Positions 1-64,000 of a DNA stretch of 64,000 nt are shown here, one piece after another. The notes beneath the pieces were generated by a model. It worked only from the letters and a program-made list of their open reading frames with translations. It did not search any database and was not told the DNA's origin. This stretch comes from Xestospongia bergquistia. Lineage: Eukaryota; Porifera; Demospongiae; Haplosclerida; Petrosiidae. The stretch covers positions 2,294,001-2,358,000 of the forward strand of contig OZ014424.1 of the NCBI GenBank assembly GCA_963965975.1, read 5' to 3'. Made by a program: the position numbers and the translations under genes. How positions within the stretch are numbered: position 1 is the first letter of the stretch; each line of letters begins with the position of its first letter.

Positions 1-1847
1 TGAGAATGATATTCGAATCACTGTGTATCGTCAATTCATCACGAACTTTGTGAAATAGCTTGAGTTCCTTTACATTGACTTCACCAGAAAAATCCCATTT
101 TCCTGATCTAACACTTTGTACATACCTTTGTAATGTTTTATCCTCTTTTGTTGCTTTCTGTATGTCTGCTAGTGACATTGCCTTTGGAACTGCATTAATA
201 CTGATGAATTTGACATATTCTTCCACAACTTTAACTTCGTCTTCAGTAACATTCTGGCTCGGATGTCGCGATAAGTAATCAGATGGATTTTTCTCTCCCT
301 TTATGTGTCTAACTGAAAAATCATATTCTTGTAATAACATGTTCCACCTCTCAATTCTTGCCGATGCTTTCAACTTTTTATTCTCAAAAATGAATTGAAG
401 TGGCTTGCAATCTGTGACTAACGTGAAATGACCACCAAACAAGTATATGTGTAGTCGCTTGATTGCCCAAACTATAGTAAGAGCTTCCTTTTCTGTCTGT
501 GAATACTTCTGTTCTGTGGCTGATAACGATCTGCTCACATAAGCAACTATCCTTCGGTCATCTGTACCTGGTGTCTTTTGTGACAATATGGCTGACAATC
601 CCCATGGTGAGGCATCTGTAGTGAGCTCCGTTTGCTTCGTTCCATCAAAATAAGCCATCACTGTGTCACTAGTCAACATTTGCTTAACTTGCTTGAATGA
701 TTCTCTTTCTTTTTCTGTCCATTTAAAGTTGACATTTTTCTTTGTTAACTCCCGTAGTGGCCTTGTAATGTCACTGAAATTTGGAATAAACTTGGCACAG
801 TAGGTTGCCATGCCGACAAAACTTCGTACTTCTGTGGTTGATGATGGCGGTTTTGCCTCTTGTATTGTCTTGACCTTTCGAGGATCTGGAGAAATGCCCT
901 TTCTTGAGAAGACAAATCCGAAAAATTCAAGTGACTTTTTGTTAAATTCGCATTTTTCTTTGTTTATTGTTAATCCTACACTCAAGAGTCTTCTGAATAC
1001 TGCTTCCAGTGCTTCATCATGTTTCTCTTGAGTTTCGCCAAACACAATGATATCATCACTAATATTAATTACACCTTGAATGTCTCTGACTTGTTCATTA
1101 ATAGCATTCTGGAAAATCTCACTGGCTGAATTAGTTCCAAAATTCAGTCGTTTATACCTTTGTAATCCTTTGTGTGTTGCAAAAGTCGTGATATATCTAC
1201 TTTCAAAAGCTAAAGACAACTGGTGATATCCCGATCTCAAATCTAACTTGGAAAATACAGTTGCACCATTAAGAGAGTGCATCAAATCATCTACTGTGGG
1301 ACTGGGGTGCCATTCTCTAAGTATAGCTCTATTTGCCATCCGCATATCAATGCATAAACGAACTTCACCATTCCTTTTGGGAATAATTACTAATGGAGAA
1401 ATCCATGGAGTAGGACCGTCTACCTTTTTGATGATGTCTTGTTTCTCTAATCTTTCCAGCTCTATCTCAACCTGCTTCCTCATGTGAAATGGAATTTGTC
1501 GTGCCGGTTGTGCTACTGGAGTTACCGACTCATCTATGTGCAACATTACTTCGTAGTCCTTTAATTTACCAACTCCTTCAAATACTTCAGCATACTGTTC
1601 TGTCAACTGTTTGATGTTCATAGCACAAATATTAACCTTAATTAGTCCAAGTTCTCGGGCTGAAAGATAACTCATGAGAGAGCCATTTGTACCATGAAGT
1701 ACGTGGATTGTCGCTTTGATACTGCTATCTTTTGTTTGTACTTCTGCGTCAAATTGACCTAATACTTTTAAACACGACTGGGATCCATATGCACAAATTC
1801 GAGTGGATGAGTTTCGAAGGGTCACCTGTTTCCCTTTTGTTGATTGT
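1..1847 (-). CDS. pol: Ty3/gypsy pol, reverse transcriptase and RNase H, partial at window edge
   Basis: Reading the minus strand, one frame stays open from about 1847 to base 1 and continues beyond the window. It holds the end of the protease/linker (AYGSQSCLKVLGQF), then a reverse transcriptase with FSKLDLRSGYHQL near 1240 and the catalytic pair in ISDDIIVFG near 1045-1070. RNase H follows with TDASPWG near 610-630 and then RIERWNMLL and HPSQN toward 250-350. The order and wording fit the K02A2.6-like metazoan gypsy group. Integrase would lie off the left edge. It is in a different frame from the gag-protease ORF upstream; the two overlap by about 100 nt, so a one-base shift lies near 1838-1852. 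The RT/RNase H part shows no stop, so this is the best preserved pol in the window. Confidence 0.88.
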
Positions 1848-2801
1848 CATCAATGCTGACTCATCAATAATGTTGATTAATGCTCCCGTGTCAATTGTGA
1901 CTTTAATTGGCACTCCATTTATTTTGACCATCATCTCTGGGACTTTGCCAGTATTATCACCAAGAGTATAAACGTATTCTTCCTCACTGCTACTTGGTGT
2001 TGACTTTTCATTAATTTTACGAACATGAGATGGTTGTAGTTTGTTTCTAGTTTTATTATTTCCTCGACACATTTTTGCGAAGTGATTGAATTTTAAACAT
2101 TTGTGACACTGTTTACCTCTAGCAGGACACATTCCTTTGTTGTGTGTTTTCCCACATCGATTACATTCATAAAATGATAATTTAGGTTTCATCAACTGGG
2201 TTACTTTTGTTTTCGACTTAAGCTGTTGATGTTTAATCAGTCTTGCACTTTCGTGATTACTTGATTGTTCCATGCCACTGGCTAATCTCTCACTTTCTTC
2301 TAGTGCTCTGGCTTTTGCTAGTAGTTTCTCAAGTGTGAGGTCATCTTCTTGTAATGCATATCGTCTTAGGTATTTTGATTTGCAATTTTGAATAATCATT
2401 GACCTGAGTTCCCTGTCAATATCAGCAAATTCACAGTGGACAGCTAATTTTCTTAGCCTGGTTACAAATTGATCGATCGTTTCACCATCATGTTGTGTGA
2501 TTTGTCGGAACTGGAAAACTTCATAATCAATATTTTTCTTAGGTGTGAAATAATCATCTAGCTTCTTCATGGCGGAAGCATAATCATTTCCTGCTTCTGG
2601 AATCGCTTCAAATATTTCTTGAGTTTCAGCTCCTGCCTGGTATAATAACAGAGCGCATTTCTGTTGATCATCTGTGACTCCCACAGCCACTAGATATGTC
2701 TCGAAGTGTCGTTTCCATATTTTCCAACGTTGACTCAACGATGTTGGGTCTGAAATAGGATCAAACGGTGGAAGCGATGCCAAATCAAGCTTAGTAGCCA
2801 T
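1749..2801 (-). CDS. gag: Ty3/gypsy gag with start of aspartic protease
   Basis: A 350-residue ORF. Its first two thirds match the gag capsid of K02A2.6-like elements, with a QRWKIWKRHFETYL motif near residue 25 and a YFTPKKNIDYEVFQFRQ region near 87. A zinc-knuckle region follows at about residues 213-245 (CNRCGKTHNKGMC, then CHKCLKFNHFAKMC). The protease active site IDTGALINIID begins near residue 303. The frame then runs into unrelated residues and stops, because the rest of protease and RT lie in the +1 frame. This may be a mutation or an assembly indel in the A/G-rich run near 1845. A programmed shift is possible but I see no supporting slippery structure. The ATG is 14 bases inside the block that follows the putative primer-binding site. 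Confidence 0.88.
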   Translation of the reverse strand: MATKLDLASLPPFDPISDPTSLSQRWKIWKRHFETYLVAVGVTDDQQKCALLLYQAGAETQEIFEAIPEAGNDYASAMKKLDDYFTPKKNIDYEVFQFRQITQHDGETIDQFVTRLRKLAVHCEFADIDRELRSMIIQNCKSKYLRRYALQEDDLTLEKLLAKARALEESERLASGMEQSSNHESARLIKHQQLKSKTKVTQLMKPKLSFYECNRCGKTHNKGMCPARGKQCHKCLKFNHFAKMCRGNNKTRNKLQPSHVRKINEKSTPSSSEEEYVYTLGDNTGKVPEMMVKINGVPIKVTIDTGALINIIDESALMTINKRETGDPSKLIHSNLCIWIPVVFKSIRSI

Positions 2802-2830
2802 TTGGACTTAAAATGACCATAAAATATATC

Positions 2831-2846
2831 CTCTCGTCGCCAATTA
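2831..2846 (-). promoter_or_regulatory. Putative primer-binding site of the left-edge gypsy element
   Basis: On the minus strand the sequence reads TTGGCGACGAGAGG just upstream of the gag ATG. TGGCGACGAGGAT-like sites are common at this place in metazoan gypsy elements. The 5' LTR should lie immediately to the right (from about 2847). I cannot define it because the matching 3' LTR is outside the window. Confidence 0.55.
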
Positions 2847-2944
2847 TAATATTGTTTGATATGCCAACAATCAGATTCTTTAAGATAACTCAATTCACAA
2901 AGTTAGACATTAACAACACGAGGTCACACTTAATCATGTGACCA

Positions 2945-2980
<36 letters not shown>

Positions 2981-3700
2981 CATTACAAAGAGGAAGACAA
3001 AGGAAAAGTCTTTAAAAATACAAAGTTTACATCTCTAATAAGCTCATTCACTTAAAATAACGGTACGCACAAACTTTGAAATACCAGTGTAAAACAAGAC
3101 AACAAAAAAGAAGTGAAAGAATTATATCTACTGCTAAAATTAATTTTATAGTTATTAGGTTTATACTGACACATTATATATAAATACATTGAATGTGTGT
3201 TTTCAATTTCAATCTTGGCAATGATAGGGTATTGAACACGCTCTATCCAATTGATTTACATGAACCTTTTGACTATCAAAGCTCGGACTCTTGACATCTA
3301 TTTACTGGCAATATTTTATCAAAATGTTAATTCTCCATGGATGACCCCAGTACATTGTATGTAGTTTGTTGGTATACTAATTGGACTCCTCCCAATTTCC
3401 TTCTATTACATGGTTATCGCTTGGCGCTGACCCTCAATGTCTTATTTCTATTCGGTATCATTTATTAGGTGACATTCATTTTCAGACCACAATACTGTTC
3501 CCAAGACATTGTAAAGTTTTCATTGATAATGAATATTGTTATTAATATTATGTGGTCTAAATCAAGCGTGACAAGAGAAGACGTCATTAGTAGATTGTCT
3601 ATACTTATAAATTAAACTGATTGTAAATATCTGGACATAAATGGTAAAGGTTAAATAAATTCCTACATACCATAACTGTGACTATCGCAAATATTGCTAC
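2847..3700. other. Non-coding stretch, probable 5' LTR of the gypsy element plus intergenic DNA
   Basis: No credible coding sequence. The first few hundred bases should contain the 5' LTR of the minus-strand gypsy element. An (AAT)n run is present at about 2948-2979. The rest is AT-rich intergenic DNA. Confidence 0.4.
2948..2979. repeat. (AAT)n microsatellite
   Basis: About ten uninterrupted AAT/AATA units. Confidence 0.9.
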
Positions 3701-3709
3701 TCTAGAAAG

Positions 3710-5330
3710 TTGCCTTCAGTGTTCGTAATGTCAGTAGATTCAGCCTTGTCTGTTAGACCAAAGTCTGACCAGTTAATAAAATTATTAGATGCTCTAGTCA
3801 ATTGGCAAAAGTTTGATTTTTTCTTATCTGGAATTAAAAGTGAGCATATCCAAGTAATTGAATGTGACATCAGAGGAACTGACCTACAAAAAATGGCACT
3901 ATTCTCAAAATGGCATAATGTTCATTCGGAAGCGTCATGGCAGGATGTACTCTTTGTACTAGAAAGTCACAAGAATATTTCCTAGCATCAGCAGTATGTC
4001 AAAAATTTAACATAACTTTATCGACAGCTCTCAATTATTTCTCAAGGTATACTATTGCAATAATTACAAATAATGATGATGTCATCTCTCTATGCAGATC
4101 CTTGAGAACTTATAAAGACAGTCATGTTAGAAAAAAGAGGAAGAAGAGGAACATCAAACCATATCAGAACACCTAGATAGAAACTTTAGTGTATTAATGG
4201 TTGCTGTTTCATCATCTCTTGATCATAAACTACAACATCAACAACTAGTACTAGTGGATGGATTGAACATTGAATGAAGTGGGTTGGGACATTTCCATTT
4301 CTTAGACTTTGCCATAATTGTTGATATGAGTGAACAGTTGTACATTGATATTGATACAGGCTAAATTCTTATTAAATAAATTGTCCATGAATCAAATGTT
4401 GATTGTCTTAGAGCTTATGCTCAGGGCAAACTACAGTTTATGTGTCTCATTGGTACCTTTGGTCTAACAGTTAATGGTAAAACTATCTAATTGAAAGAAG
4501 ATGGGAATGTGAACTTAACTTTTGAGACAGCTCAATGAGGCTTTGCAATTTCTTCTCACATTAGGATATGATGTTAACATCCAAGGTAATGAAAAACTGT
4601 ATTGTGTTATTGATAGCTAGTAAAAATGGTCAAACAGAGGTGATTGAACAACTACTGAAACAGCATGCAGATGTTAACATTTAGAGTAGAAATAGATGGA
4701 CTGCCATAATGAAAGCTGGCAAAAAGGGTCATATACTACTTAAAGAGAACACAGAAGTCAATATTCAGACCAAAAATGGATGGACTGCTCTAATGATGGC
4801 AAATCCAAATGGTCATTGCTTATGAATTACTCAAAGAGTACATACATACTAATATTTAGAACAAAAAAAAAGATGGACAGCCCTAATGCTAGCTAATAAA
4901 GATGTTCATACTCAGGTTACTGAAAAACTACTCAAAAAGCATGCAAATGTCAGTATTCAGATCAATGATGGATGAACTGCCCTAATGGATGCTAGTCTGA
5001 ATGCATGGTCATATCGAGGTTATTAAACAATTATTGAAAGAGCATGCTGACATTAATGTTCAGAACAAGGAAGGAGTGACTGTGACTGCTCTAATGATAG
5101 ACAGTAGAAATAGTTATACCCAGATCATTGAACTACTACTCACAGGGGCATACAGATGTTAACTATCAGAACAAAAATGGATGGATTGCCTTAATGAAAG
5201 CTCGTGAAAACAGTGGTACTCATATTGTTGAGCTACTGCTCAAAGGGCATGCAAACATTAATATTGGACCATTGATGGATGGACTGCTCTAATCATAGCT
5301 TGTCCAAGTGGTCATAAATAGTTGTTGCAT
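3710..5330 (+). pseudogene. Death-domain / ankyrin-repeat gene relic
   Basis: The ORF 3710-3985 (91 residues) has the pattern of a death domain: a hydrophobic LIKLLDALVNWQKFDFFLSG helix pair, IQVIECD, then LFSKWHNVHSEASWQDVLFVLE as the last two helices. Downstream, from about 4570 to 5280, all three frames carry pieces of ankyrin repeats such as VNIQTKNGWTALMMA (about 4758), DINVQNKEGVT (about 5051) and DVNYQNKNGWIALMKA with VELLLKGHANINI (about 5155-5265). Stops and frameshifts interrupt every repeat, so this is a decayed gene. Death-domain/ankyrin combinations are frequent in sponge and cnidarian immune-type genes. Parts of the same ankyrin tail recur at 31240 and 60560. Confidence 0.72.
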
Positions 5331-6086
5331 AACTTCTCAAAAGGAGTTTGTAAAATCGGGACTGTGGACTGCATGGAATAGAATGGACTATAAATTTTAT
5401 TATGTAAAAATATAATCATTATGTTAGTTATTATGAAATCAATACATTTGTAATACATAAATAAAAAATACACTGTCACCATTGAAATGTTAAACAATGA
5501 TGCCAAAAGATTAAATTCACTACTGGAATTAGAGTTTGCTTTATATCACTGGGAATATGTAGACAGAAGGTATGGCTGACATTTTGAATACAGGAAGGGG
5601 TGAAGTAATAGTGACAGATGGTTTTACTCCTTGGGATCACAGGCATGTCTCTAGGATCAAAATTTCAGCTATAAAAAGGATCACATTTCAGCTAGTGCAA
5701 TAGTCAAATTAGATGGAGGTTGAAAGATTATGTCTTATTTTTTTGACATATTTGAATATTTCCCTGAATGTGTTTTAAATAGAAAGGGTTATGGAACTTT
5801 AGGTAAATGAACTGTTAAGGACTAATCTTTACAGCACTAGAACTACCAATACACAACACACAATTATTAGTACTAACTTTGCACTAGACATTATATATAG
5901 TAACAAGAATCACTCATAAGCTAGTTGTAGATGGATTGGTCATATAGTTTATTGTTTTCCGAATAATTGTTGTCTTGCTTCTGGCTGGTTTGCTTCTTTG
6001 ATGTTTTGGTTGACCTCCCTTTCTCCTTCTACCATTATATTTGCCACCCTTTACCTCTGCTGTTATAATATTGTATGGAAGGTTGC
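5331..6086. other. Duplicon copy A, non-coding tail of the ankyrin locus
   Basis: This stretch aligns base by base with 31420-32127 and 60740-61449, for example the block with ATTATGAAATCAATACATTT near 5427. It shows no open frame. It is the 3' flank or untranslated region of the ankyrin locus and part of a three-copy duplicon. Confidence 0.7.
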
Positions 6087-6223
6087 AAGCCCAGTGGAAC
6101 AGTCTGAGATCATTACTGTTGATCCATACTCCCTAAAGACTAAACATCAAACATTAAAGTATGTGACCCAAGGTTGAACTGTCCCACTGAGGAATGCAGA
6201 GATCAGACTGTCCCACTGGGTTT
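6087..6223. mobile_element. Short MITE with inverted ends, copy A
   Basis: About 137 bp. The left end AAGCCCAGTGGAACAGTCTG is the inverse of the right end, which reads CAGACTGTCCCACTGGGTTT. The same element is present at 32128-32264 and 61450-61586. The gypsy element 6225-10457 sits in its right edge. Confidence 0.65.
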
Positions 6224-6224
6224 C

Positions 6225-6393
6225 TGTAATAAACTGTATTGATTATGTACTTTGGCCTATTGTATTAATTGTGTACTTTGGACTTGTACTTGTAAGTATT
6301 CATTGGATATTTAAGCAATTGTATAGTTGTCCTTAATTCAGTTCTGTGGTAGCATTGAGATGTTTTCATTTGTATTTAATAAAAGATATAACA
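6225..6393 (+). repeat. gypsy-2 5' LTR
   Basis: 169 bp, TG...CA ends, matches 10289-10457. Confidence 0.93.
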
Positions 6394-6411
6394 TTTGGCA
6401 ATGAGGGTGGG

Positions 6412-7154
6412 ATGGCAGGTGTTCTGGGAAGACTACGAGAATTTGATGCTATGCTGGAGTTGTGGGACCAGTATGAGGAAAGACTGGGTCATTTTTTGGA
6501 CACCAACGGAATCAGTAATATAGACAAAAGCATTCTGTACTTTTATCAGCAATTGGACCAGCGCCTTACAAGCTCTTGACAAGTTTAATAAGCCCTCAGA
6601 AACCTGGAGAGAAGAGTTATGAAGAGCTAGGGACGCTCTTAACCGAACACTATAACCCGGCACCGTCAGAGATTGTGGAATGATACAGGTTCCACACAAG
6701 GATTAGGCATGAAGGGGAAGCTGTGAGCACATTTGTGGCTGAACTGCATTCTCTAGCTTGGTATTGTAAATTTGGTACATCATTGAATGACTTATTGAGA
6801 GATCGAATAGTATGTGGCATTAATAACAAAAACATTCAATGACGACTGTTGGCAGAGAAGACATTCACCTTGGATTCAACAATGGATATTGCTGTAGGCA
6901 TGGAAAGTGCAAGGAAGAACGTGACAGAGCTACAAATCCCTGTACAAAAACCGACAGAGGTATACAAAGTTACTACCACAAACTGTTATCGTTGCAGAAA
7001 TAGCAGCCATACTGCATATCGTTGCAGATTTCGACACATGAAGTGCCTGACGTGTGGTAGGACTGGCCACATCAAAAGGGTGTGTAGAAGTGGTCCCACA
7101 AGGTCTGATAGACTCCCTGCTGGGCCAGAGAAATCTACTTCAAAGAGCAGATGA
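6412..7154 (+). pseudogene. gag: gypsy-2 gag relic with two zinc knuckles
   Basis: The first part (MAGVLGRLREFDAMLELWDQ, 6412-6579) is a gag start that shifts frame near 6550. The next frame continues as LSAIGPAPYKLLTSL and RFHTRIRHEGEAVSTFVAEL before an in-frame stop near 6840. The segment 6849-7154 carries two CCHC knuckles, CYRCRNSSHTAYRC and CLTCGRTGHIKRVC, which bind packaged RNA in intact elements. At least one frameshift and three stops separate the parts. Confidence 0.82.
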
Positions 7155-7181
7155 AACCACAGGCCATGACCAGTCAGACAG

Positions 7182-7550
7182 TTGACACAATTGCAAGAAC
7201 AGGAGGGACTTGACTTTGAAGAATTTATAAAACATCTAGGCAAGAGTGAGGATGCCATAGAACTGGAGGTATACATTGAGGGGAAGCTAGTGAACATGGA
7301 GCTGGATACTGGAGTGTCAGTGTCATTGATTTCAGAGACCACATGGTCTAAATTATATTCCAAGAAGAAATTGCAAAAGATGACAACAATTCTCAGGACT
7401 TATACAGGAGAGAAGATACAGCCATTGGGTAGCTGTAGTGTGGAAGTTAAATATAAGGAACAGGGTGTTATTCTACCATTATTAGTCATTAAAGGAAACA
7501 GCCCAAACTTGTTTGGTCGTAACTGGCTTCAATATATACGGATCAATTAG
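7182..7550 (+). pseudogene. gypsy-2 aspartic protease segment
   Basis: 122 residues with the active site LDTGVSVSLIS near residue 41 and LFGRNWLQ near the end, which is the retropepsin C-terminal GRNWL pattern. The DTG triad is intact. A stop after YIRIN separates it from RT, which in the family would be joined to it. Confidence 0.85.
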
Positions 7551-7579
7551 AAGAGTATTCACATGGTCGGTAATGACAA

Positions 7580-9146
7580 GTGCAGAATATTTTAGCAAAA
7601 CATCAGAATATTTTTGAAAAAGGTCTGGGACATCTCAGAGGATATAATGCAAAAATACATTTCGAGCAAGAGGCTGTATCAAAATTTATGAAAGCTCGCC
7701 CAGTTGCATATGCTATGAAAGAAAAGATTGAAAAAGAACTGGACAGATTGATGTCATTGGGTATTTTTGAACCAATACAGTTTTCAGAATGGCATCACCC
7801 ATTGTACCAGTTTGAAGTCAGATGGTAGTGTTAGAATTTGTGGTGATTTCAAGGTCACATTAAATTCAGTGTCAAAGTTAGACCATCATCCGATTCCAAG
7901 AATTGAGGATCTCTTTGCCACACTTGGTGGAGGCAAGCTGTTTTCGAAGTTGGACATTAGCCAAGCATATCAGCAATTGGAATTTGATGAAGTCTCCAAG
8001 CAGTTTATGGTGATTAACACACACAAGGGGTTATTCCGAAATAGAAAACTATCATTTGGTATTGCATCAGCCCTGGTCATTTTTCAAAAAGTTATGGAAA
8101 GTCTACTTCAGAATATTCCGGGACTGATTGTATATATAGATGATGCTCTTATTACTGGAAAGAATGATGAGGAACATTTGAAATCACTAGAGACAGTATT
8201 GAAGAGAATCGAGGATGTGGGGATGTTGGTGAAAAGAGAAAAATGTGTATTCATGGCAAAGTCTGTGTCATATCTTGGACATATTATCGACTGTCAGGGA
8301 TTACACCCAACACAAGATAAAGTTGATGCAATTCTGGAAGCTCCTCCTCCCAAAAATCTCACCCAGTTAAAAGCTTATCTGGGTTTTTTGACATATTAAG
8401 GTAGATTCCTACCTAATATCTCAAAACATCTCTTATCTCTCTATAGGTTGCTCCGGAAGAACACTCAATGGAGATGGTCAGAAGAAGAAGAGTCAGCTTT
8501 TCAAGAATCAAAGAAACTCCTTACGTCATTAAATTTACTGGTTCATTTCGATCCATCTCTTCCATTAATTTTGTCATGTGACGCCTCTATGTACGGGATT
8601 GGTGCAGTTCTCACTCATCTTATGACAGATGGTTCAGAGAAACCAATAGGTTATGTTTGATAGACCTTAACAGAATCTGAAAAACACTATTCACAACTTG
8701 AAAAAGAGGGTCTGGCCTGCATTTTTGCAGTAAAAAAGTTTCATTCGTACCTATTTGGACACAAGTTCTTAATGTACACTGATAATTTGTCTCTGAAGTC
8801 CTCGTTTAATGAGAAGCAGCCAGTTCCAGTACAAGCAGCTGGTAGAATACAATGATGGGCGTTGACCCTGGATAACTACGAATATATGATGGCCTTTTGG
8901 CCTACTCATAAGCATAGCAATGCAGACGCATTGAGTCGACTTCCTACTGAAACTGTAGAGGTAGAAGAACCAGTTCCAACCGAATTGGTGAAGTTAATGG
9001 AAGCCATGGACACAATGCCAATCATGGCAGAAACTGTAAAAGAGTGGACACAGAAAGATCCTTTATTAGCCAGAGTATACAGGTATGTTCAGTTTGAATG
9101 GCCAGAACATTGTTCTGTAGACTTGAAATCATTCGGTAAGCATTAA
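7580..9146 (+). pseudogene. gypsy-2 reverse transcriptase and RNase H relic
   Basis: A frameshift near 7800 separates the RT N-terminus (KARPVAYAMKEKIEKEL) from the palm, which has FSKLDISQAYQQLEFDE near 7943 and the catalytic VYIDDALITG near 8131-8160. A stop at 8397 splits off the thumb (LTYxGRFLPN region), then RNase H begins with SCDASMYGIGAVLTH near 8576. A stop at 8658 and another near 8855 interrupt it. The tail has FWPTHKHSNADALSRLP near 8898. All family motifs are present in order, so the parental element is clear, but the ORF cannot yield a full pol. Confidence 0.88.
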
Positions 9147-9165
9147 ATGGAGTTGTCGACATTAA

Positions 9166-10275
9166 ATGGATATTTATGGTTCTAGAGTTCTGATCCCATC
9201 TCAAGGTAGACAACAAATGTTAGCAGAGTTACATCAAAAAAAACCAGGAGTGAATCGAATGAAGATTTTGGCAAGAATGTATTTTCAGTGGCCTGGTTTG
9301 ACAAAGGATATTGAGAAGTTGGTCAAAGAATGTGCAAAGTGTCAGGAAAAACAATCAAATCCTGCAATGGCACCATTAGAACCATGGACATGGCCAACTA
9401 GACCCTGGGCCAGAGTGCATATGGATTATACTGGTCCCTTCATGAATTCTGTTTTTTATAGTGACAGATGCACGCTCCAAGTGGGTAGAGATCATGAAAA
9501 CATCGTCTACAACCTCTACAGCAACTATTCAAACGTTACGAACAATGTTTGCTCGTTATGGGTTGCCTCGTACTCTAGTATCAGAAAATGTGACATGTTT
9601 TACAAGCCAGGAATTTGAAGATTTTTTGAGAGCTAATGGCATTCAACACATCAAGACAGCTCCTTATCATCCGCAGTCTAATGGACTGGCAGAGCGAATG
9701 GTACAAACATTCAAGAAGGGGATGAAAAAGGTAGCAAGTGGTACAGTAGATACAAAGTAGCTCAATTTTTGTTTTCTTATAGAATAACTCCACATATTAC
9801 TACAGGTCAATCTCCGGCAGAGCTAATGTTTGGATGACAGTTAAGCACTAGATTTGATTTACTACATCCTAATGTACAGGAGAAAGTTCTCAAGAAACAA
9901 GACAAACAAAAGAAGTATTTTGATAGATCTGCTAAAGAGCGAAAATTCTCAAGAGGAGATGATGTGTACATTCGGAATTTCTCACAGGGCAGTAAAATTA
10001 AATGGATACCTGGAGTCATAGTGAAACAGATTGGTAGAGTTGTTTTTGGAGTTCGATTGCAAAACTCAACCATGATCATTAAACGACATCAAAATCAAAT
10101 TCAAGTTCGTATGTCAGATAATATTCCAGAATTAGAAATGACTCTTCAGTCCAATCCACAAGTTGAGTCTTCAGATCCAAGACAAGGGTCGGAACTTCGA
10201 GTCAGTACAGGTCCTTGTTATCCCTCAAGAGTGAGGAGACCCCCTCAACATTTTGCTGATGAGTTCTTTGATTAA
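9166..10275 (+). pseudogene. gypsy-2 integrase relic
   Basis: The zinc-binding region keeps one His (AELHQKKPGVN) and CAKCQEKQ, but the second His of the usual GHPG motif is replaced. The catalytic core reads VHMDYTGPF near 9415, then frameshifts near 9450. It continues with TDARSKWVEI, then VSENVTCFTS where the family has an Asp-Asn-Gly motif, and the final Glu in NGLAERMVQTFKKG. The second catalytic Asp is therefore Glu. A stop at 9758 separates a C-terminal region (9807-10275) that ends with PSRVRRPPQHFADEF, a common gypsy C-terminal pattern. Confidence 0.87.
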
Positions 10276-10288
10276 GGAGGGGAGAAAC

Positions 10289-10457
10289 TGTAATAAAATG
10301 TATTGATTATGTACTTTGGACTATTGTATTAATTGTGTACTTTGGACTTGTACTTGTAAGTATTCATTGGATATTTAAGCAATTGTATAGTTGTCCTTAA
10401 TTCAGTTCTGTGCTAGTATTGAGTTGTTTTCATTTGTGTTTAATAAGAGATATAACA
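10289..10457 (+). repeat. gypsy-2 3' LTR
   Basis: 169 bp, TG...CA ends, followed by the target duplication GTTTC. Confidence 0.93.
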
Positions 10458-11163
10458 GTTTCCATAATATCAGAAGTACACCAGGAATTAAGATATGAAC
10501 CAAATAACAAACTCTTGTAGATTAGTTTCAGACAGTCAGCACATGCTAACATGTGGCTGTAAAACAACTACATCCTATGTGTTGAGGAAGATGTGGTGTC
10601 TCAGAGAAGTTTATGTAGAAGATAAAACCATCTTTGTCATTTTCCCCTGACAATTGCCTTTGAGTTTGACAAGAGATCATTAGCTTTCTTCCACATACAA
10701 TATGGTATAGAAGTAATTCCTGACGCAAGAAAGAGATTGATGAATTTCAGCTCACCCTCAATGGAATTCGATCATCCTTCATAAGCAGGTTGTTTAGAGG
10801 TCAAGAGGCATCTTTATGAATCTAAAAAAGGCACCTTTTTAGCAGAGAGTTGACAGATATATACTTGACTATAATATTGCAGGAAAACTAGACATCTGTC
10901 CTAGACCACCTGATTCTCTTACATGAGACACATCGTCATTATGCATCTTGTGATCAACATCTAGGTGTGAAACTGTATTATATGCTTGCATCTTGAGACC
11001 TCTCATCCTGTTCATTTTATAAAATTTCTAACAGTTGCCATCTTCATTTGTACTATTAAGTTATCCGTTTTCTTTCAGAGTTCTCATTTCTTGTCCAAAT
11101 ATGTTGCCTGTTAACATTAGAAGATGTTCTGTACCCATTCAATAGTCTTATAATGCTGAGATT
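10458..11163. other. Duplicon copy A resumed, with a conserved 65-codon open frame
   Basis: Continues copy A after the gypsy insertion. It aligns with 32265-32810 and with 61587-62930. Between 10656 and 10853 the frame AFEFDKRSLAFFHIQYGIEV... is open except for one stop near 10782. The same frame is open in copies B (32396-32580) and C (62510-62707). It may be an old exon of an unknown gene. The last five bases (AGATT) are the copia A target duplication. Confidence 0.5.
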
Positions 11164-11479
11164 TGTTGGTATATGAGTGTAATTAGGCAGTTGTGTGTCA
11201 TGTGTTGACTACTGTATATGTTTTGATAGGTTTAATTAATGTATCTCATCCTAGCTCTTCCTTCCCTTAGCCATCTCTTTGTTTATTGTGTTTTTTGTTA
11301 TATTTTTGTTTGGGTCTTTGTCCTTGTGACTTGAGGCTCTGCTCTTATCAGTTGTGTATTTAAGTAGGGCCTTATCTGATTTGTGTATTCTATTCTATAT
11401 TTTGATCTTTAAAATAATTGATTTCCTGTGAGTCTATTGAGATATATCAGTGACGGATTTACAAACACGCCTGCGAACA
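11164..11479 (+). repeat. copia A 5' LTR
   Basis: 316 bp, TG...CA, matches 15552-15868. Confidence 0.94.
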
Positions 11480-11493
11480 GGTTATGAGCCCAG
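11480..11493 (+). promoter_or_regulatory. copia A primer-binding site (initiator-Met half-tRNA type)
   Basis: GGTTATGAGCCCAG. It is complementary to the anticodon stem-loop of initiator-Met tRNA, the priming mode described for Drosophila copia. The identical site is at 52943-52956 in copia B. Confidence 0.75.
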
Positions 11494-11602
11494 ACTCGAA
11501 GTAAATCTGTCAAAAAAGGAGAAACTTATTTCTGCCAGAAGTGCGGGAAGAACTGTGTTGTCACAAAACAAACCTTTTCTGGATTCACTGCAGTTGTGAA
11601 GA

Positions 11603-12859
11603 ATGGCTGGAACTGTGGATGAAAAGTGGTCAATTGACAAGCTGGACAGTTCAAACTGGATTACGTGGAAGTTCCAGATGCATCACTTGTTGCTGGCAAA
11701 AGGACTCTGGGGATTCATAGATGGTATAGAGGTACTTGCAGAAGATGCAAACGCTCAGGCACAGGTGGAATTTCGAAGGAGATCACAGAAAACATTTTCT
11801 ACAATCATTATAGCCATTAGTACTCCACAGCTGTACTTAGTGACTTCATGTGAACAACCAAAGGAAGCCTGGGATTCTCTACGCAACCATTTTGAGCGAG
11901 ATACTCTAGCTAACAAACTCTTCATGAAGAAGCAGTACTTTCGAACTGAAATGAAAGAAGGGTCATCAATGGAAGCACACTTGAAACACATGAAGGAAAT
12001 CACTGATAGGTTAGCAGCAATTGGAGCTCCTATTTCAGAGGAGGACCAGGTTGTTACATTGCTGGGAAGTCTACCTCAGAGCTATTCTACCCTGGTGACA
12101 GCTCTGGAGACTCGCGTTGATGATGTGAGATTAAATTTTGTCCAACAAGCCCTAATTCATGAGGAACAGAAGATAAACGGACACTCAAGTAGAACTAGTA
12201 CGTTGTCTAGTGTCAATCGTGGCACGGCCTCAGCACTAGTGGGAGCTCATCAGAAGAGAACAAAGCAAGCAAGTAGGCTCAAGTGTTTTGATTGTGGTGA
12301 GGAAGGTCACTTTCGTCGTAACTGCCCAAGAAAGAAAGAACGAGAACGACCAAGGCCTACGCATAGAGCCAAACCTGCAGAAGAAAAACACTTGTACGTG
12401 GATTCAGCCAGTCCAGGAGCATTTGCAGTGTCACTTGGCTCAAAGGACTCCTCTCAAAAGGACAAATCGCTTGTGGACTCTGGAGCATCAAGTCATATGA
12501 CACGGGATAAAGAACTGTTGTCAGATTACCGTGAATTCGAGAAGCCAGAGAAGGTCGGGTTGGGCGATGGTCGTGTGGTCAATGCTGTTGGCATTGGAAA
12601 AGTTAGGGTTAACATGCTATTCAAAATGAGTAAGCCAAAGGAGTCTATCAATCATGAAGTACTGTACGTTCCCAAGCTGACCTGCAATTTGTTTTCTGTG
12701 AGAGCAGCAGCTGCAAGGGGAAACATTGTAAAATTTGGTCAATTCAGATGCTGGATCAGAGACAGGAAAGAAAAGCTATCTGGTATGGGTTCGTTAACAG
12801 GAAAGATGTATCACTTGGACTGTGACCTGCCATCTCTCAAGAACAAGCCTCAGTTGTAA
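11603..12859 (+). CDS. gag: copia A gag and protease
   Basis: 418 residues, the longest copia ORF here. It starts MAGTVDEKWSIDKL with SNWITWKFQMHHLLLAKGLW, the usual copia gag start. It then shows the UBN2-type capsid region (RRSQKTFSTIIIAIS, KEAWDSLRNHFERDT, VVTLLGSLPQSYSTLVTALE). The zinc knuckle CFDCGEEGHFRRNC is near residue 229, and the protease site LVDSGASSHMT is near residue 289 with an intact D-S-G. The frame ends at 12859. The rest of the polyprotein begins in another frame, so a full gag-pol cannot be made without a shift. Confidence 0.88.
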   Translation: MAGTVDEKWSIDKLDSSNWITWKFQMHHLLLAKGLWGFIDGIEVLAEDANAQAQVEFRRRSQKTFSTIIIAISTPQLYLVTSCEQPKEAWDSLRNHFERDTLANKLFMKKQYFRTEMKEGSSMEAHLKHMKEITDRLAAIGAPISEEDQVVTLLGSLPQSYSTLVTALETRVDDVRLNFVQQALIHEEQKINGHSSRTSTLSSVNRGTASALVGAHQKRTKQASRLKCFDCGEEGHFRRNCPRKKERERPRPTHRAKPAEEKHLYVDSASPGAFAVSLGSKDSSQKDKSLVDSGASSHMTRDKELLSDYREFEKPEKVGLGDGRVVNAVGIGKVRVNMLFKMSKPKESINHEVLYVPKLTCNLFSVRAAAARGNIVKFGQFRCWIRDRKEKLSGMGSLTGKMYHLDCDLPSLKNKPQL

Positions 12860-12882
12860 CAGCATCAAAAGAAACAAATGAG

Positions 12883-13789
12883 ATGGATCTGTGGCATCAA
12901 AGGCTAGGGCATGTGAATGGACAACGACTCCAAGAAATTGTTCAGAAGAAATTGGCAACTGAAATGAGATTCTCAAAAGCATCGAAGTTGTCGTTTTGTG
13001 AAAGATGTGTGGAAGGAAAAATGCATCGAGCCCTGTTTAAGCCAGTGGGAGAAATACTTTTGACCCGAAAGCTTCAATTGGTACATAGTGATGTTTGTGG
13101 ACCAATACCCACAGAATCTATTGGTGGACGACAATATTTTGTAACCTTTATCGATGATTATTCACGTTGCTGTGCTGTTTACTTCATTTAATACAAGTCA
13201 GAAGTGTTCGAAAAATTCAAAGAGTTCGGGGCACTCACTACAAATGATTGTCGCCAAAGAATTGGTTGGAGCCATACGAACAGACAATGGTGGAGAGTAT
13301 TTGTCAGGAGAATTCAAGACTTATCTAAAGTCAAAGGGGATACGTCATGAGCTGACTGTACCTCACACACCAGAACAAAATGGAGTAGCTGAACGTATGA
13401 ACTGAACACTAATGGAATCAGCTCGATCTATGATACCTCATGCTGGACTATCCGACAAGTATTGGGCTGAAGCAGTTGCCACAGCAGCATATATTCAAAA
13501 TAGAACACCAACAACAGCTGTTAAGAACAATACAACACCACATGAGCAATGGTATGGAAGGAAACCAAATATTGGTCACCTGAAAGTGTTTGGGTGTATT
13601 GCCTATGCTCATATTCCAGATAATAAGCGACAGAAATTAGACAAGAAGTCAGAAAAACTTCGTTTTGTTGGGTACTGTAAGGAGTCAAAAGAGTACAGGC
13701 TGTTGGATGAAACGAATTCACAAGTGGTCATAAGACATGATGTGATATTCAATGAAGCAGACTTTGGACTCAGAGAAGTAACCAAGTAA
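12883..13789 (+). pseudogene. copia A integrase relic
   Basis: The GAG-pre-integrase zinc region reads LWHQRLGHVNGQRL and CERCVEGKMHR. The first catalytic Asp is in LVHSDVCGPIPTES near 13080. A stop at 13189 and a frameshift near 13240 interrupt the core. The next frame has [14 protein letters not shown] and then GVAERMN with the catalytic Glu. A stop at 13403 replaces one codon of the normal RTLMESAR stretch, and the frame resumes as MIPHAGLSDKYWAEAV...WYGRKPNIGHLKVFGC to a stop at 13787. All three catalytic acids are retained. Confidence 0.87.
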
Positions 13790-13798
13790 AAGTACACA

Positions 13799-15544
13799 GT
13801 GGAAGTGAATACTGACTCGAATGAAAAGAAAGATGAACAACTAAAAGAGAAGCAACAACAACAGAATGAAGTTCAGTGTCGTACAGAACGCCAGAGGAGA
13901 CCACCTGTGAGATATGGTCAAGACAAGTATGCAGATGTGGCATCAGTGGATGATGAAGTTCATCATGTTGCCTATCATTTGTGTCAAATCAATGAACCTA
14001 GAAGCATAGAAGAAGCTCTTACAGGTGCCAAAGAATGTAAAGCAGCTGCTGATGAGGAGTACAAGTCACTCATGGAAAATGAAACATGGGACCTGGTAGA
14101 ACTACCTAGTGGTCGCAAACCTATTGGATGCAGGTGGGTATTCAAGGTCAAACATGGAAGTGATGGTAAAGTGGAACGGTTCAAAGGTCGTTTGGTTGCT
14201 AAGGGTTATGCTCAGAAGTATGGGATTGACTATGAGGAAACTGTCTCACCTGTGGTGCGATTCTCATCAATCAGGGCACTACTAGCTTTTGTAGTTGAAA
14301 ACAATATCTTGATTCAACAAATGGATGTGGTGACAGCATTTCTTAATGGGAGTCTAGAAGAGGAGATATACATGGAGCAGCCAGAAGGTTATGTCCAACC
14401 TGGAAAAAGGCATCTGGTATGCAAGCTGAAAAAATCACTGTATGGTCTCAAGCAATCACCACAATGCTGGAACACAGCATTCAGGCAGTACATGGAGTCC
14501 ATTGGGTTCAAACAAAATACTGCTGACCCGTGTGTCTACATCCAAATAGCTGACACAATTACTATCGTTGCAGTCTATGTGGATGATCTCATTGCAATCA
14601 CCAAAACTCCAGAGGAAATGACGAGAATATAAGAAACCCTGCCAACTCAATTCAAGATGAAAGACATGGGACCTCTCCATTACTGCCTTGGAATTAGTAT
14701 TGAGCAAGACAAAGATCAGAAGTGCATCTGGGTACACCAGAAACAGTACATTTTAAAGATGCTTGAGAAGTATGGATTTGCTGACTCTAAAGTTGTTTCA
14801 ACTCCAGCTGATGTCAATAATGAGCTGAAAAAGGATGATGGTGTTAGCAAAGCAGTTGATCCAAACATGTATCAATCAATGGTTGGAAGTTTGTTATATG
14901 CTGCCACAACAACTCGCCCTGACATTGCTCATGCAGTAGGAGTGGTGTCGAAATTCAACTCCAAACCAACAGAGGCACACCTGACAGCTGTAAAAAGGAT
15001 TCTGAGGTATCTCAAAGATACAGTTAATCTAGCACTAAAATATCGAAAAACAAATGATAGACAGCTGATTGGATACTCTGATGCAGATTGGGCTGGAGAC
15101 TTAGATGATCGTCATTAAACTACTGGAAATTTGTTTATAATGGCCGGAGGATCAATTGACTGGTTAAGCAAGAAGCAAGGAGTTGTTGCACTCTCAACAT
15201 CTGAAGCTGAATATGTGGCACTTAGTGCAGCTACTCAAGAAGCAACTTGGTTGAGAAGGTTATTGTCAGACTTGAACGTGAGCACTACTACACCAACAGT
15301 GCTGATGGAAGATAATCAAGGGGCTATTGCCATCGCAAAAAATCCCATTATGCATGCAAGGACAAAGCATATTGATATTCGTTACCACTATGTTCGTGAG
15401 GCTTTACAGAAGAGAATAATTGAGCTGAGATACTGTCCAATAAGTGACATGATTGCTGACATACTGACCAAGCCACTGAATAAAGGAAGGTTCGAAACTC
15501 TACGATTGAGTATGGGACTAATGGAACACAAACTGTCAAATTAA
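13799..15544 (+). pseudogene. copia A reverse transcriptase and RNase H relic
   Basis: RT starts with EEYKSLMENETWDLVELP and GCRWVFKVKHGSDGKV. It continues with QMDVVTAFLNG, YGLKQSPQCWN and the catalytic VAVYVDDLIAI near 14570. Stops occur at 14630 and 15116, both in the same reading frame as the flanking parts. RNase H has GYSDADWAGD (about 15075), STSEAEYVALS, MEDNQGAI and HIDIRYHYVRE, with the catalytic acids kept. Apart from the two stops the frame is clean, so decay is light. Confidence 0.9.
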
Positions 15545-15551
15545 GTGGGAG

Positions 15552-15868
15552 TGTTGGTATATGAGTGTAATTAGGCAGTTGTGTGTCATGTGTTGACTAC
15601 TGTATATGTGTTGATAGGTTTAATTAATGTATCTCATCCTAGCTCTTCCTTCCCTTAGCCATCTCTTTGTTTATTGTGTTTTTTATTATATTTTTGTTTG
15701 GGTCTTTGTCCTTGTGACTTGAGGCTCTGCTCTTGTCAGTTGTGTATTTAAGTTGGGCCTTATCTGATTTGTGTATTCTATTCTATATTTTGATCTTTAA
15801 AAATAATTGATTTCCTTTGAGTCTATTGAGATATATCAGTGACGGATTTACAAACGTGCCTGCAAACA
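15552..15868 (+). repeat. copia A 3' LTR
   Basis: 317 bp, one base longer than the 5' LTR in an A run, followed by AGATT. Confidence 0.94.
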
Positions 15869-15981
15869 AGATTATCACCACATAATGTGACATAGTGATA
15901 TTGATGCAAAAGACAACACTTTGCTCAATGTTTTTAGAGTGTAGGGTGTGGCTGCTTGTTTTGCAATTTAGTTGATATGGT

Positions 15982-16130
15982 TGTTGACATTTATCAGGCT
16001 TCAATTTTATTTTAAATTTTCTGGTATATGTATAATTGGATTTAATGATAAAAAAAAAAACGTGGTTGCCTTAAGTTACCTGGAGCGGCTCTTACTCTAA
16101 TAATCTCTCATCTGTCCTAGCTCATATTCA
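15982..16130 (+). repeat. BEL 5' LTR
   Basis: 149 bp, matches 21574-21724 with a few substitutions and A-run length differences. Confidence 0.92.
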
Positions 16131-16277
16131 TTTCGGTCCACCAAACCGGATAACTCTTTAGTATCCGGTAGAAAACAGGTTAGTTGGCAGATTTAAGAGT
16201 GTACGGTTCTTGTCGCTCTTTTCATATAGTCCTCACCACATTTTCTAATTAACGCCCACAACTGTCACCTATTGGTC

Positions 16278-17905
16278 CATGGACGAAGCTAGAGCCCTCT
16301 CTAATCTACACAAGAAGCAATGAGTTCCTAGGAGCTCCATCACTCGTCTAGGCAACTGATTGAGAGAACTCGAATCCGATCCTGAGGAGGCTGGTGTCTC
16401 TGATCGTGCAAAGCAGCTATTAGTGAACCTTGATGAAGCTGATTCAGATTTCAAGTCATTACACTATCAAGTACTGGATCTTATTGATGAGAGTGATGAT
16501 GAAGCTCTTAGGAATGAACAAGATATATTAGATCAACATGAAGGTACTGTTGCTGCACTTATATTACGTATTCAAAAAATAATGACGCACACACCACACC
16601 ACCTATTGAATTATCTACACTTGATCCTCACAAGATGACAGCCCGTTGATTACCAAGACTGGAGCTTGGTCTTAGGAATGCAGAGAGTGGCCTCAGTGGC
16701 CTATCTGAAGATCATGATGACTCCTCTCTATTAGAGCAATTCATGGAACAACTTGCTGATCATAAGCGTGAGTTGTCCACCATACACGAAGACCTCATAT
16801 CAGTAGATCTTGATCCTGGGCCCATAAAATAAGGAAATTAATGAGCACCATATCTAAAATTAATGCACCTGTTGCAGATGATAAGGGAGTCAGGCTGCCT
16901 AAGCTTGATGTGCCCACCTTTGATGGTGATGTACTACACTGGTCCCAGTTTTGGGAACAGTTCAAGATATCAGTACATGACCAGCCTCATCTGTCAGACT
17001 CCAAAAAATTCGTCTATTTGCAGCAAGCAATTAAGAATGGCTCTGCTAAACCTGTCATCGAGGGACTCTCACACTCAGGTGAGAATTACAATGAAGCCAT
17101 TGACTGTCTCAAGTCACATTTCAATCGTCCTCATCTTTTACATCGTGCTCACGTGCGTAAGATTGTCGAAGCTCCCTCCTTGAAGGATGGCAGTGGCAAG
17201 GAGTTGAGGAGACTACATGATACAGTACAGCAACACCTAAGAGCATTAAAGGCCATGGGTTCTGAGCCTGATGAGTCATTCATCACGTCAGTCATCAAGC
17301 TCAAGCTTGATGTTGACACCATGTTTGAGTGGCAGCGGCACAGTCAGGATAAAACAGAGGTACCATCATACTCAGAGATTCTTGAGTTCCTTGACCTCAG
17401 AGCTCAAGCATCCGAGACATCATTGTCTTCTTCTAGCAAGAAGCCACCAGCCAAGAAACCATTCACTCCTGTCACCACTTTCACTGCTAACTCCGAGTCT
17501 ATGGGCAATTGCATTCTCTGCAACGCTGAATGGCATCCTCTATACATCTGTCCTAAATTCAAAGTCATGTCTCATAGTGATAAGATGTCAAATCTACGGA
17601 AATCCAATTTCTGTATTAACTGCCTCAATGGTCGACACACTGTGAAGGATTGTAAGTCCTCACATAGATGTAAGAGATGTCAACACCCACATCATACTCT
17701 CCTACACACTGGCTCGAATCACTCGAGTACTTCTGCTCCTGCTCCTCCCACCTCTGTTCAGGTGTCGGCTAACTCAGCCATTAGAATACAATCAAGTTCA
17801 CTTCTAATGACATGTCATGTTTTAATCAAGGCCAGGGATGAGTCATTTGTGGAGGGAAGAGCTTTACTCGACAACGTGTGCGTCTTCAGCTTCCTTTATT
17901 TCTGA
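16278..17905 (+). pseudogene. gag: BEL/Pao gag (DUF1759-like) with zinc motifs, broken
   Basis: A gag start near 16278 (MDEARALSNLHKKQ) is stopped at once. A coiled region follows with LRELESDPEEAGVSDRAKQL and SDFKSLHYQVLDLIDESDDE, ending at 16636. The main ORF 16841-17905 (354 residues) has RLPKLDVPTFDGDVLHWSQF, the DUF1759 hallmark, then FVYLQQAIKNGSAKPVIEGL, DTMFEWQRHSQD and CX2C-type zinc motifs (CILCNAEWHPLYIC, CINCLNGRHTVKDC, CKRCQHPHH). The end runs into the protease region, where the expected D-[ST]-G is replaced by D-N-V after a frame disturbance near 17872. Confidence 0.85.
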
Positions 17906-19627
17906 GCGCCCAGCTCAAAATCTTCAGCTCCCTCGCTCTCCTTAGACTATCCACATTTTTGGTATTGATGGAACCTCCTGGAGCACCTGTTGCTCTGGAA
18001 ACTGAATTTGGTTGGGTTCTCAGTGGCAACACTGAACCAATCACGGAAGCAGAACAAGTCAACCTCTATGTTACTACGTTTCACTCATTCACGTCATCAT
18101 GTGATGACATTCTGAAGAGGTTTTGGGAGATTGAGGAATCACCCTCAGCTAAACCCGCTCTCACACTTGAGGAGCGTACTGTGGTAAAACATTTTGATAC
18201 TCATCATTGTCGTGCTGATGACAGATCTTTTGTGGTTCTCCTTCCTAAAAGGTCTGGCTGTAAATCACTCGGAGAATCCAGGTCTCAAGCCATCAGACGT
18301 TTTCTCTCCTTAGAGCGTTCTCTAACTCAAAGGAATAAATTTCACGAATTCCAAACTGTCATGCAGGATTACTTGGAACTGGGACATGCAGAATCTGTGC
18401 CCAGTATAGACATGGACAAACCCCCTGAAGAAGTATTCTATCTCCCAATGCATGCTGTCTACAAAGAATTCAGTACCACCACTAAGGTGAGAGCTGTATT
18501 CGATGCCTCAGCCAAGTCCTCTACAGGAGTGTCCCTAAATGATTGTTGGACCCACTATACATCCTCCATTGATTGATGTTCTACTCAGGTTTAGGTCTCC
18601 TCATATTGCCCTCACTGCTGATGTCAGTAAGATGTACCGAGCTATCAAACTCATTGAGGAAGATCGAAATCTACATCAATTTGTGTGGAGATCCCACCCA
18701 ATGACAAGATCCAAGATTATCGTATGACAAGAGTCACGTTTGGAGTTGCTGCCTCATCCTTCGCTGCCAACATGGCAGTCAAGCAAAATGCACTCGATTT
18801 CTTCCATGAGTACCCAATGGCAGCTTAGACAGTTGAGACCTCATTTTACGTAGATGATTGTTTGACAGGTGCTGATGACATGGAGACACCTATCATTCTC
18901 CAAAGGGAGTTACGTGACTTGTTTATTCGTGGAGGATTTCTCCTGAGAAAATGGAATTCAAGTGATGACCAGGTATTATAACACATACCACCTAATTTGC
19001 TAGAGAGTACTAATGTGCATGCTATATCTGATATTAATATCTACACTAAGACACTATGTTTGAATTGGAATACTGTTACCGACACTTTCCGACTCATTGT
19101 TCCTGAGCTCTCCTTGTGTGTGCAAATCAGAGAGAGTTCTTGTCTCGAACGTAGCTACAATATTTGATGTATTTGGCTGGTTCTCTCCTACTATAAATAG
19201 CATGAAGATTCTACTGCAACGAGTATGGGAATTGCATTTTGACTGGGATGATTTTGTACCTGAAGAAATTGAAAGTGCCTGGACCCGGTGGAGATTAGAG
19301 CTCTCTTCTCTCTATTGCAAATCTATCTCTCACTGTTACTTTCCTAAGAATGTACAAATCATATCTGTCCAATTACATGGTTTTAGTGATGCTTCTGAGA
19401 ACGCCTACTCTGGCGTAGTCTATTTGAGAGTAATTGATTCACTCAATCATGTACACGTGTCTCTGGTAATGTCTAAGACAAAGGTATCACCAATCGAGAG
19501 ACTCTTAATCCCTCATCTTGAGCTCTGTGGTGCTCAAATCATCGCTAGTCTCCTCATTCATGTAAAGGATGTATTACAATTACCCATGTCCCACGTCTTT
19601 GCAAGGACTGATAGTACAATCGTGCTA
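17878..19627 (+). pseudogene. BEL/Pao protease C-part, reverse transcriptase and RNase H relic
   Basis: The segment contains ETEFGWVLSG, the BEL protease/RT linker, then LPKRSGCKSLGESRSQAIRRFLSLERSL and VRAVFDASAKSSTGVSLND. A shift near 18545 leads to ALTADVSKMYRAI. Another shift is near 18715. Catalytic FYVDDC is at about 18845-18862, just after a stop near 18827. A stop near 18979 and a frame change near 19130 precede ATIFDVFGWFSP. The RNase H-like part has LHGFSDASENAYSGVVYLR near 19375 and LCGAQIIASLLIHV. The final stop is at 19631. Confidence 0.86.
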
Positions 19628-19633
19628 AATTGA

Positions 19634-21424
19634 CTCTCTGGAAATCCTAGAAGATTCAAAACCTATGTAGGAAATTGTGTTTCCTTCATCATTGATCAAA
19701 TTCCTCCTGATCGATGGAATCATGTTGTCGGAATTGAGAATCCAGCTGATTGTGCCTCTCGAGGGATTTTCCCTTTGGAACTATTGGAGCATAAGCTCTG
19801 GTGGGGGGGGCCTCCTTGGCTCATCATGGACTCTGATAATTGGCCTCACCAGGACATTACAGTTGAAACAATAGAGGAAGAGGAGAAAGAGATATGTCTT
19901 GTGATCCCAGTACAAGTACAGGCTCCAGTCATTCCTCTAAATCACTACACTTCATTCACTCATCTCCAGCGTATCACTGCTTGGATTCTACATTTTGTGA
20001 ATAATTGTCGTCGATCCAATATTATCTCACCCACTCTCACTGTTGAAGAATTGATAACTGCTGAGAAGTATCGGATACATGTAATACAGGAGGATCATTT
20101 CTCCTCTGACATTGCTGAATTGAAAGTGAACTGCAGTCTAAGCAATAATAGCTCCCTACTCTCTCTTCACTCTTTCATTGACTCTGATGGTTTACTACAT
20201 GTAGGAGGTTGAGAGAGTAACTCTGGTCTATCCTATCAAAGGATGCATCTATTTATCATTCATGGCAAACACCTCATTACCAAGCTAATTATACACTCAG
20301 AACATGTCCGCATGTTACATGCTGGATCAACACTCTTGTCCTCCAGTCTTTCAAGTTGTTTTCATATTATCTACATGAGGAAAACTGTACGCTCTATTGT
20401 TCATCATTGCATTACTTGTCGTCATTACACATGTAAACCCCAGTATCAATTATTGGGTCAATTACCTTTGGAACGTGTGACACCTGGTTCTGTCTTCCAG
20501 AAAGTAGGAGTGGATTATGCTGGACCCATCAAGATTAAGTATGTTATGATTCGTAAGCTCACAATTATTAAGGCATACATTTGTGTGTTTGTCTCTCTCT
20601 CAGTCAAAGCGGTCCACTTAGAAGCTGTGTCAGATCTCACGAGTCAAGCATTCATTGCTACTTTAAGATGTTTTATTGCCTGTCGAGGTTATCCCACTCT
20701 TCTTTGGAGTGATAATGGCATGAATTTTGTCGGAGCTAATCGTGAGATCAAGGAGTTCCATGAGTTTCTCAAGCAGCAGCGAAGCAAAGGAATCATATCT
20801 TATTTCTGCTCTTCTCACAACACTGAATGGCGTTTCATTCCTGAACATGGTCCTAATTTTGGTGGATTGTGGGAAGCTTTCGTCAAAAGTACCAAAACTC
20901 ATCTCAGACATATCATAGGAGATGTCAAACTGTCATTTGAGGAGTTTACTACGGTTTTAACACAAGTGAAGGCATGACTCAACAGCCGACCTTTGGTCAA
21001 TACTGACTCACCTGATGAAGATAGTATTGAGATACTCACACCTGGTCATTTTTTGATCGAACAATCAATGTGCTCTCTCCCAGATCCAGCCTTTTCATAT
21101 CATTCAGTCTCATTGCTCAAGCACTGGGATTTGTGTCAGAATTTAGTCCGGCACTTCTGGAAACGATGGTCAGAGGAGTATCTAACATCATTGAACAGAT
21201 ATAATCAGTGGCGTCACCAATCAAAGAATCTGGAAACTGGTGACATAGTGTTGTTAAAGGAAGATGGTATTGTTCCCACTCAATGGCCAATTGCCAGAAT
21301 CACTGAAGTACACCCTGGTAAGGATGGATTAGTTCGTGTTGCCACGGTCAAGACTGTCAAGGGTATATACAAACGTCCCGTGAGTAAAATTGCTCTATTG
21401 CTCTCATCTGATGCTAATCTCTAG
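19634..21424 (+). pseudogene. BEL/Pao integrase and C-terminal domain relic
   Basis: Pieces before the integrase include NPADCASRG-like and WWGGPPWL wording, typical of the RNase H-integrase linker. The integrase N-terminus has HHCITCRHY near 20403. The core has VGVDYAGPIKIK near 20505, LLWSDNGMNFVGANREI near 20700 and GGLWEAFVKSTKTHL near 20865, so the three catalytic acids are present. A stop at 20975 splits LTQVKA from LNSRPL. The last part, 20993-21424, is the BEL C-terminal domain with FWKRWSEEYLTSLNRYNQW and GDIVLLKEDG. Confidence 0.87.
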
Positions 21425-21573
21425 TATTACTTGTGCGGTCGTTTGTTTTCTCATTTGTCATTTAGTGTCTATTATTAGTAATTATTACTATTAACATCAT
21501 CATTATTATTCATTGTTTATTCTTTTGTTATTGTCTCTCTCTCTTTAAGACCGTAGGTCTTAGGCTGGCAGTA

Positions 21574-21724
21574 TGTTGACATTTATCAGGCTTCAATTTT
21601 ATTTTAAATTTCTGGTATATGTATAATTGGATTTAATGATAAAAAAAAGAAAAACGTGGTTGCCTTAAATTACCTGGAGTGGCTCTTACTCTAATAATCT
21701 CTCACCTGCCCTAGCTCATATTCA
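21574..21724 (+). repeat. BEL 3' LTR
   Basis: 151 bp, followed by target duplication ATGGT. Confidence 0.92.
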
Positions 21725-22294
21725 ATGGTTATAGGAAGGTTGACAACATTTATATATAATATTACCAATTTCAATTGCTAAATAAAAAGGGTTATACACA
21801 ATCTATATCCTAATTAGAGAAAAAACAGTTGTAATATTTTTTGGCCAAAATTCAAGTTGATAAAGAGGATATAAAGAGTTATCGAAAGATTTTATAACAG
21901 TTTAGACAAATGCAAAGTAATTCTAAAAGTTAATCAATTAATACTGTGAAATCAAAGAGTTGAAAATGTTCTGAAGTATTATAAACATATTTCTATTACA
22001 TTTAAAAGAGGTTCGTTGTGGTGCACCAATCAACCTTATTGAATCACCAGCAGAGCCTCCAACATAGTATTGAAGATTCCTTTCTATTGATCGCTGGGAC
22101 TGCCACACAGCATGGTAACCTTCATCGAAAGGTTAATATTATATATTAACTAACTGATATAAGAGGTTTAGTTTAACACTGAGAAAAGCTAAGAAATGGA
22201 TTGTCATGGTAGAGGTTATAGCAATAGAGAATCTATTTTTTAACGAACATATAATAGAATTCTACTCATAACAGGTAATCCTAGCAAACCTAAG
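21725..22294. other. AT-rich flank, no feature seen
   Basis: Resumes the sequence interrupted by the BEL insertion. No long open frame and no recognisable repeat. Confidence 0.4.
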
Positions 22295-22526
22295 GTATAA
22301 ATGGCAATGGGTTACACTGTAACTGCACCCATTGGTAAGTCACACCCGCATCTCAAGCTTTCATAGCCACACCTACTATCTATTTGTGTCTATTTTGAGC
22401 AGATCAAATATTTAAATAATGGCCCAGGTTAGTGCAGAATGTAAGCCTAACTACAAGCACTACACCCATCTATCAAGCATCAGTACACCTACTTACGTTT
22501 TGGGTGAGGTTTATTTGGACTACACC
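22295..22526 (+). repeat. Dispersed CCACACC-rich repeat, copy 1, cut by the gap
   Basis: Matches 32815-33060 and 62935-63170, sharing GGTTACACTGTAACTG, AAGCTTTCATAGCCACACC and TGTAAGCCTAACTACA. It ends at the N gap. Confidence 0.7.
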
Positions 22527-22726
22527 NNNNNNNNNNNNNNNNNNNNNNNNNNNNNNNNNNNNNNNNNNNNNNNNNNNNNNNNNNNNNNNNNNNNNNNNNN
22601 NNNNNNNNNNNNNNNNNNNNNNNNNNNNNNNNNNNNNNNNNNNNNNNNNNNNNNNNNNNNNNNNNNNNNNNNNNNNNNNNNNNNNNNNNNNNNNNNNNNN
22701 NNNNNNNNNNNNNNNNNNNNNNNNNN
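22527..22726. other. Assembly gap, 200 N
   Basis: Exactly 200 N, so the true size is unknown. The 5' LTR and first part of copia B-1 gag are lost here. ORFs drawn across it are meaningless. Confidence 0.99.
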
Positions 22727-23651
22727 AGATACACTTGCTAACAAACTCCTATTGAAGAAACAATATTTTCGTTGAGAGATGAAAGAAGGTACTTTCATCG
22801 AAGCACACATGAAAAGGATGAGGGAATTGACTGATAAGCTTTCCGCCCTTGGAGCACCTATTGCAGAGGAAGACCAGGTGGTAACGCTCCTTGGTAGTTT
22901 GCCTCCAAGTTTTCAAACGTTAGTTAAAGCTCTAGAGGCTCGAGACACAGTCACTTTGAGCCATGCTCACAAATCGTTCATCCACGAAGAAAAGAAGCTT
23001 AACCAGGAATATGGTAGGGAAAGGCTAGTTGACTCTGGTACAGCACTCTACCATCGTGAGAGAGGTAGTAACAGGCAACATCGCCAATGGGAACCGAAGT
23101 GCTTTATGTGTGGACAAACAGGACATTTTCAACAGAACTGTCCCAAAAAACCACAAGAGCACAATCCTAAACCAACTGGTAGACACAATGCAAAACCTGC
23201 TAAAGAGATGTCACAGGAGTCAGAGGGAGTATTTACAGCCTTGGCTGATTCATCAGTGACCGAAGAGTGGATAATAGACTCTGGTGCCACTAGACACATC
23301 ACTCATTCAAAGGAACTGTTGTATCAGTATTGCAAGTTTGAAGTTCCAGAGAAAGTGAGCCTTGGTGATGGACGTCACATAGAAGCTCTTGGTACTGGAG
23401 ATATTCAAGTTAATATGAGATTTAAGGTTAGCAAACAGAAAAATTGTGTCATGAGACGTGTGTTGTATGTCCCTAAACTTACAAGTAATTTGTTTTCAGT
23501 GAGAACAGCAGTATCAAAGGGCAATACTGTTAGATTCACAGACCTAAATTGTTTTAATAAAAATAGAAAAGGGAAGTTAATTGCCCTTGGGTCGTTGGTT
23601 GACAATAAGTTATACAAGCTGAACTGTAAACCCGTAGTGCAGGTACAATAG
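22727..23651 (+). pseudogene. gag: copia B-1 gag and protease
   Basis: A TGA at 22774 interrupts the capsid part; from 22779 the frame is open for 290 residues. It contains VVTLLGSLPPSFQTLVKALE, the zinc knuckle CFMCGQTGHFQQNC, the protease site IIDSGATRHITH with intact D-S-G, and SLGDGRHIEALG. A stop at 23649 ends it before the integrase. Confidence 0.87.
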
Positions 23652-24582
23652 TGTGCCTCATCATCATTTGAAAAGGATAACTCAACCAATTTATGGCATA
23701 GAAGACTTGGTCATCTAGGGAAACAGCAAATGAGAGAAGTAGCTTCTAAAGAGCTCGTGAGAGGAATGACCATTTCGAAGAATGATGAGCTATCATTTTG
23801 TGAATCATGCATTGAAGGCAAACTGCATAGAAAACCGTTTGAGTGTGTTGGAGGAATTTGCTCCACCAGAAAGTTACAATGCGTTCACAGTAACGTGTGT
23901 GGACAAATGCTCACTGAGTCCTTAGGTCAAAAGAGATATTTCGTGTTGTTCATTGATGACTATTCGAGATGTTGTCAAGTCTATTTTATGAGACACAAAT
24001 CCGAAATTTTACATAAGTTTAAAGAGTTTGAAGTTCTTGCTACAAATGAAAGTGGATTGAGTATCAGTACACTTCATACAGACAATAGAGGGAAGTAAGT
24101 TTCTAAAGAATTTGAAGAATTTCTTAAGTCTAAAGGTATCAGACATGAGCTCACTGTCCCATATTCCCCTGCACAGAATGGAGTAGCTGAAAGACAAAAT
24201 CACACTTTGATAGAGTCAGCAAGAACCATGATTAGATTTGCAAGGTTACCTGATAGCTATTGGGGTGAAGCTGTGGCTACAGCAGCTTACATTAGAAACA
24301 GAGTTCCCACCAGTGCATTTAAAGAAAGGGTATCACCTTATGAGAAAATGGTACCAAAGGAGACCAGACCTAAGTCATCTGAGGGTGTTTGGTTATGTGG
24401 CTTATGCCTACATTCCAGATTGTCATAGAAACAAATTAGACAAAAAGGCTAAGAAGTTTAGATTTGTTGGTTATAGCCTCAACTCCAAAGGTTATAGGTT
24501 GATGAATGAGAAAACCATCAAAGTTGTGATAAGCAGAGATGTGGTCTTCAATGAAAATGATTTTTGGGTAAACAAAACCTAA
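23652..24582 (+). pseudogene. copia B-1 integrase relic
   Basis: LWHRRLGHLGKQQ and CESCIEGKLHRKPF give the HHCC zinc region. The first catalytic position reads VHSNVCGQM, Asn where family members have Asp. The next reads TLHTDNRGK followed by a stop near 24096. The Glu position is in GVAERQNHTLIESAR. A one-base shift near 24345 disrupts YEKWYQRRPDLSHLRVFG, and the frame ends with a stop at 24580. Confidence 0.85.
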
Positions 24583-26270
24583 GCAGAGACAATCATCCCA
24601 ACTGTGGTGAATGTTCAAGTAGACTCTGATGAGAATGACACTCAACCTAATAGGCCAGTGGGAGAGATACGTCGGTCGATTATGCAGAGACATCCTCCAG
24701 TTAGGTTTGGAACGGATGAATATGTCGAAGCTGCAATAATGAATGAAGTGGTAATACCTGAAAGTATAGAAGAAGTGTTTGCCTCTGAAAATTGGAGTGC
24801 AGCAGTTAATGCAGAATATGAATCCCTAATGGAGAATGATACTTGGGAACTGGTCAATCTACCAGAAGGTCGAAAGCCAATAGAATGTAAATGGATTTTT
24901 AAACTTAAGAGAGGAAGTGATGGTGACAAAAGAGATATAAAGCTCGTTTGGTGGCAAAGGGATTTACTCAAACGTATGAAATTGATTATGAAGAAACCTT
25001 TGCACCAGTGGTATGTTATTCCTCGATTCGAACCCTTTTGGCATATGCTATACAGAATGATATGCTATTACACCAATGGATGTTGTGACAGCATTTCTCA
25101 ATGGAACACTTGAAGAAGATATATAGATGCAAAAACCGGCAGGATATGTCCAACCAGGAAAAGAAAAGATGGTTGCAAGTTAAAGAAATCCTTGTATGGA
25201 CTAAAACAATCTCCCAGGTGTTGGAACGAGGAATTCCAAGAACATATGAAATCAGCTAACTTTAAGCAGAGTTCTGCAGATCCATGCATCTTTACTAAGA
25301 CAGAAGAATCTGGAGAGATTGTAATAGTGGCTGTATATGTAGATGATCTGATAATTGCTGCTAAGACACATGAGAAGATGAACGAAGTAAAGAGAAATCT
25401 AACATCAAGATTCAAAATGAAAGACTTAGGAAAATTGCATCACTGTCTTGGGATAACAGTTGAGTATGATGAGAGCAGGAGGTGCTTGTGGTTACATCAG
25501 AAGTCATATATCTCAGCAATGTTAGAAAAGTTTGGATTGTCACAAGCTATGACGGTATCAACACCTGTTAATCTTAATGAGAAACTCAGAAAGGATGATG
25601 GAACTAGCAAATAGGTAGATCCTACACTGTACCAGTCTATGGTTGGAAGTCTCTTGTATGCAGCTATAACCACTTATCCCAACATATCACAAGCAGTGGG
25701 AGCAGTGTCAAAGTATTGCTCAAATCCAAGTGAAGTTCACCTAACAGCGGTAAAGAGGATCTTAAGATACTTAAAGAAGACCATTAACTTTAGGACTGAA
25801 ATATGAGAAATTAGAAAGTAGTACTCTAGTAGGATACTCAGACGCAGATTGGGCGGGTGACCTCAATGATTGTGACTCTACAAGTGGTAATCTATTTTCA
25901 CTTGCTGGATGACCAGTAAGCTGGCTCAGTAAGAAGCAATCTACAGTGGCCTTATCAACTGCGGAGGCAGAATACATGTCATTAAGTGGTGTCACACAAG
26001 AAGCTGTTTGGTTAAGTACTGCTTAGTGATTTCAAATTTTGTCAAGAAGAACCAACAGTTATAAAAGAAGATAATCAAGGGACAATTGGAATAGCAAGAA
26101 ACCCAGTTTCCCATTCTTGTACCAAACACATCGACATCAAATATCATTATGTACAAAAAACAGTTCTGGATGGACACATTACATTAGAATATTGTTCGAC
26201 TGAGCAAATGATTGTCGACTTGGTCACAAAGCCACTTCCTCATGATTGATTTGAAACATTACGAAATTTA
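24583..26270 (+). pseudogene. copia B-1 reverse transcriptase and RNase H relic
   Basis: The RT start ESLMENDTWELVNLPEGRKP is followed by a shift near 24935 and further breaks around 25080-25190. The frame 25192-25614 has YGLKQSPRCWN and the catalytic VAVYVDDLIIAA near 25340, with a stop at 25612. RNase H keeps GYSDADWAGD and STAEAEYMSLSG, with further breaks near 25795, 25910 and 26015. Confidence 0.86.
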
Positions 26271-26323
26271 ATGGGACTAGAATCGTTACCAACCACTATT
26301 CAAACTGATAAATCAAGTGGGAG

Positions 26324-26547
26324 TGTTGGAGAAGAGTGATTTACAAGTATAAATGTGTTAACCACTTATGTAAACATAGTTATGTAATACTTCCTGTGAC
26401 ATGTACTATATAAATTAAATGATTTTTGTATTGTTATATATATCTATTGATCAATCTCTGTCTTGCTGACTTGCTATTTCTGATTATACTTATCGTTGTT
26501 ATGTTATACTCTCTCATAATCAATTCGTTGCTTAAACTCTGCTAACA
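26324..26547 (+). repeat. copia B-1 3' LTR
   Basis: 224 bp, TGTTGGAGAA to GCTAACA. One difference from 56858-57081 seen by eye. Confidence 0.9.
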
Positions 26548-27189
26548 GCAGCTACAGCCGACATGGAAAAGCGACGATTGTTTTACCACAAAAAGACATA
26601 GATAGTAGGTATATTTTCCTGTAAACTAAAATTCATGGCTTGTACAGTTTAAGAGCAGCAACTCTCCAAAAATCGTCCGAATATTTATTACTCACTCTAT
26701 ATATATATAAATCGTTGGAGCCATAATTTCATAATAGTCACTGACAACAAGAATAGAGCTAACTGAAGATGTATTAATGCATTATATGGCAATAAATGTT
26801 AGCTTCACTCAAAGACTTGTAAGATGTAGAACAATCATTTCAGTAATATATTTCAGTGATTTTATATCAATGCAATGTCATACATACTGCTACATTGATA
26901 CACCTAGCTCCTCCATGATATATTATGTACTTGTCATGTATAAATTATAGCACACAGTATTAGTCAACTGTACAAACCAGGCCATTATTAAAGACTCGTC
27001 CAAACGTTTACCAGCTTCTTTTAATTACTTGATCATGTGATCCACCCTTCTGTGGATGGATGATAATAGGGCTGTGGTGTGTAACAGTCTGTGGACACTA
27101 TACGTAGTGACACATCAATTCTTGAAATCGTAATCGTTCATTTGGTAATGTATTATTCCTGTCAACTTACGATAAATCATAACAAAATT
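26548..27189. other. Upstream region of cysteine-rich gene copy 1
   Basis: Matches 57082-57723 without a difference that I can see, and 27981-28564 at about 95%. It contains CTCTATATATATATAAATCG near 26696. This may be a promoter, but I cannot place a transcription start. Confidence 0.45.
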
Positions 27190-27980
27190 TTGAAGAGTCT
27201 TTTTTTGGTTTTAGTAGCAGTAAGTATTGGCATCAGTACTGCTGTAAGCAATAACGATTTTGATGCCTTTAAAAGATGTGCTGCACTAATATATCAACAT
27301 GAGTGCACTCTAGATGATAACATATTTACAGCTCAGCTGAACGTTGCAGTGCAATAATACTAATCAGGCAAGGTTTCATGCAAATTACTGCTCAAGGAAT
27401 GAAGACAGTACTTACTGTAAAGTGGCAGAAGCTTATCAGACAGACCTTTACAAAATTAAATTTATTGATTGTAAGGACACTATTGATTCTTCTGCTGAAT
27501 GTTCTACCACATGTCGTAATGCTCTGAAAACTTTTCTTAATAACCTTGGTTGTTGTATTAACGCCATCTATAACTTCACTGGTAGTAGCTATGAGTACCT
27601 TCGTGAAGGAATTACTTACTACCTTTGGTCAAGTTGGCGTGGAACCAATAACCAGTACATGCACAGCCATGCTTCCTTTCACTTTTCCAACTAATCAACA
27701 ACAATCCTGCAGTTATGGTCAAGAGCTGACACGTCAACTTGACTTGTTATGTTCTCCCTCTAATCTTCATATATTATTAGGTAGAACAGATGGCTGTGAA
27801 AGTTTCATGCAGTTTGTAATGGGTGTGTGTAGCCTGGATGCAAATGGTACCTTCTGTTTGGCTACAAACAGCAGGGCTGCAGACTATACTAGCTTTATAA
27901 TGCCATTACTCATCAGTAATTGAACAGGTAACACGCAGTCTTGTTCCCCTGTATGCAAAGGTTTAATTGAAGGGTTTAGA
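27190..27980 (+). pseudogene. Cysteine-rich secreted protein, broken copy 1
   Basis: Aligned with the intact gene at 28565, this copy has TTG in place of the ATG start. It lacks five bases near 27350 (frameshift), lacks two bases near 27635 (frameshift) and has TGA in place of a Cys codon at 27921. The similarity ends abruptly at 27980, where the upstream region of the second gene begins. The same defects occur in the copy at 57724, so they arose before the segment was duplicated. The open frame from 27091 only uses an upstream ATG by chance. Confidence 0.8.
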
Positions 27981-28564
27981 CTAAAGGTTCATAGCTTATA
28001 CAGTTTAAGAGCAGCAACTGTCCAGAAATTGGTTTGTCCGAATATTGATTACTCACTCTATATATATATAAATCGTTGGAGCCATGATTTCATAATAGTC
28101 ACTCACAACAAGAATACTGCTAACTGCAGATGTATTAATGCATTATATGGCAATAAATGTTAGATTCAGTCAAAGACTAGTAAGATGTGCAACAATCATT
28201 TCAGTAATATATTTCAGTGATTTTATATCAATGCAATGTCATACATACTACTACATTGATACACCTAGCTCCTCCATGATATATTATGTACTTGTCATGT
28301 ACAAATTATAGCGCACAGTATTAGTCAACTGTACAAACCAGGCCATTATTAAAGACTCGTCCAAAGGTTTACCAGCTTCTTTTAATTACTTGATCATGTG
28401 ATCCACCCTTGTGTGGATGGATGATAAAAGGGCTGTGGTGTGTAACAGTCTGACAACACAATATATAGTGACACAACAAATCTTGAAATCGTAATCGTTC
28501 AGATGGTAACGTATTATTCCTGTCGACTTACAATAAATCATAACCAAATTGTTTTAAAAGAAAT
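27981..28564. other. Upstream region of the intact cysteine-rich gene
   Basis: About 95% like 26640-27189. It keeps the CTCTATATATATATAAATCG block (about 28055), and AATATATAG (28458-28466) lies about 100 bases before the ATG as a possible TATA-like element. Not proved. Confidence 0.4.
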
Positions 28565-29500
28565 ATGAAGAGTATTTTTTTGGTTTTAGTAGCAGTAAGT
28601 ATTGGCATCAGTACTGCTGTAAGCAATATCAATTTTGATGCCTTTAAAAGATGTGCTGCACTAATATATCAACGTGAGTACGCTCTAGATGATAACATAT
28701 TTACAGCTCAGCTGAACATTGCAGTGAAGTGCAATAATACTAATCAGGCAAGGTTTCATGCAAATTACTGCTCAAGGAATGAAAACAGTACTTACTGTAA
28801 AGTGGCAGAAGCTTATCAGACAGACCTTTACAAAATTAAATTTATTGATTGTAAGGACACTATTGATTCTTCTGCTGAATGTTCTACCACATGTCGTAAT
28901 GCTCTGAAAACTTTTCGTAATAACCTTGGTTGTTGTATTAACACCATCAATAACTTCACTGGTAGTAGCTATGAGTACCTTCGTGAAGGACTTACTTACT
29001 ACCTTTGGTCAAGTTGTGGCGTGGAACCAATAACCGGTACATGCACAGGCTTGCTTCCTTTCACTCTTCCAACTAATCCACAACAAACCTGCAGTTATGG
29101 TCAAGAGCTGACACGTCAACTTGACTTGTTATGTTCTCCTTCTAATCTTCATACTTTATTAGGTAGAACAGATGGATGTGAAAGTTTCATGCAGTTTGTA
29201 ATGGGTGTGTGTAGCCTGGATGCAAATGGTAACTTCTGTTTGGCTACAAACAGCAGAGCTGCAGACTATACTAGCTTTATAATGCCATTGCTCATCAGTA
29301 ATTGTACTTTTACTGTAGCTACTGCACAAAATTACACTACATTGTCATTATTTGCAGACCAGAGTCTTTTTAATACGTGTAATGTAGAGGCCCCTCCACT
29401 TACTTGTGAGCTGCCTATAGCTAGCGGAAGTCTTTTACTCAAAGCCTTTATATATATGCTTCTTCTACTTCTGGTAGTCTACATTATGGACCTATTTTAA
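28565..29500 (+). CDS. Secreted cysteine-rich protein, probably membrane or GPI anchored
   Basis: 311 residues in one open frame. Residues 1-20 are a clear signal peptide (MKSIFLVLVAVSIGISTAVS). The body is rich in Cys and N-glycosylation sites. Spaced Cys occur in CSTTCRNALKTF followed by LGCCINTINN, CSYGQELTRQLDLLC and CESFMQFVMGVC. The last 20 or so residues are strongly hydrophobic after a small-residue stretch (ASGS), and the chain ends a few residues later, which suits a GPI signal or a C-terminal membrane anchor. I do not recognise the family. A related copy (58500-58560) retains an extra segment with CSPVCKGLIEGF and CGCYLNALYN, a second version of the CxxTCR...GCC module, which is deleted here. 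It is the only intact host-type gene in the window. Confidence 0.8.
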   Translation: MKSIFLVLVAVSIGISTAVSNINFDAFKRCAALIYQREYALDDNIFTAQLNIAVKCNNTNQARFHANYCSRNENSTYCKVAEAYQTDLYKIKFIDCKDTIDSSAECSTTCRNALKTFRNNLGCCINTINNFTGSSYEYLREGLTYYLWSSCGVEPITGTCTGLLPFTLPTNPQQTCSYGQELTRQLDLLCSPSNLHTLLGRTDGCESFMQFVMGVCSLDANGNFCLATNSRAADYTSFIMPLLISNCTFTVATAQNYTTLSLFADQSLFNTCNVEAPPLTCELPIASGSLLLKAFIYMLLLLLVVYIMDLF

Positions 29501-29754
29501 TTAAAACTAAATGTGCATGTATGATATTTAAAATACATTTATCTTTGCCTTTTTTTCTTTATATATGGGTGTGTTATTACTATACATGCTGTGTTTATGT
29601 TCATTATAGTTTCTTTATGTATTATCATTCATTTCCTGTTTGACTATCATTTATACTAATTATCATTTTCTTAATTAATTGATCTCGTATAATTGGAAAC
29701 ACCACCTTTGAAAAGTTAGTTTTTGTTGAATGTCAATTTTTGTGTTTTGTTCAA
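29501..29754. other. 3' flank of the cysteine-rich gene
   Basis: AT-rich. ATTAAA overlapping the stop at 29500 is a possible polyadenylation signal. Aligns with 58749-58975 at about 95%. Confidence 0.4.
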
Positions 29755-31240
29755 TCCGGGAGAGAACTCAACATATATAGTCCACCGAACCGGATTCTAG
29801 CAAGAACATCGATAGTTTCATGGTTCCCTGTCAAAACTCAGCTATCTCGGTCATATTCATCCTTTCGTACTCGACCACATGCTCTCTTAGCACCTCCATT
29901 TTGATTCCCATTTTTACCTCGTTGATAAAGAAAGAATGGCTCAAGATCCTACTACACTTAGGAAGAGACGAGGTGTCGTTCGTGCGTCGATAATTCGACT
30001 TTTCACTTGTCTGAAGGATTTGGAGAGCAAAGCTGATCAGCCCGCCGCCCTTAATCTCACGCGACAGATGTCGCAAAAACTGGAGAGTCTAGACTCCGAC
30101 TTTAAGCTTCATCACTATGCACTCATCGACGACACTGAAAGTATGCTCAAAGAGCAGGACATTCTAGATGGAGATGATGACGAGATGGCCACATTGTCCA
30201 CTTGTATTAAGCGGCTGATTGTAGTCTGTGACTCCTCCTCCAAATTTGGTCCTCGTAAGATAGCTTCCCGAAGGTTAGTTTGCCTTGGAAGAAATTTATT
30301 TACAGTAAACGAAAGAATTGGCTCCTTGTCTGCAGGGCCTGATGATGTTTGTCTTCTTCGTCAATATGAAGAGCAACTTCGTGATCTGAAGGTTGAATTG
30401 GGAGACCTCTGTAGCATTCTTTTGTCTCTTGGTATAGAGTAATCGGATCAGCTCTATACCTCGCAAACACAACTTGATAAAGAGCTGTTTAAATGCTCTC
30501 TTAAAATCAAGAGGTTGTTATTCCCGTCTGGTCAAGCCCTTGACTCGACTCTACCCTCATTCGATAGCAAGGGAGTTAAGTTGCCCAAATTGGACATACC
30601 TAAGTTTGATGGAAACATCATAAACTGGAGGACCTTTGGGAGCAATTCTCTATTTCAATTCATAGCCGATCTGGTTTGTCTGATGCAGAGAAACTGGTGT
30701 ATCTCCGACATTCGCTTAAGGATGGTACAGCAAAGGGTGTTGTTGAAGGTCTGTCTCAATCTGGTGATTGCTATTCTGAAGCCATTGAAAGCCTGAAGGC
30801 ATGCTATGATCGCCTACGGCTCATCCACCAGACCCATGTTCATATGAACCTTGAGGCCACTCCTCTCAGAGATGGAACTGGAAAAGAGTTCCGCCAACTC
30901 TATGATGTCATTCATCAACATCTCCAAGCTCTCAAAGCAATGGAGTATCAGCCATCTGGTTCCGTTATCACATCCGTGCTTGAGCTAATACCATGTTTGA
31001 GTGGCAAAAGTACAGTCAAGACTCGGTCGATGTGCCTCACTACCAAAGGCTCCTTGAGTTATGTGCCCAAGGTCATTCAGTGAAGAAGGGTTTTAATGCT
31101 GGAAAGTCAATAACCTTGTTTACAGCCAGTACTGTGAATTCTACAAGCCACAACTGTGTCATTTGTAAGTCTTACAAACACTCTCTATGTGAATGTCTGC
31201 AATTCAAGTTACTACCTCACGATGAGATGGTCTCGACATT
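29755..31240 (+). pseudogene. gag: BEL/Pao gag fragment, copy B
   Basis: GTCCACCGAACCGGATTC near 29780 matches the BEL primer-binding region. ORF 29936-30442 (168 residues) is a gag N-terminus with RLFTCLKDLESKADQP and SDFKLHHYALIDDTESMLKEQDILDG. The DUF1759 part follows at 30515-30796 (KLPKLDIPKFDGNIINW), continues in another frame at 30676-31083 (LVYLRHSLKDGTAKGVVEGL) and then another at 30993 (MFEWQKYSQDSVDVP). The zinc motif is CVICKSYKHSLCEC. The frame is then cut in the middle of LPHDEMVSTL and joined to ankyrin sequence. It is a family distinct from the complete BEL at 15982. Confidence 0.82.
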
Positions 31241-31440
31241 GATGTTAACATTCAGAACCAAAATGGATGGACTGCCTTAATGAAAGTTTGTGAAAATGAT
31301 GATACCCATGTTGTTAAGCTGCTGCTCAAAGGGCGTGCAAATATTAATATTTGGAACAATGATGGATGGACTGCTTCTAATCATAGCTCGTCCAAGTGGT
31401 CATAGAATGGTTGTTGTACAACTTCTCAAAAGGACATTGT
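31235..31440 (+). pseudogene. Ankyrin-repeat remnant fused to BEL gag, copy B
   Basis: In a second frame the bases after the junction read DVNIQNQNGWTALMKVCEND and VVKLLLKGRANINI, one and a half ankyrin repeats matching those at 5155-5300. The junction is identical in copy C. Confidence 0.78.
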
Positions 31441-32127
31441 AAAATCAGAACTGTGGACTGCATTGACTGGAATGGACTATAATTTTATTATGTAAAAAAT
31501 GGAATCATTGTGTTAGTTATTATGAAATCAATACATTTGTAATACATAAATAAAAAATACACTGTCACCATTTAAATGTCAAAAGATTAACTTCAGTACT
31601 AGAAGTAGACTTTGCTTTATATCACTGGTAATTTGTAGACAACTGGGACAGAAGTTTGCCTTGCTTTTTGAATACTGGAAGGGGTAAGGTGATAGCAACA
31701 GATGGTTTTACTCCTTGGGACCACAAGAATGTCTGTAGGATAAAAAAGGATCACATTTCAACTAGCACAATAGTCAAATTAGATGGAGGATGAGGGATTA
31801 TGTCTTATTTCTCTGACATATTTCAATATTTCCCTGAGTGAGTTTTAAATAGAAGGGGTTAACAAAGAATGGAACTTTAGGTAAATGAAATATTAAGGAT
31901 TAATCTTTACACCACTTGAGCTACCAATACACAACACATGATACATAGTAACAACAATCGCTCATAAGCTAGTTGTAGATGGATTGATTATATTGTATTC
32001 CGAATAAATGTTGTGTTGACTTATGGGTTGGTTTGCTTCTTTCATGTTTTGGTCATCACCCTTTTTCCTTCTACCATTATATTGGCCATCCTTTACCTCT
32101 GCTGTTATGTATAGTATGGAAAGTTGC
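31441..32127. other. Duplicon copy B, non-coding
   Basis: Aligns with 5340-6086 and 60745-61449. No open frame of interest. Confidence 0.6.
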
Positions 32128-32264
32128 AAGCCCAGTGGGACAGTCTGAGATCATTACTTTTGATCCATACTCCCTAAACACTAAACATCAAACATTAAAG
32201 TATGTAACCCAAGGTTAAACTGTCCCACTGGGGAATGCAGAGATCAGACTGTCCCACTGGGCTT
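32128..32264. mobile_element. Short MITE with inverted ends, copy B
   Basis: 137 bp. Left end AAGCCCAGTGGGACAGTCTG, right end the inverse, CAGACTGTCCCACTGGGCTT. This copy is not interrupted and shows the empty gypsy-2 site. Confidence 0.7.
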
Positions 32265-32814
32265 CCATAATAGATTAGTGTCAGACAGTCAGCAACTGCT
32301 AACACGTGGCTGTAAAACAACTACTTCCTGTTTGAGCAAGTTGTGGTGTCTCATGTAGAACATAAAGCCATCTTTGTCCTTTTCCCCTGATAATTGCCTT
32401 TGGGTGTGATAAGAGATCTTTAGCTTTCTTCCACATAGCATATAGTATAGAAGTAATTCCTGATGCAAGAAAGAGGTTGATGAATTTCAGGTTGCTCTCA
32501 ATGGCATTCGATCCTCCTTCTGAAGTAGTTTGTTTAGAGGTCAGGAGGCGTCTTTATGAATCTACCTTTTTTAGCAGAGAGTTGATGGATATTTGACTCT
32601 AATATTGCAAGAGAACTGGACATCTGTCCTAGACCAGCTGATTCTCTTACATGAGACACATCATGTTATAGTCGTTATTCACCTTATGATCAAGATCTAG
32701 GAGTGAAACTTTATTGTGTGCTTGCATCTTAAGACCTCTGATGCCATATATTTTATAAATTTCCTAACCGTTGCCATCTTCATTTGTGCTATTAAGTTAT
32801 CATTCCCATATTGG
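32265..32814. other. Duplicon copy B with conserved 65-codon open frame
   Basis: Open frame 32396-32588 reads AFGCDKRSLAFFHIAYSIEV and on to LEVRRRLYES. It is preserved in copies A and C. No ATG of its own near the start, so perhaps an exon remnant. Confidence 0.4.
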
Positions 32815-33215
32815 TGGAAATGGCAATAGGTTACACTGTAACTGGTAAAGCCACACCCACACCTCAAGCTTTCATAGCCACACCTATTAACTAATTGGGT
32901 CTAACTTATTTTAAGCAGATCATATATTTTAATTAATGCCCCAGGTAAGTGCAGAATGTAAGCCTAACTACAAGTACCATACCCACCTATCAAGCTTCAG
33001 TAACAACACATACTTAGATTTTGGGTGAGTTTTATTTTGACCACACCTCATATTTTAATTAATGCCCTTGATCAGCCCGGTATGTATGCAAGTACCACAC
33101 ACACTCATCCAGTTTTTCTAGCCACACCTACTAACCCATTTTGAGTCTGGCTTATTTTGACCACACCTCATATTTTAATTAATGCTCTAGGCCAGTCCAG
33201 AACAGCCTTCGGATA
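32815..33215 (+). repeat. Dispersed CCACACC-rich repeat, about three tandem units
   Basis: Units of about 110-130 bp, each ending with ACACCTCATATTTTAATTAA or a close variant (near 32925, 33045 and 33165). Also at 22295-22526 and 62935-63340, and inverted at 47595-47775. Confidence 0.72.
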
Positions 33216-33344
33216 TATGGTGCTGAAAATGAGAGAAATGACTATTTCCTTGTGACTTCCTTAGCCTTCTCTCTTGATGATATACTGACCCTTGTCCCTT
33301 GTTCTAGAAGATATAACTACATATTACTTTAATTACAAGTACAC

Positions 33345-34146
33345 ACTACCTAATTTATGATTGTTGAATGTACCACTCTCAAATGATATACTGCTAATGA
33401 TTACATTTTGAGACCTTATGTAAAGTACGAGTGAACTTACACTCTCAATGTAGAGATAATTGAGTGTCTTCACTCTCTGACCCCTAACATAAAGATCTGT
33501 AAACTTGAGAAAAGAAGAAAAACAATATGAAATACTATATAATCAAAAATGTAAAATAAAACATACATTATTGTTACCTCAAACTTACAACCAAAACCTA
33601 CATCCTGGATTACAATGATAATATATAAAAGTAATAAAATGCCATTAAATAACACAATGTGTATAATGAAAAATGTAAGACGTGATAATATGCCATAAAT
33701 TCACAACACAATAATATACAATACTAACTCACACACTCAGATGTCGAGATGAACAACAAGTGTCTTGAGAGAGCAACCTAAAGGTCTGCAGAAAAAATTG
33801 AGAGAAAAGCAAAAATGAAATAGTATATAATCAAAATTCTAAACAAAGCATACATTAATGTTACCTCAACTTACTACCACATCTAGATCCTGGACTCTAA
33901 CAACACTGTATAAATAAAACAAAATTAGAATTAATGACGTGCCATAAGTCAATGTAATTTACATTACAGACTTACATCTTGAGATGTAGAGATGAATAAG
34001 TGTCTTGATGTCCTGTAGTCCAAGGTAGCTATGTAGGTGAAAGAAAAATAATGAGTACTTATGTAATATAGACTAACATTACATTACAATATATTGACGG
34101 TATATCATTTGAGAGTGGTACATTCAACAGTCGTACATTTGGCAGT
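33345..34146 (-). mobile_element. Iteron-ended element with exon-like units on the minus strand
   Basis: The left end carries four 15-bp iterons beginning ACTACC, ATTGTT, ACTCTC and ACTGCT (33345-33404). The right end carries three in inverse orientation (34102-34146), the last reading CGTACATTTGGCAGT. 33363-33390 is a perfect 28-bp inverse of 34101-34128. Inside, the minus strand shows exon-like pieces ending in GTAAGT or GTGAGT (near 33436, 33725 and 33975), each containing a GA-AGACACT...CATCTC-like core similar to the large array's exon. Short pieces near 33600 and 33870 also have CAG before and GTAAGT after. A second copy starts at 63465 and runs off the window. Confidence 0.6.
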
Positions 34147-34550
34147 ATCACAACATAACATTACTAAAGTACTATTCCACAGTAATATTAACAAATAAGA
34201 AACTTACAAGTTATAAAAAGTTTAACCTGTATATGCGTGTGTGTAACTTAAAAGATAAAGAAATACAATTTTATATCATACGTTGTTATTATAATTTTAC
34301 TAACAGCATAAACTATATGTACCTCAAAGTATCATTACACCAGCATAACAAAATGTCAAAATTGTTTCACCAATATGTAATATGCCACAAGTGTACAAAT
34401 TTTGAGGGTTTAAATTTTCATGTTTTTTGAATTTTGCTTTATTATTTAAATTTCTTGGGTATTAACTTTCGTGTTTAGTTGGTGTGAAGTATTAATAATA
34501 GGTGTGGTATCAGACACGTGTTGTCAACACAAGCGGGATTTTCGCATAGT
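34147..34550. other. Intergenic, no gene seen
   Basis: AT-rich. No supported coding or RNA gene. Confidence 0.35.
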
Positions 34551-34733
34551 ATGGCTAGCTATTCCTATGAATCCATGGTGAAAGGGTACCATATATACAA
34601 GAAAATCTGGGAGGCAGTTGACGGAGACATACGTCAGTGTAAAAGAGAAAGAAGTAACCAGCACGATCTCTTTGCAGTAGCCATTATTTACACGCTGTTA
34701 TTGAGATCATGCGATTATGCGTGGGTGGAATAA
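34551..34733 (+). pseudogene. Short coding fragment of an uncharacterised domain
   Basis: From the second Met of the ORF 34518-34733 the protein reads MASYSYESMVKGYHIYKKIW with EAVDGDIRQCKRERSNQHD and LFAVAI. I recall similar GYHIY...W...C.RE..N..D.FAVAV patterns in uncharacterised sponge and cnidarian proteins, but cannot name the family. The expected continuation after FAVAI is absent, so this looks like an isolated exon or a fragment. Confidence 0.35.
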
Positions 34734-36142
34734 AGGTTAATTTCGTGATAAAACAACAACCCACAAATACAGTGAAATTACCCCCACAAAAATTTATACC
34801 CTTATTGTAGGCACAAAGCAAACTGCCTACGGAACAAAAAATCATATCATTACTGAATATAATTAAGTGTCTTGCTACATTATGTTACCATATTAAATCC
34901 ATTAGTGGCTCACATAACACCAAATTAAACACTCTGGAAGTGATTTGGTATTTATTATATTGTATAAACGTTTGCATGAATAATCAATATGTAATAACTT
35001 TTCATTGCTATTCAGGAGATAGGACTTGTTATAAACCATGAATCTACTCTTGCCATAAAATAAAAGTAAACATGACAATCAAGTGACCTTTAATCCTTCT
35101 TCACCTCTTGAAGCTGCAATGTAAGTAATTCGATATTTTTGCAGCAAACTGTACAGGTTCAAGTGAATTGTAGTATACAGACATAGAATACTGACTCGGT
35201 ATATTACAACTCTGTCCTGTAGTGTACTGACTCAGTATACTATGACTCTGACATGGAGTATACTGAGTCAGTATACTGCAGCTCACGTGAACGCTTACAG
35301 TTTGCCGCCATAAATTAAAATACAGACATTACTGCTGCAAGAATTGAAGAGAGATTGAAGGTCTCTCATTCTATCTTAAAAGATTGATATCTTTCTAGTT
35401 CACAGGTGTTATTGGAGTAGAATATAGAGTCAAGTTTATATGCTAACTCCTGGATAATGTAAAACAGTGTTATAATAAATGATGTGTCTTCTCTCCTTTG
35501 TCAGTTTAGAACAGACTGGGATTTATATACTGGCATTTGTCTCTGGAATATTTGTAAGAGTCTAGTCTGTAACATTTTGCACAATATTTTGTCAATATTA
35601 CAGGTTTTAATCTTCTGTAGACTACAGTAGACTACAGGTCAGTCAACTTTAAACTTACTACTTGATTAATTTGAGTCTTCTTATCACATTACACATGTAC
35701 ACTTCATTCTATTCAATGATATCTCACATTGCTAAATCTCTCGCTAATACTATCTCCTTAATAATAATGAAAGGTTAATAAATATTCTTGTTTTATATTC
35801 ATGTTTATACACCATACTAGATAATTTCCAGATTTTACCAAACTTTAGTCTTGTGGGATATCAACATCACATGGTAACATATTCTATAACATAGCAATAG
35901 TCTCAATTATAATCACTGATAATATGATTTCTTGTCCTTCAAGATATACAACTTGGACATCAGTGTAATGGTATATATATTTAATATTATATTGTATAAC
36001 TTAACAGTATTACCTTATCTTGTATGTTACATATACACACACTCACACACATGCAGATGAAGCACTTAATATTTGGTAAGTGTGTTAATAATTAAAATTT
36101 ATATACATTAACTGGTACTTTGACATTATAATTAAATGAAAT
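34734..36142. other. Intergenic, AT-rich, with a palindromic minisatellite
   Basis: No gene seen. The region 35188-35276 holds the palindrome repeats described separately. ACACACACTCACACAC near 36033 is a simple repeat. Confidence 0.4.
35188..35276. repeat. Three near-copies of a palindromic motif with a TGA(C/G)TCA core
   Basis: Copies near 35188, 35222 and 35258, about 35 bp apart. The last, GTATACTGAGTCAGTATAC (35258-35276), is a perfect palindrome of 9-bp arms around one base. The core TGAGTCA is the AP-1-type bZIP site, though any binding is inference. Confidence 0.6.
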
Positions 36143-36202
36143 ACTACCAAATGTAACACTGCCAAATGTAATACTGCCAAATGTAATGTTGTCAATATAA
36201 TC
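36143..36202 (+). repeat. 15-bp iterons, left border of the 11-kb array
   Basis: ACTACCAAATGTAAC, ACTGCCAAATGTAAT, ACTGCCAAATGTAAT in exact 15-bp register (36143-36187) plus a weaker fourth unit. Confidence 0.85.
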
Positions 36203-36259
36203 TTGTAACATTCATCCTATAATACATTATTACTTGTTATTTCTGCTTTATTTCTATAG

Positions 36260-39200
36260 TATCATTGGACATCACGATCAAGGCTCAAGACATTTATCTA
36301 TCTCACAGAGTCTGGGTTGTAAGTTAAAAGCATACGCTACTAGTTTATATTAACATATAATATATTATTGTTACTCTTAATTATTATTTGTTATTTCTAG
36401 TTTATTTCAATAGTATCGTTGGACATCACGATAAAGGCTCACCACATTACCTATCTCAAAGAATCTGGGGCATAAGTTAACAGGATATGCTACTAGTTTA
36501 CATTAACTCATAATATATATTTATTTCTTTTAATTTTCTTTTATTTCTATAGCATTGCTGCACATCACAATTAAGGCTCAAAACATTTATCTATCTCAAA
36601 GAGTCTTGGGTGTAAGTTAAAAGCATACATTGGTAGTTTACATTAACACATAATATATCATTATTACCCTTATTTTTTTTACTTATATAGCATCGCTGCA
36701 CATCACGATCAAGGCTTAAGACATTTATATATCTCAAAGAGTCTTGGGTGTAAGTTAAAAGCATTCCTTGCTAGTTTACCTTAACACATAATACATTATT
36801 ATCACCCTTATTTTTTTTTACTTCTATAGCATCTCTGCACATCACGATCAAGGCTCAAGATATTTAACTATCTCAAAAAGTCTGGGGTGTAAGTTAACAG
36901 CATACACTGCTAGTTTATATTAACACATAATATGTTATTATTATTCTTAATTTTTTTTTATTTCTATAGCATAGCTGCACATCACGATCAAGACTCAAGA
37001 CATTTATCTATCTCACAGAGTCTGGGGTGTAAAATAAAAGTATACGCTACTAGTTTACATTAACATATAATATATTATTGTTGCTTTTAATTTTCTTTTA
37101 TTTCTATAGCATCACTGGACATAACAATCAAGGCTCAAGACATTTATTTATATGAAAGAGCCTAGGGTGTAAGTTAACAGGATACGCTACTAGTTTGCAT
37201 TAACATATAATATATTATTATTACTTTTGATTTTCTTTTTTTTCTAAAGCATCACTAGACATCACAATCAAGGCTCAAGACATTCATCTAGCTCAAAGAG
37301 TCTGGGGTGTAAGTGAACAGCATACTGTACTAGTTTACATTAACATAATATATATTATTATTTCTCGTAATTTTCTTTTTTTTCTATAGCATCACTGCAC
37401 ATCACGCTCAAGGCCTCAAGATATTTATCTATCTCAAAGAGTCTGGGGTGTAAGTTACTAGCATAGGCTACTAGTTTACATTAACATATAATATATTATT
37501 ATTACTTTTGATTTTCATTTATTTATAAAGTACAACTGGACATCACTATCAAGGCTAAAGACATTCATTTAGCTCAAACAGTCTGGTGTGTAAGTGAACA
37601 GCATACGCTACTAGTTTACATTAAAACATAATAATATACTATTATTACTCTAAATTTTTTTATTTCTATAACTTCATTGCACATTGCGATCAAGGCTTAA
37701 GACATTTATCTATCTCCAAGAGTCTGGGGTGTAAGTTAAAAGCATACGCTACTACTTTACGTTAACATATTATATATTATTATTACTCGCAATTTTTTTT
37801 ATTTTGATAGCTTCGCTGGACATTGCGATCAATGCTAAAGACATTCATCTATCTCCAAGAGTCTGGGGTGTAAGTTAACAGCATACGCTACTAGTTTACA
37901 TCAACACATAATAATATACTATTATTACTCTTAATTTTTTTATTTCTATAGCTTCGATTAACATTGCGATCAACGCTCAAGACATTCATCTATCTCCAAG
38001 CGTCTTGGGTGTAAGTTAACAGCATACAGTACTAGTTTACATTAACATATTATATATTATTATTTCTCGTAATTTTTTTTTATTTCTATAGCATCGCTGC
38101 ACATCACACTCAAGGCTCAAGGCATTTATCTATCTCAAAGAGTCTAGGCTGTAAGTTAAAAGCATACGCTACTAGTTTACATTAACATATTATATATTAT
38201 TATTACTCTTAATTTTTTTTATTTCTATAACTTTGCTGGACATTGTCATCAAGGCTCAAGACATTTAACTATCTCAAAAAGTCTGGGATATAAGTTAACA
38301 GAATACGCAGCTATTTCAAATTAACACATGATATGTTATTATTACTTTTAATTTACTTTTATTTCCACAGCATCGCTGCACATCACGATCAAGGCTCAAG
38401 ACATTTACCTATCTCAAAGAGTCTTCTGTGTAAGTTAAAAGCAAAAGCTGCTACTTTACATTAACACATAATATGTTATCATTACTCTTATTTTTCTTTT
38501 ATTTCTATAGCATAGATGGACATCACGATCAAGACTCACGACATTCATCTATCTCAAAGAGTGTGGGGTGTAACTTAAAAGCATATGCTACTAGTTTACA
38601 TTAACATACAATATATTATTATTACTTTTAATTTTCTTTTTTTTTCTATAGCATTGCTGCACATCATGATCAAGGCTGAAGACATTCATCTATTTCCAAG
38701 ATTCTGGGGTGTAAGTTAACAGGATATGCTACTAGTTTACATGAACACATAATATAATTATTATTATTACTTTTAGTTTTCTTTTATTTCTATAGGATCA
38801 CTAGACATCACAATCAAGGCTCAAGACATTCATCTAACTGAAAGAGTCTGGGTTGTAAGTTAACAGCATACGCTACTAGTTTACATTAACACATAATAAT
38901 ATACTATTATTACTCCTAAATTTTTTTTTCTATAGCTTTGCAGAATATTGCGATGAAGGCTCAAGACATTAATGTATCTCCTAGAGTCTGGGGTGTAAGT
39001 TAACAGCATACGCTGCTAGTTTAAATTAACAAATAATATGTTATTATTACTATTAATTTTCTTTTATTTCTATAGCATTACTGCACATCGCGATCAAGGC
39101 TCAAGACATTTATCCATCTCAAAGAGTCAGGGTTGTATGTTAAAAGCATACGCTGCTAGTTTACGTGAACACATAATATATTATTATTACCCTTATCTTT

Positions 39201-42200
39201 TTTACTTCTATAGCATCGCTGAACATCACGATGATGGCTCCAGATATGTATCTATCTGAAAGAGTCTGGGGTGTAAGTTAACAGCATACGCTGCTAGTTT
39301 ACATTAACACATAATATGTTATTATTACTCTTATTTTTCTTTTACTTCTTTGGCATCGCTGCAGATCACAATCAAGGCTCAAGATATTTATCTATCTCAT
39401 AGAGTCAGGGGTGTATGTTAAAAGCATATGCTTCTAGTTTACATTAACACATAATATATTATTGTTACTCTTAATTTTCTTTTATTTCTATAGCATCACT
39501 GCACATCACGATCAAGTCTCAAGATATTTATCTATCTCAAAGGATCTGCGGTGTAAGTTAACAGCATAAGGTGCTTCTTTAAATTAACACATAATATATT
39601 ATTATTACTCTTAATTTTCTTTTACTTCTATAGCATTGCTGCACATCACGATCTAGCCTCAAAATATTTATCTATCTCAAAAAGTTTGGGCTGTTAGTTA
39701 ACAGCATACACTGCTAGTTAACGTGAACACATAATATATTATTATTACCCTTATTTTGTTAATTCTATAGCATCACTGCATATCACAATGATGGCTCAAA
39801 ATATATATCCATCTCAAAAAGTGTGGATTGTAAGTTAAAAGTATATGCTACTAGTTTACATTAACATATAATATATTATTATTACTTTTAATTTTCTTTT
39901 ATTTCCATAGCATCACGGCACATCACAATGAAGGCTCTAGGCATTCTTCCATTTCCAAGAGTCTGGGGTGTAAGTTAACAGCATATGCTGCTAGTTTACA
40001 TTAACCTATAATATATTATTATTACTTTTAATTTTCTTTTATTTCTATAACATCGCTGCACATCACGATCAAGGCTCAAGACATTGATCTATTTCCAAGA
40101 GTCTGGGGTGTAAGTTAACAGCATACGCTACTAGTTTACATTAACATATAATATATTATTATTACTTTTAACTATCTTTTATTTCTATAGCATCACTGGA
40201 CATCACAATCAAGGCTCAAGATATATATCTAGCTCAAAGAGTCTGTGGTGTAAGTTAACAGCACACGGTAGTAGTTTAAATTAACATTTTATATATTATT
40301 ATTACCCTTATTTTTTACTTTTACAGCATCGCTGCACATCACGATCAAGGCTCAAGATGTTTATATTTCTCGAAGAGTCTGGGGTGAAAGGTAACAGCAT
40401 ACGCTGCTAGTTTACATTAACATATAATATGTTATTATTACTCTTAATTTTCTTTTATTTCTATAGCATCGCTGCATGTTACGATGAAGGCCTCAAGACA
40501 TTTATTTATCTCACCGAGTCTAGGGTGTAACTTAAAAGCATATGCTACTTGTTTACATTCCCTTATAATATATTATTGTTACTTTAAATTTTATTTTATT
40601 TTTCCATAGCATCGCTGCATATCACAATGAAGGCTCAAGGCATTCGTCTATTTCCAAGAGTCTGGGGTGTAAGTTAACAGCATATGCTACTAGTTTACGT
40701 TAACCTATAATATATTATTATTACTTTTAATTTTCTTTTACTTCTATAGCATCACTGGACATCACAATCAAGGCTCAAGACATTCATCTAGCTGAAAGAG
40801 TCTGGGGTGTAAGTTAACAGCATACGCTTCTAGTTTACATTAACACATAATAATATACTGTTAAGACTCTTAATTTTTTTATTTTTTTCTATAGCTTCGC
40901 TGCGCATCACGATCAAGGCTCATGATATATATCTATTACAAAGAATCTGGTGTGTAAGTTAACAGCATACTCTGCTAGTTTACATTAACACATAATATGT
41001 TATTATTACTCTTAATTTTCTTTTATTTCTATAGCATCACTGCATGTCACGATGAAGGCCTCAAGACATTTATTTATCTCACAGAGTCTGGGGTGTAACT
41101 TAAAAGCATACGCCTCTTGTTTACATTAGCATATAATATATTATTGTTTCTTTTAATTTTCTTTTATTTTTCCATAGCATCACTGCATATCACAATCAAG
41201 GCTCAAGGCATTCATCTATTTCTAAGAGTCTGAGGTGTAAGTTAACAGCATACACTACTAGTTTACATCAACTTATAATATATTATTATTACTTTTAACA
41301 TTCTTTTATTTCTATAGCATCACTGGACATCACAATCAAGGCTCAAGATATTTATCTATCTCCAAGTGTCTGGGGTTTAAGTAAACAGCATATGCTGCTA
41401 GTTTAAATAAACACACAATATCTTATTATTACTCTTAATTTTCTTTTATTTCTATAGCATCGCTGCACATCACAATCAAGGTTCAAGACATTTATCTATC
41501 TCAAAGAGTCTGGGGTGTAAGTTAAAAGCATACGCTGCTAGTTTCAGTTAACTCTTAATATATTATTATTATCCTTATTTTTCTTTACTTCTATAACATC
41601 GCTGCACATCACGATCAAGGCTTAAGATATTTATTTATCTCAAAGAGTCTGGAGTGTAAGGTAACAGCATACGCTACTAGTTTACATTACATATAATATA
41701 TTAATATTACTTTTAATTTTCATTTATTTCCATAGCATCGGTGCACATCATGATCAAGTCTCAAGATATTTATCTATCTCACAGACTCTGGGGTGTAAGT
41801 TAAAAGCATACGCTACTAGTTTACATTAACATATAATATATTATTATTACTTTTAATTTTCTTTTATTTCTATAACATCGCTGCACATGATGATCAAGGC
41901 TCAAGGCATTCATCTATCTCCAAGTGTCTGGGTGTAAGTTAACTGCATACGGTACTAGTTTATATTAACATATAATAATATATTATTATTACTCTTAATT
42001 TTTTTAATTCTATAGCTTCGCTAGACATTGTGATCAAGACTCAAGACATTTATCTATCTCAAAGAGTCTGGGGTGTAAGTTAACAGCATACGCTGCTAGT
42101 TTCAATTAACACATAATACATTATTACTACCCTTATTGTTTTACTTCTATAGCATCGCTGCACATCACAATGAAGGCTCATGGTCTTTATATTTCTCAAA

Positions 42201-45200
42201 GAGTCTAGGGTGAAACATAACAGCATACGCTGCTAGTTTACATTAACACATAATATGTTATTATTACTCTTAATTTTCTTTTATTTCTATAGCATCAGTG
42301 CACATCATGATCAATGCTCAAGACAATCAACTATTTCAAAAAGTCTGGGGTGTAAGTTAACAGGATACGCTACTAGTTAACATTAACATATAATATATTA
42401 CTATTACGTTTGATTTCCTTTATTTCTAAAGCATCACTGGACATCACAATCAAGGCTCAAGACATTCATCTAGCTGAAAGAGTCTGGGGTGTAAGTTAAC
42501 AGTATACGCTACTAGTTTACATTAACTTATAATATATTATTCTTACTTTTAATTTTCTTTTATTTCTATAGCATTTCTGGACATCACAATCAAGGCTGAA
42601 GACATTCATCTAGCTGAAAGAGTCTGAGGTGTAAGTTAACAGCATACGCTTCTAGTTTACATTAACATATAATAATATACTGTTAAGACTCTTAATTTTT
42701 TTATTTTTTTCTATAGCTTCTCTGCACATCACGATCAAGGCTAAAGATATTTATCTATCTCAAAGCATCTGGGGTGTAAGTTAATGGCTTACGCTGCTAG
42801 TTTACATTAACGCAATAATGTGTTATTATTACTCTTAATTTTCTTTTATTTCTATAGCATCGATGCACGTCACGATCAAGGCCTCAAGACATTTATTTAT
42901 CTCACAGAGTCTGGGGTGTAAGTTAAAAGCATATGCTACTAGTTTACATTAACATATAATATGTTATTGTTACTTTTAATTTTCTTTTATTTCCATAGTA
43001 TCGCTGCACATCACAATCAAGGCTCAAGCATTCATCTATTTCCAAGAGTCTGGGGTGTAAGTTAACAGCATATGCTACTAGTTTACAATAACATATAATA
43101 TATTATTATTACTTGTAATATTCTTTTATTTCTATAGCATCGCTGCACATCACAATCAAGGCTCAAGGCATAATATATTATTATTACTTTAAATTTTTTT
43201 TTCTATAGCTTCTCTAGACATTGTGATCAAGGCTTAAGACATTCATTTATCTCCAAGAGTCTGGGGTGTAAGTTAACATCATTCGCTACTAGTTGACATT
43301 AACGTATAATAAATTATTATTACTTTTAATTTTCTTTTATTTCCATAGTATCGCTGCACATCACAATCAAGGCTCAAGGCATTCATCTATTTCCAAGTGT
43401 CTGGGGTGTAAGTTAACAGCATACGCTACTAGTTTACATTAACATATAATATATCATTATTACTTTTAATTTTCTTTTTTTTCCATAGCATCACTGGAAA
43501 TCACAATCAAGCCTCAAGACATTCATCTATCTCAAAGAGTCTGGGGTGTAAGTTAAAAGTACACCCTACTTGCTTAGATTAACCTATTATCTATTATTAT
43601 TACTCTTAATTTTCTTTTAATTCTATAGCATCGCTGCACATCACAATCAAGTCTCAAGATATTTATCTATCTCAAAGAATCTGGGGTGTAAGTTAACAGC
43701 TTACGCTGCTAGTTTACATTAACACATAATATGTTATTATTGCTCTTAATTTTTTTTTATTTCTATAGCATCGCTGCACGTCACGATCAAGGCCTCAAGA
43801 TATTTTCTATCTCACAGAGTCTGTGGTGTAAGTTAAAGCTTACTCTACTAGTTTACATTAACATATAATATATTGTTGTTACTTTTAATTTTCTTTTATT
43901 TCCATAGCATCGCTGCACATCACAATCAAGGCTCAAGATATTCTTCTAGCTCAAAGAGCCTGTGGTGTAAGTTAACAGCATACGCTACTAGTTTACATTA
44001 ACACATAATATATTATTATTACTCTTAATTTTTCTTATTTTTATAGCTTTGCTGGAGATTGCGATCAAGGCTCAAGACATTCATTTATCTCCAAGAGTCT
44101 GGGGTCTAAGTTAAAAGCATACGCTACTAGTTTACATTAGCGTATAATATATTATTATTACTTTTAATTTTCTTTTATTTCTATAGCATAGCTGCACATG
44201 ACGATCAAGGCTCAAGACATTCATCTATTTCCAAGAGTCTGGGGTGTAAGTTAACAGCTTACGCTGCTAGTTTACATTAACATGTAATATATTATTGTTA
44301 TTTTTAATTTTCTTTTATTTCTATAGCTTTGCTGCACATCACAATCAAGGCTCAAGACATTCATCTATTTCCAAGAGTCTGGGGTGTAAGTTAACAGCAT
44401 ATGCTGCTAGTTTAAATTAACATATAATATGTTATTATTACTCTTAATTCTCTATTACTTCTATAGTATCGCTGCACATCACGATCATGGCTCAAGATAT
44501 TTATCTATCTCAAAGAGTCTGGGGTGTAAGTTAACACCTTATGCTGCTAGTTTACATCAACACATAATATATTATTATTATCCTTATTTTTTTTACTTCT
44601 ATAGCATCGCTGCAAATCAGGATGAAGGCTCAAGATATATATCTATCTCAAAGAGTCTGGGGTGTAAGTAAACAGATTACGCTTTTAGTTTACGTTAGCA
44701 CATAATATGTTATTAATAATCTTAATTTTCTTTTATTTCTATAGCTTCGCTGCACAACACCATCACGGCCTAAAGACATTTATCTATCTCACAGAGTCTG
44801 GGGTGTAAGTTAAAACCATACGCTACTAGTTTACATTACCATATAATATATTATTGTTACTTTTAATTTTCTTTTTTTTCCATAGCATCGCTGCACATCA
44901 CAATCAATGCTCAAGGCATTCATCTATTTCCAAGAGTCTGGGATGTAAGTTAACAGCATACGCTAGTAGTTTACATTAACATAAAATATATTATTATTAC
45001 TTTTAATTTTCTTTTATTTCTATAGCATTGATGCAAGTCACGATCAAGGCTCAAGATATTTATCTATTTCCAAAAGTCTGGGATGTAAGTTAAAAGCATA
45101 CGCTACTAGTTTACATTAACATATAATATATATTGTTATTACTGTTAATTTTCTTTTATTCCTATAGTATCGCTGCACATGATGATCAAGACTCAAGACA

Positions 45201-47259
45201 TTCATTTATTTCCAAATGTCTGGGGTGTAAAATAACAGCATACGTTACTAGTTTACTTTAACATATAATATATTATTATTACTTTTAATTTTCTTTTATT
45301 TCCATGGTATTGCTGCACATCACAATCAAGGCTCTAGGCATTCATCTATTTCCAAGAGTCTGGGGTGTAAGTTAACAGCATACGCTACTAGTTTGCATTA
45401 ACATATGATATATTATTATTACTTGTAATATTCTTTTATTTCTTTAGCATCACTGGACATCACAATCAAGGCTCAAGACATTCATTTATCTCCAAGAGTC
45501 TGGGCTATAAGTTAACAGCATACGCTACTAGTTTACATTAACATAAAATATATTATTATTACTTTTAATTTTCTTTCTTTTCCATAGCATCACTGGACAT
45601 CACAATCGTTCAAGACATTCATCTATCTCAAAAAGTTTGGGGTGTAAGTTAAAAGTACACGGTACTTGCTTAGATTAACCTATTATATATTATTATAACG
45701 CTTAATTCTTTTTCTTTCTATAGCCTCGTTGCACATTGCGATCAAGGCTCAAGACATTCATCTATCTCCAAGACTCTGGAATGTAAGTTTACAGCGTACA
45801 CTACTAGTTTACATTAAGATATAATATATTATTATTACTCTTGATTTTCTTTTATTTCTATAGCATTGCTGCACATCACAATCAACGCTCAAGACATTCA
45901 TCTCTCTCCAAGAGTCAGGGTTGTAAGTTAACAGCATACGGTACTAATTTACATTAACTTATTATATATTATTATTACTCGTAATTTTTTTTATTTCTAT
46001 AGCTTCAATGGACATTGCGATCAAGGCTCAAAACATTTATCTATCTCATAGAGTCTGGGGTGTAAGTTAACAGCATACACTGCTACTTTAAATTAACACA
46101 TAATATGTTATTATTACTCTTATTTCTCTTTTATTTCTGTAGCATCGCTGCACATCACGATGAAGGCTCAAGATATATATCTATCTCAAAGAATCTGGGG
46201 TGTAAGTTAACAGCATATGCTTCTAGTTTACTTTAACACATAATATGTTATTATTACTCTTAATTTTCTTTTATTTCTATAGCTTCGCTGCACAACACCA
46301 TCACGGCCTAAAGGCATTTATCTATCTCACAGAGTCTGGGGTGTTAGTTAAAACCATACGCTACAACTTTACATTACCATATCATATATTATTGTTACTT
46401 TTAATTTTCTTTTTTTTCCATAGCATCGCTGCACATCACAATCAAGGCTCAAGGCATTCATCTATTTCCAAGAGTCTGGGGTGTAAGTTAACAGCATATG
46501 CTACTAGTTTACATTAACATATAATATATTATTATTACTTTTAATGTTCTTTTATTCTATAGCATCACTGGACATCACAATCAAGGCTCAAGACATTCAT
46601 CTATCCGAAAGAGTCTGGGGTGTAAGTTAACAGCATATGTTACTCTCTTACATTAACACATGATATATTATTATTACTCTTAATTTGTTTTGTTTCTATA
46701 GCTTTGCTGGACATTGCGATCAAGGCTCAAGATATTCATTTATCTCCAAGAGTCTAGGATGTAAGTTAACAGCATACTCTACTAGTTTAAATTAACACAT
46801 AATATGTTATTATTACTCTTAATTTTTATTTACTTCTATAGCGTCGCTGCACATCACGATCAAGGCTAAAGATATTTATCTATCTCAAAGCGTCTGCGGT
46901 GTAAGTTAACAGCATACTCTTCTAGTTTACATGAACACATAACATATTATTATTACCCTTATTTTTTTACTTCTATAGCATCGCTGCACATCACGATGAA
47001 GGCTCAAGATATATCTCTATCTCAAAAAGTCTGGGGCTTAATTTTCTTTTATTTCTATAGCATCGCTGCACGTCACGATCAAGACTCAAGACATTCATCT
47101 ATTTCCAAGAGTCTGGGATGTAAGATAACAGCATAAGCTACTAGTTTACATTAACATATAATATATTATTATTACTTTTAATTTTCTTTTTTTTCCATAG
47201 CATCACTGGACATCACAATCAAGGCTCAGGACATTCATCTATCTCAAAAAGTCTGGGGT
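36260..47259 (+). repeat. Tandem array of about 78 exon-plus-intron-like units of about 140 bp
   Basis: Each unit has a polypyrimidine stretch ending TTTATTTCTATAG, then a 59-nt exon-like block with core AAGGCTCAAGACATTCATCT and end GTCTGGGGT. A GTAAGTTAACAGCATACGCT start of the next intron-like part and TTTACATTAACATATAATAT follow. Spacing measured near 40110-40670 is 136-142 bp. Most copies keep GTAAGT and TAG; a minority have TATAA or GTATG instead. The first block is 36260-36318 and the last ends at 47259. A few units are shortened, for example near 43170 and 47035. Some copies are 60 nt through GGCCTCAAG. The consensus 59-nt block has no stop in any forward frame. Confidence 0.88.
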
Positions 47260-47310
47260 GTAAGTTAACAGCATACATTTTGAGATGTAATATATATAAT
47301 GACTGGCATT

Positions 47311-47369
47311 GTTATATTTGACAGTATTACATTTGGAGTGTTATATTTGGTAGTGTTACATTTGATAGT
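47311..47369 (-). repeat. 15-bp iterons, right border of the array, inverted
   Basis: GTTATATTTGACAGT, ATTACATTTGGAGT, GTTATATTTGGTAGT, GTTACATTTGATAGT, the inverse of the left-border motif. Confidence 0.8.
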
Positions 47370-48076
47370 ATTGGTAAATGTCTGAGTATCTTTATGTATA
47401 CTTCCCTATATGTTGTACACAATTATATAATCTCTAACTGTAAGGTGAATTTGAGAATAAGTTAAAGTATTAAACAATTATGTCCTCTAGAGCAAAGGAA
47501 AAATGTGAGTATATTGTCCAGAGCTGAAGAATTCACAAGCAACTAATTACAGTCTCATTGCCAGCATACTAAGGTATTTTGGGAGACTACACAGAGATTA
47601 ATTTTAAAATGAGGTGTGGTCAAAAAAAGCCACACCCACAATAGTTAGTAGGTGTGGCTGTCAAAGCTTGATGAGTGGGTGTGATGTTGGCACTTAAATA
47701 CAGATTTGTTGGTGTGTCTTTACTAATAGGGTGTGATTATATTATACCTCACCTACTGCCATTCTCACCTTTAATTTTTACCTTAAGACTTAATACAGTT
47801 ACCACTTAGCTTGTATCTAGTGCTTTTGGTTGCTTTTACATAATAATATACCCCTTGCTTTTCTAGTACATGACTACATGTGCATGTAAATTGATGAATG
47901 TCTACAGCGAAGTTAACAGTCACATCCCCAAGTTTTTTCTAGGAATAAATGTTATAAAAAACATTTATGAGATGTCTTTCAAATAAGGCCAATTTAATTA
48001 ATAGCTCAGCCAGAATATGTGGCTTGGAACCTGCTAAATAACCAGCAGACTTTTAAGCTCATTCAGACTTGGTCTT
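47370..48076. other. Intergenic, contains an inverted copy of the CCACACC repeat
   Basis: 47595-47775 reads GGTGTGG where other copies read CCACACC. No gene seen. Confidence 0.45.
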
Positions 48077-48191
48077 AATTCATATATGACTAAAGGAGTT
48101 TATATAGCTGGTTTTGTAGTCTCATTTATATGCTACTGACGAAGACAGCTGCATTTATAGCTGTTGAAACAGGTTTGGTCATATATGAATT
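48077..48191. mobile_element. Small inverted-repeat element with hammerhead-like core
   Basis: AATTCATATATGAC (48077-48090) is perfectly inverted at 48178-48191. The right part contains CTGACGA (48136-48142), a hairpin GACAGCT/AGCTGTT, GAAAC (48166-48170) and GTC (48178-48180), the order of hammerhead ribozyme core elements. Helix I pairing next to the core is imperfect, so activity is uncertain. Confidence 0.4.
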
Positions 48192-50799
48192 ATGAATATA
48201 GGTTTTTCGTGTGATGTTAATTATCAACTCTATTATTTATATTAGGTTACCTATTTCCATTTTACCTTCATTTTTATTTTTATTTTCATGTGTTCCATCT
48301 AATTCTTGGCATAGTGAATTGAGTTTCAGTCCTTTTAAAGCAATGTAAAATGAGTATATTATAACATTCTAAACTTTGTGACAAATTTTGGTGATATATA
48401 ACCAGTTTCTATAACACATCTCAATTATAGTGAATTCACAAATACATAATTTATTATTAAAAGTGTGATGTAACCAAGTTTAACTCTACAGAAATGTTTT
48501 TTTAATCAAAAGTGATTACATGACAACAAGAGATGTGATCAAATAATTGAACGTAATAAATGATTAATTTCAGGTTAAGAAGCGCATGTATTAAATTAAC
48601 AAATAACAAATACATAACAATTAACAAATACATCTAAGAACATACATAACTGCCACTACTTTCAGACAAAAGCAATGTTCACAACAATTTATTTAAGTTT
48701 CATTCATTATAATGAAGCAGCATACAAGAATACATTCACATTTTAGGTATTGACAGGTCAGAAAATATCACAATCAACAATTGATAAGCCAAACATCATT
48801 TATTATTAATTTTTGCAGTGATTTCTTTTTGTCTAATACTTTAGTCATTTCTTGTTTTGCAAATTTGTTATATGTGGACAGTTTGAGATTAAAAGTATTT
48901 CTAGTCTTGTGTTAACAGTTACCATGTCACAGATATGACATATGTCAATACCTGTAATGTTTATATTACCAATGATCACATTGATTGGAAGTCCAATGAG
49001 TGTTGTGTTAAAAGATATAGATCTCATTATCATTTCAAGATAATTTCATGACAATGCCTTTCGCTTTCATTTCTTTCAGCAGATGCATCACATTCTCACA
49101 TTCTTCCTTACTTGGTGTAGTGAGAGCAATGGTTTGACTTGATCACATAGTATCTATTGCAAAATAAGGTTATGTGCCCTATAATATGTATAACACAATT
49201 AATATGTAGGACACACAAGTGAATAAGCGTATCTTATTACAAAACTTTTTAAAGAAGCTATAAGGTCAAAACTAAAACAACGTCCATACATTTTTTTTAA
49301 TGATTTATCGATACTTTATAAACCCTAAACATCAACTACACACATCAAAGAATCTTGACACTACTCTAGACATTTTATTTTTCCAAATTTGTCCATCTTT
49401 ATCATCACTTCTTATTGAATGAAAAACAGCTCATTAGAATTAATCTATGAACACCAGTTACTCTCTGGTTGTACATATAGTTTATAATGAGTTGCATTAA
49501 TTAAGAAATAACCAAAAAGCAATGAACTTGTATATGTAAATTGTCAATTTATTTTTTTATTGTTCCAAACTGAACAAAAAACTATTAATGTTCATTTAGT
49601 CTTTTTATTCCTTTAATGCTCAAGTAGTAAATTTGCCAAAGCCAAACTTTATAAGTAAGATTAAAATCATTTAAAAAAAAATAAAAGACTTTTCAAAAAT
49701 AGCAATGAAAGCAACAAAATGGGAATGCAGCAACAATTGCTTTCACAGCCCTTTCCTACATTTTAAGCACTATACCATGCTTAATATATAATACCACATT
49801 GTATTAAACAGTTACAAACCTAATGTCAGGTAGATTTGTAGAGTGTTTTCATCACAATCAACTAAGAGATTTCTTTGATAACAACAATCAATACACTAAG
49901 GAAGTTTAACAATAATTCAGCTTATATAGAAACTCACTTGATGGATCATGTGACCACAAGTCATACAACATAGAGTTGCTCTATATGTTAATCTAACAAT
50001 GGAAAATACCTGTCAACATGTAAACATTATTTATAAAACTATTATGTACATTCCATTGTATAGTCCTCAAAAAATATGCAATAAGGATCCTCATATATTA
50101 CTTTCACTTGGTCAGAGTTATGGCCAACCACTGTGTAAACCTGTTTCTGCTATTTAAAAATTCCTCATACTCCCCAGGTCCCAAACGCAATATTTGACCT
50201 AGACAGGAAAAAATTCTAGATGAGTTTAAACTAGCATTGAAAATATCAAATGGTTGCAAGAGAAGGAACAAACAAACTAAATAAACATGAGAAGAAGGAG
50301 GAAAGACAATAACTGAAGGACAAAAGGCCAATATTAAAGGCTGAATTACAAATGAGAGGTATGCATCTGTATACAAGATAGTTTAAAGCTTATTAAATGC
50401 TATGCATGTCATTATAATGCATAATATTATAAAGAACTAATGTTTCTAAAGCAATTTTTATGCAATGAATTTCAACTAAGAATGGTGCACCTAATAAAAA
50501 ATGAAGCAAGTACACAGAGTATGTTAAAATGAAATGTATTTGTCACTGTTAAATGTTCCTAGTGATAAATAAACATTAATTATCAAAACAAAACTCAATT
50601 ACTGCTGAAAATTTCAGATGTGGTGTTAACTCTTCATCTTATAGGAGACTCAGTAACTTTTGCTTCTATATTACAGTGCAAAAGTACACTTAATGTGATA
50701 TGTTAATTGTTTTACAATTCCTAAACATTAACAGAGACAATAGATTATATGGGTACTTTAGTAATGTATATGCTTTATATACAACTTATTATTAAACAG
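48192..50799. other. Intergenic or intronic, no confident gene
   Basis: Two minus-strand open stretches could be exons. One (48845-49140) reads LTTPSKEECENVMHLLKEMK then an ORF starting MIMRSISFNTTLIGLP. The other (50104-50230) ends with LGPGEYEEFLNSRNRFTQWL. I cannot name either. Confidence 0.3.
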
Positions 50800-51239
50800 A
50801 TGCAAGTTTAATCAATAGATTAGTGGATAGTACAGATTTAAGGACTAGAGGACAATCTAAAGCTGAAAAAATGAATGGTAACTACCTTTGTTTGTATAAT
50901 GTAGCAGTGAGTAATTTTAACTTTCAATAGGAACAGTGACTAATGATGACATTGGTGAATTCTCAACTCAAAAAATGGTATGTAAGTTTGGTTCTATTAA
51001 TTAAGTGGATTTACTTTTTATCAGATACAACTTGCATCCATAAACATAGTGGATAGTACAGGTGTAAGGACTAGAGGAAAATCTAAAGATGGAAAAAAAA
51101 ATGGTATCTGCTTTTATATAATGTTGAAGTAAGTAATTTTAACTCTCAATAGGAACATTGACTAGTGATGATGCCTTTAAAGGAAAACCTGATCAACTTA
51201 GGGGAATGACAATTGTAAACAATGGTGCAAAGATAAAAG
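50800..51239 (+). CDS. Four phase-matched exons of an unknown protein, partial
   Basis: Exons by splice signals: 50800-50877, 50931-50977, 51025-51103 and 51153-51239. Each has AG before it and GT after it, and introns are about 50 nt. The reading frame stays open across all junctions (phases 1, 0, 1). Exons 1-2 (VDSTDLRTRGQSKAEKMNG then TVTNDDIG) and exons 3-4 (VDSTGVRTRGKSKDGKKNG then TLTSDDAF) are a duplicated exon pair. The family is unknown. The position just upstream of the Ulp1-like relic suggests it may be the N-terminal part of that gene. Confidence 0.5.
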
Positions 51240-51420
51240 GTAGGTTACTCCAATAAATTATATTAGGTTAATTGCCAATATATTCTGTAATTCTCTTGTG
51301 CCATAGTTCTTTTTAGCATTTTGCATGGACTGATTCAACTTATTAATGAATAATTATTTGGGAAATTGAGTGTTTTAGTTGTTCTTTTAGACTTAGAGTT
51401 ATAGTTTGTTAACTGAATCA

Positions 51421-52247
51421 AAAGTGGATGATCTATGGTGGGTGAAACACCTTAATTTCAAGTTACGTGATTTTCAATGTTTATGTCAAGGAAAAGATTT
51501 ATCATACACTATCATTAACGTTGTACAAAGACTAATATAATGAAACAGCAGTTTCCAAATTTATTTGGATTTCAGCATACCTTATTTGGTGAAACCCTAA
51601 GTATTCATCCTGTGCCTTCCATGTTTTATTGTGTTCAGATTCTTCATACTGGTCAGAATGTGGGTTAGGTATGCTTTATCTGTGTATTTACAACAAAAAT
51701 GTTCACCAAATAAATCAATGATTGTGCAACACAACACCAATACTAAGTTCTTACTTTCATAATACATTTACCTTTACTTTACATTTTAATGTATACAAAT
51801 GTAATCAATATTTTAAGCTTTGAGAGATACATATAATTTCCCTCCTTTAGGCGATAATCATTGGATATCCTTTTTATATTCTTTGTTTGGTTCAACACAA
51901 AAATTAGTTTATACCAATAAATAATCTTACACTGTTCAGAAGTTATCTGTGCAGCTACAGATAGGAACAAGTAAATGTAGTTTGTTTGCAATAGGATTTG
52001 CTGTGGAAACATGTTTAAAAGATAATGTAGAACTTATTTCCTTATTTATCTGTATAGATGTTTAGAGAGTGGCAAAATAACTTCATTTCCAAAGATAGAC
52101 ATAAATACCTTATCCCATTCTATTGATCAAAGATGTAACATTAATGTCTATTGTATATGTAGAAAACCTGACTTTTTTGATAATGAAATGGTACAATGTG
52201 ATTGTTGTAAACATTGGTATTATTGCAAAATGCGTCTCTGTACTTGA
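51421..52247 (+). pseudogene. Ulp1-like cysteine protease relic with C-terminal PHD finger
   Basis: Pieces in order are WWVKHLNFKLRDFQCLCQGK, TIINVVQRLI, then after a frameshift near 51530 KQQFPNLFGFQHTLFGETL and YCVQILHTG. A GT-AG intron (51652-51850) joins exactly to GDNHWISFLYSLFG, which holds the catalytic His-Trp. GTSKCSLFAIGFAVETC with the catalytic Cys and RCLESGKITSFPK follow. The tail has VYCICRKPDFFDNEMVQCDC with CKHWYYCKM, a PHD finger cut short by a stop at 52245. Stops inside and the frameshift show it is dead. Such protease/PHD genes are often repetitive in sponges and cnidarians. Confidence 0.7.
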
Positions 52248-52722
52248 CATGAGTTTTTGGTAATCCCCTCAGTGTCTAGAGAGTTGATTGTTATGTCTAG
52301 TGTGTATTGACTGATATTTTTTCTTATGTCAATGGCTTTTCAGTATCTATGATTTAATAACTTGTAATTTGTTTAATGGTACTCACATGACTTTATATGC
52401 TTTTTGTCTATGTTAATAAATTGATTCTCATGTTTTCTTTCTTAATCTTTACTTCAATAGTTTGGTCATTATTTTTTGTAGATCAAAATGGGTACCTGCT
52501 AAATAATCGACTCGCAGCCACTCCCAACTAAATAAGTGGGGAGTGGCTGTGTGTTGATTACACGTTGGGCCATAATTCGTGCGCAAGTCAAATTCTGGCT
52601 ATTACATGATTCTTGTTAGATGCTTCTGGAATGATTTTGGCTTTCCTTTTTCGAATTGTCACTAAGGGTCTGAAATTTGGAAAGTTTATCCTGTGGTTTT
52701 CAGACACTTGCATTGTAGCAAC
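52248..52722. other. Intergenic flank of copia B-2
   Basis: AT-rich. Contains GCAGCCACTCCCAAC and its partial inverse GGGGAGTGGCTG (about 52514-52550), a small hairpin. No gene seen. Confidence 0.4.
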
Positions 52723-52942
52723 TGTTGGAGAACAGTGATTTATAAGTATGAATGTGTTAACCACTTATGTAAACATAGTTATGTAATACTTCCTGTGACA
52801 TGATACTATATAAAATGAATGATTTTTGTATTGTTATATATATCTATTGATCAATCTCTCTCTTGCTGACTTGCTATTTCTGATTATATTTATCGTTGTT
52901 ATATTATACTCTCTCATAATACATTCATTGCTTAAACTAACA
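52723..52942 (+). repeat. copia B-2 5' LTR
   Basis: 220 bp, about 5% different from the 3' LTR. Confidence 0.9.
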
Positions 52943-52968
52943 GGTTATGAGCCCAGATCAACGCTGTT

Positions 52969-53748
52969 ATGGCTGAAGCAACAATTGGACAAACAAAATG
53001 TTCTATTGACAGACTAGATGCAAACAATTGGTTCATTTGGAAATTCCAGATAAACATCTCCTGCTGGCTAATGGTCTGTGGGCCTAGTAGACGAAACAGA
53101 GGTACTCGGGCATGGAGCGACAGCTCAAGAAGAAGCTGAATACAAAAAAAGAGCGCAGAAGCGTTCTCAACAATTGTACTCACTATCAGCCCGTCTCAAC
53201 TTTACCTTATTACTTCATATGATAGACTGAAGCCAGCATGGGATGCTTTGTGTAACTATTTTGATAGAGATACACTAGCTAACAAACTCCTACTGAAGAA
53301 ACAATATTTTCGTTTAGAGATGAAAGAAGGTACCTCCATCGAAGCTCACATGAAAAGGATGAATGAATTGACTGATAAGCTCTCCGCCCTCGGAGCACCT
53401 ATTGCAGAGGAAGACCAAGTGGTAACGCTCCTTGGTAGTTTGCCTCCAAGTTTTCAAACGTTAGTTACAGCTCTAGAGGCTCGAGACACAGTCACTTTGA
53501 GCCATGCTCAGCAATTGTTGATCCATGAAGAAAAGAAGTTGAACAAGGAATATGGTAGGGAAAGGCCAGGTGACCCTGGTACAGCACTCTACCATCATAA
53601 GAGAGGTAGTAACAGGCAACGTCGCCAATGGAAACTGAAGTGCTTTACGTGTGGACAAACAGGAAATCTTTGACAGGACTGTCCCAAGAAACCACAAGAG
53701 CATAATCCTAAACCAACTGGTAGACACAATGCAAAACCTGCTAAAGAG
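52969..53748 (+). pseudogene. gag: copia B-2 gag relic
   Basis: ATG at 52969 starts MAEATIGQTKCSIDRLDANN then WFIWKFQI. The frame is lost near 53050 and again before 53248. The open part 53248-53673 has LANKLLLKKQYFRLEMKEGT and VVTLLGSLPPSFQTLVTALE. The zinc knuckle CFTCGQTGN is broken by a stop at 53671 and continues as QDCPKKPQE. Confidence 0.86.
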
Positions 53749-55361
53749 ATGTCACAGGAGTCAGAGGGAGTATTTACAGCCTTAGCTGATTCATCAGTGA
53801 ACAAAGAGTGGATAATATACTCTGGTGCCACTAGACACATCACTCATTCAAAGGAACTGTTGTATCAGTATTGCAAGTTTGAAGTTCCAGAGAGAGTGAG
53901 TCTTGGTGATGGACGTCACGTAGAAGCTCTTGGTACTGGAGATATTCAAGTTAATATGAGATTTAAGGTTAGCAAACAGAAAAATTGTGTCATGAGACGT
54001 GTGTTGTATGTCCCTAAACTTACAAGTAATTTGTTTTCAGTGAGAACAGCAGTATCAAAGGGCAATACTGTTAGATTCACAGACCTAAATTGTTTTAATA
54101 AAAATAGAAAAGGGAAGTTAATTGGCATGGGGTCGTTGGTTGACAATAAGTTATACAAGCTGAACTGTAAACCTGTGGTGCAGGTACAACAGTGTGCCTC
54201 ATCATCATTTGAAAAGGATAACTCAGCCGATTTATGGCATAGAAGACTTGGTCATTTAGGGAAACAGCAAATGAGAGAAGTAGCTTCTAAAGAGCTCGTG
54301 AGAGGAATGACCATTTCGAAGAATGATGAGCTATCATTTTATGAATCATGTATTGAAGGCAAACTGCACAGAAAACTGTTTGAGCATGTTGGAGGAATTC
54401 GCTCCACCAGAAAGTTACAATGCGTTCACAGTGACATGTATGGACCAATACCCACTGAGTCCTTAGAACAAAAGAGATATTTTGTGTCATTCATTGATGA
54501 CTATTCGAGATGTTGTCAAGTCTATTTTATGATACACAAATCCAAATTTTTACATAAGTTTAAAGAGTTTGAAGCTCTTGCTACAAATGATAGTGGATTG
54601 AGTATCAGTACACTTCGTACAGATAATGGATGGGAGTATGTTTCTAAAGAATTTGAAGAATTTCTTAAGTCTGAAGGTATCAGACATGAGCTCACTGTCC
54701 CATATTCCCCTGCACAGAATGGAGTAGCAGAAAGACTAAATCACACTTTGATGTAGTCAGCAAGAACCATGATTAGATTTGCAAGGTTACCTGATAGCTA
54801 TTGGGGTGAAGCTGTGGCTACAGCAGCTTACATTAGAAACAGAGTTCCTACCAGTGCATTTAAAGAAAGGGTATCACCTTATGAGAAATGGTACCAAAGG
54901 AGACCAGACCTAAGTCATCTGAGGGTGTTTGGTTGTGTGGCTTATGCCCACATTCCAGACTGTCAAAGAAACAAATTAGACAAAAAGGCTAAGAAGTGTA
55001 GATTTGTTGGTTATAGCCTCAACTACAAAGGTTATAGATTGATGAATGAGAAAACCATCAAAGTTGTGATAAGCAGAGATGTGGTTTTCAGTGAAAATGA
55101 TTTTTGGGTAAACAAAACTGAAGCAGAGACAATCATCCCAACTGTGGTGAATTTTCAAGTAGACTCTGATGAGAATGACACTCAACCTAATAGGCCTGTG
55201 GGAGAGATACGTCAGTCAATTAGGCAGAGACATCCTCCAGTTAGGTTTGGAACGGATGAATATGTCGAAGCTGCAATAGTGAATGAAGTGGTAACACCTG
55301 AAAGTATAGAAGAAACGTTTGCCATTGGAGTGCAGCAGTTAATGCAGAGTATGAATCCCTA
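53749..55361 (+). pseudogene. copia B-2 protease and integrase relic
   Basis: The protease site reads IIYSGATRHITH, so the catalytic Asp is Tyr. The zinc region has LWHRRLGHLGK and SFYESCIEGK, where a zinc-binding Cys is Tyr. The integrase core has VHSDMYGPIPTES, TLRTDNGWEYVS and GVAERLNHTLM, keeping the three catalytic acids. A stop at 54754 interrupts TLMxSARTMIRF. The frame then runs to 55360 through WYQRRPDLSHLRVFGCVAYA. A small deletion near 55325 ends it. Confidence 0.87.
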
Positions 55362-56800
55362 ATGGAGAATGATACTTGGGAACTAGTCGATCTACCAGAA
55401 GGTCGAAAGCCAATAAAATGTGAATGGATTTTTAAAGTTAAGAGAGGAAGTGATGGTGACAAAAGAGATATAAAGCTCGTTTGGTGGCAAAAGGGATTTA
55501 CTCAAAAGTATGAAATTGATTATGAAGAAACCTTTGCACCAGTGGTATGTTATTCCTCGATTCGAACCCTGTTGGCATATGCTATACAGAATGATATGCT
55601 ATTACACCAATGGATGTTGTGACAGCATTTCTCAATGGAACACTTGAAGAAGATATATAGATGCAAAAACCGGCAGGATATGTCCAACCAGGAAAAGAAA
55701 AGATGGTTGCAAGTTAAAGAAATCCTTGTATGGACTAAAACAATCTCCCAGGTGTTGGAACGAGGAATTCCAAGAACATATGAAATCAGCTAACTTTAAG
55801 CAGAGTTCTGCAGATCCGTGCATCTTTACTAAGACAGAAGAACTGGACATATTGTAATAGTTGCTGTATATGTAGATGATCTGATAATTGCTGCTAAGAC
55901 GAATGAGAAGATGAATGAAGTAAAGAGAAATCTAACATCAAGATTCAAAATGAAAGACTTAGGAAAATTGCATCACTGTCTTGGGATAACAGTTGAGTAT
56001 GATGAGAGCAGGAGGTGCTTGTGGTTACATCAGAAGTCATATATCTCAGCAATGTTAGAAAAGTTTGGATTGTCACAAGCTAAGGCGGTATCAACACCTG
56101 CTAATCTTAATGAGAAGCTCAAAAACGATGATGGAACCAGCAAATTGGTGGATCCTACACTGTACCAGTCTATGGTTGGAAGTCTCTTGTATGCAGCTAT
56201 AGCCACTCGTCCCGACATATCACAAGCAGTGGGAGCAGCATCAAAGTATAGCTCAAATCCTAGTGAAGTTCACCTAACAGCGGTAAAGAGGATCTTAAGA
56301 TACTTAAAGAAGACCATTAACTTAGGACTGAAATATGAGAAATTAGAAAGTAGTACTCTAGTAGGATACTCAGACGCAGATTGGGCGTGTGACCTCAATG
56401 ATTGTCACTCTACAAGTGGTAATCTATTTTTACTTGCTGGAGGACCAGTAAACTGGCTCAGTAAGAAGCAATCTACAGTGGCCTTATCAACTGCGGAGGC
56501 AGAATACATGTCATTAAGTGGTGCCACACAAGAAGCTGTTTGGTTAAGATGACTGCTTAGTGATTTCAAATTTTGTCAAGAAGAACCAACAGTTATAAAA
56601 GAAGATAATCAAGGGACAATTGGAATAGCAAGAAACCCAGTTTCCCATTCTCGTACCAAACACATCGACATCAAATATCATTATGTACAAAAAACAGTTC
56701 TGGATGGACACATTACATTAGAATATTGTTCGACTGAGCAAATGATTGTCGACTTGGTCACAAAGCCACTTCCTCATGATTGATTTGAAACATTACGAAA
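55362..56800 (+). pseudogene. copia B-2 reverse transcriptase and RNase H relic
   Basis: ENDTWELVDLPEGRKPIKCE starts the RT. A shift near 55475 and breaks near 55620-55850 follow. The catalytic VAVYVDDLIIAAK is near 55861-55900. The 55911-56552 frame has LGKLHHCLGI, ATRPDISQAVG and GYSDADWACD for RNase H, then STAEAEYMSLSG and a stop at 56550. The last part has EDNQGTIGIA and HIDIKYHYVQK and a stop near 56782. Confidence 0.88.
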
Positions 56801-56857
56801 TTTAATGGGACTAGAATCGTTACCAACCACTATTCAAACTGATAAATCAAGTGGGAG

Positions 56858-57081
56858 TGTTGGAGAAGAGTGATTTATAAGTATAAATGTGTTAACCACT
56901 TATGTAAACATAGTTATGTAATACTTCCTGTGACATGTACTATATAAATTAAATGATTTTTGTATTGTTATATATATCTATTGATCAATCTCTGTCTTGC
57001 TGACTTGCTATTTCTGATTATACTTATCGTTGTTATGTTATACTCTCTCATAATCAATTCGTTGCTTAAACTCTGCTAACA
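56858..57081 (+). repeat. copia B-2 3' LTR
   Basis: 224 bp, almost the same as 26324-26547. Confidence 0.91.
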
Positions 57082-57723
57082 GCAGCTACAGCCGACATGG
57101 AAAAGCGACGATTGTTTTACCACAAAAAGACATAGATAGTAGGTATATTTTCCTGTAAACTAAAATTCATGGCTTGTACAGTTTAAGAGCAGCAACTCTC
57201 CAAAAATCGTCCGAATATTTATTACTCACTCTATATATATATAAATCGTTGGAGCCATAATTTCATAATAGTCACTGACAACAAGAATAGAGCTAACTGA
57301 AGATGTATTAATGCATTATATGGCAATAAATGTTAGCTTCACTCAAAGACTTGTAAGATGTAGAACAATCATTTCAGTAATATATTTCAGTGATTTTATA
57401 TCAATGCAATGTCATACATACTGCTACATTGATACACCTAGCTCCTCCATGATATATTATGTACTTGTCATGTATAAATTATAGCACACAGTATTAGTCA
57501 ACTGTACAAACCAGGCCATTATTAAAGACTCGTCCAAACGTTTACCAGCTTCTTTTAATTACTTGATCATGTGATCCACCCTTCTGTGGATGGATGATAA
57601 TAGGGCTGTGGTGTGTAACAGTCTGTGGACACTATACGTAGTGACACATCAATTCTTGAAATCGTAATCGTTCATTTGGTAATGTATTATTCCTGTCAAC
57701 TTACGATAAATCATAACAAAATT
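57082..57723. other. Upstream region of cysteine-rich gene copy 3
   Basis: Same as 26548-27189 with no difference seen by eye. Confidence 0.5.
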
Positions 57724-58748
57724 TTGAAGAGTCTTTTTTTGGTTTTAGTAGCAGTAAGTATTGGCATCAGTACTGCTGTAAGCAATAACGATTTTGATGC
57801 CTTTAAAAGATGTGCTGCACTAATATATCAACATGAGTGCACTCTAGATGATAACATATTTACAGCTCAGCTGAACGTTGCAGTGCAATAATACTAATCA
57901 GGCAAGGTTTCATGCAAATTACTGCTCAAGGAATGAAGACAGTACTTACTGTAAAGTGGCAGAAGCTTATCAGACAGACCTTTACAAAATTAAATTTATT
58001 GATTGTAAGGACACTATTGATTCTTCTGCTGAATGTTCTACCACATGTCGTAATGCTCTGAAAACTTTTCTTAATAACCTTGGTTGTTGTATTAACGCCA
58101 TCTATAACTTCACTGGTAGTAGCTATGAGTACCTTCGTGAAGGAATTACTTACTACCTTTGGTCAAGTTGGCGTGGAACCAATAACCAGTACATGCACAG
58201 CCATGCTTCCTTTCACTTTTCCAACTAATCAACAACAATCCTGCAGTTATGGTCAAGAGCTGACACGTCAACTTGACTTGTTATGTTCTCCCTCTAATCT
58301 TCATATATTATTAGGTAGAACAGATGGCTGTGAAAGTTTCATGCAGTTTGTAATGGGTGTGTGTAGCCTGGATGCAAATGGTACCTTCTGTTTGGCTACA
58401 AACAGCAGGGCTGCAGACTATACTAGCTTTATAATGCCATTACTCATCAGTAATTGAACAGGTAACACGCAGTCTTGTTCCCCTGTATGCAAAGGTTTAA
58501 TTGAAGGGTTTAGAAACAGCTGCGGTTGCTATCTGAACGCACTTTACAATTCTCTTTTTACTGTAGCTACTGCACAAAATTACACTACATCATCATTATT
58601 TGCAGACCAGAGTCTTTTTAATACGTGTAATGTAGAGGTCCCTCCACTTACTTGTGAGCTGCCTATAGCTAGTGGAAGTCTTTTACTCAAAGCCTTAATA
58701 TTTATGCTTCTTCTACTTCTGGTAGTCTACATTATGGACCTATTTTAA
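57724..58748 (+). pseudogene. Cysteine-rich secreted protein, broken copy 3 with full tail
   Basis: Shares all four defects of copy 1 (no ATG, two frameshifts, TGA at 58455) but continues through the tail. After the TGA it reads SCSPVCKGLIEGFRNSCGCY and LNALYNS, then LFTVATAQNYTT and the hydrophobic C-terminus to a TAA at 58746-58748. This gives the full layout of the ancestral protein, longer than the intact gene at 28565. Confidence 0.8.
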
Positions 58749-58975
58749 AACTAAATGTGGATGTATGATATTTAAAATACATTTATTTGCCTTATTTTCT
58801 TTATATATGCGTGTGTTATAACTATACATGCAGTGTTTATGTTCATTATAGTTTGTTTATGTATTATCATTCATTTTCTGTTTGACTATCATTTACACTA
58901 ATTATCATTTTTTAAATTAATCTTGTATAATTGGAAACACCACCTTTGAAAAGTTAGTTTTTGTTGAATGTCAAT
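58749..58975. other. 3' flank of cysteine-rich copy 3
   Basis: Aligns with 29501-29754. Confidence 0.4.
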
Positions 58976-60560
58976 TTTTGTGTCTCGTTCAATCCAGGAG
59001 AGAACTCAACATATATGGTCCACCGAACCGGATTGTAGCAAGAACATCGATAGTTTCATGGTTCTCTCTCAAAACTCAGCTATCTCCATCATATTCATCC
59101 TTTCATACGCGACCAGGTGCTCTCTTAGCACCTCCATTTTTGATTCCCATTTTTACCTCGTTGATAAAAAAATAATGGCTCAAGATTTTACTACAATTAG
59201 GAAGAGAAGATGTGTCGTTCATGTGTCAATAACTCGACTTTTCACTCGTCTGAAGGATTTGGAGACCAAAGCTGATCAGCCTGCCACCCTTTATCTCACG
59301 CGACAGATGTTGCAGAAACTGGAGAGTCTAGACTCCGACTTCAAGCTTCATCACTATGCACTCACCAATCTCATCAACGACACTGAAAGTATGCTCAAAG
59401 AGCAGGACATTCTAGATGGATATGATGATGAGAAGGACACATTGTCCACTCGTATTAAGCGGCTGATTGTAGTCTGTGACTCCTCCTCCGAATTTGGTCC
59501 TCATAAGATAGCTTCCCAAAGGTTACTTCGCCTTGGAAGAAATTTATTTACTGTAAACAAAAGAATTGGCTCCTTGTCTGAAGGGCCTGAAGATGTTTGT
59601 CTTCTTCGTCAGTATGAAGAGCAACTTTGTGATCTCGAGGTTGAATTGGGAGACCTCTGTAGCGTTCTTTTGTCCCTTGGTATAGAGTAATCCGATCAGC
59701 TCTATACCTCACAAACACAACTTGATAAAGAGCAGTTTGACTGCTCTTTAAAAATCAAGAGGTTGCTATTCCCATCTGGTCAAGCCCTTGACTCAACTCT
59801 ACCCTCTCTCGATAGCAAGGAAGTTAAGCTTCCCAAATTGGACGTACCTAAGTTTGATGGGAACATCATAAACTGGAGGACCTTTTGGGAGCAATTTTTC
59901 TATTTCAATTCATAGCCGATCTGGTTTGTCTGATGCAGAGAAACTGGTGTATCTCCGACAATCGCTTAAGGATGGTACAGCAAAGGGTGTCATTGAAGGT
60001 CTGTCTCGATCTGGTAATTGCTATTCTGAAGCCAATGAAAGCCTGAAGGTACACTATGATCGCCCACAGCTCATCCACCAGACCCATGTTCGTATGATCC
60101 TTGAGGCCACTCCTCTCAGAGATGGAACTGGCAAAGAGCTCCGCCGACTCTATGATGTCGTTCAACAACATCTCCAAGCTCTCAAGGCAATGGAGTATCA
60201 GCCATCTGGTTCCTTTATCACATCTGTGCTTGAGCTCAAGCTAGATACTAATACCATGTTTGAGTGGCAAAAGTACAGTCAAGACTCGGTCGATGTGCCT
60301 CTATACCAAAGGCTCCTTGAGTTCATTAACCTAAGTGCCCAAGCTTCTGAAGCTTTAGTCTCAGACCATAAGAGAGCCTCTTGAGTTGAAGATCATTCAG
60401 TGAAGAAGGGTTCTAATGCTCGAAAGTCAATAACCTCGTTTACAGCCAGTACTGTGATTTCTACAAGCCACAACTGTGTCATTTGTAAGTCTTACAAACA
60501 CCCTCTATATGCATGTCTGCAATTCAAGTCACTACCTCACGATGAGATGGTCTCTACTTT
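58976..60560 (+). pseudogene. gag: BEL/Pao gag fragment, copy C
   Basis: Matches 29755-31240. The gag ATG is best set at 59175 (MAQDFTTIRKRR), as in copy B, giving 171 residues to 59690. DUF1759 continues with KLPKLDVPKFDGNIINW near 59826 and then, after a shift near 59890, LVYLRQSLKDGTAKGVIEGL to 60384 (DTNTMFEWQKYSQDSVDVPL). The zinc motif is CVICKSYKHPLYAC. It ends at the same point as copy B. Confidence 0.82.
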
Positions 60561-60745
60561 GATGTTAACATTCAGAACAAAAATGGATGGACTGCCTTAA
60601 TGAAAGTTAGTGAAAACGGTGATACCCATGTTGTTAAGCTACTGCTCAAAGGGCATGCAAATATTAATATTTGGAACATTGAAGGATGGACTGCTTCTAA
60701 TCATAGCTCGTCCAAGTGGTCATAGAATGGTTGTTGTACAACTTC
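60556..60745 (+). pseudogene. Ankyrin-repeat remnant fused to BEL gag, copy C
   Basis: DVNIQNKNGWTALMKVSENG and VVKLLLKGHANINI in the second frame. Same junction as copy B. Confidence 0.78.
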
Positions 60746-61449
60746 TCAAAAGGACATTGTAAAATCAGGACTGTAGACTGCATTGACTGGAATGGACTAT
60801 AAATTTTATTATGTAAAAAATGTAATCAGTGCGTTAGTTATTATGAAATCAATACATTTGTAACACATAAATAAAAAATTCACTGTCACCATTTAAATGT
60901 CAAAAGATTAACTTCAGTACTGGAAGTAGACTTTGCTCTATATCACTGGTAATTTGTAGACAACTGGGACAGAAGTTTGGCTCGGTTTTTGAATACTGGA
61001 AGGGGTAAGGTAATAGCAACAGATGGTTTTACTCCTTGGGACCACAGGCATGTCTGTAGGATAAAAAAGGATTACATTTCAGCCAGTGCAATAGTCAAAT
61101 TAGATGGAGGATGAGGGATTATGTCTTATTTCTCTGACATATTTCAATATTTTTCTGAGTGAGTTTTAAATAGAAGGGGTTAACAAAGAATGGAACTTTA
61201 GGTAAATGAAATATTAAGGATTAATCTTTACACCACATGAACTACCAATACACAACACATCATATATAGTAACAAGAATTGCTCATAAGCTAGTTGTAGA
61301 TGGATTGATTATATTGTATTCCGAATAAATGTTGTGTTGACTTATGGGTTGGTTTTCTTCTTTGATGTTTTGGTTGACCACCCTTTTTCCTTCTACCATT
61401 ATATTGGCCATCCTTTACCTCTGTTGTTATATATAGTATGGAAAGTTGC
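60746..61449. other. Duplicon copy C, non-coding
   Basis: Aligns with 31441-32127. Confidence 0.6.
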
Positions 61450-61586
61450 AAGCCCAGTGGGACAGTCTGAGATCATTACTTTTGATCCATACTCCCTAAA
61501 CACTAAACATCAAACATTAAAGTATGTAACCCAAGGTTGAACTGTCCCACTTGGGAATGCCGAGATCAGACTGTCCTATTGGGCTT
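61450..61586. mobile_element. Short MITE with inverted ends, copy C
   Basis: Same element as 32128-32264. Confidence 0.68.
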
Positions 61587-61720
61587 CCATAATAGATTAG
61601 TGTCAGACAGTCAGCATATGCTAACAGGTGGCTGTAAAACAACTACTTCCTGTGTGAGCAAGTTGTGGTGTCCCATGTAGAACATAAAGCCATCTTTGTC
61701 CTTTTCCCCTGATAATTGCC
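61587..61720. other. Duplicon copy C up to the Mutator-like insertion
   Basis: Ends with TAATTGCC, the 8-bp target duplication (61713-61720). Confidence 0.7.
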
Positions 61721-62504
61721 GGTGTCATGCCATTTCGTCTAATCCCATTTCGTCTAACAAAGTGTATAATTGTCCCATTTTGTCTAATAATGTCTAATAG
61801 TGTAAAAGGTCTAAGATAACTCAATAAAGGCCAGTAAAGGTGATGGAATTCTAATTCCAAAGAACTAATAGTGTAAAGGCTTTGATGTCTTGAATGGTAG
61901 GGTACTTAAGAGGAGCTATTTCATACATACAACATATTGAATCAATGGAGTTTTATACAACAACAAGAGGAGCTAGATCACTTATACACCAAGGTTATAG
62001 GTACACACTCAATCGAAGAACAGCAGATGGGCAGATATATTGGAGATGTGCAGACAGAAGTTGTCCTGGAAGAGCAGTCACGGATGTTCAACTTTCCCAT
62101 TCATTCATGGAATGTTTATACACAAGAGGATCCTCGCACCAATAACAGCACTGAAGGATGGCATAGTAAAATGAAGAAACTTGCTGGGAAATCACCCAAA
62201 CATTTACGAGGCAGTCACCCTTTTCAAGTCTGAACAAGCTGTGACAGAAGTCACTTTAATGCAGCTGGCTGCAGGAGGACTTCCAAGAAGGAGAAGAAAG
62301 TACAGAAACCATGAGAACAGACTGAAAACTATTAAGGAAAAGCATGAAGCAGGAGATTATACATTAAAAGAACTTCTTAGGGCGTATAGCCACTGGGTAT
62401 CTTTGTAATTACTGTTATTTAAATCATTTAAAAGTTTTTAGACAAAATGGGACAACTGTACATTTTGTTAGACAAAATGGGATTAGACGAAATGGCTATA
62501 AACC
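61721..62504 (+). mobile_element. Mutator-like (MULE) DNA transposon, internally deleted
   Basis: 784 bp with imperfect terminal inverted repeats of about 67 bp (61721-61787 and 62438-62504). They are built of repeats of CCCATTT(C/T)GTCTAA. The target duplication TAATTGCC (61713-61720 and 62505-62512) and the uninterrupted sequence in copy B prove insertion. Inside are the two ends of a transposase with the middle missing. Confidence 0.88.
61894..62407 (+). pseudogene. MULE transposase remnant: FLYWCH finger and C-terminal end
   Basis: The frame from 61894 has LIHQGYRYTLNRRTADGQIY then WRCADRSCPGRAVTDV, a FLYWCH zinc finger, as is usual at the start of Mutator-like transposases. After a shift near 62105 the other frame reads RTNNSTEGWHSKM, the conserved end of these transposases, then KSPKHLRG... 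and a tail with GGLPRRRRKYRNHENRL. The catalytic DDE core is missing, so it can only move with help from a full-length relative. Confidence 0.8.
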
Positions 62505-62934
62505 TAATTGCCTTTGGGTGTGATAAGAGATCTTTAGCTTTCTTCCACATAGCATATAGTATAGAAGTAATTCCTGATGCAAGAAAGAGGTTGATGAATT
62601 TCAGCTCGCCCTCAATGGCATTCGATCCTTTTTCTGAAGTAGGTTGTTTAGAGGTCAGGAGGTGTCTTTATGAATCTAAAAAAGGTACCTTTTTAGCAGA
62701 GAGTTGATAGATATTTGACCCTAATATTGCAGGAGAACTGGACATCTGTTCTAGACCAGCTGATTCTCTTACATGAGACACATCATGTTATAGTTGTTAT
62801 GCACCTTATGATCAAGATCTAGGTGTGAAACTTTATTGTGTGCCTGCGTCTTGAGACCTCTGATGCTGTATATTTTATAAATTTCCTAACAGTTGCCATC
62901 TTCATTTGTGCTATTAAGTTATCATTCCCATATT
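62505..62934. other. Duplicon copy C resumed, conserved 65-codon open frame
   Basis: 62510-62707 reads AFGCDKRSLAFFHIAYSIEV then IPDARKRLMNFSSPSMAFDP and on to a stop at 62705. Confidence 0.45.
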
Positions 62935-63340
62935 GGTGGAAATGGCAATAGATTACACTGTAACTGGTAAAGCCACACCCACACCTCAAGCTTTCATAGC
63001 CACACCTATTAACTAATTGGGTCTAACATATTTTAACCAGATCATATATTTTAATTAATGCCCCAGGTAAGTGTAGAATGTAAGCCTAACTACAGCCACC
63101 ACACCCACCCATCAAGCTTCAGTAACATCACCTACTAAGATTTTGGGTAAGGTTTATTTTGACCACACCTCATATTTTAATTAATGCCCTTGATCAGCCC
63201 GGTATGTATGCAAGTACCACACACACTCATCCAGCTTTTCTAGCCACACCTACTAACCCCTTTTGAGTCTGGCTTATTTTGACCACACCTCATATTTTAA
63301 TTAATGCTCTAGGCCAGTCCAGAACAGCCTTCGGATATAT
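62935..63340 (+). repeat. Dispersed CCACACC-rich repeat, copy C
   Basis: Matches 32815-33215. Confidence 0.72.
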
Positions 63341-63464
63341 GGTGCTGAAAATGAGAGAAATGACTATTTCCTTGTGACTTCCTTAGCCTTCTCTCTTGAT
63401 GATATACTGATCCTTGTCCCTTGTTATAGAAGATATAATTACATATTACTTTAATTACAAGTAC

Positions 63465-64000
63465 ACACTACCTAATTTATGACTGTTGAATGTACCACTC
63501 TCAAATGATATACTACTAATAATTACATTTTGAGACCTTATGTAAAGTACGAGTGAACTTACACTCTCAATGTAGAGATAATTGAGTGTCTTCACTCTCT
63601 GACCCCTAACATAAAGATCTGTAAACTTGAGAAAAGAAGAAAAACAATATGAAATACTATATAATCAAAAATGTAAAATAAAACATACATTATTGTTACC
63701 TCAAACTTACAACCAAAACCTACATCCTGGATTACAATGATAATATATAAAAGTAATAATGTGCTATTAAATAACACAATGTGTATAATGAAAACAGTAA
63801 GAAGTAATAATATGCCATAAATTCACAACACAATAATATACATTACTAACTCACACACTCAGATGTCGAAATGAACAACAAGTGTCTTGAGAGAGCAACC
63901 TAAAGGTCTGTAGAAAAAAAATTGAGAGAAAAGCAAAAATGAAATAGCATATAATCAAAATTCTAAACAAAGCATACATTAATGTTACCTCAACTTACTA
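63465..64000 (-). mobile_element. Iteron-ended element, second copy, cut by the window edge
   Basis: Matches 33345-33880, including the ACTACCTAATTTATG first iteron and the GTAAGT-ended exon-like piece on the minus strand near 63560. Its right end is outside the window. Confidence 0.6.

Follow-up and report, generated by a model that had tools for sequence, protein, structure and literature searches.

The array and its surroundings

The window (the whole 64,000-nucleotide stretch of Xestospongia bergquistia contig OZ014424.1 analysed here) carries on its plus strand an 11 kb array of 80 exon-intron-like units, each a 59-nt block with a spacer of about 81 nt, the first block starting at position 36260 and the last ending at 47259. 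This count comes from unit-by-unit fitting, and TRF also detects the array, splitting its 140-bp repeats into two adjoining rows, 36401-43171 (48.3 copies, 82% match) and 43170-47036 (27.7 copies, 83% match); the first-pass annotation's estimate of about 78 tandem mini-units in 11 kb is thus borne out. Its description of the unit, a 59-nt block plus roughly 81 nt of intron-like sequence, matches the consensus we built from 77 of the 80 units, only neighbours 100-200 nt apart being taken. The 81-nt spacer of that consensus runs from GTAAGTTAA to TTTATTTCTATAG, reads GTAAGTTAACAGC...CTCTTAATTTTCTTTTATTTCTATAG, and includes a branch-site-like CTTAAT, picked out by eye, upstream of its T-rich end. 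An AG precedes the block in 73 units and a GT follows it in 71; both are present in 65, leaving 15 without one or the other.

Further parts, all on the plus strand, bracket the array. A 19-nt leader exon at 36057-36075, preceded by CAG and followed by GTAAGT, was recognised from the sequence and by a pattern match at C14:2330051-2330083. Between leader and array, at 36134-36193, repeat analysis and a duplex test identify the left bracket, a tandem 15-bp repeat resembling AAATGTAATACTGCC. The right bracket, at 47310-47369, carries the left repeat's reverse complement, a 15-bp unit in about four copies, and lies between the array and a short tail exon-like piece (47491-47504, CTAG before it and GTGAGT after it). 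The tail, identified from the sequence and from regular-expression matches in seven loci, is the weakest part of the plan.

To the left of the leader comes a palindromic region, 35136-35313, a possible shared promoter of two divergent halves, and beyond it, on the minus strand at 32819-35135, a diverged inverted counterpart of the right half that repeats the array plan. This counterpart has brackets of its own (33345-33398 and 34093-34146), repeats of about 288 bp inside it (33513-33869), and a 19-nt leader counterpart recognised by eye (34208-34226). The inverted half is present in part at four other loci of the family described below, L009, L013, L016 and L019. Each outer end of the divergent pair (32851-33191 and 47584-47709) has a short repeat containing GGTGTGGTC and GCCACACCCA motifs; this repeat, which recurs at 22341-22478, could be either a dispersed element or an end signal.

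Further features lie elsewhere in the window. Two almost identical ORFs for a cysteine-rich, secreted-type protein begin about 30.5 kb apart, at 27341 and 57875 (regions 27341-31083 and 57875-60384), a spacing and similarity that point to a tandem segmental duplication. The protein matches nine proteins and no Pfam family. A link between it and the array was considered and rejected: all ten matches lie on C14, so the association is probably hitchhiking. Retroelement remains, with matches to the RVT_1 and RVT_2 reverse transcriptases, to DUF1759 and, below cut-off, to an integrase zinc-binding domain, occupy 1-31000 and 53140-56552. On the plus strand, 50780-52250 resembles the remnant of a small-exon gene and contains a 35-residue piece whose PHD-finger match stays below threshold (16.6 bits against a cut-off of 24); a protease-like piece next to it has no Pfam match. 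The ORF list shows unknown residues at about 22520-22760, where the bases are therefore N.

A multi-copy family

The first-pass annotation had proposed searching the genome with the array block. In 146.5 Mb on 21 contigs, 15 of them large, genome searches revealed a multi-copy family with relatives on many contigs: among the matches listed, array relatives with 64-88% identity occur on C3, C4, C5, C8, C10, C12 and C14, and queries with flanking and variant sequences add C2, C6, C7, C11, C13 and C15. The leader exon with its splice signals, searched as a pattern allowing at most two mismatches, matches 71 places on 13 of the 15 large contigs, with no match on C1 or C9; the reversed pattern, used as a control, has no match. 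The pattern contains splice letters and is incomplete, missing leader relatives on C4 and C10. A regular expression that fixes part of the signals found the leader, which usually begins with ATG, in 14 fetched loci, its donor broken in L020. Most of the arrays tested are flanked by the leader and the complementary 15-bp repeats.

Arrays range from one unit (L030) or two (L029) up to the 80 of the window. Within each array the tandem exons keep a constant length, as in 69 of the 80 window units and 23 of 23 in L018, and that length is set array by array. The commonest block is 59 nt in the window, L009-L012, L023 and L024; 60 nt in L018-L022; 62 nt in L014, L016 and L017; and 58 nt in L025-L027, as well as in L013 by two of five units. 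Unit number changes fast, to judge from L009, a second copy to the right of the window that arose in a 30-kb tandem duplication: its flanks are 91-96% alike to those of the window array, yet it has 16 units. Other copies are young. An 8-kb query taken around one C6 copy has full-length matches of 98-100% in at least 15 places (its own among them) on C4, C6, C10 and C13, plus partial ones on C15 and at other points of C6, from the 18 candidates scored out of 914, and the leader region is matched at 98-100% in at least 40 places (40 of 143 candidates scored). Copies so alike over the tested 8 kb appear to have spread as larger segments.

Two further observations concern C6. In L028, on the minus strand, foreign inserts at 3050-3650 and 5050-5600, similar in sequence by eye, break the exon blocks of the C6 array. 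Also on the minus strand, upstream of the leader, is a second, irregular repeat array (L032:2527-9884 and L033:308-3818), with 36 matches (24 + 12) and starts resembling CTGCAG|GGCTGTTTAGCAAGACAGAAG. Many of its units contain AATAAA, by eye, and so may be repeated terminal exons.

Conservation of splice signals

In the consensus of all 19 fetched loci, the block stands between YAG and GT. The donor is GTRAGT in 17 of them and GTATGT in L026 and L027, and these consensus signals remain functional although block length, at 58, 59, 60 or 62 nt, varies between arrays. AG and GT are both intact in every unit of L018 (23/23), L019 (18/18), L017 (20/20) and L016 (29/29), in 15 of 16 units of L009 and of L012, 16 of 17 of L025 and 21 of 24 of L010, and in 50 of 67 units of L014, alongside 65 of 80 in the window. 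The counts for three arrays of C4 are 12 of 26 (L020), 22 of 50 (L021) and 30 of 55 (L022).

The first-pass annotation held that the splice signals persist in most units even as other bases change, and suggested asking whether substitutions avoid them. For AG and GT, changes were compared with those in columns of the same consensus base, in 12 arrays classed as live and three (L020-L022) as decayed; L011, L013 and L026-L031, with few or irregular units, were excluded, and three L023 units with a gap at a splice position were dropped from the unit counts. On the window alone the claim does not stand, 22 changes being found against 33.9 expected (P=0.24), nor do L014 (14 against 25.6, P=0.19) or the decayed arrays (66 against 78.7, P=0.19) show significant avoidance. 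It does stand for related arrays: eight of them (L009, L010, L012, L016-L019 and L025) have 5 changes where 34.1 are expected (P=0.00035), and L023-L024 have none against 14.8 (P=0.0004). The 12 live arrays pooled have 41 changes against 108.1 expected, a count as low as this arising in 0 of 20,000 draws, in tests that are not independent because the arrays are related.

Rates give a similar picture. In seven of seven live lineages AG and GT change more slowly than neighbouring intron bases, and in the decayed lineage they do not (0.157 against 0.150), a contrast that is partly circular because "decayed" is our own label, assigned from low conservation and broken signals. L023-L024 and L020-L022 are about equally diverged (mean conservation 0.81-0.84), and only the former have kept AG and GT. 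Compared with exon bases, AG and GT in L010 change no less often (0.033 against 0.029). L031 offers a chain of 15 consecutive 59-nt exons separated by introns of 60-110 nt; the chain finder required AG and GT-like signals, so the chained exons of L031 and L028 cannot bear on signal conservation.

Short introns are usual in this genome. The median is 55 nt, shorter than the 81 nt of the array, among fifteen introns of CCT genes, one of them doubtful, that were taken with GT and AG required from five of seven loci (none came from L036 or L037); for A. queenslandica a genome-wide median intron of 81 bp is reported (PMC3412847).

Protection of AG and GT in all seven live lineages, the retention of the signals across block lengths, and a leader that precedes the arrays agree with the first-pass view that the units behave as exon-intron units, and the pooled related arrays make it seem that the splice signals are under purifying selection in this family. 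An alternative that we take seriously, though we think it unlikely, is a plain satellite, built by amplifying an exon-intron fragment of an old gene, with splice motifs that are passengers and alike through homogenisation only. The lack of significant protection in the window alone, the loss of AG or GT at background rate in L020-L022, and the homogenisation of each array to its own block length are what this would lead one to expect. Homogenisation fails, however, to explain AG/GT change rates below those of neighbours in seven lineages, and it leaves unexplained a leader exon that lies outside the array.

Coding potential

No frame of the 59-nt consensus contains a stop, and the leader usually supplies an ATG; a repeat protein read in rotating frame was therefore tested. 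Stops occur in 54 of the 57 spliced frames of the 19 loci, so the blocks are probably noncoding. The three spliced frames of the window contain 29, 29 and 19 stops, and the ATG frame, one of those with 29, closes after 32 residues; these figures use only units with both signals kept, 71 of them in the window, and may therefore misplace a frame. When exons were chained instead, L031 had 7 stops and L028 had 9. The leader itself contains a stop in L018 and L019, where AG and GT are intact in every unit. Nor do the blocks behave as frame-preserving coding exons, 59 nt being a length that shifts the frame; L010 and L011 are exceptions, the former being open for 475 codons and the latter for 103, counted from the leader ATG. 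This may be a chance effect of the few mutations in these arrays, but those two copies may also be coding.

Protein coding was accordingly rejected for the window and most copies, L010 and L011 excepted, on stops in both concatenated and chained exons. The corresponding explanation, tandem-exon genes whose leader ATG opens a frame through the mini-exons, with many copies now pseudogenes, draws on the open consensus and on the two open arrays; we judge it very unlikely in view of the early stop in the window, the stops in L031 and L028, leader stops beside fully intact splice signals, and blocks of 58, 59, 60 and 62 nt that shift the frame between arrays.

The window has no match in Rfam 15 (SL RNA, snoRNA, ribozymes and others) at gathering thresholds. 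A structured exon or intron was rejected as a candidate, folding being no better than in mononucleotide shuffles (z 0.94, -0.51 and 0.26), and among 14 pairs none had changed on both sides.

The bracket repeats

Pairing between brackets was assessed in 16 loci, a set that leaves out L014, L020-L024 and L031. In 11 of the 16, pairing far exceeds that with a shuffled partner (mononucleotide shuffles), at z -5.6 to -13.0; it is weaker in L013 (z -3.6), L026 (-2.3) and L027 (-1.9); L029 and L030 showed no complementarity in this test. Co-evolution of the brackets within a locus was considered and rejected, own pairs giving -87.5 and cross pairs -86.4 kcal/mol.

Inverted short-repeat arms that enclose an array, strongly complementary in most loci and dispersed over many places, would suit a foldback-like DNA element with the brackets as its ends and the array as cargo. 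Homology that runs beyond the brackets on both sides, together with young copies that appear to have spread as larger segments, makes that explanation extremely doubtful. The first-pass suggestion of a transposon-derived cassette spliced out of host transcripts is not supported, since homology extends past the array to the leader and tail pieces, the likeness of young copies spans 8 kb or more, and no open frame of 110 residues or more occurs between 31084 and 53139 of the window.

Chromosomal position

Nine contigs (C4, C5, C6, C7, C10, C11, C13, C14 and C15) each have one mid-contig cluster of near-identical copies. Every such core comprises four to eight copies of one leader type in a single orientation over 0.37-0.98 Mb, 49 copies in total, and the spacings within cores number 40, of which 37 measure 109-220 kb and the rest 11, 65 and 81 kb. 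The remaining 22 leader places lie outside cores, either beside a core (on C4, C5, C7, C10 and C14) or on the coreless contigs C2, C3, C8 and C12. The window array, some 190 kb away from the C14 core, is one of these older copies. Measured along the contig, the 71 leader places all fall between 0.26 and 0.74 of its length. The cores, 5.7 Mb in all, contain none of the 132 kinase matches listed; as a sign that cores are gene-poor this is weak (read by eye, 127 of 1263 candidates scored, and kinases cluster).

The layout resembles a centromere with a young core and older flanks, and the confinement of recent copies to one mid-contig cluster on nine contigs suggests that the family may belong to pericentromeric chromatin; it is possibly pericentromeric.

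A proposed spliced gene family

The best-supported reading, one we hold to be probable, is a noncoding family of spliced tandem-exon genes, with splicing deduced from selection on its signals; the sequence evidence suggests that a satellite-like repeat is here really a processed RNA gene. The array would be the body of one such gene in a multi-copy family. Transcription would probably start near the palindromic region and pass through the 19-nt leader exon, an intron carrying the left bracket, 1 to 80 mini-exons of 58-62 nt with short introns between them, an intron carrying the right bracket, and the tail exon. The exons would not be read as protein; they would yield a long RNA in which a monomer of about 59 nt recurs. 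Unequal exchange would alter the number of units, and each array would become homogenised to its own block length.

A bolder extension of this noncoding-gene reading, which strikes us as distinctly improbable, would have clusters of near-pure mini-exon genes in centromere-proximal domains of most chromosomes produce a bracket-folded pre-RNA whose exon run is back-spliced into large circular repeat RNAs marking or organising those domains.

If the noncoding spliced-gene reading is true, an array that resembles a satellite can serve as a spliced RNA gene, its unit a selected exon-intron pair under no coding frame. Arrays with 1 to 80 exons, some live and some decayed, would then amount within one genome to a natural experiment on short-intron splicing, and on the demands it makes on exon number and length. 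If the clusters are centromeric, they would also offer sequence-based access to the centromeres of this lineage.

Comparison with known systems

Among the matches listed in a search of open-licence PMC papers, no noncoding spliced mini-exon family was found, and several known systems share part of its plan. Formation of circular RNAs can be driven by complementary intronic repeats, and circular-RNA loci resemble the present family in having such repeats in the introns on both sides of an exon run; the difference is that brackets of one locus here pair no better with each other than with brackets from different loci.

According to the available part of the source, Tetrahymena has tandem arrays of 90-bp exons, protein-coding and in phase 2, for which the authors propose growth by unequal crossing-over (PMC6564038). 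Exons of one length in tandem and short introns are common to both systems, and the youngest copies are concentrated near centromeres in Tetrahymena (PMC6564038) and in mid-contig, possibly pericentromeric, clusters here, whereas the sponge blocks are 58-62 nt long, shift the frame and mostly contain stops. The sponge arrays also have bracket repeats, which that part of the Tetrahymena paper does not mention (PMC6564038).

The lncRNA Firre is likewise a noncoding RNA with a repeated domain, a 156-bp repeating RNA domain, and is linked to several chromosomes (PMC7734150). It is, however, one mammalian locus with a longer repeat, whereas the family described here, known from its sequence, has many loci and up to 80 units. 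Satellite DNAs and satellite RNAs, on the available account (PMC10505914), share the long homogenised tandem arrays, which here are clustered mid-contig. Unlike satellite DNA as portrayed there, the repeating unit of the sponge arrays looks like an exon-intron pair with protected splice signals.
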